Shown one piece after another: positions 1 through 64,000 of a stretch of 64,000 nt of DNA; the first letter of the stretch is position 1, and every line of letters starts with the position of its first letter. Origin of the DNA: Phorcus lineatus (Eukaryota > Mollusca > Gastropoda > Trochida > Trochidae); assembly GCA_921293015.1 (NCBI GenBank), contig OV121086.1, forward strand, positions 33,727,194 to 33,791,193, read 5' to 3'. The position numbers and the translations under genes were made by a program. Below the pieces are notes generated by a model. It did no database searches. It was not told the origin of the DNA and saw only the letters and a list, made by a program, of their open reading frames with translations.

Positions 1-597
1 TTGGCTGTTGTAGATAAGCCTCCAAAATTACGTTTGACTCCTTGATGCGGGCCACTGTTTTCAAGGTCACTATGACACTTTGACCACTGTGTAATACATT
101 GTTAACGCAATATCTCGTAAAGCTTAGGACCTAGAGTGTTCATATTTGGTGAAATCCTTCAGTTGAGGAAGCCTCAGACGCCAGTCGACATTGGTTACCT
201 TGATCTCATTTTCAAGGTCACCACGACACTTTGACCACTGTGTTAAACATTGTTAACGCAATATCTCGTAAAGCTTAGTACCTAGAGTTTTCATATTTGA
301 CGACAGCCTACAACGGCAAATGACTTTGGTGACCTTGACCTCATTTTCATGGTCACCGAGATACTGTCATCACCTTTTAATACATTGTTAACACGATATA
401 TGGTAAAGCTTAGCACCTAGAGTGTTCATATTTGGTGACAGCCTTCAATGGAGGAAGACTTAGATATCAAGAGATAAATAATTTTAATAATACCAAATAT
501 CTCTGGCTAACACTTGTTTCTCTTTGGTAACATTCGATACTTTGCGGTCAAATGACACCATTGATTAAATTTGGCATATAACTAACGGAGTGGCTCT
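1..597 (-). mobile_element. MITE (AGAGCCACTCC family) split by a tandem repeat
   Basis: Bases 1-57 match the part of this family containing the 'CCAAAATTACGTTTGAC' segment, and about 500-597 match the terminal part ending in GGAGTGGCTCT followed by TTAA at 598-601. Full copies at 51800-52266 and 56128-56594 are 467 bp, so the two halves here belong to one copy opened by the tandem repeat at about 58-480. The outer end lies beyond the window start. It is a non-autonomous DNA transposon with no coding capacity. The TTAA flank fits a piggyBac-type target duplication, which is inferred. Confidence 0.75.
58..480. repeat. Tandem repeat, about 2.7 units of 136-152 bp
   Basis: The phrase CAAGGTCAC...GACACTTTGACCACTGTGT starts near 61 and 213 and returns in diverged form near 349. 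Each copy is followed by ACATTGTTAACGCAATAT and a TAAAGCTTAG block. The array lies inside the MITE copy at 1-597, so it arrived later or expanded there. No open frame of note. Confidence 0.8.
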
Positions 598-601
598 TTA
601 A

Positions 602-3600
602 GAGAGCATGTTTGGCAATTAGATCTGAAAACATTATCCTTCCCAAAAAAGTATAAGCATATCCGAACATCCAAACAACTCCGAAGCTTAGATCATATTA
701 TATACCAAGAATAAAACAGGTCAGGAATCCTTTCAACCTTCAAGAACGCTTGAGTTGGGTATGAAGGATGATTTACATCACCAAGTTTTCGTCTTTAATC
801 ACCGAGCAACAATTTCTTCTGACAATATTCATTATCTCTAACGAAAGAAAGCTATCAAAAGTATTGAAATATCACCAGAAATGGTTCTTTATCTTGTATT
901 AAGGTCTTCACAGCACTCAAGTCACACAAGGTTCATACGAAATATCCCAGTCCATTTGACATAATGGAAAACAGAAATTAAGATGACATAGCACTCCCAT
1001 ACATTCCTGAACATGCATAAAAAAGAAAAGAAAGACCATTCGTCAAAAACAAAGTATTTTGTTTGGGCATATTGAGGAGTTGACAATGACGATGATCAGG
1101 TAACATGTTATAGCCTCTAATTAAAATACTTCAAAACTTTGAGATCAATAGAGACATTTTCTGGAAGCAGAATGTAAGTTTATCATATCTTAGTTAAATA
1201 TTCTCACTGATCACAGAGTTGGCAAACAGCTCTGCACAGCCTTTCATTTATTCTGGATAAGAAAACATAGCCTCTTTTAAAACACAAGGTAAGTGAACAG
1301 GATATGTCCTTGACGCAACAAGGGACCTTTGTTGATTACGATATATAATATCCATATGATATTGAATCTGCCCATCATATTTTAGCTAGCGCTTCCGTTA
1401 CTGGAGAAAGAGATACATTTTTTATTTTTAAGAGCATAGGGCCTAAGGTCTTAGGTTAGGGTCACAGAGTCACCAAGTCTTCAATTTGCAATTGGCAAAG
1501 ATACCAAAGATTTCAACCTTCACTTAATTTTGTTCTTGAGAAGAAAACGAAATGATTTGGGGTAATATGGGGCGACAGAAACCAATTCTACAATTTATGA
1601 TAACCATTTGCCAAGGTACCTTTACACAGGATTTCAACCTTTTTGGGACTTTGATCGGGAGCAGAAGATGAAAATAGGTGACAGGACAATGCCCCATGGA
1701 CTCTCTAGGGACTACATAGTCACCAAAATCCTTATTGGGTTACTCAGGTACCTCTATACAAGAATCTGACTTCTAGGGTCTTGTGTTCAGCAGAGGTTGA
1801 AAATAGGTTTTCAGGACATTGCCTCTCATTACCACCTCACTTCAGGATACAAACATCATCACTCCACAAACACTGCAAAGACGACTTAAACCATTCCAAA
1901 ATAATTTTCTAAAATCCAATAGGAATGAACCTCTTGCAAGAGTCATTTTTATCACGATTTGACATCAAAGCGGAGTCGATAAACAAAGAAGATACCAAGC
2001 TATAAAACGTTTATCTGGTCTTTCAAAAACAGTCCGTGAGTTTTCGAAGTGTCATATGCCATTCTCATGACATATTGATATTTTATACTGAATGTCGATA
2101 ATAAAGTATCATTGTGATGTTAATCGGTTCCGTAAAATGTCAATGAAACAAATGTCCAAACCTCTGATATCTAAAGAAACAAAAGTCGCAGTTTTGCTTA
2201 TATTCGACCAAAGCTCAACAATGAAAAATAATATTTCCGTTAATTGTTTTAGTTAATTTACATGCAATTGAATATAAATTTTAAGAGAGACGATAGTACA
2301 CTTTGGCGATGCATCTTGTCCCTGTTCTAACAAGATTTAGTCATGATGACAAAAGCTTCAGATTTCAGTGTTAAAATTGTAATTTAATAAATGTTCGTTC
2401 ATCCTTCTAGAATTCCTTTCTGCTGTGGATGAAAAAGAACTTGTTTTAATGGAAATGGTTATCATTTTTATCCCTTCTCAAAATTTACGGAGTCAAGACA
2501 TTGCATATTAATCATATAAGACACAGCCAGATCTCTATATACAGCTACGAATGATCTATTTACAACCTTAGCCAGTTGTTGAATAATGGATTAAAATTGA
2601 ATGTTTTACATTTCATTTCTTTTTTTAATAATTTAAGGGACCGGTCATTTATTACAGAGGAGGGGGAGGGGGTGGGGTGGGGTTGTCGGGGTTTTCTCTC
2701 CCTTGGGATTGTATATAGAAATGTGGCCCTCCCCAACTCATCGTGATTTTCTTCATTGAATGATGAAAAAAAATATTGAGTGACAGAGTTTGGTTAACCG
2801 ATACTTTTTTTAAATATATTTTTATTATTATCTGTTATTAATTAAACGTATGCATCTTAAATACTGAATTAAATCCCATTCCGTTTGTTCTTTCTGATAT
2901 ACTTTTGAGTTCACCAAGAAAAGGTAACTCCCGTTGTGTGAACCCCACATGTTTTACAACAAAGTTTATGAATAGTTTTGTTTTTGTCGAAGGATTTGAA
3001 GAAGTCATATCTCGTAATTTTCTATGGTAACCGTAAGTATAATATGTATTTAAGGTCGAGATTCGTGATCATTCGGCTAGACTGCATTATACATGGGGCA
3101 CATAGATACTCTACATTTCGTACAATCATGCAAAGTTTTCCCACTAGTAGACGTGTGGTGCCCGAATGGTCTCTCTCGCACAGTAAGCCTCGTACTCAAG
3201 ATGCAGGTAGTGGACATCCAACCCGGACAGTGACAATTATCCATAGACTGACATCTTAAATTAGTGTAGCATTTACAATTTTCATGAAATAAGTTCTTGT
3301 CAGATCATTGTTAAACTTTGCAGGTTGAATTGAAATCATCTCAGCATTAAGAACATAATTTTTGATTAAATTACCCAATCATTGTCAAAGTGATGTCGTA
3401 AGATTTACCAATAGATGTACGTAAACAAAAGACGTATTCCAAACCACCATTATGAACGCTGTCAAAACTGTATGTAATTTGCTAAAAGCAAAGGCATTCA
3501 ATAGATACAATATGGAGAATTAAACAAAAATGTTTATTCATTGTGGTGTATTCAGCATTCTGACAGAAGTCGAGGTCTTCAAGGTTGCCAAGATTTGTCT

Positions 3601-4425
3601 AAAGGGTTCTACATGACTTATGGCTGAAATAATTGCAAAGCGGCGCTGAACAATAACTTGCTAACTCACTAAGTGGGTTTAAGAAAAAATTTCTAGAAAC
3701 TTATTTGATGGATTGGTTATTTTTAATTTCATATTCTTATTTTTTGAAAAATCAGGCATGCTGCACTTGTTGCCTAATGCTAAATAAATCCATTACCCAG
3801 ATCAGAAAAGCAGCTTGCTACAGGTGAAAAATACTAACTGATTACAATGAGATTGTCATGTACCATGAAATGAATAACCTTTTTGGGAGAGGCTTTACAA
3901 CAAGCACTGATTGCAGGGCTTGCTAAAACATGCAATGCTAAGGGAATGACTTTAATATGTGGCTTTTGTCCCTCATAAAATTCTTCTAAGAGTCAGTTGC
4001 CATCCTTCATTTCTAACGCAAATTGGTCAGAGTTTTGTCTGCTCTAAACTGTTGACAGAAAATGTGACTCATAGCTGCTCTCAGACCGTGTGGAGAGAAA
4101 CTCCCTGATGGAATTAGTTTATATCCCAGTAGAGTCACTATTTCAAAGCTTTTATTCTTTGCAACACAGTCTGTTGTAATCAGACTGCAATACTTAATTT
4201 TCAGAAGCCTGTCGAGATTCTGAGTTATTGACACAGACAATTTTTTGTTCCCCCTTTATGGACTCATTTGCCAATTTCATCACTTTCTATAACTAGATAT
4301 GTATGGCAAGAAATTCTGTTTGAACTTGATTTCACAAATGATACTTTAACCTACAATTTGAATCTTGTATTTGTCTATTTATTATTCTCACTTTTATTGT
4401 AAGGTAATTCATCTTCATGTTTCAG
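602..4425. other. Intergenic or 5' intron region, no gene seen
   Basis: Low-GC sequence without a convincing exon. It holds a G-rich run near 2661-2690 and a lone SINE-tail-like fragment at about 3618-3675 ('GGCTGAAATAATTGC...GCGGCG'). The acceptor at 4424-4425 implies that a 5' exon of the zinc-finger gene lies somewhere upstream, but I could not place it. Open frames here are short and have no coding character. Confidence 0.5.
3618..3675 (+). repeat. SINE 3'-tail fragment
   Basis: GGCTGAAATAATTGCAAAGCGGCG followed by an AACAATAA...CTAACTCACT tail resembles the fragment at 13356-13425, which carries a clear target-site duplication. Only the 3' end is present. Confidence 0.55.
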
Positions 4426-7400
4426 ACCGTGTATAGATGAATGATAAAGCAAGCTGAGATATTAGAATGAACAGAAAGGAGGGCCAAATAGGACGTAGAA
4501 GACGTCGAGGGAGAGGGAAAAGATCAAGAAAGAAGAGTAAAAAGAGAGGCCCTTCAGGAAATCCTCGACAAAGCCCTGCAAGGAGCTATGATAGTGATTC
4601 AGAAGATGATTATGAAGTTCAAAGACGTGGCATCGTGGATTTTGGTCTATTCCAGCATGGTATGATCCATGAAACCTTAGCTTGTTGTTAGTATATAGTA
4701 TGATAGGATAAAATTGAATCTCCGGTTTCATTGTAAGGGGGTTACAATACACAAATGTATTGATGTATCGATACATTTTTACTGCCAATACAATACATAA
4801 TACATGTCTGAGTGTATCGATTCTATTTACATGAACTGTATCGATACATTAATTGGTATTCTTCAGTTCAGACTTTTATCTTCTTGATATAGACACGTGA
4901 CAACATCTCATTCCATTTTCTTACTTAAAAGTTCATTTAACAAATTATGTTTATTTATTCTATTTCTTTATTAATCTACCTTGACTTGTTATTGTAAGTT
5001 ACTTGTTGTTAACAGTTTAACTTGTAAATACAGTCTTTTTCACAATTTGAATGAAAAATATGTACCTCGATTCGTATTGTATCATCACCCTAATATCGTG
5101 TTATGTATCGTACCGGAGAGGTTGTGTATCATCACACCCCTACTTCATTGTATGATAATTTTACCAACTGAAGTTGCCAAATAACAAATGTCAACTCCTT
5201 TTCCTTTCAGGCAAATAATGAAAAAGAATTAGTAGGTGAATACTACCATGTAAAATGGCCATTAAAAACTGTTATTTCTGGAGAAAAAAAAACCAAATCT
5301 AATATCCGTGTTGAGTTTCATAACAAGTGGGTGATGAAATATGTAAATTAGTCATAGGAGCAAGTCAAAGTGTCATATCTTTAATGTCATATTGATAAGT
5401 ACTTCCCTATATATGATTTCTTTATAGGTGTTGCTGATGACAATCACCCTCGGTTCAGAAGCCCACGTTTTATAGAAGATGGCCAGCGGGATGACAGGTA
5501 AAATAAGCAGTACAAATCTGTTGCCATGTCAACTTCCCTAGTAAAGCCATTCATATTTTTTGTGGGGTTTATAATCCCAAATAATATCTGTGAATACAAG
5601 TTGTTTTAAAAGTTTTACTTCTACTTTTGAAAAAATATTTAGAGTTTTTTTTGCAATGATTTTCAACAAGCCTATAACATACAGGTTTTTCATTGAAGTA
5701 TTTACATGGCTTTAAAATTTAGTGTCTAGATGTCTAGATTTAAAATCTAGATGTGCGTGTTATGGGTTAAACCTCAATCTGTATTTAATTTGTTGAACCC
5801 ATGACTTATACAATCATTCAATCAAGAAATCATTTTCTTCCCAAAATGGTTAGGTGTTATTTTCTCAAATGTGATAGGCACGTCAATCTTGGTACCCAAT
5901 ATGTGCTTTTAAGGATAAAAACTATTTATGAATTATTCAATTTGGTTTTAAAAATATTGACCAATTGCATTATGCGTATCTGAAGCGTGTGTGACCCCCA
6001 TGGAAAACACCGGTATGTGAAATAGCTGTCGTCACTACTCTTGTTATTTCCTGTTGAGGGAATGTTATTCTAATTCTTTTATTTTCAGTTTTACTAGTGG
6101 AGTATCAGGCCTCAGAGCCAGAGCGCTAACAAACATGATTGAAAATCAAATGGAAAAAGCTAGGATGAATATATTGAAAAAAGGGTAAGCCAATGAAAGA
6201 TAAGAACCTTGATCTTGTCAGTATGATGGGAATTTCTTTTTAGCCCTTTAAGTAATGGCATGGCATTTGTCTAAATAAAAACTATATGACCTTTAAGTCC
6301 CTGTGGGTAAGAACATTTTCAACGTATATATAGTGTGACAAGAACCTCTGGCGTCCATTCACTTTTGACATTAATGACTGCTCCATCAGAACTGGTACAT
6401 TCAAGAGCTGAAATATTTTTTGGAGGTCTTACGCAACAGAGTTGTACATTGTACCCTTCAAAATATAAAAATACTCCTTCTTTTTACCCAGCGTCTCTAG
6501 AAAGAAAAGTCTTTCTTTTTAAGTGATAAGCTCTGATTTGCCGAAATAAAAGTTTTTTATTTTAATACCCTTGGACTATTTCAGACCCTGAAAGGCTTAT
6601 ATAAAACTTTTAATAAAATCTTACATCCCGTTAGTCATCTTACTGAAACATTTACATATCAATGATTTGATAAATTTGGATAACAATTTCCAATGTAGTC
6701 TCATTACATCATGAAATAAGTTTCGTAAAAGCAACTTATATAAATATTAAGATTTTCAGTGCGAAAAATTTGAATTTAACAGTTGATTTCCTTGAATTTC
6801 CGTAACCAATTAAGCACAAAAATCTAAAGTCAAGGTCTTTTAAAGGAAAGTTAGATAAACTCAATGAAAATACTTTTTGATATTCACTCTTTGTCTTCAA
6901 CGTAATGTAAATTTTCATATTCTACCAATATTTCTACCAATAGCAATATATATTCAGCACCTATACAAGCATTGTTCTATTGTATATCGTTGAATGCCAA
7001 GCAAGGAAGTGATGACATTTAAACATCATACAAGACATTGATGAAGGGGTTCTCAAATTAAAAAAAAGTGTTTGTCACTCAACTCTATCAGGATTTGTTA
7101 ACACCCAGAAAGTTATTTCAATGCTTCTTTATCATAATGCTTGTTTGAAACAAAATTAATTAGAAAATTTATTTGTTTCAGGGTTTCTGACCAAAGACAT
7201 CATCTTGAAATAGCTTCAGAAAGATTCCATAACAGTCACATGGACAGATCTAGGGATAGGTCACCCTTAGATTCTTTACGTGAGAGACATGAAAATTTAG
7301 AGATAGCAAGACACATCAGGAGACAAGATATTGCATCAAATTTTGCAGAAATGAGACCAGAATACGTTCTTGAAACACCACAGGGAAGATTACTAGAAGA

Positions 7401-9903
7401 CCAACATGAAAGGTCACCATCGATTTCTAGAAGTTTTCTTGCACAATCTCCATTTCAGCAAGACTTTGGTGAGGAAAGTAATCAACCCTTTGAGCAAGAC
7501 TTTGGTGAGGAAAGTGATCAAACCTTTGAGCAAGACTTTGATGAAGACAGTGATCAAACATCCGTGGAAGATTTTATTGAGACACATCATACAGCAGTTG
7601 AACCAGATTTTGTAGAAACTGTTCAAAGAAATGAGCTAAATCTTAATGATATACAACATGAATCTGATGGTTCAGATGATTCTATGGCAATGGTCAACGA
7701 ATGTGAAATTGGACCAAATTTCATAGGAACTGAAGAAATTCAGAATGTCTCTTGTGCTCGATCAAATCTGAGTGGCCGACAACCAGCTGTTGCCGAATCA
7801 TTCGATGGTTCAAATGATTTTATGGCAATGGTCAACGAAAGTGAGATTGAACCAAATATTAGAGAAATTGAACAAATGCAGAGTGTCTCTCATGGTCAAT
7901 CAAATCTTGGTGGCCTTCGACCAACTGTTCCCCTATCAAATACCATACCCAATGCTGCTACCAATCTACAGTTTTCAAAAATTGGTACTTCCAATATTAA
8001 AGAATTTCCTCAGGTTGATGTTATTCCTGTTGTCTCAAGTATTCCTATGGTTGCCAGTATGACCCAGATGCCAAATATGAATACACATCCTCAAATGTCA
8101 CACATCAGCAGATTTCAGGGTCAGCCTAACCTTGAAGTTCCAAAACCTTATATTGGTGGAAACCGGTCAATAACTGTTGGGGTTGGAAACCTTCCAAATT
8201 CTTTCATTGGAGGAATTCCCCCAAGACTGAATATCGCAAGTAATTTTCACAGCCCTAACTCTAGTGGAAATGCAATGATGTCCTACTCACAATTCAACAG
8301 TTTTGGAAGTCACTCTGGTTCCAGCACTTTTGGAAATCCGTTGGTACCTGGCAATTTTGCAGTGCCTCAATTTTTCAAAAATTCTGGATTTGCTCAAAAC
8401 CCTATCAACCCTAGAATGGCTCAAAGCCCTTACAATACTGGAGTCCCCTCAAGACTTAATAAACCCGGACTCGTCCCAGGACAACACAAACCAGGGATCC
8501 TTCCAAAACCTGACCTGACGGAAGTTCTTCGCAGTCTCAACAATTCTGGAAATCAGAACAAGAAAACATTTACCCCAACAACTTTGAAAGAAGCTACTAG
8601 AGAAGACATTAAATATAAAGTGTCTATGAAATGCCCCGTTTGTGTTGATTCAAAATCATTTGAAAATGAATACCAATTTCGTGATCATTGGCGGATGTTT
8701 CATATCAAGATCCATGAACTTCACTACTGCCCTCTTCAAGGTTGCGAATCTGTTGCCAATTCATCATTGAAGTTGCGGGAACATTTCCTGAAGAAGCACA
8801 ATGAGGGATTAGAAGAGCCAAGTGTCAATAGCCTGCAAAAGCTCTGCCTTGCCAAGAAGCAAAAAGTTAATAATCCTCTGTTTAAGGATCCAAATCCTTT
8901 TGTTTATGGTAGAGAAGAAAAAGAGGAAACAGTTGTAATTTTCAGGAAGAAATGTCCTGTCTGTCAAGTGTCGCCACTTTTTAAAAGTGTTGAAGCTTTC
9001 AGGGAACATTGCCAGAGTTTGCATACCAAATTTATTAAGAACTTCTTCTGTCCAAATACTGGATGCAAAACAGTAGCAGCTTCTATGGAGGAACTGAAAA
9101 AACATTACTGGGACAAGCACAATTATGGAAATGATGAACTTACCAAGGCAACCATTGAAACATTAGAACCTAAGTGGAAAGTTGTGGTGAATGACCGTTA
9201 CCTAGATCCAGGTAAAACAGTACTTTCTGGTTTTAAGCCAGTAGAAATTGAATTTGAAACTGATATGACTTGTCCAATATGCAAAGATTCAGAAAGATTG
9301 CAGAGTCTTGAAGAATACCAGCGTCATTGGCAGAAGTACCATGTTGAATACACTGAGATTCTTGTCTGTCCAATTGATGCTTGTAAAACACAAGCATCCA
9401 ATCAAGGTGAATTTAGGCTTCACTTCAACAAGCGTCACAAGCGTCACCTTCCAGAGCAAGAAGCTTCAGCATTCTTGGCAAATGCCAGAAAGGAAATGAA
9501 GCTTAACAAGCATTACAAAGATCCTGGGAATGGTATTTTCACCACATTGGAAGAAAACATAACTATTACTGAGTTTGGCTTTGAAGAAGGCATGACATGC
9601 CCAGTATGTTCAGATTCAAAAGCATTTAAAACTGAAAATGAATTCTCTATTCACTGGATTACCCACATGAAATACATTTATGAATTTCAATGTCCATTCT
9701 CTAAATGCAAAACCAGGGAAAGACTGATCCCAACGCTGCAATTGCATATAAGCAAAGACCATACAAATTTGACTGGGTACAGATGGAAATTAGATATGGT
9801 GGGTCCTTTTGAGCCAGTTAGATCTGAAAATGAAAACTATGTTGATCCAGGTTCATTCAGATATGTCAAAGGTTGTACAAAGACGGCTACTGGTTCAAGC
9901 TAA
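4426..9903 (+). CDS. Paired C2H2 zinc-finger protein, four 106-aa units (gene ZF-A)
   Basis: Probable nuclear, nucleic-acid-binding protein; the target is unknown. Exons are 4426-4659 (ATG at 4467), 5428-5497, 6089-6184 and 7182-9903. All have GT/AG borders and matching phases (1, 2, 2), giving 1026 residues. The start is the first ATG of a long open stretch. Residues 9-28 are strongly basic (likely nuclear signal), followed by an acidic patch. The large exon opens with QDFGEES-type 13-residue repeats and a duplicated ~44-residue block (DGS.D.MAMVNE.EI). A Pro/Asn/Ser-rich linker follows. From about residue 604 there are four units starting at 604, 711, 817 and 926. Each has C-x2-C-x14-H-x4-H (usually HW at the first His) and C-x4-C-x12-H-x4-H, then a helix-like stretch and an N..(F/Y).DPG motif. 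Unit 4 has a shortened first His pair. The downstream paralogue at 16493 has the same units. I do not recognise a named family. Confidence 0.88.
4736..5143. mobile_element. hAT-like MITE in intron 1 of ZF-A
   Basis: A 408-bp element flanked by a perfect 9-bp repeat, TTCATTGTA, at 4727-4735 and 5144-5152. The ends are roughly inverted: AAGGGGGTTACAATACAC on the left and, read on the other strand, TAGGGGTGTGATGATACAC on the right. Inside are several TGTATCGATACAT palindromes. The 8-9 bp duplication and the AGGGGTG-type end fit a non-autonomous hAT element (inferred). Confidence 0.75.
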
Positions 9904-10094
9904 GATGACAAGGGACAGAGAAGAAATAGTTTTTAAAAAGTAATTTACCTGCCCAGTTTGTAAGGCTGATAACCTTCATGAGTCAAATAGACTTTAAACA
10001 TCACTGGAAAGAGAAGCATATTGAGTTAATGGATAAACATAAGTGTCTTGTGAAGGAATGCAATGCTAGCTATGCTAAGGTCGCTAAGCGTAAA
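9904..10094 (+). pseudogene. Decayed fifth zinc-finger unit of ZF-A
   Basis: Just past the ZF-A stop, 9951-9995 reads as a CPVCKADNLHESNR-like first half. After one frameshift, about 9991-10090 reads DFKHHWKEKHIELMDKHKC and CLVKECNASYAKVAKRK. This keeps C-x2-C, the HW..xH signature and the second C-x4-C of the family, but the final His pair is missing because the MITE at 10095 interrupts it. The ancestral gene therefore had at least five units, like its paralogue. The unit is outside the current reading frame. Confidence 0.8.
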
Positions 10095-10502
10095 AAGCCA
10101 CTCCATGAGTTGTTGGAGTCATATATGCCAAACTTAATCAATGGTGTCATTTGATCGCTAAGTATCGAGTGTTACCAAAAAGACACAATTTAAAACTTGT
10201 TGTTGCAATTATGATCGAAAACCAGACAGTGGTGCGCGTCAAATAGTCAAATATTATTTTGGAGCAGTTAGAAGTTGATAGCATTTGTTAGGTTATATAA
10301 CAAGTATTCATGTATATTGGACGTGAGATCTACACCTCTGTGCATTTATAAGACTGTTTTTAGATTTTCATGGAAAACCAGTATTTTTCATATGTCTTTT
10401 GGACATGAAAATATAAGATGTTTTGATTTTACATCACCACCTATTACATTTAGGTTCGTATCAAAGGCAAATAATATGTTATGAAAATCACGGAATGGCT
10501 CT
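10095..10502 (+). mobile_element. MITE copy (AGAGCCACTCC family) ending ZF-A
   Basis: Starts AAAGCCACTCCATGAG and ends CACGGAATGGCTCT followed by TTAA (10503-10506). It is in the opposite orientation to the copies at 51800 and 56128 and about 60 bp shorter. It interrupts the decayed fifth finger unit. No coding capacity. Confidence 0.85.
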
Positions 10503-13199
10503 TTAAGGAGCACTATAGAAATACTCATACGCTGTTTGATCAAGGTGATGAAATTGACTTCATGCTTGACACTCCTCCACTTGAACTGGTCAGAAATTTG
10601 TATGTCTCACCTGGAAACTTTGTCTTCAATATTTCAATATAAATAGCTCAAAATACAAAATTTTCTTATCCCAATGGGCATCATGATGGATAATGGGTGA
10701 CTCGTTGCCCCATTCTATTTTCCTATTTGACACTGGCCTTGAGTGGACCTTGCAAAAAATAGATAAATTAATATGACAGTGATAGATTTTGTTTGAGTGC
10801 AAAAGGAAAGTGCAAAGAAACGATGCCACCAACAAAATGGTTCAATGTCTATCAAGAAACTTTCACACTTTGACAAGAACTTCATGATTTTGTGTTTGTC
10901 TGTGGGGTTGAGGTCGAAGTGAGGGTCAAACTTTTTCCCTCAAATTTTTCTATAAATTTATTTTGTTGACACAAAACCCCACACAGGATACTCAATCTAT
11001 TTTCACCCAGTTAACCTCTGTTGCAACTGGGACATATGTCTCTCTTTTTTAGTCTAAAGAAGACCAATGTGAACATCTGCAAAATTTAAATCGCCTCGTA
11101 TTTTTAAACTATCTAATCAAAAGTATTTCATGTGTCACAGTGACTTCTGTCTTGCCAGAAATAATTGAACATTCGAACAATGAAGAAAAATCCACAGATT
11201 ACTGCATTGCTAATCGCACAGCACATTTTAATGACAAAGATAAAGATTCTCTATTTCCTTACAATCAGTGATAGGTATAATGGGGGAAAATGACTTAAGT
11301 AACCTCTTTAGGGAGAAAATTAAGCTTGTAAATCAAGAACCTTCTGATAAATTGAAGTGTGATTTGATCTATTTTGAGCATGTGAAGTTGGCAAGTTATT
11401 TCACTAGCAAGTATTTTTTATTTTTGTACAAAGAAAATGACTACTCACAAATATGTTCATATCTATATATACATGTCTATAAAATACATGTATAAGTCTC
11501 ACCTAATTTTGTACTCATATTTGACAAATTTGTTAAATTTAAACCCCTTTTCTTATCCTACTGGTATGTGATACTGTGAGATAAACTCATTGCCCCGTCC
11601 GTCTGTCCAAACTCATTTTCTTTCAAGGAGTAAACTCCTTAACCGCTCATTAAATATCTCTGAAAAGTTTCATAATTATTACCCACCTACTGAACTGGTG
11701 CCTTTTGATATTTACAAAATTTCTGAAAATTGTAGATGGATCCATTTCTGAGGCAGATGTCAAAATCCATCCAACATGGCCTTATAACTATATATTAGTA
11801 TTACTCAACTACTGAAGTACTCCGAGGACTGAAAAATAGTTCTGTTCCATGGAATCAAGTTGATTTTGGTCTCTGTGCAGGGTACATTTGTTTCATAAGC
11901 ACTAAAAATGCTGAACATACATTATTTCTGAAACTGTACTCAATGGGTTTATTATAAGTTTTATTTTCTGATTATGAAGATGAAGACAAGTCATCAAATA
12001 ATGGTTGACTGATGGGATATGTTATCTTCTGATGACTCTTAATTTTGTTGATGGAAATTACAAAATTATACAGGAAGTTAAATAATGTTTTGTTTTCTTT
12101 TAAACTCTGACCAGCTTTTTTGTGGTTGAATATATATATATATATGAAATCTTGTGTAGATTGATCATGTTAATTAGACTCAGTTGAATAAAATAAAGAA
12201 TACTTCAAATTGGTTGATAAATACATGGAAGATTTAGCAACTTATATTCCAAAAAACACCACAAGCATGCTGCCCAAAAAGCAGTCTGACACACAATTAC
12301 TCCAAAGTTTAAGTTTATCTGTAACCAAGATCAGAACTGCTGGTGTGATGGGGCAAGACACACGACTGCCCTGCACCTAGAATACGTTTGACTCCCATTA
12401 AGAAGTTGAATAATTAAAGACATGTTCTGCACAAGATACATTCAATTCATTTCAAGAAACACTATGATTTATTATACTGAAGTATATTTAACATTTAATT
12501 ACACACAGAAATCCATATGAAAATTCAATAGTGATTGTATTTGTGATCTCTGACTATAATCACTAGGAAAAATCTTATTTCGTTTTAACAATTTACACTT
12601 TTTGTAATAACACTGCAAAGGAAGGTAACTCTCGTTGTACAAGGATGTATTTGTCGCAGTTTCGTATCAGGGTTCCCCATTGCTAGAAGCCCTTTGATGT
12701 TGAAGCAGACTGAGCACAAGTGATAAAAGTATGTAGATGATAAACTAATTCTATGAGGAAGAAGTCCCTTGCAACATAGGTTCAAACGTGTATAATGTAG
12801 ATATATTGCAAAATCATGTACACTGTTTAGATTTAGGTAAGCAATAAAAAAATAAAATGGGCAGCATCTAGTACCCTCGTGTTAACTATTTCCGTGGTAA
12901 TAAGAAATAATCTTCTAAAAGTGTTATTGCCAATAATGTCAAACATCCTGAACATCATAAAGTGATAGAGTACATACTTTTCAACTAGGTAATGTTAAAC
13001 AAACAGTTGTTTTACCCTTTTGATAAATCTTGTTCACATTTTAAAAACAGATGCAAATTGTTATTAATTTATTTGGTGTCACCTGTTTTCATGGTAATTC
13101 TATTACCGGGTATGTAAAATTATGAGAATACAACACATGCAACAACTTCAATTTTTACCTTTTTTTAAACACAGATCGATAGTGAACAATAGCATTTAA

Positions 13200-13830
13200 A
13201 TTGATGTTGACATGTTTAAAATATTTACAGGGTCATTGAATTATTTCACTTTTATGAATATTTATCATAAAATGTCTTATTTCTGGTAATGTATAGAAAT
13301 CATGAGGCTGCTTACAGTATATTTAGTATTACAAAATCTTCTAGTCACCAAATACGCGGCTAATGGCTAATGGCTAATGGCTGAAATATTGCTCAAGCGG
13401 CGTTAAACAATAGCTCACTCACTCACTAGTCACCAAATACCTTGCAGTTAACGTAGTTTAAGATTTAATATTAGTAAGCAAAGCAAAGTTTAACTTTGCA
13501 AGCAATAACTTGCTTTCACTGCACCGGAAAATCTTACAAAATAGCCAAAAATATATAAGAATCAACCTTTCTATGATTCCATATATTTATTAGTAGAACA
13601 GGTATTATACTCAAAAGTCAGGTGATTCAGGATAAGAATAACATGGGTTTACTGGAAAACATTGTTTGAAAAATTATACATGGATTGTATTTTTAAAAAT
13701 CAACCATAAATGTTGTCCAAAAAAGGTGTTTTGTGAAAAGCATGAAATTTCATTTGATTTCATTTGAATCAATGAATAGATTGATGAAATAGTGATCATT
13801 TCCTTCTTGGGTCAATGCAGAACAACTGGT
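13200..13830 (+). repeat. Dispersed repeat of unknown class, copy 1
   Basis: Shares an ordered series of blocks with 33840-34390: ATAAAATGTC(T/A)TATTTCTGGT, CTAGTCACCAAAT, AATAACTTGCTTTC, CTTTCTATGATT, TTCAGGATAAGA and CATTTCCT.CTTGGGTC. The order and spacing are conserved over about 550 bp. No open frame, and the ends are not defined. A SINE tail is inserted in this copy only. Confidence 0.7.
13341..13440 (+). mobile_element. SINE 3'-end fragment with 15-bp target duplication
   Basis: CTAGTCACCAAATAC occurs at 13341-13355 and again at 13426-13440. Between them is a 70-bp insert: three GGCTAAT repeats, then GGCTGAAATATTGCTCAAGC, GGCGTTAAACAA and CTCACTCACTCA. The related repeat at 33.9 kb has only one copy of the target, so this is a clear retroinsertion of a 5'-truncated SINE. 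Confidence 0.9.
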
Positions 13831-15173
13831 GAATAAAATAAGTGCTAACATGTCTGGGTACAGTAAGGGGTTAGAGAGAATAGACATCTTTTGTAAATAC
13901 CACGAAAACAGGTGACCCATGAAAACAGGTTACTCCAGGGTAAGATTAAAGTTATTTAATTACAAAGTTATGGTTATCGTATGGTTTGTAAAATATTTTT
14001 ACTTAATTGACAATATATGGAAAAAAAAGACCAATTAAATGCAAATTTTTATAATGAAGGTCTAACCACTACCACTGTAACCATTTAAAAATAGGCTTTC
14101 TTGTGAGGACTGCTGTCAAAATATCTTATCTTTTGTTACTTTAGTTTTTCAATATAGTCAAATTAGAATAGTAGCTTTCTTGGTTATTTAGAAACTGGGA
14201 TATTAGAAAATTCAGTATCCCCAACATAAGTTAATATAGATTGAAATATGAGGTTCCTGTCAAGATCATGTGATTGCTATCTTTTACATTTCACCACAAC
14301 ATGGCTTTGGTCTTTCCTTGATGCGTAGTTTGTCGTTGTTAAATGATTAAAGCCATTAACATATCTATCTATAACACACAATTATAACCATCAAAAGATG
14401 CAATATCAATGATTTCTCTTATTTCATTTCATTCTTAGCACACAAAAAACCCAATAAAAATCAAATAATTCACACCAGGGATATCTAGAAAAACAACACT
14501 GCTGCAAATAAGGTAATTATCTGATTAAATGATATGACACTGATAAATATGTGTGTTATGAATCCAAACTTTTGTATTCCTCTAATAAAACAAATCCATC
14601 GCACATAAGGTCATACCTACCACAAAACAGGCTTAATACGTATGTGCGTGTTCCAAATGAAAGAAGAATTATTATCATTTTAGAATATGAAATTTAACAT
14701 TTGAAGTTTAAAATATACTACTTCAGTGACAAAATTTGGATTGAAAGATTTCAGAAAAAGCATACATTATGATTTTTTGCTAAGACAAACAAAATGTTTA
14801 TGATGCAGATGGCTACTACTACAAAATATTCATGATTATTAATGCGTGAGGAATTATGGTAATATCTCTGTGGTATCTCTAATTAATAAATCAAGACATT
14901 TAGACTTGTTTCAGCTGTTTACTGTTAGGGGTTGGAAACACAATCCTGAGGTTCTATCGGTAATGGTTACAAACCTAGAGTTTAAACCATTAGCATAAAA
15001 ACGTGAAGAAGAAAAAAATGTGTTGTTTTCCCAAATAATGAATGAAGCAGAGCACTTTATAAGTGTGTTAACATTGTAAACACAATTATTTTTTCATACA
15101 ATATATTAATATCTCCCAATAGATGAACAACAAGTTGACTTGGAATATTTGTTCTTTGCATACCCCTCTGCAT

Positions 15174-15608
15174 TCTCTCCCAACAGAGGTAGCTCCATCA
15201 TAAATTCCTATTCAACCTCTGTCTTAATACGAGGGTTTATCAAGCACGAAATGTAGAACGCTGATTGGATGAATTTAAATTTGGTTGTGCAATCAGCGTT
15301 CTACATTTCAAAGGTTATCATTCAGATTGCTTAAGTTATTTCCGGAAGCTTTACAAAAGCTAAACTTTATTGGAATATGCACCTTGCACTTTGAGTCGTC
15401 TTTACAGAACGCATACGCCTCATATTGCGACTGCATCATTGCATAGGCATATGTGACAACAAACATATTATTCATGCATTCCTTGTTTTCATTGGCTGAA
15501 ATATTGCCAGGTAGTTTTAAGTTGCAAACTGCCTGAAGCCCAAGAAACCTTCGTATTAAGACAGAGGTTGTATCAAATTTATAACAGAGCTACCTCTGTT
15601 GGGAGAGA
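15174..15608. mobile_element. Foldback element with nested inner palindrome
   Basis: Left end TCTCTCCCAACAGAGGTAGC, right end GCTACCTCTGTTGGGAGAGA. A second inverted pair is ACCTCTGTCTTAATACGA and TCGTATTAAGACAGAGGT. Within the left half lies another near-perfect palindrome (GAAATGTAGAACGCTGATT and its complement, about 15250-15310). Total 435 bp, no coding capacity, consistent with a MITE. Confidence 0.85.
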
Positions 15609-16436
15609 ATAACAAAATATCAGCGAGTTTTCACTCTATTGAATAAAGCAGAGCTGCTAGGAAGCTGATATTCTATACACTGTCACTTATTGATATACTG
15701 TCAATCATGCACCGGTTTTATCCAATGAATCCAGTGAACAAATATAAATTATACAGAGTGCTGCTCTTCTCTTTAATGCTCACACAATGGCTGAAATATT
15801 ACCCACAATGCCCTCTTCACAACCACTTCTCTCGTTCTTTAGTATTTCTACTTTAATGATTGCGTCATCTACAGGTGGCTTATTTACACTTTGTCAAAAG
15901 TAATGTGTAAAACAAGGTTTTTATTGACACTGGCCAAAAAATGTGAACACGTAAAGTGTTACGGTTAAAGCCATAACCAGTTAATGAATTATTTTGCTTT
16001 CTAAAAAAAGGACAGATGAGCATTGATTGCTGTTTTTAAGCACTGTAATTGAGTCGAGAGGGCATGGAAAATCTAAAATTTGCCAATATAAAAAAGGACC
16101 TATTTATCATAATATATTATTGCAGTAAAATTTTCTGTATCGCAATATTTTTCATTAGGGATGAGGATTGATACCAATCCTTACTAAGAATGAGACAAAT
16201 TCCGAGGGACAAATGTCTTTGTGCAAGTTAGCTAGCAGTCTGTTCCCAATATATTTATGCCGAGGATATTTGCTTCCTTGAATGGCTCCCAGCGTTATTA
16301 GAATACAACATTTTAATTTAATCTTTGTCTTTCAAATAAATTCTTAGAACTGGAGTTGTTTCAAGGACTATATTAAACCCATATAAGTGAAATATGCCCG
16401 ATATTATGTTTTTACAGAATTTCTTCATCCTTTACA

Positions 16437-18790
16437 GATCTTAATAAAGCTGCAATCTGAATAACAAAAGAAGAAACAGAACTGGAGCCAATATGGAGAG
16501 TGAGCATTGTGATGAAATGGAACTAAATCAAGATGGAGAAAGTAATGAAGATGAAGACAGAATAGGGGAAGAAGGAATGGATGAATGGCTGGTGCTGGAT
16601 GATATTGAAGATGAAAATGAAGAAAGTGACCAAAAAATTCTGTCTGAAGAAAAGACTCCTGGATCAGATGCGATTTTGCAGGAATATAGTGCTGAGGGTA
16701 GACAAGATTTTGAGTCACAGGATGATGATAATCCCACCAATGATGGAAATAAACATCTTGATATTGGGAAAGGGAGTTCAAGGAAAAGACAGATGGATGT
16801 CAAGGTTGATAAACTTGATGAAGATACCTCCAAGAGATTCAAAGATGAATCTCAATCTTCTAAAGAGAAAACATGTCAAGAATCTCCACAAGACACCGCA
16901 GTAAGTTGCTCTGGAGAAAATAAACAAGAAGATTGTTCGAGACCAATTATATTTGATGATCTCATATTTGAACAAAATATGTCCTGTCCTTTCTGTATAA
17001 ATGATGACACAAAATACCCTACTCGGTCAAATTTTATCATCCATTGGATACAAAAGCATTCCATTTACACAAAAATTTACCCTTGTCCAATATCGGGATG
17101 TTCAGAAATGTTCAAGTGTAGAGCCCCCTTGATATATCATGCAACGCATGGGCATAGTGAACAGCAAAGGAATGAAGTGAATTTTGGAGACTGTTTTCCT
17201 GAAGTATCATGTTCTGATGAGGCACAGTTAAAAGATGATCAAGAAACTAATTTCCATAAAGGTGTTACAGGTCAACCTGTTCAAAAGTTACAGGGCAATG
17301 CTGATGGGGGTATAAGCACTGAACTGGCAAATTCTGAGGACAAATCAGAAGAAAAGCAACATGCTTCAACATCATGTGGAAAGGATGAGGATGACTCTCA
17401 AGTTCAGTCGAGAGAACTGAGAACTGATGCTCAGCAAGACGAGGTTGAGGTTGTGAATAATGATGTAGTGAAATTTCTACCAAACATGAAGTGTCCAATC
17501 TGTCCTTCCACTCAACAGTTCCCAAGGGAAATTGAATTTCTGGATCATTGGAAGATGCATCATACTGTAACCTCTGAAAAACATTTTTGTCATCATCTCA
17601 GAAAATGTGGCGTTAAAGCTGATTCAGCCAGACTGCTGCAAGAACATTTCAAGAGTGACCATAACGATGGGAAAGAGATAATTACCATACAAGTCAGTAA
17701 CATTGTGATCAAGAGAACCTCAGTAGTTAATCCAACATTCAACAATCCAAAAAATCTTGTTTTCAATCCCTCTGTCACCAAAGAATTTCATTTCCGACCT
17801 CTCACAAAGTGCCCAGTGTGTGTGGTGTCGGCCATTCACACAGTGCTGGATACTTTTGAGTTCCACTGGCTGAGTTATCACTGTAAATTTGGTACCAAGT
17901 TTTACTGTTCTCACAGTGGCTGCAAGTACGTCGCACAGAGACTGGTAACGGTGAAGAGACATTACTGGGAGAATCACAACTATGGTAATGATATGCTGAC
18001 AATGGCTGCTATTGAAACATTGAATGATTGTAAGAAGACATTATTCTTCAATCACTTCTTCTTCCATCCAACTCCCTACTATTTCAAAGAAGTAGACAAT
18101 TATGTTGCTGAATTCAGAGCAGGAATGGAATGCCCCATATGTCCTGGGAATATTTGTTTGAAAACGTTGCAGCAGTACCATGGTCACTGGCAGACGGTTC
18201 ACCTAAAGTACTCTGAAAAGTTTAAGTGTCCAGTCAAAGGATGTGCGTCACGGCACAAGATGATGGACGAATTGAGAAGACATTATGTTGAAAAACATAA
18301 TAGTGGCAAGTATACCTTGACTGAGAACATATTCCAACAATTGAACAAAGCTTCAAAGATAAGGGAAGAAAATGCCTCGTTCATAGATCCGGGGCACTGT
18401 GTATTTCTGTCTGCAAAAGAAAACGCAGATGACTATGCCTATGTAGATATCCTCTCGTTTAGGAAAAATATGGCCTGTCCAGTTTGCCCAAAGGTCTTTG
18501 CAATCAAGGGCAAGCACTTCCAGAAACACTGGCAGGAATTCCACATTCTGTTCACTAAAACTTATGTGTGCCCATTCAAGGACTGTAAAGAATTCAGACC
18601 TGCCATTCCTGAACTGAAACATCATTACAGAGTTGCCCATAACAGAGGTCTGCCACTTGAAGCCATAGCAACAAAGATACTGAACAAGCTTCAGAAAGAG
18701 ATCATAATGAACAAAGACTTTATCGATCCAACATTTTACAGACTTTCCCTGATAGATGATGGTGATGGGGCTGATACAGAGAAAACATAG
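16437..18790 (+). CDS. Paired C2H2 zinc-finger protein, five units (gene ZF-B)
   Basis: A paralogue of ZF-A and probably a nuclear nucleic-acid-binding protein. The exon follows an acceptor ending near 16437. The CDS runs from ATG 16493 to the TAG at 18788-18790 in one exon (765 residues), so any earlier exon is untranslated. Residues 1-160 are acidic and low-complexity. Five finger units begin at residues 165, 334, 440, 547 and 662, with CP-x-C, HW..xH, C-x4-C and H-x4-H, joined by DPG/NP motifs (FIDPGHCVFLS, FIDPTFYRLSL). The second unit has a CHHLRKC variant in its second finger. Units 1 and 2 are separated by a long acidic, Ser/Glu-rich linker. The last ~27 codons are the source of the tandem array that follows. 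Not a family I can name. Confidence 0.88.
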
Positions 18791-19395
18791 AATAGTCTTT
18801 AGTATAGAAGGAGATTGTTATGAACAAAGACTTTATTGATCCAACATTTTACAGACTTTAGCTGACAGATGACAGGATTGTTGCTGATACAGAGTATAAC
18901 ATACAATAGACTTAAGAAGGAGATCATTACAAACAAAGACTTTATCGATCCAACATTTAACAGACTTTACCCGAGAGATGACGGGATTGTTGTTGATACT
19001 GAGTAAAACATACAATAGTCTTTAGGAGATCATTACGAACAAAGACTTTATTGATCCGACATTTTACAGACTTTACCCAGCAGGAGATAATTGGGATCTT
19101 GCTGATAAGTAGAAACATACAATAGTCTTTAGAAGGAGATTGCTATGAATAAAGACTTTGTTCATCCAACATTTTACCTGGGGATCTTGCTGATACAGAG
19201 TAATAAGTAGAATAGTCTTTAGAAGAAGATTATTATGATCAAAGACCTTGTTGATCAAACACTTTGTAAACTTTCCCTAACCATGACGGGAATATAGCTG
19301 ATACAGAGTGTAAAAGTAGAATAGTCTTCCAAGCAAGAGATAATTGGGAACTTGTTGATAAGTAGAAACATAAAATATTCTTCAGGTATTTGAAG
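18695..19395 (+). repeat. Tandem array derived from the 3' coding end of ZF-B
   Basis: About six units of ~90-112 bp. Each carries AACAAAGACTTTATCGATCC, ACATTTTACAGACTT, GAT(G/A)ACGGGAT, TGATACAGAGTA and ATAGTCTTTAG. The first unit is the genuine 3' end of ZF-B (residues FIDPTFYRLSL to the stop). Later units are degraded copies beyond the stop codon, shorter towards 19300. This looks like amplification of an exon end plus part of the 3' UTR. Confidence 0.85.
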
Positions 19396-19803
19396 AAACT
19401 ACTGTTTTCCAGCACTTTCTCTCTAATTTGATACTTTGATCAAGAAAACAAATCATGTGGAATCTTAAGCTTGTATCATTGACTGAGATATTTTGCTTTG
19501 AAAGAGTGCAATTATTCCTTTTTATTGCAAATTATTGTAGAATGTATTGCCAATCTGATCTGATCTGATCTTACGATACACATGTCTTTAAAATATGGTT
19601 TTGTAACTTTTATCATGTTAATGGTGGCTGGGGATCTTGAATTACCCTGTATTCTTCACTTTAGTGGAAGTAAAAGACTTATTGAAAGACTGAAAAAACC
19701 TTCTTTAATGAATCAGCATGCAAGGTAAGCAATGTTGAGAGGTGGGCTCTAAATCAGGACGCATATTGTTCAGTCAAAAACGTGGTGGGTGGGCGCTTAT
19801 AGG

Positions 19804-20121
19804 GGAGTGGCCGGATAGCGCAGTGGTTAGTGTGTTCAGCTTCAGATCAAGAGGTCTGTGGTTCGAACCCTGCCAGGGGCTCGGCAACTTTGTCTGCAGT
19901 AGAGAACTGTAATACATGCACTAACGTTTGGGTGCAATGCTGCACTGAATTTCAGCGCAGTACCACCCATGGTTCGCTAGTTCCAGTCGATGCTCGCAGG
20001 TTTCACCACAATGCATAGCCACAATGGTGTTGCGAGCTTTCTCCCTGCAATAATACTAGCCGCCGTGATATAAGTGAAATACTCTTGAAAGTGGCGTTAA
20101 AACCCATATCACCTCACTTAC
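19804..20121 (+). mobile_element. tRNA-derived SINE
   Basis: A tRNA-like head (GGCCGGATAGCGCAGTGGTT as A-box region, B box GGTTCGAACCC at 19860-19870) is followed by a ~200-bp body containing 'GGCAACTTTGTCTGCAGTAG' and 'CAGGTTTCACCACAATGCAT'. The tail is GTGAAATACTCTTGAAAGTG, GCGTTAAAACCC, ATCACCTCACTTAC. A degraded relative in the same orientation lies at about 50355-50620. Confidence 0.88.
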
Positions 20122-20656
20122 AGGAAGATTGTGGTTAGCAGGGGAGGGGGCCAAGATTGTTTGTATTTCAAATATTTTTTATCTTAATGCATTCACTGAT
20201 TTTTAAAAGAAATGTATATGTATTAGTGTGCTGCTATATACGAGTCATGTGCAAATCAAGCAAACATTGAATGCTGTTCTTTTTTAGAGTAGACATTTTT
20301 TTTACCATAAATTTTGGATTGATGCATGTTTTGTAGCTTCATTGCTTGTCATAAACCTGATATGTTTTCTGCAAGCTTATGCAATAATAATGAAAGACTG
20401 ATGAGCTATTTGTTTTACTTTTTCGAATTTGCCTTTGGTAATAGTGTCAATTCGTCAAAATATTCTTTTGCTTGATGAAAGGATGAAGCTTGCAAAAAAT
20501 TACATAACTTTTCTTTGAATTTTTCGAGAAAAGTCATGTGATATCAAGGACAGAAATCATAGGGATATATTAAGATCTTTCCTAAATGTTTCCATCTTGC
20601 ACAGAATCCTCAAATACAAAGATCTAAAACAAATGATTTTTTAAAAAAAGTAACAT

Positions 20657-20797
20657 TTTATTCTACAAGAATCAACATGTGCTATCAATCCGAGCATTTC
20701 CCATTGACCGCTTCCTTCCTTGGTAGTTTGTCCTGTGAACCATCCTTGCAAAACTCCGGGCAGGTAATTGTAACGGGACCATCATCAGCACATGCAG
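20657..20797 (-). CDS. Possible terminal exon of a small Cys-rich protein
   Basis: On the minus strand, a pyrimidine-rich acceptor (TTTCTTTCAG) precedes an open stretch from 20797 to a stop at 20685-20687. A canonical AATAAA lies at 20657-20662. The readable peptide ends ...CADDGPVTITCPEFCKDG..., with further Lys/Arg and a final Cys-Ser-Asp. Four Cys in about 37 residues suggest a secreted peptide tail, but I see no matching upstream exon, and the reading frame entering from upstream is unknown. It could instead be an unrelated terminal exon or chance. Confidence 0.35.
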
Positions 20798-20900
20798 CTG
20801 AAAGAAAAAAATTATTATTGTAATTGCATACAATTGGATGGCATGTAGTAATATTGTTATTATTTTAGCAACAAAATAAATTACTGATTTGTCATAAAGT

Positions 20901-23103
20901 TGCATTATTTTTTATTTCACTCAGAAAGCTTCTTCTGTTAGAATATTCTTTTAATAGAGACTATATTTAGCAGGACCAGCGAGAGTCTGTAAGGACCAGT
21001 GATTTCGAAAGCTTACTGATCCTGTGGTCTTGTGGGAAATTTTGGTGAATGTCAAGCCCTGGAGAGTAGTTCAACCTAACTCTCTTGCTCACCCATTATG
21101 ACATCTGATGGTCGAACCAATTGTTTGTCTAGGTTCATCACAGAATTTCCAGATTTCGGTGTCCAGAGTTTGCGACTGGGGATGGTTGATCCAAAGGTCT
21201 TCCACACAGCATTAGCATAATCAAAGTCTCCATTCTGAGCTTTCTTAGGATTTTGTACCAGAGAAATGTCAGAGCCTCTGATCAAGGGTTTAGGCAGTGG
21301 AAGAAGAAATCCAAAGGTCTCATGCCAAACCTAAAGTAAACAACAAGTTATAAACATCATTTTTATTCAACATAAAGTAAATGTTAAGTACAGAGCCATT
21401 TATATTAATTCCAAAAAGATTTTGACAATTAGAGAGTATATTAATATGTTTGATATTCATTTAAATGCCAGAATGATAATATTATACTTAAGCAAAGAAA
21501 ATTGGAAATTTTCATCAGCATGGTACTGGATTACACAGCTCATTTTTATTTATTGGTAAATGTATACGAGTACCCAAATTTATGGATCAGTTTAAATGAT
21601 AAGTTCTCACCTGAACATCAGGGACAATGTATGACTTGCAAGTGAGATCAAAGCTGGTGTTAACGATGTGGCCTGTATTTTCTTTTACTCTGTCAAGAGC
21701 CTTCAGCAGAGGTCTGCTCCTGCAATCATGACATCATTTGATAAGTCTTTGAAAAGCTTTTAAAAGGGACATACATTAACAGCAAGATTTTCTGGTTTAC
21801 CAACTCTTTATTGTGAAAACCTCAATCGGAACAATGAAGATGTTAGAATATACTTCAAAACCTGCTGTTTTTTACGAAGGAGTATGCATATCCTCAAATT
21901 TTATCAAGATCATGTTGCTATTCTCATGATGTCATTGTTTAATTTTGATTGATATAATTCTTCTTTCTTTATTACACCTTTTTCTGTGATGTAGTTATGT
22001 GTGACAATATGTATATGATTTTGAGTTACACAAAATGAAACAGATAATGGGAACACAAGCAGAAGAGACATAGACACGAGAAGAAAAAGAACACAATGTA
22101 GGTTTTGAGAGGATTTGTGTGAAAGTACTTATTTGTAACGAGTTAATACCTAATAGTGTGAATTGTTACAATAAAATGACAGGGATACCACAGAATAAGT
22201 GACAGTGTTCAGCTGAGTAAGATAGCTGTACCTGTCACTGATGACAGAAGAGGAGTTCATGTCTGTTTTTACTACAAAGTCTCGCAGACTGGAGACCAGA
22301 GCCTCAATCTGACTTTGTTGGAGGTCACAAACTTCTTGACATGCAAGGTCAGAGGTCTGGAGGTGAAAGGGACAAATAAAGATAAACAAAATATAAAAAA
22401 AAGAGAAAGGAGAAAAATGTGAAACAAAATTGCAAGGAGGGGAGGATCAAAGGGTAACAGAAAAGGATGGAGTTTCCGAAAGAAAATAAAGAGATACTGA
22501 ATGAAATGATTATAGAAAGGGGGGGAGGGGGACATCATGAACAAATTTTACTGACCTGTTGAAGTCTGTTGAGCAAGTGCTGTTCCTCTTTCATCAGATT
22601 GTCAAATTGAAGCTTGTGAAGCTGCTGCTCCTGAAATTGTCTCTGGAGTTTCTGTTCCAGGGAGCGAGTCTTCTCCTCAGCCTGTCTCTCTCTCCTGATG
22701 TCTGCCTTCTCAAACTCCTTCTGGAGCTGCTTCTCAAGCTGCTGGACTCTGTCCTGGAGGTCAGCGCGACTTTCCAGTTTCTTTAATCCAATCTGTACAA
22801 ACAATTAATAAATAATGTTGGTTGAAGCTCACCTTTACAGTCAACAGGTCAGGATTAAATTGTAGCTTCCTTATATCAATTACAGATGTCACTCAAACAA
22901 AGTTCTACACTACCAACCTCTTGAAAGTGATTCAGAGTTTTAACAGTCTCCATATGTTGTTTGGTCAGTGACTCAAGCTGATGACTCAGATTCTCATGTT
23001 TTGAGGAAAGTTTTCGGGCAGTTGTCATTCTGGGGAAAAAGGTCAATTTTGATATCATAAACCAAATTTATCAATGAAGATTTTAATACTGATTCAATGA
23101 ATT
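20901..23103 (-). pseudogene. Headless tandem duplicate of the last five exons of the coiled-coil gene
   Basis: This 2203-bp block matches 23104-25306 wherever I compared it, including introns, and the protein segments are identical. It carries five exons at 22918-23029, 22556-22792, 22232-22356, 21611-21719 and 21076-21330 (stop at 21076-21078), plus the AATAAA at 20911-20916. No first four exons lie between the copies, so it can only be used by splicing past the upstream copy. The downstream breakpoint is about 10 bp beyond the polyadenylation signal. Confidence 0.85.
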
Positions 23104-23113
23104 TGCATTATTT

Positions 23114-23119
23114 TTTATT
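23114..23119 (-). terminator. Polyadenylation signal of the coiled-coil gene
   Basis: AATAAA on the minus strand, about 160 bp past the stop codon. The same hexamer recurs 2203 bp away at 20911-20916 in the duplicate. Confidence 0.6.
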
Positions 23120-23278
23120 TCACTCAGAAAGCTTCTTCTGTTAGAATATTCTTTTAATAGAGACTATATTTAGCAGGACCAGCGAGAGTCTGTAAGGACC
23201 AGTGATTTCGAAAGCTTACTGATCCTGTGGTCTTGTGGGAAATTTTGGTGAATGTCAAGCCCTGGAGAGTAGTTCAAC

Positions 23279-26200
23279 CTAACTCTCTTGCTCACCCATT
23301 ATGACATCTGATGGTCGAACCAATTGTTTGTCTAGGTTCATCACAGAATTTCCAGATTTCGGTGTCCAGAGTTTGCGACTGGGGATGGTTGATCCAAAGG
23401 TCTTCCACACAGCATTAGCATAATCAAAGTCTCCATTCTGAGCTTTCTTAGGATTTTGTACCAGAGAAATGTCAGAGCCTCTGATCAAGGGTTTAGGCAG
23501 TGGAAGAAGAAATCCAAAGGTCTCATGCCAAACCTAAAGTAAACAACAAGTTATAAACATCATTTTTATTCAACATAAAGTAAATGTTAAGTACAGAGCC
23601 ATTTATATTAATTCCAAAAAGATTTTGACAATTAGAGAGTATATTAATATGTTTGATATTCATTTAAATGCCAGAATGATAATATTATACTTAAGCAAAG
23701 AAAATTGGAAATTTTCATCAGCATGGTACTGGATTACACAGCTCATTTTTATTTATTGGTAAATGTATACGAGTACCCAAATTTATGGATCAGTTTAAAT
23801 GATAAGTTCTCACCTGAACATCAGGGACAATGTATGACTTGCAAGTGAGATCAAAGCTGGTGTTAACGATGTGGCCTGTATTTTCTTTTACTCTGTCAAG
23901 AGCCTTCAGCAGAGGTCTGCTCCTGCAATCATGACATCATTTGATAAGTCTTTGAAAAGCTTTTAAAAGGGACATACATTAACAGCAAGATTTTCTGGTT
24001 TACCAACTCTTTATTGTGAAAACCTCAATCGGAACAATGAAGATGTTAGAATATACTTCAAAACCTGCTGTTTTTTACGAAGGAGTATGCATATCCTCAA
24101 ATTTTATCAAGATCATGTTGCTATTCTCATGATGTCATTGTTTAATTTTGATTGATATAATTCTTCTTTCTTTATTACACCTTTTTCTGTGATGTAGTTA
24201 TGTGTGACAATATGTATATGATTTTGAGTTACACAAAATGAAACAGATAATGGGAACACAAGCAGAAGAGACATAGACACGAGAAGAAAAAGAACACAAT
24301 GTAGGTTTTGAGAGGATTTGTGTGAAAGTACTTATTTGTAACGAGTTAATACCTAATAGTGTGAATTGTTACAATAAAATGACAGGGATACCACAGAATA
24401 AGTGACAGTGTTCAGCTGAGTAAGATAGCTGTACCTGTCACTGATGACAGAAGAGGAGTTCATGTCTGTTTTTACTACAAAGTCTCGCAGACTGGAGACC
24501 AGAGCCTCAATCTGACTTTGTTGGAGGTCACAAACTTCTTGACATGCAAGGTCAGAGGTCTGGAGGTGAAAGGGACAAATAAAGATAAACAAAATATAAA
24601 AAAAAGAGAAAGGAGAAAAATGTGAAACAAAATTGCAAGGAGGGGAGGATCAAAGGGTAACAGAAAAGGATGGAGTTTCCGAAAGAAAATAAAGAGATAC
24701 TGAATGAAATGATTATAGAAAGGGGGGGAGGGGGACATCATGAACAAATTTTACTGACCTGTTGAAGTCTGTTGAGCAAGTGCTGTTCCTCTTTCATCAG
24801 ATTGTCAAATTGAAGCTTGTGAAGCTGCTGCTCCTGAAATTGTCTCTGGAGTTTCTGTTCCAGGGAGCGAGTCTTCTCCTCAGCCTGTCTCTCTCTCCTG
24901 ATGTCTGCCTTCTCAAACTCCTTCTGGAGCTGCTTCTCAAGCTGCTGGACTCTGTCCTGGAGGTCAGCGCGACTTTCCAGTTTCTTTAATCCAATCTGTA
25001 CAAACAATTAATAAATAATGTTGGTTGAAGCTCACCTTTACAGTCAACAGGTCAGGATTAAATTGTAGCTTCCTTATATCAATTACAGATGTCACTCAAA
25101 CAAAGTTCTACACTACCAACCTCTTGAAAGTGATTCAGAGTTTTAACAGTCTCCATATGTTGTTTGGTCAGTGACTCAAGCTGATGACTCAGATTCTCAT
25201 GTTTTGAGGAAAGTTTTCGGGCAGTTGTCATTCTGGGGAAAAAGGTCAATTTTGATATCATAAACCAAATTTATCAATGAAGATTTTAATACTGATTCAA
25301 TGAATTTTAAAATCAAATTAATAGCTTACTTTTTGACTTTGTGTATAGTGAGTTGGTGAGACTGTGACAGGATATCATAGGCCTCCATTTCCGTGGATCT
25401 GATGAAAGACTCCAGGAACTGCTGCAAGTGAGAACTCTTCTCTGGAAAATAGATATAAAATTGCATCATTACCATGTAAGAATGAGTACCTATTCCTCAG
25501 TATAGCCCACTGGCTTTATTTACCTGTCATCAATAATTCAAAGCTAGCTTCTATTAATATTTTGCAAGCTAAATCATTACGACAATATAAGTATTAAACC
25601 ATGACCAACTGAAATGTTTTTGGTGAATATTCATTCATAATTGAACATGAACATATCAAACCCTTCCTTAAGGGGCATTTTAGAAGTTGGATTGATTAAG
25701 AAGAACGAATTCTTATGGATAGTCAACTTCTTTATTGCATGAATTGCGACGTTTCGGTGTAGATTCTAACACCGTTATCAAGCAAGTGATACATATGATT
25801 CGATGAAGGCAAATATATACATAAATGAGATGATGTTTTTACAATTAAATGGTTTGATGTACATATTGTTTTGATAAGGAGTGTTTACAGTGGAAAGTAG
25901 TTTATACAAGGTACAAGGTTGATGTACAGGATATGATAGGTTGAGTAAACAGATGATGATGGAAGCCTATATAAAGTAATGGATTACTGCTGATTGATGT
26001 TTATGAGATGATGATAAGCTGGCGGGATAAAGTATCCTTGATCTCTATTTAAAGAGGGATTAAGCCGTTTGATATTGATTGCTTCAAGTGTTTTTCTAAT
26101 CTTGTAATCTGGATGGTTGGCTTCTAGGATGCTGATGTTGTCCCAAAGGATGCGGTGGTCAGGGTGGGCTTGGTGTGGTCTGATATGGCGGATTTTGAAT

Positions 26201-27656
26201 CTTAAGATTCAAGATTCAAAATCCGCCATATCAGACAACATCCAACCTATCATATCCTGTACATCAACCTTGTTCCTTGTATAAACTACTTTCCACTGTA
26301 AACACTCCTTATCAAAACAATATGTACATCAAACCATTTAATTGTAAAAACATCATCTCATTTATGTATAAATTTGCCTTCATCGAATCATATGTATCAC
26401 TTGCTTGATAACGGTGTTAGTATCTACACCGAAACGTCGCAATTCATGCAATAAAGAAGTTGATTATCCATAAGAATTCGTTCTTCTTCATATCAAACCC
26501 TTTAGTGTACAATATCTTGTTTGATAGATAATAAACAAATCAGTCATTTATCAACAGAATATTAGTTTTGATGATTTTGGCCTTGTGTTAATTTGAGACC
26601 CATCCATCATTTCAGAACCGGCCTTAATTTGAGGAAAAAATCATTTGTCTATAAAGTGCAGAAAGAGTATAATAACATATTTCATTCTATAGCATTTCAC
26701 CACCTAGGTTTTGTGTAGCATTAATATCTCCAGAAGTAGCTAGAGATATTAGTTATTTCTCATGATAAGTATTCTTTTTGATGTGAACAACTGATTCCTG
26801 ACATTATTCATAAGTACGCACCATACTTCCTGAGTCTAGCAATCTTCTTCCTGACATCTTGAGACCAATGAAGCAGGTTTTCACCAAAATGTTGATTGAT
26901 CTCAACACGCGTCTTCATGAAGTCATGCCAGAAACGTGAAGGGTTCAATCTGCACACACAGAAATAATACTTTATTGTACATAAATGGTAACAAAAGATG
27001 TATGTAAAACACATCTGTAGTCTGTTTCATCTCAAAAGTATTCCAATTCTAATAGTAATGCATCATTTTATCTTATTTTTATGTGGTTCAATACTAGAGA
27101 AATCTTATGATTTAAAACAATAATTGAAATAGATGATGGTCATCTATTTAAGTTGATTTTGAGTCGATATCGCAAGTTTATTAGATTTTTCATGCCTGTT
27201 AATTTGCTGTGTGATAATAGGGAAGAAATAATTATATTTATTTAGGAATTTCCTGTATTTTCAAAGAATTCTCGGATTCGTTTTTGAAAGACCAAAACTT
27301 AAACTTAACACTTGGTTTTTGTCAAAGTAATTGCCATTGTCGACTTGAAAATTGAGTCAATACATTCTATGTTACTGATAAAAATATTTGTGGCGAAAAA
27401 GATTTCAACACGTTTTAAATATTATGTAAAAAGGTTACCGTCGGCTTTACATTCAACAACATAGACAAGAACACTGTTGTCAAAGATGACTCTTCGTAAC
27501 AAAATAGATTCCTATCGTCAAACAGATTGGAACGCTTGAACGATTTTTTTTCGATCGTTTTATGAAAGATTCGGACTTGTTCTCGACATAAAATTCAACC
27601 TACAGATCACTGGAGTCGAATAAATGTTGAAAATCAGCAAGTTGTATGGAGTTCAT
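23279..27656 (-). CDS. Coiled-coil, F-BAR-like protein (376 aa)
   Basis: Nine coding exons on the minus strand: 27656-27604, 26949-26822, 25441-25330, 25232-25121, 24995-24759, 24559-24435, 23922-23814 and 23533-23279, with GT/AG borders. I count eight intervals here. The phases join without a break into 376 residues. The N-terminal part (FWHDFMKTRVEINQHFGENL, then LHWSQDVRKKI) and the next exon (FLESFIRSTEMEAYD) resemble the first helices of an F-BAR (FCH) membrane-binding domain. Residues ~100-215 are a long heptad-rich coiled coil (many Gln/Glu/Lys/Arg). The C-terminus is not recognisable and has no SH3 domain. The F-BAR call is by pattern only; a plain cytoskeletal or ciliary coiled-coil protein is the alternative. 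The gene is head to head with PPT2, about 1.3-1.5 kb apart. Its last five coding exons are duplicated downstream. Confidence 0.8.
25666..26488 (-). mobile_element. Penelope-like retroelement, 5'-truncated, with inverted pseudo-LTR
   Basis: Flanked by a 14-bp target duplication, CATATCAAACCCTT, at 25652-25665 and 26489-26502. On the minus strand, about 26190 to 25984 encodes the C-terminal end of a GIY-YIG endonuclease-type ORF (INIKRLNPSLNRDQGYFIPP), a signature of Penelope-like elements. The 3' region (25699-25945) reappears inverted at about 26245-26488, giving ~245-bp arms. A short inner palindrome lies at the junction near 26176-26235. An inverted pseudo-LTR at the 5' side is a known feature of this family. 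It is a fossil fragment in an intron of the coiled-coil gene. The arms are only slightly diverged and the target duplication is perfect, so it is probably young. Confidence 0.88.
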
Positions 27657-29028
27657 GTCTGTAACTGCAACACGAAAGGTTTTTCTTTGAGAAATATCAG
27701 AGATTACGTTTTCGTTGCCAAACGAGTTGGTTGCCAAGCGGAAATAACTTAGACAGAAGCGATACGTCATTTATATTATGACGTCGTTCTCTTGCTGATT
27801 CGGTCTTTTTCGGATTACATTCGCAGATCATCGGAAATGAGGAGAGAAAATCTTGGATGATCTCAAAACATTAAATTCATAGTGTTTCGATTGTTACGTT
27901 ATTTTTGTTTTGTTTTTAAAAATAGGTTATGCGGCTTGTGGACTTAACGGTCATAGGGCAACCATATTAATTATAAATTACAAGTCAATGATACACATTT
28001 ACCAAAGAAGACATTTAGGTCCACATGATCTTGTATTTTCTAAGGTTTTCGTTCCTCTGAACGATACCATTGAAGCAGTTTCCTTTTTCAGATAAATCTA
28101 TAGTTGAAGTTTGTACACACTATCTTTTATCTATTTCTAGGCATTAATTGTATTCGTAAGGAGAAGATTGTCATTAATGCTTGGTCCCTATGGCCCTCGG
28201 AGCCAAGGAGACACCATGCAAGTCTACAATATATCCCATTGGCTAAGGTTTCTGTAAAACATATTCCAGCTTCCTCGGACTTTTTTTCTTGAAAAGATGG
28301 TTAATTTAAGTTTTGAGGTCGTGAAAAAATTAAACCGGACAGTGTTGTGTTTTAATGTCAAAAGTGATGATTAATTTGTCCATAACATTAAGTAATTTCA
28401 CACATTTAACTCTAACAATCTTTGCAGTTCGTAGAAGTGCCGAGAAGTAAAAAAATGTTCCTTTAAAAAGCTCTAACATGTGATCAACAGCGTTAAACAT
28501 TATTCACGTAATTTTATCTTATCGTATTATACTAATATATGATTCATTTTGAAAGAGGAACTGTAATGGACAGTGCACAATCGTTAGTACGGTAAAAAAA
28601 AGCAAGATTTCCACAACAATGGCTTCTTCCTTAACCAGTATTGTGTTGTGTTTTATTTATCTACATACAACAGGATATAGACTTTTCCAAGTAAAACAAA
28701 CTTGAACATATTTTTCATTTGTAGGATGATAAAATAAGTAATTAGAAAAATGGTTAAGAAGATAAAAATCAAGGATATGTGTGTTATCAGCACTCATACA
28801 TTGTGGATGAACAATTGATTTTAGACGGAATACGTACTTACTCAAACAAGGAAGTGAGTCTTTCAAGGGAATATAAAGAGCTTCGGGGACCTAGTCAGCA
28901 TATTACCAAACATTTCTGTTTTGTTGATTGAGATGAAGACAGAGCAAGACAGTCGCCACTTTGAGTTTTAAAGCTGTCAGTTTGCTGAAACTCGAGGATC
29001 AGAGATTGTTGCAGAGAAACTGTACCAG
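27657..29028. promoter_or_regulatory. Bidirectional intergenic region between coiled-coil gene and PPT2
   Basis: The ~1.4 kb between the two divergent starts holds no convincing exon. Near the coiled-coil gene start there are two GTTGCC half-sites (about 27715-27738) and a TGACGTC core at 27779-27785. These could be transcription-factor sites (RFX-type half-site, CRE-type), which is only inference. No TATA box was identified with confidence. Confidence 0.4.
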
Positions 29029-29115
29029 TTGGGACAATTGCCTCTTCGAGTCGCGTACATAGTCAACTTACAATATCTTCAGCTTGACCAGCTCACAGCA
29101 GCCCACCCTCAAAAG

Positions 29116-31906
29116 ATGTATCTTCGAGTTGTTGGCCTGTTCATCTGTCATCAATTCTTGACAGTGTTCTCGTACAAACACGTTGTCTTCATGCATGGGC
29201 TCAATTCTGGCCCTTGGGTTTTTGATTTTTTTGTTAAACAGCTGAAAAAGGTAGGTAACTTATGTTAAAAACGCCTTGAAAGAAATAACATTACTCTACT
29301 CGATAATCTGACTTCAACGAAGTGCAATATTATTGACTATGACACATGATTTACATTATTTGAGAGTATCACAGTGACGTCTTTGTTGGATTTGGTAAGA
29401 TGACGAATGACAATATCAGTGACCGTGTTATTAGGAACAAAAGTTTCAAGGTAAGGGATTCATCAGATATACGAATTTATCTCTAAACGGTCTAACGACA
29501 TCCCGATTTGGCGCATGATGTGTTACCAGTTTAGAGCAGAGAAAAAAACCCAAGCAGGCATTAGCGGACAAATCACATCATTCCGTATTAAAAAAGGATT
29601 TCGGTGATTATGTAGAATGGATGTTTCACAGAAGTTACTTCCACCTAGCTTACATTGCTTACTAAACCGAAATTTATTACACTCTTTAAATTTTAATAAC
29701 TGCCGCATAAGGGGAACGTGAACAGCATTAAATACAATATAATACAATGCAGTACAAAAGGTATACACATTTGGTTCATTGAATAGAGTTGTATTTAAAG
29801 CTCATTTTAAAAAAGATTGACCAAGTTTCCTAGCTTATCGGTATTTATTAAGGGGTATTAAGGGGTATACATGTTGTACATATCTGATCTATCATGTCAA
29901 TGTTTGTGAATGTTTTTTCTCTTTCTTGTTCTAAGTTCGAACATGAACAAATATTCATCATCAATTTAAATTTAGATGTTTCTAATTTCTTAGGAGTGGC
30001 GTCTTTACCACTTCAGTACCTATGACCTTGACCTTTCACCTATTTGCCTCCAGGACCACCCAGGAACAACGACGACCCAGATAGACTTGTTTAATGCCGC
30101 GTACAGTCTGGAACCCTTGTGGCACCAGGTTTACACTATACAGATTCAGTTCGAAAAGATCATGCAGCAACACCCAGATGGCATCCATCTTGTATGCTTC
30201 TCTCAGGGTGAGGAATGGGATATCCTTTACAGTCATATTGTTTAATCAGGTCATCAAACAGTCGCGCTTTTAGGAAAGGTTACAATACTCGATAACAAAT
30301 TACAATCGCACCGGTATGTATACCATATTTCCTCTGATAAGTGACGGACCCCTTAGTTAAAATCACTTCCGTTTTAATTTTTGTTTTTAAAGAAATAACC
30401 GTCGGGCCTCTAAGAAACTTTAGGGGGGGGGGGGGGGGGGGGGTCATGCGGTAATACCGTTCGATATTTCATAATAGATCTTATCAAAAATGTTCAATTA
30501 GGTATGACTCTGTGTACAGAGATAGATTCATTTCCGGGAAAACTCAAAATAACTAGTTGCTATTAGCGCATGAAACTCCGCATATGCATTAGCCACTACT
30601 GAAGTGGTGTTTAATGCTATTTTCAGATTGATGAACTGGTTGCGATACAATACGTATCCCGAGTCTCTACAGTTTATGAAAGAAATATAGATAGGACATA
30701 GAACAGTATTGTTATTTCTTAGAATTGTCATAGACATTACACGAAGGAAAATCACAAAATTCAAGTGACTGTGAAATTACATATAAAATATCAGAAATAT
30801 CATATAATTTCTCTATCTGTTTCTATTGTAATCACTGTTATCTCTGAAATAGAAGAAAAACATTTTTATAGCTTTTATAGTTATTTGTTTGAAACAAATT
30901 ATGTTAACAGTATCGGGATATATTGTCTCTTATGGCGATACATCGACCGATGTATTGTGGACCCTCACGATATAAATATCCTGATATATTGTCTGAACAT
31001 GTTTTGTTTCGATAATGATTGGCACAAATCGATTCGAACAGTTTGAAGTATAGCCTGTTTTCAGGTGGACTAATCTGCAGAGGTCTTTTGGGTATTCTTC
31101 AACACAATGTGGATACGTTCATATCCCTAAGTTGCCCTCTCGCCGGCCAGTACGGAGGTGAGATGCCCATAGTTTACTCAGTCTCATTAAAATCGACCGA
31201 CTTCCGAGGAATAAAAGATTCGAAACAATTGACTCGAACGGGATTGAACGTACTCTATCAGGGCATGTCTTCTCCACAACGGTCTGAAAGCGCCCTACTT
31301 GCTCGCATGTGCTGACACAAGTTTAGCGCAGACAAAACCTATAGTCATTTAATAGCGGACCTATCACATCATCGCGTTTAAAATAACGATAGCAGCGATC
31401 AAGGATAACGAATAGTAAACAGGAGTTACTTGCCCCTTGATACTGATCTCGAAGGCTTTTGACGGAGTCATTATTGGCTAGTTGAGATTGCGTCAGAACG
31501 TGCGAGTAGACCGTTGTGCAGAGGTCAACTCCTGATAGAGTACTTTCGAATTCCTTTCGAGTCAATATTTAATAACGTCTATTCCTCGGAACACGGTCGA
31601 TTTTAATCAGCCTGATAGTTAACTCGTAAATCAATCTCAATGAAATTAGATCGAACCTATCACTCGTTCTTCGCCGCGTGTCTGATCTGCACATACGGGT
31701 CGTGATAGTTACCTTTGCATTCCAGCCAATCGAAGCAACACTGGCAAATCTGTATGGATAATGTATTTATAACTTTGCGTAAAACATCAAAATGCCTATC
31801 AATGGTTCATCAATTACTAAATTAAATGTATACCTTTCTGTTGATAAATACTTGAGATTTGAACAAGCTTGCCATTTTTGAAAAAAAATGGAATTAATAA
31901 CTTATC

Positions 31907-31945
<39 letters not shown>

Positions 31946-34900
31946 TACAATCATTACCATTTTGGGCTTTATACATGAACCTTTTTGGCTCATCTGCCTT
32001 TTTGGCTCACATTTGAGGAGCCAAAATAACATCGGGCTATTCAAATAAATCAAACACTTCTGAACATCTTATTATTAGCTAATATACTTTTTTGGTATTG
32101 TTAGAGGTATATGGAATTGAAAATGAAAATTGTTGACAAATATTTTTTGGTAAAAATTATGAAAATATTTTCATGTATAATCTCGGTTTACCTTTTTGGC
32201 ACACGATATTTGATCAGCTAAATCTCGAGACTGAATGTATATAATGACATCCAAACTTTTAGCATATAATAGGCTCATTTACGTGATAAAATAAATGCAA
32301 AAACATATCGTTTATATATTCAAATAAGTTTTTCCATTTTATACATCCAGCCGCACAGTCAGAGTTGGTCGCAGACCATTCTTGTCATTTGGCTCCAGTC
32401 GCAGCGCAGCGTAACAATTTCGGAGAACCATATATGATGCTAATAGTAATAATTAAGTCGATATATTAGATCTAATGCATATCATTCTAGTACATGCTAC
32501 TAATTTGAATGCATAAGGAGTATTTTTTTCTTTTGGTATTTTCATCTATAAACAAAATACTGAAAAGTTTATCGTAAACACGATTTGAGCGCGCCGGAAG
32601 TGAACATCGCAAGCATTCCATTTCAAGTGGCTGCCCGACTTTCATTTCGTTGCTGTTTCATGTATTCACAGTGAGTATACCAATTAATGTTTTCAAATTT
32701 GAATATCTTAGTAATAAAAAAGATAGTAGCACTGATTTGACTCTGTCGTAAATCAGTCTTATCACCGTTTTGGCCTTGTTTGTGTCACTTCGGCACATTT
32801 GTATCGTAGTGTTACCTGTTTCCGTGGTATTAAATCTTGAGTATTTAGTCTTGACTAAACATAATCTGGTTGCAGAGAGAAACTAAATGATGACATGGCA
32901 ACTGTTGGAACTTTACCTGGCTGTTTATTTACATTTTAATGAAACATTGGCAACTTGCTCAAAGCTACCGAGTCGAGTTTTCGATCATGTTGTCCTTTGC
33001 TGTCTTTTCTGACAAAGTGGACGGAAATTTTCTACTAACCTTGAATCTAACATTCTATATAGTTTATCATGTCTTGGTAAGTATTTATGACATTCTTTGA
33101 CCAAATTATTCCTAAATTGCCGGTTGTTTTTACAATGTGGCCCCAAGACGGATTCGAATGGCAGTAAAATCTCAACTAGAAATTATCATTGACTGTAACA
33201 GATGCCTCTGATTACAAACTAATTTTGATGGAAAATAAACATCAGCAAGTAAGTTTATTGACTAGTTTCTATCTAAAAAATACGATCAAAATCAATCATG
33301 AATAATTAAAAAGGAACATCAAAATTTTATAGAAAATGTTAAGGTCTGTCTGATACTGAATCAGCCAATTGAAAGACCTGTTAGGTAGCGCATGGCATTC
33401 CGTGACACATTGTGTCAGAGGGAACATGTCAAACTGAAACTGTTGTTTTGATCGTTTAAAAGTTAGGTAAATTTGAAGTCTGCTGCAAACAATTTGATCT
33501 GGTAAGCTTTTCAAAACAAATTTTTATTACCCGCAACCAAATTTTTATTAGCCAAGACATGAAAAATGATGAATATTTGAAAAAAAATAATGTGGTAGCA
33601 GTTGCCTGTAAGGGACTGCAACCAAACTTGAAAATCACTTGAATTCATGATGATTTTCCTTTTTGCAACCGAACGCCAGGATGCCTAATAATACAATATT
33701 TTACAGTCACTTATTTCAGCTTTTAGTATTTTCAAGGACTAGGTAGCATTTTATAGACATTTTAGATACCTCGTCATTCGGACCCCTAAATTACTCTAAG
33801 GCCAAATTTATAGTGAAAAATAGCTTTTAATTTAACATTAACACATTTTGAAAGTATTTACTTAGTCATATTATTATTTTATTTTCACAAATATTGAACA
33901 TAAAATGTCATATTTCTGGTCAAGTTAAAAAAGTCATTCTTCTGTTCAGTGTAAATTTGGCATAGGAAACCTTTTAGTCACCAAATGTCATGTATTTAAT
34001 GCTGCTAAAGATTTAATGTGAGCAATCCAAGCAATGTTTAACTGTTCGATTAATAACTTGCTTTCTTTGCAAAAGAAAATTCTACTAATAACCAAAATAT
34101 ATATAAGAAATAAGCTTTCTATGATTTCACTTATTCATCAATAGAACAGATTACATCCCAATATTAAGTGTTTCAGGATAAGATCAATATAGCTTTACAG
34201 GAAAATATTATTTGAAAAAACTTTATTGCGATTTTACTTTTAGAATCAAACATAAGTTTTCTCCAAAAATAGTAATACATGAAAAGCATAAAATTTCATT
34301 TAATTTTCATCACTGAAGAGAATTATTAAATAGAATTTGATGGATGAAAAAATGACCATTTCCTGCTTGGGTCCATGTAAAACAACCTATAGCTACAGTT
34401 GCCTAGCCAAAATAGGCTAATAGATAACCTGAAATTCTGAAATTTCTGGGTAAGTACCTATTATATATTAACATAGATATGCTCATTTAAACTTTCGGGT
34501 TGATTACTCTAAAAATAGCCTTGACGTCACCCGTGCGAACACACTTTTGGCCACCGACTGTAGTTATTACATTGGAGAAGTGTTTGTTGGTTTTTTGGAT
34601 GAGGGGAGATGAAAGAAGTTTTATGATGGTTGGTATGAGTACCATGAGATATCTTGTTCTGATTCTAGTTATGAAACATTGCAGGAATTAACTGGCCGCT
34701 GACTTACATTGACCTCGGTCAAAAAAGCCATGGGGGAAAATGTTAGTGTTGGCTGTATGAATGTGAAACTATTATTCTCCAGGTAAGTCAAAGTATATCT
34801 AATGTAATGATTTTATTCTATATGATTGGCTAATGGCATTGATTCTAGTGTTCAATTATCAATAAACCTTTTGCTATCCTTTGAGATTATGCTGTATTTG

Positions 34901-37900
34901 CTTTTTAACCAGAACAAAAAGCCTAATAGATCTGAAGGGATGTAAACAGACTTCTTAGATAAAGCTATTGTACAAATGTAGAATGAAAGCCTTTAAAATC
35001 TATTTAATATTTTGCTGCAGAAAGTGGAGGCCTGGAAAGTGTTAATGTTGTGTGGATGTCACTTATCCAATAAAGGTAATCAATTTTATGATATGGGACT
35101 ATGCGGCCACTTATAATGGCCAGTGTGTCACCTCCTTATATATATTTATTTACCTTCAGAGCAAAAAGCAGGAAGTGCTTCATAGGACTATTAATTGTAT
35201 ATTTGTTGGCCCTGAGGCTCACAATGAGGGCTACAACAACCACAGGAACTTTACCTCTGAACTGTGGACTTGATTACAAATATGGCAGTTAAACTTCTGT
35301 TGGCAGATATTTTTTATTTAGATGCTTTATAGTAAATATTATACAGTCTGTATATCTAAAGAGAAAGTGATTTAATTTTCTGCTCATTGGGCTAATAAGG
35401 CTTAACGAGCTTATTGTTTTGAATCCTTTGAACTTGAAGCAAGGCAATCTAAAAATTTTCTAGGTTTATTAAATTTGCACCTGGCTCCTTGAAATTGATT
35501 TTTTGGGTCTTTTATACCAAAATTTATTTAGAAGGTGAAGTTTTCAGAATGACATAATCTTTTTATTGATACTTTTTAAAATTATTGTCTTCAGCATGTA
35601 TTTTTATATGTAAAATATACAAATGTGCAGTATTATTATTATTTGTTTATTATTTGTCTGGCCTCTAAAGCCAGGTGGTTTTAGGGCATTGCCAATATTC
35701 TGGGGTCTTTTTGGCATTGTCTGTCAAACTTTTCACAATTTTTGTGCAACTATTTTCACGGGATCATATTAAGAAACCAACTGGTATATGAAGCTCACAT
35801 TTTTAGACAAAGTTTGTAAATTGGTCTTGATTGTCCCTCAAATAGACGGGAAGATTGTTCATCCTTGAACCTTTATTTCATTTCTCTCCAAGTAATGCTT
35901 GGAGACACAATTCACCGACATCTTCATATCAACATTAAAATATATAAAAATCCAAAAAATATCAAAATCCAGCGTTGCTGCTCATACAGGCTTTTTTTTC
36001 CCTCAATCACTTGATATCACCCTTCATTATATTTTTCAACATCAGCTTCTTATGGAGTATGCATCATTTGCACCTTTATGCACCAGGTCCAAGTTTCATG
36101 CACATTTTTGCGATGTACCGATTCAAAGCTGGATGAATTGGGACACATTGTCACATGATTTTGAAAAATTATTCTGCTATTGCTGTATTCCCAACTAGGT
36201 GTTTGCATGTTTTCATATGCCCACCAACAGTCATTTACCAATAGATTTGTTTAAGTGCTTTTGGTTGTGTACTGCACACCAGAGGTGGTGACAATACTGA
36301 ATCAGTGTGCGCACATATTTGACTCCAATTCACCCACATTAAGTATTTTCTATTAAACTTTCATTCTGCTTTTTTTCAGGTCAATGGTGGATAAGTGAAC
36401 TGAAGATCTTATGAAACCTGAACGAGTTGCTTGTCCCCATGGATGATAACCTAACGCTGTGCAGAGTAATTTGGGGTCTATTCCAGGCCACAGGTCATCA
36501 GGATGTCTTTATCAGGCTGAAAGCATGAGATCTTAAACGATCAAGCAGGGTAAGTTTTATCAACCGAATTTTAGATACTATTCTAATGAGATTGGGGATT
36601 TCATCTTTATAAGTAAGGCTTTGTATGGTTGATGAAATCTGATTGATGTGCCCTCACTACTCAAGAAACAATAATGGCAGATTTCTGTCTAGAGACTAAT
36701 TATGTTACATGTAATTGTTGAGGAAAGATTTTCAGATGACAAATAATATTTAAACCTTATATCTTCTGTAATCTAATACATCAACATCTGTTGGTTATGA
36801 TTAAAATATCATCTGCAACCCTTGGATACTTGTATTGTTTTAGCTCATCTTGCCTGATAGGCCAAATGGGCTTTTGAAATGTCATGGCATCCAGTGTCCA
36901 GCATCTGTGAGATTTTCATCTACTCCTACAGAACCATTGGCTCAGGAAACCTGAGATCTTGGCTACAGACCATGATTAATGAGGTTTCTACTTTACAGAT
37001 TTGGTGATCCTGTGACATCTAATAAGTGCCACTAGGGTCATGCCTTAAAACCTATTTTCATCTTTTTCTCTGGAAGCAAGAGGCCTGAAACTTTGTTTAT
37101 AGACTCCTTAGCTGATAGGATTCTAATTTATCAATTTGGTGACCCTGTGACCCTTTATTTAGGCCACAGGGACCCTGCCCCAAATGCCTATTTTCATCTT
37201 CTCCAGAAGCAAGAGACCTTTTTAGCTGAAAACAGAGATTCAACAGCATATCTAACCATCATTAGCTTTTTCAACTTACAAGTTACTTTTGCACGTAATG
37301 CATTGAACAAATAATGTTCAGTCTATGTCATACGTGACGCGGTATAGTTTGTAAATTACATATTTTATGTCCTTGCATAAAATCTTGTTCACATTGTCCA
37401 ATTCAGGTCTGTAAGGATCAGAATATGTAAATGACTGTTGGTATGGTAGTTTGAAAATAGTTTTCAGATGTTTCAGCTATTTTAATGTATTTAGTGATTA
37501 CTTTCAACTCCAGTTAATGTTTCAAATGGTTGTAACAAATGGTTGTAACATGGTATATAAGTAAAGACAGCTTCAGAATATATTGACAAATTTTGATATT
37601 TCAATTTCTTACGCAAAAGTGTGAGTGATTAATGATATGTTGAAAATTAAAATTCATTATCATTATCAGTTTATATCACAACATTTTCAGCTTACTCAGT
37701 CTGTTTGTAACTATTGATGTTAAGTTACTTACTGTTTCAAACTTAAAAGTTTTATATTATTTTCATAGTTACGCGATTTTGTCAAGGACGAGCAGCAGGA
37801 CTCGACCTCTAGTGACTGCTTGCAGGCCTGGCCTTCCTTTCACCCTTTCAAAGTGACATTGCAGGTTTGGGAGAAAAGTCTACTGTTATTTTCATTGTTA

Positions 37901-40900
37901 GTTTCAGTTGTGTCTTCAATGGGCTAGTAAGACAAATGGGCTTGGCTTCACAAATGATCATATATATGATATATGTTTTGAATTTACGTGATATAGTAAC
38001 ACTTATTAGTGATAATTTTCCCAAAAAAGCAATTTGAGAGACATAATGTATTAGCATCCGACCATAATTTCATGATGTACATGATTCCAAGATGTTTTAA
38101 TTTCTAGGCCATGACTCAGAAGGGTCAGGTTTTTTTCTGGAGCATATCATTACCATCATTTGACCCATCCTCACTATATTTGGTATTCTCCCTATTATTC
38201 ATGTAGATGCCCCTTTTGTGGGTTTAAGTTCTACTTCAATTTTATTTTTTTCTGTTTCCTTGGCAACAATGTAGACTTTGATTATGCCGATGGTTTACAT
38301 CACGGCATGTTGTCCCGCATCTGTAAACATTTAACATTATTAGCTCATCAGGTCTAAAAAGACCCGATGGGCTTATGGCATGGCATGGCTTCCGGCGTCC
38401 GTCCATCCGTCCATCCGTAAACTTTTCACTTTTTCGACTTCTTCTCCAGAACCAATGACTCTAGAGAGCTGAAATTTTATGTGCATACTCCTTGGCAAAT
38501 GGGGATTCTGAATTGTAGATTTCTTGACCCCATGACCCCAAATGGGGTCACAAGGGTCAAAACCTTAAAAATCTATTTTAATCTTCTTCTCCAGTTCCAA
38601 AAGGTCCAGAGAGCTGAAAAGTTCTGTGTAGACTTCTTGGCCAATGGGGATTCTTAATTGTAGATTTTGTGACCCCATGACCCCAAATGAGGTCAGAGGG
38701 GTCAAAACCTGAAAAACCTATTTTAATCTTTTTCCCTAGTTCCAAAAGGTCTAGAGAGCTGAAAAGGTGTGTGTAGACTCCTTGGTCAACGGGGATTCTA
38801 AATTGTAGGTTTGGTGAACCCATGACTCCAAATGGGGTCACAGGGGTCAAAACCTAAAAAACCTAATTTCATCTTTTTCCCTAGTTCCAAAAGGTCTAGA
38901 GAGCTGAAAAATTGTGTGAAGACTCCTTGGACACTGGGGATTCTAAATTGTAGGTTTGGTGACCACTTGACCCCAAATTGGGGTCAAAACCTTAAAATCC
39001 TACTTTCATCTTCTTCTCCAGTTCCAAAAGGTCTTGATAGCTTAATTGTTGTGTGTAGACTCCTTAGACAATGGGGATTCTGAATTGTAGGTTCGGTGAC
39101 CCCTTGACCCAAAGACACATCATCAGTCCCCTCTCTCAGCATGGATGGACACGTCCATTTTCATGTAGGGATCATAGAGTGACAAAATTTGAATCAAAAC
39201 TGAATCATAAAGTTTTAGGGATTTGTTTTAAGATAGATGCATTTATGGAAATCAATTGACTTTTTTTTAGCCCTTCAAACACTGTCTAAAGTCTTGTCAC
39301 CCCGCACAATAATAGACCATCCCTCAAGCTTGGTGTGAGTGAGTTTGGGTTTAACGTGACGGCAATCTTTCAGCTATTTCACTAGGTCGACTAAGACTTT
39401 GATTGACGTTTCAGTTGCTTGACTCAAGTAAACACGTTTGTCACTTGATTTGATTTACTTATATCTGAATTTTCTTATCCAAGAGAGCATAATTTGAAAA
39501 AAAATATTATAGTTTTGCTGTAATCGAATTATTAATGAACAAAACCTGCTAAGTGCCCTTTAGTCAGTAATTTATGTGGCTATTTACTTTTGTTTATTTT
39601 TTCTCTCGGGGTTATTAGATATAAATGCATTTATGGTTAGACAAAATTGGCCCGACACAAGGACGGACTAAATAATTTTACAGCCCGTCCTCAACCAAAG
39701 TTACCCGTCTTGGACGTTGGGACAGGCTATCTTTCCTACACTGCCCATGACCCCATGGTCTAAACCCAAACATCTATTCCTATCAAAAGTCTGATGAGCT
39801 ACAGAGCCCATGGCTCTATTTTTTACTTCCTCTCTAAATCCATTGGCTCTATACACCTAAAATACTAAGATCAGACACCTTGGCAAATAGGTATTTAAAA
39901 TTGTAGATTTTTTTTACCCTGTTGCCCCTCATAAGGGCCTGGGGGCATCCCCTCACAATTTAGCTCATTTGACATCTGTCCGTCTGCATGAGGATTCTAA
40001 ATAAATACTTCTGACCATGTGACCACAAGGGACCACACCCTATAAGCCTATTTTCATCTTCTTCTCCAGAAGCCAGAGGCCAAAAAAGGTGAAATCTTGT
40101 ATAGAGACTTGATGGGGATTCTATTATATAGATTTGGTGAAACCATGACCTCTCGGGACCACAGGAACCACGTGACCATTATAGACAGGCTGATGAGAAA
40201 GGATGGCAAAAGGCAAAAGTTGAAACAGATCTCATCTGAGATAAAATCCTAAAGGCTTGTGAGCCAAAAAGGTAATATATATATGCTTTAAGTAAGATCT
40301 ACTTGTAATTTTGAATTCTTATGGTAATTGTTATACCTATCAGTAGAGTATATGTGATTTGGTTTGGACAGGGAGAGATTGTAAAAAGCATAATTTGGAA
40401 CAGATCTCATCTGAGATATAATCCTAAGGGCTTGTGAGCCAAAATGGTAATATATATGCTAGAAGTAAGACCTACTTGTAATTGGGCCCTTATGGAAGTT
40501 GTGATACTATTCTGTAGAATATAAACTGATTCTTTGGACTGGGAGAGAGTGTCAAAAGGCAAAAGTTGGAACAGGTCTCATCTGAGGCGAATCCTAAGGG
40601 CTTGTGAGCCAAAATGGTAATATATATGCTATAAGTAAGAGCTACTTGTAATTGGGCCCTTATGGAAGTTGTGATACTATTCTGTAGAATATAAACTGAT
40701 TCTTTGGACTGGGAGAGAGTGTCAAAAGGCAAAATTTGGAACAGGTCTCATCTGAGATGTACTCCTATGGGCTTGTGAGCCAAAATGGTAATATATATGC
40801 TAGAAGTAAGAGCTACTTGTAACTGGGCTCTTATGGAAGTTGTGATACTAATCTGTAAAATATAAACTGATCCTTTGGATTGGGCGAGAGTGTCAAAAGG

Positions 40901-43900
40901 CAAAAGTTGGAACAGATCTCATCTAAGGTGTAATCCTAAGGGCTTGTGAGCCAAAATGGTAATATATATGCTAGAAGAAAGACCTGTTTGTAATTGAGCT
41001 CTTATGGAAATTGTGATACTAATCTGTAGAATATGAACTGCTTCTTTGGACTCGGAGAAAGTGTCAAAAGGCATTATTTGGAACAGATCTCATCTGAGAT
41101 ATACTCCTAAGGGCTTGTGAGCCAAAAAGGTAATATATATGCTAGAAGTAAGAGCTACTTGTAATTGGGCTTTTGTGGTAGCTGTGATACTAATCTGTAG
41201 CATATGAACTGTTTCTTTGGACTGGGAGAGAGTGTCAAAAGGCAAAAGTTGGAACAGGTCTTATTTGTGATGAAATTTTAAGGGCTTGTGAGCCAAAATG
41301 GTTATATATATGCTAGAAGTAAGAGCTACTTGTAATTATGGGCTTTTTTGGTAGCTGTGATACTAAATTGTAGAATATAAACTGTTTCTTTGGACTGGGA
41401 GAGAGTGTCAAAAGGCAAAAGTTTGAACAGATCTCATCTGAGATGTACTCCTAAGGGCTTGTGAGCCAAAATGGTTATATATATGCTAGAAGTAAGAGCT
41501 ACTTGTAATTATGGGCTTTTTTGGTAGCTGTGATACTAATCTGTAGAATATAAACTGTTTCTTTGGACTGGGAGCGAGTGTCAAAAGGCAAAAGTTGGAA
41601 CAGATCTCATCTGAGTTGGAATCCTAATGGCTTGTGAGCCAAAATAGTAATATATATGCTAGAAGTAAGAGCTACTTGTAATTATGGGCTTTTTTGGTAG
41701 CTGCGATACTAATCTGTAAAATATAAACTGATCCTTTGGACTGGGAGAGAGTGTCAAAAGGCAAAAGTTGGAACAGATCTCATCTAAGGTGTAATCCTAA
41801 GGGTTTGTGAGCCAAAATGGTAATATATATGCTAGAAGAAAGACCTGTTTGTAATTGAGCTCTTATGGAAATTGTGATACTAATCTGTAGCATATGAACT
41901 GTTTCTTTGGACTGGGAGAGAGTGTCAAAAAGCAAAAGTTGGAACAGGTCTTATTTGTGATGAAATTTTAAGGGCTTGTGAGCCAAAATGGTTATATATA
42001 TGCTAGAAGTAAGAGCTACTTGTAATTATGGGCTTTTTTGGTAGCTGCGATACTAATCTGTAAAATATAAACTGTTTCTTTGGACTGGGAGCGAGTGTCA
42101 AAAGGCAAAAGTTGGAACAGATCTTATCTGAGTTGGAATCCTAATAGCTTGTGAGCCAAAATGGTAATATATATGCTAGAAGTAAGAGCTACTTGTAATT
42201 ATGGGCTTTTTTGGTAGCTGTGATACTAAATTGTAGAATATAAACTGTTTCTTTGGACTGGGAGAGAGTGTCAAAAGGCAAAAGTTTGAACATATCTCAT
42301 CTGAGATGTACTCCTAAGGGCTTGTGAGCTAAAATGATTATATATATGCTAGAAGTAAGAGCTACTTGTAATTATTGGCTTTTTTGGTAGCTGTGATACT
42401 AATCTGTAGAATATAAACTGTTTCTTTGGACTGGGAGCGAGTGTCAAAAGGCAAAAGTTGGAACAGATCTCATCTGAGATGTACTCCTAAGGGCTTGTGA
42501 GCCAAAATAGTAATATATATGCTAGAAGTAAGCGCTACTTGTAACTGGGCTCTTATGGAAGTTGTGATACTAATCTGTAAAATATAAAGTGTTTCTTTGG
42601 ACTGGGCGAGAGTGTCAAAAGGCAAAAGTTGGAACAGATCTCATCTAAGGTGTAATCCTAAGGGCTTGTGAGCCAAAATGGTAATATGTATGCTAGAAGA
42701 AAGACCTGTTTGTAATTGAGCTCTTATGGAAATTGTGATACTAATCTGTAGAATATGGACTGCTTCTTTGGACTGGGAGCAAGTGTCAAAAGGCAAAAGT
42801 TGGAACAGATCTCATCTGAGTTGGAATCCTAATGGCTTGTGAGCCAAAATGGTAATATATATGCTAGAAGTAAGAGCTACTTGTAATTGGGCTTTTGTGG
42901 TAGCTGTGATACTAATCTGTAGCATATGAACTGTTTCTTTGGACTGGGAGAGAGTGTCAAAAGGCAAAAGTTGGAACAGGTCTTATTTGTGATGAAATTT
43001 TAAGGGCTTGTGAGCCAAAATGATTATATGCTAGAAGTAAGAGCTACTTGTAATTTTGAATTCTTTTGGTAATTGTGATACTAATCAGTAGAGTATATGT
43101 GTATGGTTTGGACAGGGAGAGATTGTAAAAATCATAATTTGGAATAGATCTCATCTGAGATATAATCCTTAGCGCTTGTGAGCCAAAATGGTAATATATA
43201 TGCTTGAAGTAAGAGCTACTTGTAATTGGGCTTTTGTGGTAGCTGTGATACTAATCTGTAGCATATGAACTGTTTCTTTGGACTGGGAGAGAGTGTCAAA
43301 AAGCAAAAGTTGGAACAGGTCTTATTTGTGATGAAATTTTAAGGGCTTGTGAGCCAAAATGGTAATATATATGCTAGAAGTAAGAGCTACTTGTAATTAT
43401 GGGCTTTTTTGGTAGCTGCGATACTAATCTGTAAAATATAAACTGTTTCTTTGGACTGGGAGCGAGTGTCAAAAGGCAAAAGTTGGAACAGATCTTATCT
43501 GAGTTGGAATCCTAATGGCTTGTGAGCCAAAATGGTAATATATATGCTAGAAGTAAGAGCTACTTGTAATTATGGGCTTTTTTGGTAGCTGTGATACTAA
43601 TCTGTAGCATATGAACTGTTTCTTTGGACTGGGAGAGTGTCAAAAGGCAAAATTTGGAACAGGTCTCATCTGAGATGTACTCCTAAGGGCTTGTGAGCCA
43701 AAATGGTAATATATATGCTAGAAGTAAGAGCTACTTGTAATTTTGAATTCTTTTGGTAATTGTTATACTTATCAGTAGAGTATATGTGTATGGTTTGGAC
43801 AGGGAGAGATTGTAAAAATCATAATTTGGAATAGATCTCATCTGAGATATAATCCTTAGCGCTTGTGAGCCAAAATGGTAATGTTTATGCTAGAAGTAAG

Positions 43901-46900
43901 AGCTACTTGTAATTGGGCCCTTATGGTAGTTTTTAAACTAATCTGTAGAATATAAACTGTTTCTTTGGACTGGGAGAGAGTGTCAAAAGGCAAAAGTTGG
44001 AACAGGTCTCATCTGAGATGTACTCCTATGGGCTTGTGAGCCAAAATGGTAATATATATGCTAGGAGTAAGAGCTACTTGTAACTGGGCTCTTAAGGAAG
44101 TTGTGATACTAATCTGTAAAATATAAACTAATCCTTTGGACTGGGCGAGAGTGTCAAAAGGCAAAAGTTGGAGCAGATCTCATCTAAGGTGTAATCCTAA
44201 GGGCTTGTGAGCCAAAATGGTAATATATATGCTAGAAGAAAGACCTGTTTGTAATTGAGCTCTTATGGAAATTGTGATACTTATCTGTAGAATATGGACT
44301 GCTTCTTTGGACTCGGAGAAAGTGTCAAAAGGCATTATTTGGAACAGATCTCATCTGAGATGTAATCCTAAGGGCTTGTGAGCCAAAAAGGTAATATATA
44401 TGCTTGAAGTAAGAGCTACTTGTAATTGGGCTTTTGTGGTAGCTGTGATACTAATCTGTAGCATATGAACTGTTTCTTTGGACTGGGAGAGAGTGTCAAA
44501 AGGCAAAAGTTGGAACAGGTCTTATTTGTGATGAAATTTTAAGGGCTTGTGAGCCAAAATGATTATATGCTAGAAGTAAGAGCTACTTGTAATTATGGGC
44601 TTTTTTGGTAGCTGTGATACTAAATTGTAGAATATAAACTGTTTCTTTGGACTGGGAGAGAGTGTCAAAAGGCAAAAGTTTGAACATATCTCATCTGAGA
44701 TGTACTCCTAAGGGCTTGTGAGCTAAAATGATTATATATATGCTAGAAGTAAGAGCTACTTGTAATTATTGGCTTTTTTGGTAGCTGTGATACTAATCTG
44801 TAGAATATAAACTGTTTCTTTGGACTGGGAGCGAGTGTCAAAAGGCAAAAGTTGGAACAGATCTCATCTGAGTTGGAATCCTAATGGCTTGTGAGCCAAA
44901 ATGGTAATATATATATGCTAGAAGTAAGAGCTACTTGTAATTATGGGCTTTTTTGGTAGCTGTGATACTAATCTGTAGCATATGAACTGTTTCTTTGGAC
45001 TGGGAGAAAGTGTCAAAAGGCAAAATTTGGAACAGGTCTCATCTGAGATGTACTCCTGAGGGCTTGTGAGCCAAAATGGTAATATATATGCTAGAAGTAA
45101 GCGCTACTTGTAACTGGGCTCTTATGGAAGTTGTGATACTAATCTGTAAAATATAAAGTGTTTCTTTGGACTGGGCGAGAGTGTCAAAAGGCAAAAGTTG
45201 GAACAGATCTCATCTAAGGTGTAATCCTAAGGGCTTGTGAGCCAAAATGGTAATATATATGCTAGAAGAAAGACCTGTAGACCTGTTTGTAATTGTGCTC
45301 TTATGGAAATTGTGATACTAATCTGTATAATATGGACTGCTTCTTTGGACTGGGAGCAAGTGTCAAAAGGCAAAAGTTGGAACAGATCTCATCTGAGTTG
45401 GAATCCTAATGGCTTGTGAGCCAAAATGGTAATATATATGCTAGAAGTAAGAGCTACTTGTAATTGGGCTTTTGTGGTAGCTGTGATACTAATCTGTAGC
45501 ATATGAACTGTTTCTTTGGACTGGGAGAGAGTGTCAAAAGGCAAAAGTTGGAACAGGTCTTATTTGTGATGAAATTTTAAGGGCTTGTGAGCCAAAATGA
45601 TTATATGCTAGAAGTAAGAGCTACTTGTAATTATGGGCTTTTTTGGTAGCTGTGGTACTAATCTGTAAAATATAAAGTGTTTCTTTGGACTGAGCGAGAG
45701 TGTCAAAAGGCAAAAGTTGGAACAGATCTCATCTAAGGTGTAATCCTAAGGGCTTGTGAGCCAAAATGGTAAGATATTTGCTAGAAGAAAGACCTGTTTG
45801 TAATTGAGCTCTTATGGAAATTGTGATACTAATCTGTAGAATATGAACTGCTTCTTTGGACTCGGAGAAAGTGTCAAAAAGCATTTTTTGGAACAGATTT
45901 CATCTGAGATGTACTCCTAAAGGCTTGTGAGCCAAAATGGTAATATATATGCAAGAAGTAAGAGCTACTTGTAATTATGGGCTTTTTTGGTAGCTGTGAT
46001 ACTAATCTGTAGAATATAAACTGTTTCTTTGGACTGGGAGAGAGTGTCAAAAGGCAAAATTTGGAACAGGTCTCATCTGAGATGTACTCCTAAGGGCTTG
46101 TGAGCCAAAATGGTAATATATATGCTAGAAGTAAGAGCTACTTGTAATTTTGAATTCTTTTGGTAATTGTGATACTTATCAGTAGAGTATATGTGTATGG
46201 TTTGGACAGGGAGAGATTGTAAAAATCATAATTTGGAATAGATCTCATCTGAGATATAATCCTTAGCGCTTGTGAGCCAAAATGGTAATGTTTATGCTAG
46301 AAGTAAGAGCTACTTGTAATTGGGCCCTTATGGTAGTTTTTAAACTAATCTGTAGAATATAAACTGTTTCTTTGGACTGGGAGAGAGTGTCAAAAGGCAA
46401 AATTTGGAACAGGTCTCATCTGAGATGTACTCCTATGGGCTTGTGAGCCAAAATGGTAATATATATGCTAGAAGTAAGAGCTACTTGTAACTGGGCTCTT
46501 ATGGAAGTTGTGATACTAATCTGTAAAATATAAACTGATCCTTTGGACTGGGCGAGAGTGTCAAAAGGCAAAAGTTGGAACAGATCTCATCTAAGGTGTA
46601 ATCCTAAGGGCTTGTGAGCCAAAATGGTAATATATATGCTAGAAGAAAGACCTGTTTGTAATTGAGCTCTTATGGAAATTGTGATACTAATCTGTAGAAT
46701 ATGAACCGCTTCTTTGGACTCGGAGAAAGTGTCAAAAGGCATTATTTGGAACAGATCTCATCTGAGATGTACTCCTAAGGGCTTGTGAGCCAAAAAGGTA
46801 ATATATATGCTTGAAGTAAGAGCTACTTGTAATTGGGCTTTTGTGGTAGCTGTGATACTAATCTGTAGCATATGAACTGTTTCTTTGGACTGGGAGAGAG

Positions 46901-49900
46901 TGTCAAAAGGCAAAAGTTGGAACAGGTCTTATTTGTGATGAAATTTTAAGGGCTTGTGAGCCAAAATGGTTATATATATGCTAGAAGTAAGAGCTACTTG
47001 TAATTATGGGCTTTTTTGGTAGCTGCGATACTAATCTGTAAAATATAAATTGTTTCTTTGGACTGGGAGAGAGTGTCAAAAGGCAAACTTTGGAACAGGT
47101 CTCATCTGAGATGTACTGACCTTAGGGCTTGTGAGCCAAAATGATTATATATATGCTAGAAGTAAGAGCTACTTGTAATTATGGGCTTTTTTGGTAGCTG
47201 TGATACTAAATTGTAGAATATAAACTGTTTCTTTGGACTGGGAGAGAGTGTCAAAAGGCAAAAGTTTGAACAGATCTCATCTGAGATGTACTCCTAAGGG
47301 CTTGTGAGCCAAAATGGTTATATATATGCTAGAAGTAAGAGCTACTTGTAATTATTGGCTTTTTTGGTAGCTGTGATACTAATCTGTAGAATATAAACTG
47401 TTTCTTTGGACTGGGAGCGAGTGTCAATAGGCAAAAGTTGGAACAGATCTCATCTGAGTTGGAATCCTAATGGCTTGTGAGCCAAAATGGTAATATATAT
47501 GCTAGAAGTAAGAGCTACTTGTAATTATGGGCTTTTTTGGTAGCTGTGATACTAATCTGTAGCATATGAACTGTTTCTTTGGACTGGGAGAGAGTGTCAA
47601 AAGGCAAAATTTGGAACAGGTCTCATCTGAGATGTACTCCTATGGGCTTGTGAGCCAAAATGGTAATATATATGCTAGAAGTAAGCGCTACTTGTAACTG
47701 GGCTCTTATGGAAGTTGTGATACTAATCTGTAAAATATAAACTGATCCTTTGGACTGGGCGAGAGTGTCAAAAGGCAAAAGTTGGAACAGATCTCATCTA
47801 AGGTGTAATCCTAAGGGCTTGTGAGCCAAAATGGTAAGATATATGCTAGGAGAAAGACCAATTTGTAATTGAGCTCTTATGGAAATTGTGATACTAATCT
47901 GTAGAATATGAACTGCTTCTTTGGACTCGGAGAAAGTGTCAAAAAGCATTATTTGGAACAGATTTCATCTGAGATGTACTCCTAAGGGCTTGTGAGCCAA
48001 AATGGTAATATATATGCTAGAAGTAAGAGCTACTTGTAATTATGGGCTTTTTTGGTAGCTGTGATACTAATCTGTAGCATATGAACTGTTTCTTTGGACT
48101 GGGAGCGAGTGTCAAAAGGCAAAAGTTGGAACAGATCTCATCTGAGTTGGAATCCTAATGGCTTGTGAGCCAAAATAGTAATATATATGCTAGAAGTAAG
48201 AGCTACTTGTAATTATGGGCTTTTTTGGTAGCTGTGATACTAATCTGTAGCATATGAACTGTTTCTTTGGACTGGGAGAGAGTGTCAAAAGGCAAAAGTT
48301 GGAACAGGTCTTATTTGTGATGAAATTTCAAGGGCTTGTGAGCCAAAATGGTAATATATATGCTAGAAGTAAGAGCTACTTGTAATTATGGGCTTTTTTG
48401 GTAGCTGCGATACTAATCTGTAAAATATAAACTGATCCTTTGGACTGGGAGAGAGTGTCAAAAGGCAAAAGTTGGAACAGATCTCATCTAAGGTGTAATC
48501 CTAAGGGCTTGTGAGCCAAAATGGTAATATATATGCTAGAAGAAAGACCTGTTTGTAATTGAGCTCTTATGGAAATTGTGATACTAATCTGTAGAATATG
48601 AACTGCTTCTTTGGACTCGGAGAAAGTGTCAAAAGGCATTATTTGGACAGATCTCATCTGAGATGTAATCCTAAGGGCTTGTGAGCCAAAATGGTAATAT
48701 TTATGCTAGAAGTAAGAGCTACTTATAATTGGGCTTTTGTGGTAGCTGTGATACTAATCTGTAGAATATTAACTGCTTCTTTGGACTAGGAGAGAGTGTC
48801 AAAAGGCAAAAGTTTGATCAGATCTCATCTTAGATGTAATCCTAAGGGCTTGTGAGCCAAAATGGTAATATATATATAAGGGAGTAAGAACTACTTGTAA
48901 TTGAGATCTTGTAGTAGTTTTGATACTTATCGGTAGAATGTAAACTGATCTCTTTGGACTTGGAGAGAGTGTCAAAAGGCAAAAGTTCGAACAGATCTCA
49001 TCTGAGATGTAATCCTAAGGGCTTGTGAGCTAAAATGGTAATATATATGTAAGATAAATAAGTAAGATATACTTGTAGTTGGGCTCTTGTTGTAGCTAAG
49101 ATACTAATCTGTAGAATATAAACTGCTTCTTTTGACTTGGAGAGAGTATCAAAGGGAAAATGTTGGAACAGATCTCATCTGATATATATACATAATGAAC
49201 CAAAATGGTAATATATATGCTAGAAGTTTGACATACTAGCAATGATTCCTTTTCTAGTTTTGATTTGTAATTTCTTTTGTACTTTGAGAGATTGTAAAAT
49301 TGCATAATTTTGAACAGACCTCTTCTGGATAATATCTGAAATCTCACTGATTTAACAGATAAGGGTGTTGCAGGGGTGCAACTATAGGATGGTTAACCAA
49401 GACCAGTTTGTAGTGCATCCTGCTACATCAGCGTTTTTGTCTCCGCCTAGCTGAGACTCTCATGTACTCTGATATCCTTCGGCCTATAAAGCTTGTATTG
49501 CTTACAACTGGTTACTCATGGCTATTTATTGCCTAAATTGACATTTCTTTGAAGTCGCTATTGCTGAATGCGAGTCATTTCATTGGCTTGCTATATTTAG
49601 CGATACAAGCGTTTTAGGCCAAAGGATATCAGGGTATCAGGGTATATGATGGAGGTGGGCAGAGACAAATACGCTGATGTAGCAGGATGTTGGTAGTGGA
49701 AAGTTTTGTTCAGAATAACACCTTTGAGACTTAATGTTCTAGATTGTTATAAGAAAATATCAATGTGAATATTGAAATATTTTTTTGTTTATTTGTTTTT
49801 GACCCCACATCAAAACGTTGAAAGATCATCAGTCTTCATGTGCTTAAGTGAAAGTTTTTCTGCTTTCTCCTCAATATTCAAATGATAATTTGCCATTTGG

Positions 49901-51132
49901 GATTGCTTGTATAGCTTGTTCTTCCATGCCATGTCTATTGAGTTATAGCTCTTTGATATTTACAGAGTTACAGAGACATTGTGATGGAACTTCATGTTCT
50001 GTTTCAGGAGATCATAGTGGCAACTTCAGTGGAAACGATCAAGGCCTGTGCTCTTGTTATTGGTTGTCTTTTCCAATACTTCTGTCAACCAGAGCCTCAT
50101 CAAATGCATGTAAAAAAAAATATACAGATTTCTGTGTTTGCAATAAAAAATAATCAAATCATTTATGTCTTCTGTTTTCAACATGTCTGTGAAGCAGTAA
50201 AAACATTTTGTTACATAAATTTGTTGAAGTCATTGGCTTAAGATATATAAAGGTCAATCAAGCATAAGGCTAAGCCAAAAAAGGCATATCTGTGATGTTT
50301 TAAGTTTGATTAAGCAATTATTGAAAAGGGAAATATGCTCATGGCAAACTGACTTTCCGGCTGTCAATGTTTGAAATTCAAGAATTCAAATCCTGCCAGA
50401 GGCTTTGCAACTTTGTCTGCAGTAGGGAACACCATTGAGTTATTTAGGTGCAATACTGAATTTCTCTGCACTACCACTAATGGTTTGCTAGTTCCAGCAG
50501 ATGCACGATGTTTGCAGGTTTCACAGGCTTCACCGCATTGCATGGCCACCATGATGTTGTGGGCTTTCTCCCTCCAATGATATTAGCAGCGACAGAATAA
50601 GTGAAATACTCTTGAATGGGTGGTTATTACCTAAATGAGTATTAACTTGGTGAATGTCAGTAGATCTTTTAGGGGGAGAGAAAGAATGATGAATATTTTA
50701 CCGTAGGATGTGAAACGGCACATTTTTGAGATTTTTATGTAAACAATTAGGTTTAGAACAATTTATGTATGAAAGAAATAATAGAATCTACTGGAATAGC
50801 TATATTGTGCTTATTTACATGGTGCCAAAACTGTAATATATATGCGAAAACATGGTGTGCCAAAAAGGTAATAATTTTGCCAAGAGCCAAAATTGTAAAT
50901 TTTGCTTGAACAAAAATGCCTAACAATTTTGGCTCCACCTTTTTGGCTCACAAAAAATATAATTCTCATAAAAAAATAACTATTAACTATTAACTGTTCA
51001 AAACCACTTTTTATTGTTAGCTTAATGATAATTAATATTTTACCTGACTTAAATAAGTCATTTTGCAGCTAATAAAAAATGAGCCAAAAAGGTAACAATT
51101 TTGCTATATGGTCAAAAAGGTAATAATTGTAC

Positions 51133-51177
<45 letters not shown>

Positions 51178-54100
51178 ATACTATATAAAGCAAAAATGTA
51201 CCTTTTTGTTGATAAATACTGGGGAGTTTGAACCAGTTTGCCATTTTAAAAAAATGAGATTAATAACTTATCAATATAATATATATAAATTTATGTATGT
51301 CATGAATACAAAATTATCTATATAGATACAAAAAGTCTGTTGGCAAAAAGCTATTCTGTAGCTGTTTTTTTAATTTTTTTACAAATATTAGAGGCAGAAT
51401 AACAGAAGATTTGTTTTGATAAGTTTGATGCTCTTTCGTAAATATGAACAGTTACTTTGTACAATAAATTTCCAGGAATTTAATAAGTGGTTTACATTAA
51501 ACTTCTCTATTTCAGACACTCTACTTCGGAAATATTTCCCTCTCAACTTCTTGAAACATAACATTTACAGGTAAAAATGGTGGTTTTTGTGGTCAATATA
51601 TATATAAGTGAAATCACGGGAGAAGAATATGGAGCCAATAATTGTAACATGGGAATAATTTTACCTCACAGATAAGCTACATAGGCCAATGTCTTCTAAG
51701 TTTTAAAATGTTAAATAAAAACATTCGGTTTCGCGTATCTATCTTTAATTCCACGGTGTGCATGGGAGCGAGGGTCAGACAATAACGGGCCTAATTTAAA
51801 GAGCCACTCCGTGATTTTCATAACATATTATTTACCTTTGATACGAACCTATATGTCATATGTTGTGATATAAAACCAAAAAATCTGAACTTTTCATCTC
51901 AAAAAGACATATACATGACAAATACTGGTTTTCCATGAAAATCTAAAAACAGACTTATAAATGCACAGAAGTGTAGTTATCACGTCCAATACACATGGAT
52001 ACTAGTTATATAACCTAACAAACACTATCAACTTCTAACTGCCCTCCTGGCTGTTTAAGATAAGTCTCCAAAATTACGTTTGACCATTTGACGCGCGCCA
52101 CTGTCGGGTTTTCGATCATAATTGCGACGTTCTACCTTCATAATGTCACTGTAAAAAAACAATTAGCTAAAATGTATCTTTTTGGTAACAGTCGATACTT
52201 CGCGATAAAATGACACAACTGATTAAGTTTGGCATATTTGATTCCAACAACTCACGGAGTGGCTCTTTAAGGAATGAGCGATTATTTGAGGCGAGCTTTC
52301 TGTGAGTACGGTCGTCTTTTTCTTTCCAACCAGGTTCTTTTACACGGATATGGGACAGAAGTGGTCCGTAGCAAACTACTGGTATGGTGAGTTATTCCCT
52401 TTGATAATTCCAGAGCTGTTAATAGATGCTCAATTTCAACAAAGTCTCTTTAATTTCAAAGTTATTAAATTCAATTCATCATTTACAAATGTCCCTTTAA
52501 AGGAAAATTTTTAATTTTGTCAATTTCGTTGTTTCATCTTTTTCAATTCACAAAGTCGAACAAAATAGCGGCAACGCATTCCAAACATATACAAGCGTAT
52601 GATGGTTTGATCAAGATGATATTTAATCATTGTGGGAACAGGTTGAATAAGAAAACGAGGGGTGGACATTGAGACATACTATTTTATGAATGCTTTAACC
52701 AGTAACCAGCATTACAGGGAGCCTTAGTTCTTGTGAAAAGGAGGCTTTGACAATGAGACTTAAGTATTTTATGAGTGCTTCAACTAGTACTTAGCATAAC
52801 AGGTAGGCCCTACCTCTTTCGACTTCCCCATGATATCTTAATGTAAATTGTTTTATTCTTTGCTTCCAGATCCTCACCAGCAGGAGTTGTACAGGAAGTT
52901 CTCCAAATTCCTCGCTGTTCTCAACAATGATACTAACAATCCCGAAAGTCAGAGTGAGTTGAAGTCTCTTGAGTGATTTACATTCACTATAGCAAGTTTT
53001 ATTTCATCTTTTATATGTTACATCTTTCACCATTGAATATCAATTTATGTAAAATATAATTTCTTCATTGTGAAGAATATCTATCAAATCAAATCGATAA
53101 TCAAGCGTAAACTGCATGCCGCCATTGTAGTGGACACCTATTGATCATTTGAGTTAGGGAAATGCATTCGCATATTTTTACTGAACTTGGGACGGTCGTT
53201 TAAGAAGTCTTTGTATCGGATAAAAATGTCGTCTTGCAATTTGTAACATTTGTTTTCGTCTTCCTGAGGGAACCGTTTATTTCCTCATGAAACTATCCTG
53301 CTACATCAGCGTATTTGTCTCCGTCTAGCTCCATCATATACCCTGATATCCTTCGGCCTAAAACCCTCGTATCGCTAAATATAGCAAGCCAGTGAAATGA
53401 CTCTCATTTAGCAATAGCGGCACAACCCGGATGAGAATTCAAACAAATGTCAATGTAGGCGATACGAGAGTTTTAGGCCGAAGGATATCAGGGTATATGA
53501 TGGAGCTGAGCGGAGACAAATACGCTGATGTAGTAGGATGTCAGGAAACATTCCTATAATGTAGGTTTGAAATATACATGTTTTTACCACTAATTTTGTA
53601 ATCAATAAAAACAAATGCCATCATATAACTTTAAGCTTTTATAAAAATTTTAACAACAAATCAAATAATTTTTTTTCCCAGCATATTTGGAACATTCTCA
53701 AAAATATGGAAATTTTTATCATTTAATCATTCTTTAGATCCTTTGTATTTGATCATAATTTTTTTTGAGGCGTTCCATGTGGAAACTCTTGTCATTAACA
53801 AACTATGAATCACTACATAGCTGAACTTAGAGCTAATATAGTTGTGATGATCTTTTACCATGCTCATGTCTTCTCATCAAGAATCTATTATTAGAAATCT
53901 GGCTTGTTACCTCTACCACGCGTCAAATTTACGCCTTAAAACAATAGTGAAATTGCTACATTTATTAAACTGCTTGTGCAAGCATATATTTTCATTACTC
54001 TGTATGGACCATGTTGTACTTAGGGCCGATGGCCCACACCTTTGTACTGAAATAAAGAAATGATATGAATCATTAATATGAATGATGGATGATATTTACA

Positions 54101-56983
54101 GAGTACAAAGAAAATTTCATTCGTCTAAAGAAAATGGTTCTTGTGGGAGGACCCGATGACGGACTTATCACCCCTTGGCAGTCTGGGTGAGATTCATGTG
54201 TAACCTGTTACAGAAACAAGCTGGGATGAATTTTCTTTAACAATGAGTGATTTAAAAGACAAAGAACTTGTGTATAACCTATTTAACCCACTTAATCAAA
54301 AACGGTTTGACAATTTGGATAACTTTTTGAGAGAGAAGCATGACATTTCTCCGAACAACCACATAATGAATTATGATCTGTATCCATTGTAATCTCGTCG
54401 AGTATGAATATCATGCACTCTTAGATTGCCTGCAGTATTCATGTTTAAGATATAAATATCTACCGCTATACCTGTGTAAACAACCAACAAAAGGAAAATT
54501 GTTTTCTAACAACCAATGATTTTAACTGTTTTATATGAGGGAGATGAAAATCAAATGCTTTTCGCATTTAAAGGGGCACAGAGTACACGATCGTAAACCG
54601 GACAATGGGGCGAATCAATCACTCAAACGTAATTAGGGAAACTTGTTTACAGCAGACACAAAGACAAACATGGGTTGGTAGTGTTAAGCAGGTTATTTAA
54701 CTGATAAACATTTAAAATGACGCAGAATTTCGACTTTCTTACACTTATACGACCGTTTTTCATTTATCATTGAAAGCAAGGAAATTTTATTTTTGCATTT
54801 GAGAGGTAAACATGTAAGTTTTGTTAGGTGATTGGAACTTGACTCAGGACAAATGTATTTTGGCTCTTATATAAGCCATATGAAATACCATATACTCAAG
54901 TGTCACTTTAATCAATGTAGGTACAGTAAATGTTTGAAACACTGTTTTGAGAACCTGTAGGAGGTCCGCAGTGAAAAAGAACGCAGCGGAAACCTGCAAT
55001 CTACATATTTCCGACTCTCATATCAAGGGCATCTATTGATTGACTGTATTTGGATAGTTCATTTGGATAGTTCTTAGGCTACAGCGCGTCACTTCGATTT
55101 GGGTTATATCCCAGGGTATATAAGTTGAGCGAGAACATTTACGTTTTACTCTGAGACAGGAGGGTCCCTCCAAACTGTACACATCAAGCCATCACTGATG
55201 TAAAATGTCATGCAATTGTTGTTGTTTTTGTTGTTCTGCAGACATTTCGGAATGTACAACAGCAGTGAAGTCGTCATACCAATGGAGGAACAAAGGGTTA
55301 GCTTTTTCTTGTTTTCCCCCATTAGTTTGGAAAGGTCTTTCGAATGTGAACTCACGATGTCCCCCGCCGCTAAAAATGAACCGAGATAGATATATTTACT
55401 AGTTTTTAATAATTTGGTAGGAAGCTTGCTCTTCAAGTAGTGTTTTTATAAACAGTGTTGGGGGTGAACATGAAAATATTTGCTGTCACACATTATTTGT
55501 AATAAAACCTACGAAATGAAAAAAACCCACCCATAGTTTCAGTTTTAAGATTTCCCCCGATGTGAATTGTCATCAAATTTGAAACATTGGTTCATGAAAT
55601 ATCACATCAATGATTGTTTGAAAAGCAAAGATTCGTCATGGTCATCATAATTGACTGTCGTCCCTCAAAATACATACTGTCACCAAATTTGGGGACAGTG
55701 GGTGTAACGATCCAAGAGATATCAGGTTAATATGAGTTTAAAAAGAGATCTAAGTGTCTTTGTGACCTTGTAAATCAGGTCACAGTCAACATTATCAATT
55801 GGTGTCCCTATGTAAACTGTTACCAAATTTTTTTTAAATTCCATCGCCCTATATGTCTGTCTATCTGTCTGTCCGTCCGTCCGTCCGTAACCATTTCGCT
55901 TGGAGCGGATTTCTGAAACCAATCAACATGTAAAAAATAGTCGGTTTGAAACATAATGAAGTGCTGCTTTTTTATGATTCGGAGTTCCGATTTTTTCTTT
56001 CTCAATCCACTGAAACAAGTTGAATTTGATTGTACAGGGAGAGCTCCGTATTTGGAGCAGTTCTTAAAAACTATCGATCGTAGCTTTCTTAAACTCCAGT
56101 TATAGTTTTATTAGCAGTAATATTTAAAGAGCAACTCCGTGATTTTATAACATTTTATTTACTTTTTATAAGAACCTTAATGTAATTTGTGGTGATATCA
56201 AATCAAAACATATTAACCTTTTCATTTCCATGCAAAAGACATATGTGACAATTACTGGTTTTCTATGAAACTCTAAAAACAGCCTTATAAATGCACAGAG
56301 GTGGAGATATCACGTCCAATATACATGGATACTAGTTATATAACCTAACAAACGCTATCAACTCCTAACTGCCCTCCTGGTTGTTTTGCAAAATTACGAT
56401 TTTGAAGACTATTTGACGCGCGCAACTGTCCGGTTTTAGATCATAATTGCGACGTTCTACTTTCATATTGTCTCTGTAAAAAACGATAAGTTTTAAAATG
56501 TGTCTTTTTGGTAACAGTCGATACTTCGTGATCAAATGACACACCCTTGATTAAGTTTGGCATGTATGACTCCAACAACTCACGGAGTGGCTCTATAACG
56601 ATTACAAAGACGTATCTAACTTCGGGAAATAGTTTGAAGATATCTTCTTGTTAGCTAAACCAAACGGCCAGTGTCCCTTATGTGCGAAGGTTCGCGCATA
56701 GGGGGAAAACTGGTAATACTATATCCGTTGGGCAACGCTAAACTTGGGCTATTGCTAACTATACGGGGCAGATATAGCCTATTAATTATCTCATTAAAGT
56801 ATCTAATGATTTTGAATGTTTGTTTGATTTATCCGCCAGTGGTACAGGGAGGACAGTTTCGGACTGCAGACTCTCATCAAGAGAGGATCCATAAGGATAC
56901 ACACGTACAAAGGGGTGAACCACAGCAGCTGGGTTGTCAACCATGCTGCCTTCAACAACAGTGTTCTTCCCTTTCTCACCTGA
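29116..56983 (+). CDS. PPT2: Lysosomal palmitoyl-protein thioesterase 2
   Basis: A lysosomal alpha/beta-hydrolase that removes fatty-acyl groups from thioesters. Nine exons: 29116-29250, 30054-30207, 31065-31157, 51516-51570, 52334-52386, 52870-52953, 54102-54186, 55242-55296 and 56840-56983. All borders are GT/AG, the phases agree, and the total is 858 nt or 285 residues. Residues 1-19 look like a signal peptide, which is why I prefer ATG 29116 over the in-frame ATG at 29029. Recognisable from memory of animal PPT2: FMHGLNSG near 26-32, the nucleophile motif CFSQGG (Ser95), [13 protein letters not shown] with Asp210/211, and GVNHSSW with His266, completing the triad. The length is slightly below the human protein (about 300). 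NHSS and other N-x-S/T sites fit lysosomal glycosylation. Intron 3 is 20.4 kb and carries the large satellite array. No canonical AATAAA was seen close to the stop. Confidence 0.93.
29470..29650 (+). repeat. Partial copy of the 31.2-kb foldback element
   Basis: In intron 1 of PPT2. Shares GTTTAGAGCAGA, ATTAGCGGACAAATCACATC and AGAAGTTACTT in order with 31316-31430 (GTTTAGCGCAGAC, AATAGCGGACCTATCACATC, AGGAGTTACTT). Ends undefined. Confidence 0.6.
30422..30443. repeat. Poly-G tract
   Basis: An uninterrupted run of about 22 G in PPT2 intron 2. A similar tract lies at 57305-57330. Such runs are prone to length error in sequencing. Confidence 0.9.
31171..31625. mobile_element. Foldback element directly after PPT2 exon 3
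   Basis: The left arm (about 31171-31280) and right arm (about 31530-31625) are inverted copies over ~100 bp. Shared blocks include ATTAAAATCGACCG, TTCCGAGGAATA, TTGACTCGAA and GTACTCTATCAGG. The left arm begins some 13 bp past the exon 3 donor. The middle matches the fragment at 29.5 kb. A MITE-like insertion without coding sequence. Confidence 0.75.
31829..32060 (-). repeat. Left-side repeat with GAGCCAAAAAGGT motif, (TA)n core
   Basis: 31829-31905 (GTTGATAAATACT...AATAACTTATCAATAT) resembles 51198-51283 in the same orientation. A (TA)n run follows at 31911-31940. Read on the minus strand, 31945-32010 contains GAGCCAAAAAGG, AAATGGTAATGATTGTAC, related to GAGCCAAAAAGGTAA and GGTAATAATTGTACG at 51080-51131. 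The same motif opens each satellite monomer at 40-49 kb. Confidence 0.65.
32560..32675 (+). promoter_or_regulatory. Possible promoter and first exon of a nested transcript
   Basis: A locally CpG-rich stretch (GAGCGCGCCGGAAGTGAACA) in an AT-rich intron, with an ETS-type CCGGAAGT. It is followed some 70 bp later by a donor-like CACA|GTGAGTATAC. It lies upstream of the exon-like segments from 34.5 kb on the same strand. Suggestive only. Confidence 0.3.
33840..34390 (+). repeat. Dispersed repeat of unknown class, copy 2
   Basis: Related in block order to 13200-13830, but without the SINE tail found there. It sits just upstream of the first exon-like segment in PPT2 intron 3. Confidence 0.7.
34490..37862 (+). 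pseudogene. Series of decayed exon-like segments in PPT2 intron 3
   Basis: Segments with plausible splice borders on the plus strand: about 34490-34782 (donor GTAAGT), 35022-35084, 35160-35275, 36381-36549 (donor GTAAG) and 37771-37862. Parts have coding-like composition, for example [20 protein letters not shown] in the first, [20 protein letters not shown] in the third and [20 protein letters not shown] in the fourth. The frames are not intact across the segments, so this is a relic or a non-coding transcript. I do not recognise the family. A further segment may be at 49965-50111. Confidence 0.4.
36843..37215 (+). repeat. Diverged copies of the ~145-bp repeat, block 1
   Basis: Begins AGCTCATCTTGCC...GGGCTT, the usual opening of this repeat type, followed by CTCCAGAAGCAAGAG, GACTCCTTAGCTGA and GGTGACCCTGTGACCC phrases. 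More diverged than the block at 38.3 kb. Confidence 0.6.
38341..39130 (+). repeat. Tandem ~145-bp repeat, about five units, block 2
   Basis: The header AGCTCATCAGGTCTAAAAAG and a (TCCATCCG)n stretch are followed by units spaced 138-149 bp. Each has CAGTTCCAAAAGGTC(T/C)AGAG, AGCTGAAAA, GTAGACTCCTTGG, GGGGATTCTAAATTGTAG and TGACCCCATGACCCCAAA. CAGTTCC starts lie near 38592, 38737, 38881 and 39019, with a diverged one at 38443. Apparent open frames here are repeat artefacts. Confidence 0.85.
39335..39381 (-). repeat. SINE-tail fragment, reverse strand
   Basis: GTGAGTGAGTTTGGGTTTAA, CGTGACGGCAATCTTTCAGC read on the minus strand gives GCTGAAAGATTGCCGTCACG...AAACTCACTCAC, the tail pattern seen at 13.4 kb. 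Confidence 0.6.
39790..40165 (+). repeat. Diverged ~145-bp repeat, block 3
   Basis: GAGCTACAGAGCCCATGGCT, CCATTGGCTCTA, ACCTTGGCAAATAGG, then a second unit with TTCTTCTCCAGAAGCCAGAG and GGGGATTCTA. It directly precedes the 171-bp satellite array. Confidence 0.55.
40180..49350 (+). repeat. ~171-bp satellite array, about 53 monomers with higher-order order
   Basis: The motif CTTGTGAGCCAAAATGGTAA recurs every 170-174 bp (for example at 40431, 40601, 40772, 40943). Each monomer continues TATATGCTAGAAGTAAGAGC, TACTTGTAATT, TGATACTAATCTGTAGAATA, CTTTGGACTGGGAGAGAGTG, TCAAAAGGCAAAAGTTGGAA and CAG(A/G)TCTCATCTGAGATG. Distinct monomer types recur in fixed order, starting near 40.3, 43.74 and 46.15 kb. 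The last few monomers (48.8-49.35 kb) are the most diverged. No open frame of significance. The array lies wholly within PPT2 intron 3. Confidence 0.95.
49418..49687. mobile_element. Foldback MITE, copy 1
   Basis: The left end TCCTGCTACATCAGCG and the right end CGCTGATGTAGCAGGA are inverted, with further inverted blocks GATATCCTTCGGCCTA and TAGGCC.AAGGATATC. About 270 bp. Copy 2 is at 53296-53538. Confidence 0.9.
49965..50111 (+). pseudogene. Exon-like segment after the satellite
   Basis: An acceptor-like TTTACAG is followed by an open stretch reading [20 protein letters not shown] and then [19 protein letters not shown] before losing coding character. It may belong with the exon-like segments at 34.5-37.9 kb on the far side of the satellite. 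No family recognised. Confidence 0.35.
50355..50620 (+). mobile_element. Degraded tRNA-derived SINE
   Basis: Related to 19804-20121 along most of its length: AATCCTGCCAGAGGCT.GCAAC, TTTGTCTGCAGTAGGGAAC, GCAGGTTTCAC, GTGAAATACTCTTGAA. The tRNA-like head is eroded. Confidence 0.8.
51080..51290 (+). repeat. Right-side repeat with GAGCCAAAAAGGTAA motif and (TA)n
   Basis: GAGCCAAAAAGGTAACAATT, GGTAATAATTGTACG, then (TA)n at about 51132-51174, then TTGTTGATAAATACTGG...ATTAATAACTTATCAATATA. The last block matches 31829-31905, and the first is an inverted relative of 31945-32010. Confidence 0.65.
51800..52266 (-). mobile_element. MITE copy (AGAGCCACTCC family), full length
   Basis: A 467-bp element with TTAA on both sides (51796-51799 and 52267-52270). 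The ends AGAGCCACTCCGTGA and TCACGGAGTGGCTCT are perfect inverses. It lies in PPT2 intron 4. No coding capacity. Best reference copy in the window. Confidence 0.93.
53296..53538. mobile_element. Foldback MITE, copy 2
   Basis: TCCTGCTACATCAGCGTATT at the left, and the complement of TCCTACTACATCAGCG at the right. The arms extend about 90 bp (TGATATCCTTCGGCCTAAAA, CTCGTATCGC). In PPT2 intron 6. Confidence 0.92.
54580..54665 (+). repeat. Diverged fragment of the AGAGCCACTCC MITE
   Basis: GATCGTAAACCGGACAATGG, AATCA.TCACTCAAACGTAATT and ACTTGTTTACAGCAG follow the internal order of the copy at 63.9 kb. Only the core survives. Confidence 0.55.
56128..56594 (-). mobile_element. MITE copy (AGAGCCACTCC family)
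   Basis: 467 bp, same length and orientation as 51800-52266. It starts AGAGCAACTCCGTGA after TTAA (56124-56127) and ends TCACGGAGTGGCTCT. It lies in PPT2 intron 8, about 250 bp before the last exon. Confidence 0.92.
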
Positions 56984-57033
56984 TTGTCAACAGGGATTAC
57001 AAGCATAATCCTTAGGCGCTAGACTCAAAATTT

Positions 57034-57276
57034 ACAATATCATGTAAGTATATGTACATGTAGCTATATAACATAAATAAGGACTGACACTAGTGACAAA
57101 GTCGTGTCTGCAATAGGACAGGAAATGGTTTCCTTGCTCGGTTGCCCTCTGTAAACATCGTAGACAAATCCCAGTTCGCATTTCCGGTCCCATTGCAGAC
57201 ACGACAGTGTCAGACCCTTTTTATGTTATATAGCTACTTGTTACATTGTACATATACATACTTACATGTTATTGTA
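57034..57276. mobile_element. Foldback element in the presumed PPT2 3' UTR
   Basis: CATGTAAGTATATGTACATG, TAGCTATATAACATAAATAAGG and GACACTAGTGACAAAGTCGTGTCTGCA-type blocks reappear inverted at 57190-57276. It starts about 50 bp past the PPT2 stop and would form a long hairpin if transcribed. Confidence 0.85.
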
Positions 57277-57304
57277 CAGGCCCGTAGCACCAATTTCGAG
57301 AGTT

Positions 57305-57370
57305 TGGGGGGGGGGGGGGGGGGGGGGGGCAAAATTAGGGATTTGCTAGCTCAGTTGGAGGGGGGGGGGG
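57305..57370. repeat. Poly-G tracts
   Basis: A run of about 26 G from 57305, interrupted by CAAAATTAGGG and a short unique piece, then a second run of about 11 G at 57360. Confidence 0.9.
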
Positions 57371-57371
57371 T

Positions 57372-58061
57372 CATTTAATGTTCACGTCACGTTCTCAATC
57401 TACAGAAAAGGGTCAGATGCCTCATGAAACATATAATATTCTATTTTTTCATACAAACATTGAATTAAGCACAAAAAGTTTGTTTTTTCCCTAAAATTAG
57501 TGGCGGGCCTGTTGTAAATTCATAGTCTCGCGTCTGTGGCATAATCTTAAGCAAAAATCCATTATCAACAAGAGTATATTAAAAAGCTACTTGCCAAATA
57601 TGGGTTTTGTTTCTAATGATGGGTGTGATATAGATACATCATCATTCTATGTTCATCAGAAATTCATAGTTCCGGTGAACTTTAAATGTTTTTCTTTCTC
57701 CTTGACAACGAACTGAATCAGTTCATCTGCCCTGCGGACTGATACTGAGTGAATATATTTTCAAATCTATATTTACGGGCGTACGTTCGAGTTGAATGTT
57801 AAATAGGAGGGATTACTTGGATGAAAATTTGCTGTATTAAAACTGTCACGTTATTTGCTAGTCAAAATATTTGTCTATCTTGAAATATTCATGGTTTATT
57901 TAAATGTTCTGTCGACTGTATAAAGAAAAGTATTTCAACCCCAGTGTGTTTTAGCCATTACGTTTTCTTGAAACGGTAAAAATAAATTCATGTGTAGATA
58001 TATCTCAATGTTAAGGATCTTTTTTATGAATGCTTCTTTAGTTGTCAGCTCAGTAATGCAT
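57372..58061. other. Intergenic, nothing recognised
   Basis: AT-rich sequence without a supported exon or a repeat seen elsewhere in the window. Confidence 0.4.
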
Positions 58062-58290
58062 TCTGGAGCACAGTGGTGTAGTGGTTAGTATGCAGGCCTG
58101 TGACGTCAGTGGTCTTGGTTCGAATCCCGTCTGATCATCATACATTTGTGACTTGGGCCTTGTACTGTGCTGTATCCTTAGGCAAGACACTTCATTCACA
58201 TTGCACTATGTCCACCGAGCTGTACAAATGGGTACCTGTACACGGGAAAGTGTGGATCTACGTGGTGGCGCGAAGTGGTAAATAGGCTGC
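58062..58290 (+). mobile_element. tRNA-derived SINE, second family
   Basis: The A-box region GTGGTGTAGTGGTTAGTATG and the B box GGTTCGAATCC (58117-58127) form a tRNA-like head. The body has GGCAAGACACTTCATTCACA, TTGCACTATGTCCACCGAGC and TGTACAAATGGGTACCTGTA, a core seen in several marine invertebrate SINEs. It is distinct from the SINE at 19804. Confidence 0.85.
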
Positions 58291-60100
58291 ATTGATGTCA
58301 TTTCTTAATATCAACTTTGTTATTATGCTATATGAATGTTGATTGCATGTAACATTTTTTCTTAACTTTGATAGGCTGGAGTATAACATAAATTCAGTAT
58401 GACAGTGCCTGTCCATCTTCCCACGCACAACCGATACTTGCGCCAGCCTCAATGACTTGCTAAAATAGGCCTTGCCGCATTTCCCAAACTTTTGCGTCCT
58501 GACTACTGCGACGGATCGCGATAGTCCAATGAGAAATCGTAAGAGATTTGTAACTTTTTGCCAACGAGGGCGCTGCACTCAAAACACGAATTTTGACGAG
58601 TTGGCAGCAAGGTTTAAAGTAACAGTGATAGAAACTGGCGCAACTTAAAGCCATGCGGGAGAAGATGGTACCTGACTTCAATTTCGCCCACATTTTACCA
58701 CATTTGTCCCTTGCACAATAGCATATGGTCTTATTTTTCAAAGCTTTCAAAGCTTTGATATTATAACTGTATTACCATGTTATTGTCAATACTTTTTCGC
58801 CTGTATTATGAAATATGGAAAATAAAAATAATAAAAATTTTCAAAGCTTTTTACCTTTAGATTGGTTCAAGTTACATTGTCTGAAAACGTATTTTACATC
58901 TTGACCTTAAAGTATTCAGTGGTTGTCCTGTTTCACCAGACCATTCAGGGGAGGTCAGAATTTTCTTCACCATCTTTTTTCAAGTTCTTTTCCGTTGTTA
59001 ATAACCCTTCATTCCATTGAGCATTTAGGGGATCATCTGTGCTCAATGCAGGCGTTTCTGTGTTCTCATAGAACTCAAGTTACATGTTTGCAACAAATGC
59101 AGTGAATTGATAATCAAGAAAACTGTTATTATTCATTTCAAATGCTGCCATAACCTTCTAACTGGTATGGTTCTGTTAACCAATAATTTCAGAGATGAGA
59201 GATTTGCAAACCAAATAACTTAAAGTAAAATGTTACTTATGTGTATATCTGGTGTTGATACAAATTAAAGGGGCGATAGCAAGTTTTTTTTAAAGATTTA
59301 TTTCTTAAAATGTTCCCCCAAGAACAGTACTTTGTGCCAAATATTTCATCAAGTCATCCCGATCGTTCGTAGTCGTAGAAGAATAATCAAGTATCAAGCA
59401 AACACCGCTGGAGGCCATTTTTGTGTGAACTCCTTTAATCAGTTGAGGTAGGAAAATGTATTCGCATGGCTTAAACGATCATGGTGCGTAAGTTTAAAAC
59501 TGCTTCTTGAATAAAAAAAATAATAATAAACATTGTCTTGCAATTGAAAGCATTCATTTTCGTTTTCGTATTCTTTACCTAAAAAAACGTACTACTACAT
59601 CTCTTGATTCCAATCTGGACAAGTTGATAGGAAATTTTCCATGGGCATACCATGAAATTAAAACACTACATCAGACACTTGTCAGAGATTTAAATTTCAG
59701 TAAAGTAAATCAAATGAAAGTGTACATATCTCATATCTATCTTAACTTTTATAATTTCATTTGAAACCGTATATTTCAGTATTGTTTATAACTGAAGCAA
59801 ATTATTTTAATATTGAGGGAAATAGAAGACATTTAATTTGAGATATATTTAACAGGCCAGGATGCACTTAAGTTAGACGTGGCATCATCCGGTGTCGACA
59901 CAATGCAGTTTTAGATATCTAACGCTATTGGTCCTTCAGGAAGGCAGATAGTTGTACCGTGAGTTTAGATAGGATACATTTCACTATTACAAATCACAAT
60001 CACAGGAACTCCTTAGATATTTCCGATTTGATAGGCATTGTTAGTGCTTGTTGTAAATGGGTTTCAAGGCGTTGTTTACAGTCCTGGCCGCCCTTTGATC
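58291..60100. other. Intergenic, one weak dispersed similarity
   Basis: No supported gene. About 59440-59580 (AAATGTATTCGCATGGCTTA, GTCTTGCAATTGAAAGCATT) resembles 53155-53265 (AAATGCATTCGCATATTTTT, GTCTTGCAATTTGTAACATT), so both carry pieces of one dispersed repeat. Confidence 0.45.
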
Positions 60101-60815
60101 TTAAGGATGTCCGCTCCTCAAATTTAAAGTATTAAACTTTTTTTCTAACTTACTTTTTTCAAAGGTTTAGTGTATATGCATGAAATATCCACCCTAAAAA
60201 ATAGGGGTTAGTGTGTTTTTTTTCGAGATATTCTAAGACAAAGACCCCTCTGTCAGTCAGAGTTTTAACATGGAGTCTATGGGGATATGATGACCTTTTC
60301 GGAGAAATCTTAAATTTTAATTAGTTCCTGTATTAAACTTTTTTTAATATGAAAACATGTTAGAGTTAACATAATCTTCTTCCAGAAAAAAGTAAAAAAT
60401 ATATATGGTACTGTGGGTTTTTAGCCGCTACGGCACATCATGTATTCAAACATTTCAATTAAATTATCAACATTCAAGCCATTTTTTTACTAAAAACATA
60501 CTTTCTCCCACTCATTATCTTAAAATATACCTTAACGCATTAATACAAATCATATTCATTCAACAACATCTACTTTCTAAGAAAAACAGATAATAGAACT
60601 TGCTCAAATTATATTTACAATTAAAATTGCTGAGTCAGCAAAATTGTAAATAATTTCAAAATGAAAATACTACGTCTCTCTATTTTGATGAATATTTAGT
60701 CTGAAATCATCAAAATTGAGAAATTACCGCTTCATTTTGGTTTATTATATAAGAACATTATGATTTAAGGTTATTTGAATTTTGTAACTGTGACATGAGG
60801 AGCGAACATCCTTAA
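60101..60815. mobile_element. TTAA-flanked TIR element, non-autonomous
   Basis: TTAAGGATGTCCGCTCCTCA at 60101-60120 and TGAGGAGCGAACATCCTTAA at 60796-60815 are inverted with one mismatch. With TTAA as target duplication, the element is about 707 bp with 16-bp TIRs. No transposase; the interior is AT-rich. A piggyBac-type origin is likely from the TTAA, but the TIR differs from the AGAGCCACTCC family. Confidence 0.85.
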
Positions 60816-61277
60816 GAATATTTTATAACTCTTCGATAATAACACTTTTGATTTGACACGATCACTTAATCTACACGTGTCCCAATCTGTTAAATATGTA
60901 TGTACACAGTATTCTACAGAATGGTATCCAAACTTAACATTCAGACTTCCTCCTGTCATCCAAATGTTGATTTTTATGTTCTTTATTTGTTTGAGTACTG
61001 AATAAAGAATATGTTTTAGGTATTGTGTTTTTCTTTGTTTCAAATGTATGAAAAGGTTGAAAACTGGGTTAAATCATGTTTAAAAAGATCTTAACTATGC
61101 ATCGCGGAACACTGTCTAAACCGGCATATAAGTTCAGTTCAGATCGGTGTCGATTTAGACAGTTTCCTGTGTACTAACTACATATCGGATGGGATAGGGA
61201 GTTTAAAATAGGCTTTTGATTGTGATCCCTAAAAGTTCTTATTTAGAACAAAAATACTATACTGTACTAGTCTCTTC

Positions 61278-61530
61278 TATACCATACCATACCATACCAT
61301 ACCATTACTATTACATACCACACCATACCATACCATCCCATAACATACAACACCATACCATACCATTACTATACCATACCATACCATACCATACCATACC
61401 ACACCGTACCATACCATATCATACTATACTATACTATACTATACCACACCGTACCAAAACATACAACACCATACCATACCATACCATTACTATATCATAC
61501 CATACCGTACCACACCATACCATACCATAC
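61278..61530. repeat. (ATACC)n pentanucleotide microsatellite
   Basis: Repeats of CATAC and variants (CATTACTATA, CACACCGTAC) over about 250 bp. The apparent 113-residue open frame of YHTIP repeats is a microsatellite artefact. Confidence 0.95.
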
Positions 61531-63739
61531 TTTATACTGTTTTCAGTCAGTCTCTAAAAAAATAATTCTTTAAAACAATTATATTTCTGCTGATCACAAG
61601 AAAAGAATTCTAAAGAAAAGAGATTTTCGGATGTTTGATCTAAATCGAGACTTGCTCTTTAAGGAACAATGTTTTTGGCTAGGATGGATTTATGGTTAAA
61701 ATGTTTTGAAAAGTTTCTTTTCAAATATGAAGAAAACATAGCATGTTCATAGTTTAATGCTTTGTTTCTTTCATTAGAAAATCCTTCCAACAATTTGGTT
61801 TCGGATGTAAAGATTTCAAATAGTATTATTTTCTGTGTTTATATTGAGAAGCAGCTAATTGTTACAAAAAATGCATGACGTCATCATTACACAGTATATA
61901 GACGTCTCTAGGTGGACTCAAGCAGGCGCTCCAATTGTTTTTGTGTGGTGTCAGTGAATAGTTCAAACACTCGTAAACCAACTAGGGTTCCATCGTCATT
62001 GTCTTTGAGGTATATCCTTGTCATTCCTTGTGTAAGACTTGGTGAAATCACTAAATCACCTTTTGATTAGTTAAATTCCTGTCATAGGAATAGGGATAGA
62101 CAATCGTGCTACCTCGTGTACTCCAGTCAAAGATGACACAACAAAGGATTTAGGTTGATGATTTTATATTCTGACAAAATAGCATTTATGATGACTGGTG
62201 CAAACCTTGTCTGTACATCCAAGGGGGTACCTATGAAAAATGGAGAGGTTGAGTTAGATGTTATCCCGTGTGTGGTCAGACAAGGAAAAGCTTAAATGAA
62301 TTTATTGAAAATACATTATTGCGATTCGAATAAAGTGGTGTGATGGATATGTTGAAAACATTGTATAGTATAGATAGATAATATAAAAGATAAATAAAAA
62401 CAATTTGGCAAGAAGCATCAGCGCTCGCATCCTAACAATGAGTATCAATTTCTAATCACATATATTACTATTATTCTCCCGGAAGTAATTATCACATCCT
62501 ACCAAAGAAGGAACTGTTGCCACCTGATGTAAATTACAAGTCACACTGTTTTACATAGGGTCCAAAGGAATACATAAGTATATATTTATATAACTTAACA
62601 TTCTCTCAGATCATAGTTGAATGACAAGTCAAAACACAATAAATATTACGGAGCGAATCAATGATTTGATTTTAATCAGATTGGTTGTTGTCCTTGGTCT
62701 CATGTTACACATATCAAGCAATCAAGCAGACAAATTTCGTTTTAAATAGAAGACAAATACATAAGAGATTTGTGGAAGAGAACAACTGATAAATTGTTTA
62801 ATTTGTAGGGTTATAATTATATAATTGCATTACATTAACCAAGATTATGAGTGTACAATTATAGATGTATCATTTTTTTTCTATTTACATACCCTTAAAC
62901 TCATTAATTCAAATGTAACATAATTCAACTTGGATATATCTTTAAAACATTGATATCAATATCTAATCCTGACAGACAGACACTCTTCTAACTAAAATTC
63001 AAGGCATTTACTTCGAAAAAAATTTTTTTGTTTTAAATATTTTGTTTTATGTGTTCCCACAATGCAGTACATTCATTTGCATCATTTCATACTTCGAACA
63101 ATTTGTAGTAGCGTCGAAAAAAAATTAGTAGTGAACGGTCAAATAGATAACTCTCAAACTATACAGAAAAATAAGGGTTTTTTCATTACCAGGGCAAGTA
63201 TTATTGCAAAAACTGATCTAAAAAAATTTCGCTGATAAGTTTCACCATATCTAGAAATCTCATCGAGCAAGTTGTAGACTTTTTTTGATTTTTTTTATCG
63301 TTCCCAATCAATTAATCGTTTAAAAAATATTTACTAGTATGTGGAGGTTGTTGGTTTAGTGTCAATAGATTAAAAGTACAGACTTATTTGCTGGTTATAT
63401 TATTTAAGATTCACATAGCTAGTTATATATCGATGTATATTGTTCAATACAAAACAAGGTATTTTGTTCTATTCATTGTGTAATGCATGTGTCCCATTGA
63501 TCCAAGATGATTCCGGAATGATAGTATCACTCTCCTTTTCATCTTTTTTATATAAAAAGTGTCAGTAAAAAGGTAGCTTGATGGTCAGACAGTAAAAAAG
63601 ATAAAAGTCTAAGCAAGTCTATTTGAACTTGAGAGCTTGATTTAAAAAATAAGTTCAGTCTCCTTTTCATGTATCTATTATTTGTTCGTATGTTCGATTT
63701 ATTGACCAAATGTTCATGTTAGAGTTTAAGTGAGTCCTC
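61531..63739. other. Intergenic, nothing recognised
   Basis: AT-rich; no supported exon, RNA gene or repeat family found. Confidence 0.4.
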
Positions 63740-63743
63740 TTAA

Positions 63744-64000
63744 AGAGCCACTCCGTGAGTTTTTGGAGCCAAACGTAATCAATGGTGTCATTTGATCGCG
63801 AAGTATCGACTGTTACCAAAAAGACACATTTTAGAGCTTATTGGTTTTTCAAAGTGACAATATAAAGGTAGAACTTCACAATTATGATCGAAAACCGGAC
63901 AGTGGCGCGCGTCAAATAGTCAAACGTAATTTTGGAGACTTATCTACAACAGCCAGGAGGGCAGTAAGGAGTTGATATAGTGTTTGTTAGGTTAAAATTA
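63744..64000 (+). mobile_element. MITE copy (AGAGCCACTCC family), cut by window end
   Basis: Starts AGAGCCACTCCGTGAG after TTAA (63740-63743) and continues with the internal order of the other copies, including GATCGAAAACCGGACAGTGG and GCGCGCGTCAAATAGTCAAA. Opposite orientation to 51800-52266. Confidence 0.92.

Follow-up and report, generated by a model that had tools for sequence, protein, structure and literature searches.

A 171-bp satellite array in a PPT2 intron of Phorcus lineatus interpreted as the internal module of a large transposon-like element

The 171-bp satellite in the intron of a PPT2-like gene belongs to the interior of a large mobile element, which is bounded by inverted terminal repeats and set in (TA)n tracts, and is not a stray centromere-like array. 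We put at roughly 0.8 the probability that a large DNA-transposon-like element, apparently non-autonomous and with 20-bp terminal inverted repeats (TIRs), lies in (TA)n microsatellites and carries the satellite as an internal module. The window, i.e. the whole stretch of 64,000 nucleotides analysed, carries one copy (Table 1). A reading as a centromere-like or locus-specific satellite is not borne out, as the array belongs to one of 58 dispersed two-ended copies. Work on how higher-order repeats (HORs) form has usually dealt with centromeres, in which the effects of age and selection are confounded. In the present genome, the homologous arrays number in the dozens and belong to separate, nearly identical elements, the arms of which give the age of an array against which its changes can be counted.

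The element, its copies and its coding capacity

Searching the genome (958 Mb in 74 contigs) for the exact ends of the element gave 68 left-end and 64 right-end matches, and reversed controls gave 0; the patterns included the two bases adjoining each end, which are selected and not observed. Each left end was paired with the closest right end that fitted, up to a distance of 60 kb, which resulted in 58 elements with both exact ends, spread over the genome and 12,963 to 42,666 bp long (median 20.9 kb), among which very long ones (e.g. 42.7 kb) may hide more than one element. A 55-base piece of the monomer has 113 exact matches, and the genome-wide mapping proposed for the monomer placed all 100 listed matches inside these elements and in their orientation.

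The TIRs are imperfect (18/20), are located exactly at both termini, carry GTACAATYATTACC and are alike in all copies read. (TA)n adjoins all 16 left ends (4-33 units) and all 18 right ends (7-27 units) that were read, and none of these ends lies outside such a tract, where Mutator-like elements would leave a duplication of 8-11 bp; within (TA)n a target-site duplication is unreadable. Inverted repeats at both ends and dispersed copies at different sites are features of class II TIR transposons, and (TA)n flanks on both sides are a feature of Mutator-like elements that target TA microsatellites. Among 34 flanks compared, few pairs are alike apart from those of neighbouring elements. A relation between flanks does exist in places, as some sites are located within another dispersed repeat that bears its own TA tract. 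Two pairs of neighbouring elements are arranged head-to-tail, and an inverted, head-to-head neighbour is present on C15. The right arms of ten copies diverge by 0.36-3.41%, the window copy being the most diverged of the ten, and such small differences indicate that the family was recently mobile.

Table 1. Coordinates in the window of the element, its parts and the PPT2-like exon stretches
Feature	Position	Strand	Basis
Whole dispersed element, window copy, 19,188 bp	31945..51132	+	exact ends common to copies genome-wide
Left TIR, 20 bp	31945..31964	+	alignment, 18/20 identical to right
Right TIR, 20 bp	51113..51132	-	alignment
(TA)n microsatellite at left junction, ends TTA	31908..31944	.	TRF; same context at 16/16 left ends read
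G then (TA)n microsatellite at right junction	51133..51187	.	TRF; same context at 18/18 right ends read
Satellite array, monomer 171 bp, ~52 monomers	40207..49182	+	TRF and segmentation, monomer typing
Left subterminal cluster, 4 sites like GAGCCAAAA(T/A)GGTAA, starts 31954, 31977, 31994, 32188	31954..32202	-	motif scan
Right subterminal cluster, 6 motif sites: 50822+, 50857+, 50884+, 50921-, 50935-, 51081+	50822..51095	.	motif scan
Smaller second tandem array, period 145, 4.7 copies	38438..39110	+	TRF; found in other copies too
Site of ~1.6-1.9 kb missing from window copy	34415..34432	+	comparison with other copies
Fold-back (MITE-like) unit in right arm, two arm pairs 87-89% complementary	49416..49689	.	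folding z-score -11
PPT2-like exon stretches upstream of element	30051-30209, 31064-31207	+	tblastn
PPT2-like exon stretches downstream of element	52869-52949, 54098-54187, 55246-55395, 56843-56980	+	tblastn

The element is apparently non-autonomous, and scanning of parts of it detected no gene belonging to it, although spliced genes with short exons may be present there. The window copy has no stop-to-stop frame above 101 amino acids; among the other copies analysed, frames within the element reach at most 134 (left arm of copy C19a), and several frames of 110-129 amino acids are located in left arms or arrays. A six-frame Pfam search of 8.7 kb on the left side of one copy found nothing except a DDE_3 match, and in the right arm of the same copy nothing exceeded the cut-off, with one match at E 0.05. 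The DDE_3 match, which at 27.2 bits (E 4e-06) narrowly misses the cut-off of 28.6, represents a stop-ridden Tc1-like transposase remnant (identified with Pfam in one copy; four copies were read) within the segment that the window copy lacks and that is present in all eight copies, out of ten, that cover this site. In the 30.8-kb C41 copy, the extra ~10 kb was considered as the element's own transposase and rejected, as it is a nested Ty3/Gypsy-type retrotransposon.

Monomer order in the window and in sister arrays

The tandem satellite, predicted as about 53 monomers of ~171 bp at 40180-49350, is real: TRF reports it as one array (40207-49182; period 171, 52.2 copies, 86% matches), and degenerate monomers extend its edge to ~49330 on inspection by eye. 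A check of string positions located the named monomer-type sequences where they had been claimed. The first type is found at 40309, 43741 and 46148 and is followed by the GGGCCC type at 40482, 43913 and 46320; the GAAAGACC type (40977, 44238 and 46645) and the TTATTTGTGATG type (41261, 44522 and 46929) are also present in the three series. The CTGTAAAATATAAACTGATC type is found at 40853 and 46521, with a variant in its place in the 43.7-kb series. The first type occurs a fourth time, at 43054, but there the series does not follow. The series starts are separated by 3432 bp (20 monomers) and then by 2407 bp (14 monomers), the latter in agreement with the predicted offset of ~2408 bp, and this spacing shows that ordered blocks recur without forming a single regular HOR.

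Runs of consecutive monomers at least 96% identical to another run were compared with 500 shuffles of monomer order. The window array contains runs of 6 monomers (offset 14, 98.2% identity), 5 monomers (offset 19) and 4 monomers (offset 15), and the longest run in its shuffles is 4. The fixed recurring order that had been proposed is thus right in part: monomer clustering shows that order is preserved above chance and that blocks recur, but the spacing is unequal, the offsets vary and the copy at 43054 stands without a series. A regular HOR in the alpha-satellite sense was rejected for the window array on the basis of these offsets and spacings; its monomer order is block duplication within the array.

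The arrays of ten copies comprise 18-79 monomers, and array length correlates with element length (r = 0.95, nine copies). Of the ten arrays, the four longest show more monomer order than expected by chance, and a run of 4 is absent from the other six. None of the nine sister arrays has a run of at least 4 monomers at 96% in common with that of the window. In one sister copy, 26 consecutive monomers are identical (100%) to those located 15 further on, so that a 15-monomer unit is duplicated in tandem and a HOR, in the sense of a near-identical multi-monomer unit in tandem, is present there. Two copies whose right arms differ by only 0.36% carry arrays of 34 and 57 monomers, with their six longest shared blocks collinear. 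Inside individual copies of the element, slippage during replication or unequal exchange may lengthen, shorten and block-duplicate the array, and would thereby generate the repeated monomer order.

A motif shared with the element ends, and competing origins

With up to 3 mismatches allowed, the array contains 53 sites of a 15-bp motif; the element outside the array contains 10, and the window outside the element a single one. The 10 sites outside the array all lie within ~310 bp of an element end, with 0.6 expected in the non-array element, and the best 22-bp stretch of the right cluster matches the monomer at 20 positions. The two clusters are asymmetric, the left sites being all on the minus strand and the right ones on both. 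Beyond the motif, monomer and element ends show no resemblance (the local match at the left end, 13 bp with score 26, is within background). Conservation of the motif within monomers is moderate (rank 28 of 156 for the 15-bp window and 10 of 151 for the 20-bp window), and was dropped as proof of function. Its presence in the monomers and its clustering at both element ends suggest amplified transposase-binding sites, so that the motif is a putative subterminal binding site and a testable link between transposon ends and satellite birth. The array may have grown from it by tandem duplication. We tentatively propose, as a possibility we hold with considerable doubt, that each 171-bp unit is a cassette with one putative binding site, that dozens of internal sites help distant ends to capture a scarce trans-acting transposase or else soak it up, and that selection on transposition maintains the array, which is remade in every copy, HORs thus arising anew outside centromeres and faster than by point mutation.

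The element would be moved by a transposase supplied in trans, perhaps Mutator-like, as suggested by the TA-microsatellite targeting described for such elements and by the many MULE-domain frames in the genome (150 matches, with 150 of 521 candidates scored). In ten MULE loci of ~3.3 kb each, the motif (2 mismatches), the TIR of the element and runs of 8 TA units are all absent, and none of the 38 MULE places compared out of 150 is within 5 kb of a two-ended element. A variant-end pattern (the right-end base after ATTACC and a last base other than A) has no match in the genome. No autonomous partner was found with this pattern, among the ten MULE loci or in the long C41 copy, which counts against the proposed reading.

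A Tc1/mariner-type transposase could instead move the element, the left-arm remnant being the leftover of its own gene. Tc1/mariner elements duplicate TA, and the DDE_3 match lies in the ~1.6-kb segment of other copies. However, the sequence preceding the remnant, inspected by eye, is presumably a Tc1-type end of its own, and since it differs from the GTACAAT end of the element, the remnant is more likely a nested, truncated insert. Nor are Tc1/mariner elements known to be tied to (TA)n tracts, which counts further against this origin, and we regard it as unlikely. Distinctly less probable is an origin as a giant non-autonomous Helentron (HINE) that spreads by rolling-circle replication, like the satellite-carrying oyster elements and Drosophila DINE-1. 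HINEs are non-coding, have short inverted repeats near their ends and tandem repeats as their central core, and often contain a microsatellite; the element has such a core, and its two head-to-tail pairs also fit this origin. The inverted repeats here are, however, exactly terminal and not subterminal, whereas mite HINEs have them at a distance of 2-4 nt (5' end) and 38-60 bp (3' end), and a palindrome 8-35 bp from the latter end. The last 70 nt of the right end fold no better than shuffles (z 0.52), the left junction reads (TA)nTTA and the right one G(TA)n in place of a TT site, and the neighbour on C15 is inverted. Oyster CL1-13 arrays average ~5 monomers or fewer (longest 29; PMC7492417), against 18-79 in ten copies here.

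That a conventional centromere-type higher-order satellite was transposed or misassembled into PPT2 would fit the 171-bp period and the ordered monomer types. It is highly improbable given that all listed monomer-piece matches (100 of 113) are inside elements, that the arrays differ between loci, and that the flanking arms are conserved and the terminal repeats precise. The most remote of the origins weighed is that selection acted on the array at PPT2 as a regulatory or structural element with a function for the host, to which its position in this gene alone points; similar elements are found at 57 other places, and an Rfam search of the window gave no match.

Under the preferred reading of a TIR element in (TA)n microsatellites, the closest systems are the plant MuTAnT, SaTar and Micron elements (PMC4486113, PMC5907723), which are non-autonomous with TIRs and variable TA or other microsatellite flanks, SaTar also having end-to-end neighbours in microsatellites as found here. 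Those plant elements are 0.2-1.7 kb long (autonomous ones ~5 kb), in contrast to 13-43 kb and a kilobase-scale satellite here, so that our element far exceeds in size the TA-microsatellite-targeting elements described there. The Crassostrea gigas Helentron/HINE satellite DNA and Pearl (PMC7492417, PMC8268682) likewise have ~165-bp repeats that a mobile, non-coding element carries around the genome in its middle part, also in genes, but are reported with mostly short arrays, subterminal inverted repeats and a 3' stem-loop, and belong to the rolling-circle class. TIR-220 of the Foldback element Tetris in Drosophila virilis (PMC4079207) resembles our satellite in that the tandem repeat seems terminal-derived (37 bp are shared with the transposon end there) and seeds satellite arrays. 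Its repeats sit in long TIRs and form longer satellite-like arrays, whereas our array is internal to 20-bp TIRs and no free array is present among the 100 listed monomer-piece matches. Galileo (PMC3688188) has long TIRs with repeated THAP-domain binding sites, comparable to tandem repeats with extra transposase-binding sites, putative in our case; binding was tested there by gel shift and is deduced here from motif placement, and a P-type transposase is not implicated here.

The PPT2 host gene

The predicted location of the array inside a PPT2 intron agrees with tblastn, using a human PPT2 sequence as query: PPT2-like exon stretches are collinear on the plus strand on both sides of the element. 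Two of these matches are weak, at 52869 (E 0.006) and 55246 (E 0.061; it overruns its end into a stop). Misplacement of the array from another locus is less likely because the gene continues on both sides, the copy has its own (TA)n junctions and its right arm is the most diverged of ten copies. A single insertion into an intronic (TA)n tract would have brought the copy to PPT2, and a role in this gene would not be needed. A search for the Palm_thioest family returned three places, all on C5 and probably PPT1-like, the gene in the window being found by tblastn instead.

The element holding the satellite

The original prediction placed a satellite of about 171 bp in an intron of PPT2, and the gene matches bear this out: a tblastn search (human PPT2 query) detected a PPT2-like gene on the plus strand with matches on both sides, the array lying in the intron between them.

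Features of the window
Feature	Position	Strand	Details	Method
PPT2-like matches before element	30051-30209, 31064-31207	+		tblastn
Element	31945-51132		19,188 bp, 20-bp terminal inverted repeats (TIRs)	
145-bp tandem array in element	38438-39110			
171-bp satellite array	40207-49182		period 171, 52.2 copies, single array	Tandem Repeats Finder
Fold-back, MITE-like unit nested in right arm	49416-49689		folding z -11	
PPT2-like matches after element	52869-52949, 54098-54187, 55246-55395, 56843-56980	+	52869 and 55246 weak	tblastn

Both array flanks are dispersed repeats, as found by searching the genome with each (best 40 places of 2107 first-look candidates at 96-97% identity on the right, best 40 of 1346 at 91-97% on the left, the window's own place included in both). 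These high candidate numbers are probably due to smaller repeats inside the flanks; the flank query with the fold-back unit gave 2107 first-look candidates, whereas the right end of the element gave 72. Comparison with ten other copies (C37a by its left part only) placed the shared unit between about 31.9 and 51.2 kb of the window. Its left end is GTACAATCATTACCATTTTG and its right end the imperfect inverse (18/20 identical). Genome-wide, the left end has 68 exact matches and the right end 64, and the reversed patterns, used as control, have none. Pairing of the ends yielded 59 rows, two with one common right end, and thus 58 elements of 12,963 to 42,666 bp (median 20.9 kb), leaving 9 left and 6 right ends unpaired. 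In the longest row (G000 C5:1994695-2037360, 42.7 kb) a left-arm segment is present three times, suggesting either duplication of left arm and array or more than one element. The right arms of ten copies fall roughly into two groups, with the window copy apart, and their low divergence (0.36-3.41%) indicates that the copies spread recently. Another copy (G000 C41:1643716-1674529) contains a nested Ty3/Gypsy-type retrotransposon, probably recent given its long open frame.

The satellite itself appears, from its distribution, to belong to the element. Searched for exactly, a 55-base stretch from one monomer variant has 113 genome matches, and its reverse, a control, has none. Among the 100 matches listed of the 113, all in element orientation and representing 37 elements, 86 lie in two-ended elements, 14 lie no more than 30 kb inward of an unpaired end and none lies outside elements. 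In the first DNA search with the satellite, the best 29 of 225 candidates were scored.

(TA)n adjoins the element at all 16 left ends read (4-33 units) and all 18 right ends read (7-27 units); the end patterns took in the two nearest flanking bases, so that those two were selected but the longer TA runs were not. Such tracts would mask the length of any target duplication. Once TA runs were masked, most flanks had no match to any other flank. Like flanks came from neighbouring elements and from three pairs at different sites (97 bp at 81%, 84 bp at 90% and 21 bp at 95%), and the window element's own two flanks are alike over 74 bp at 82%. The likeness between different sites and between the window element's own flanks indicates that some insertions lie in TA tracts belonging to other dispersed repeats. 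Beyond the TA run, flank L035 resembles L043, the right flank of copy C2c resembles L044, and L034 resembles L046. A direct repeat of about 85 bp lies on either side of the window element (31824-31910 and 51194-51276), with (TA)n after or before each; its two copies have diverged too far to represent a recent target duplication. Two head-to-tail element pairs have a single (TA)n run between partners, and on C15 the broken left end of one element contains a second, oppositely oriented one. Such arrangements would be expected if elements insert into TA tracts, those beside older copies included.

Monomer order and array turnover

The 52 window monomers were compared with 354 from nine other copies, and average-linkage clustering cut at 6% sorted the 406 into 48 types, some single-member. 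At 96% identity or more, runs of 6, 5 and 4 consecutive window monomers are found again 14, 19 and 15 monomers away, respectively; the longest run in 500 shuffles of monomer order was 4. The predicted series at 40.3, 43.74 and 46.15 kb was found there, its starts 20 and then 14 monomers apart, and a fourth copy of its starting type stands isolated at 43054. Of the fixed order proposed for these monomers, the recurrence therefore stands, with runs beyond the shuffle maximum, but one regular higher-order unit does not, given the unequal offsets and spacing of starts: the order is real and reflects block duplication.

Array length correlates with element length (r = 0.95, nine copies). Arrays have more in common at their edges than in between: one type closes seven of the ten and another the remaining three, and a single type opens five. 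Copies C19a and C2c have right arms 0.36% apart and arrays of 34 and 57 monomers, respectively, with their six longest common blocks collinear. In the C15b array, 26 monomers in a row match, at 100% identity, those lying 15 positions further downstream; this is a young higher-order unit of 15 monomers, about 2.56 kb long. Of the ten arrays, the four longest showed order above chance and the remaining six did not. Together, the shared edges, the C19a and C2c pair, C15b and the order in the four longest arrays suggest an array turnover through duplication and loss of blocks that outpaces substitution in the arms.

Shared motif and candidate mover

Allowing up to 3 mismatches, the window contains 64 sites of GAGCCAAAATGGTAA, of which 53 fall in the array, 10 in other parts of the element and 1 outside it. 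These ten sites begin at 31954-32188 and 50822-51081, no more than about 310 bp from an end; a first-order Markov model predicts 0.6 sites for the whole non-array element (maximum 2 in 40 draws). The best local match between monomer and right end covers 20/22 bases (score 34, background maximum 28 over 262 tiles); against the left end the best score, 26, is within the background of 262 tiles. Conservation of the motif is only moderate across 393 aligned monomers. Short repeats that cluster close to both ends are characteristic of transposase-binding sites. The GAGCCAAAATGGTAA motif may be such a site here, by analogy with the description of Galileo, where tandem repeats likewise contain such sites and binding was demonstrated (PMC3688188), and with that of Tetris, whose repeats have 37 bp in common with its ends (PMC4079207).

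The window element has no frame longer than 101 aa, and the longest inside the element in the other copies in hand has 134 aa. Six-frame scans of one copy (left 8.7 kb and right arm) found nothing beyond a Tc1-like DDE_3 remnant with stops, located in a 1.6-1.9-kb segment that is absent from the window copy and present in all eight copies covering the place. A non-autonomous Helentron (HINE) would agree with the tandem core but disagrees with both the terminal structure and the target. Plant Mutator-like elements (MULEs) that have inverted repeats and target TA microsatellites have been described (PMC4486113, PMC5907723), and frames with a MULE domain are plentiful in this genome (at least 150 matches, the best 150 of 521 candidates scored), many with identical scores, suggesting that some families expanded recently. 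The element ends were not found in about 3.3 kb of sequence at each of ten MULE loci, and a Mutator-like transposase as the mover is thus a lead only. Complete arthropod MULEs are given as 1.9-10 kb (PMC13359780). Three of the features are already known separately: mobile elements that carry a satellite, targeting of TA tracts, and repeats of binding sites. Their combination in a TIR element of 13-43 kb in which no genes were detected, lying in TA tracts and carrying a kilobase-scale satellite with the element's end motif and a young higher-order unit, was not found in the open-licence literature searched.

Other frames in the window

Identical frames recur at a shift of 2203 bp (21076-22804 and 23279-25007), marking a tandem duplication of about 2.2 kb that is young and includes a minus-strand frame of coiled-coil-like appearance by eye. 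Two long frames (7138-9903 and 16448-18790) show repeated zinc-finger-like motifs by eye, with tandem repeats of 36-, 138- and 109-bp period inside or adjoining them.
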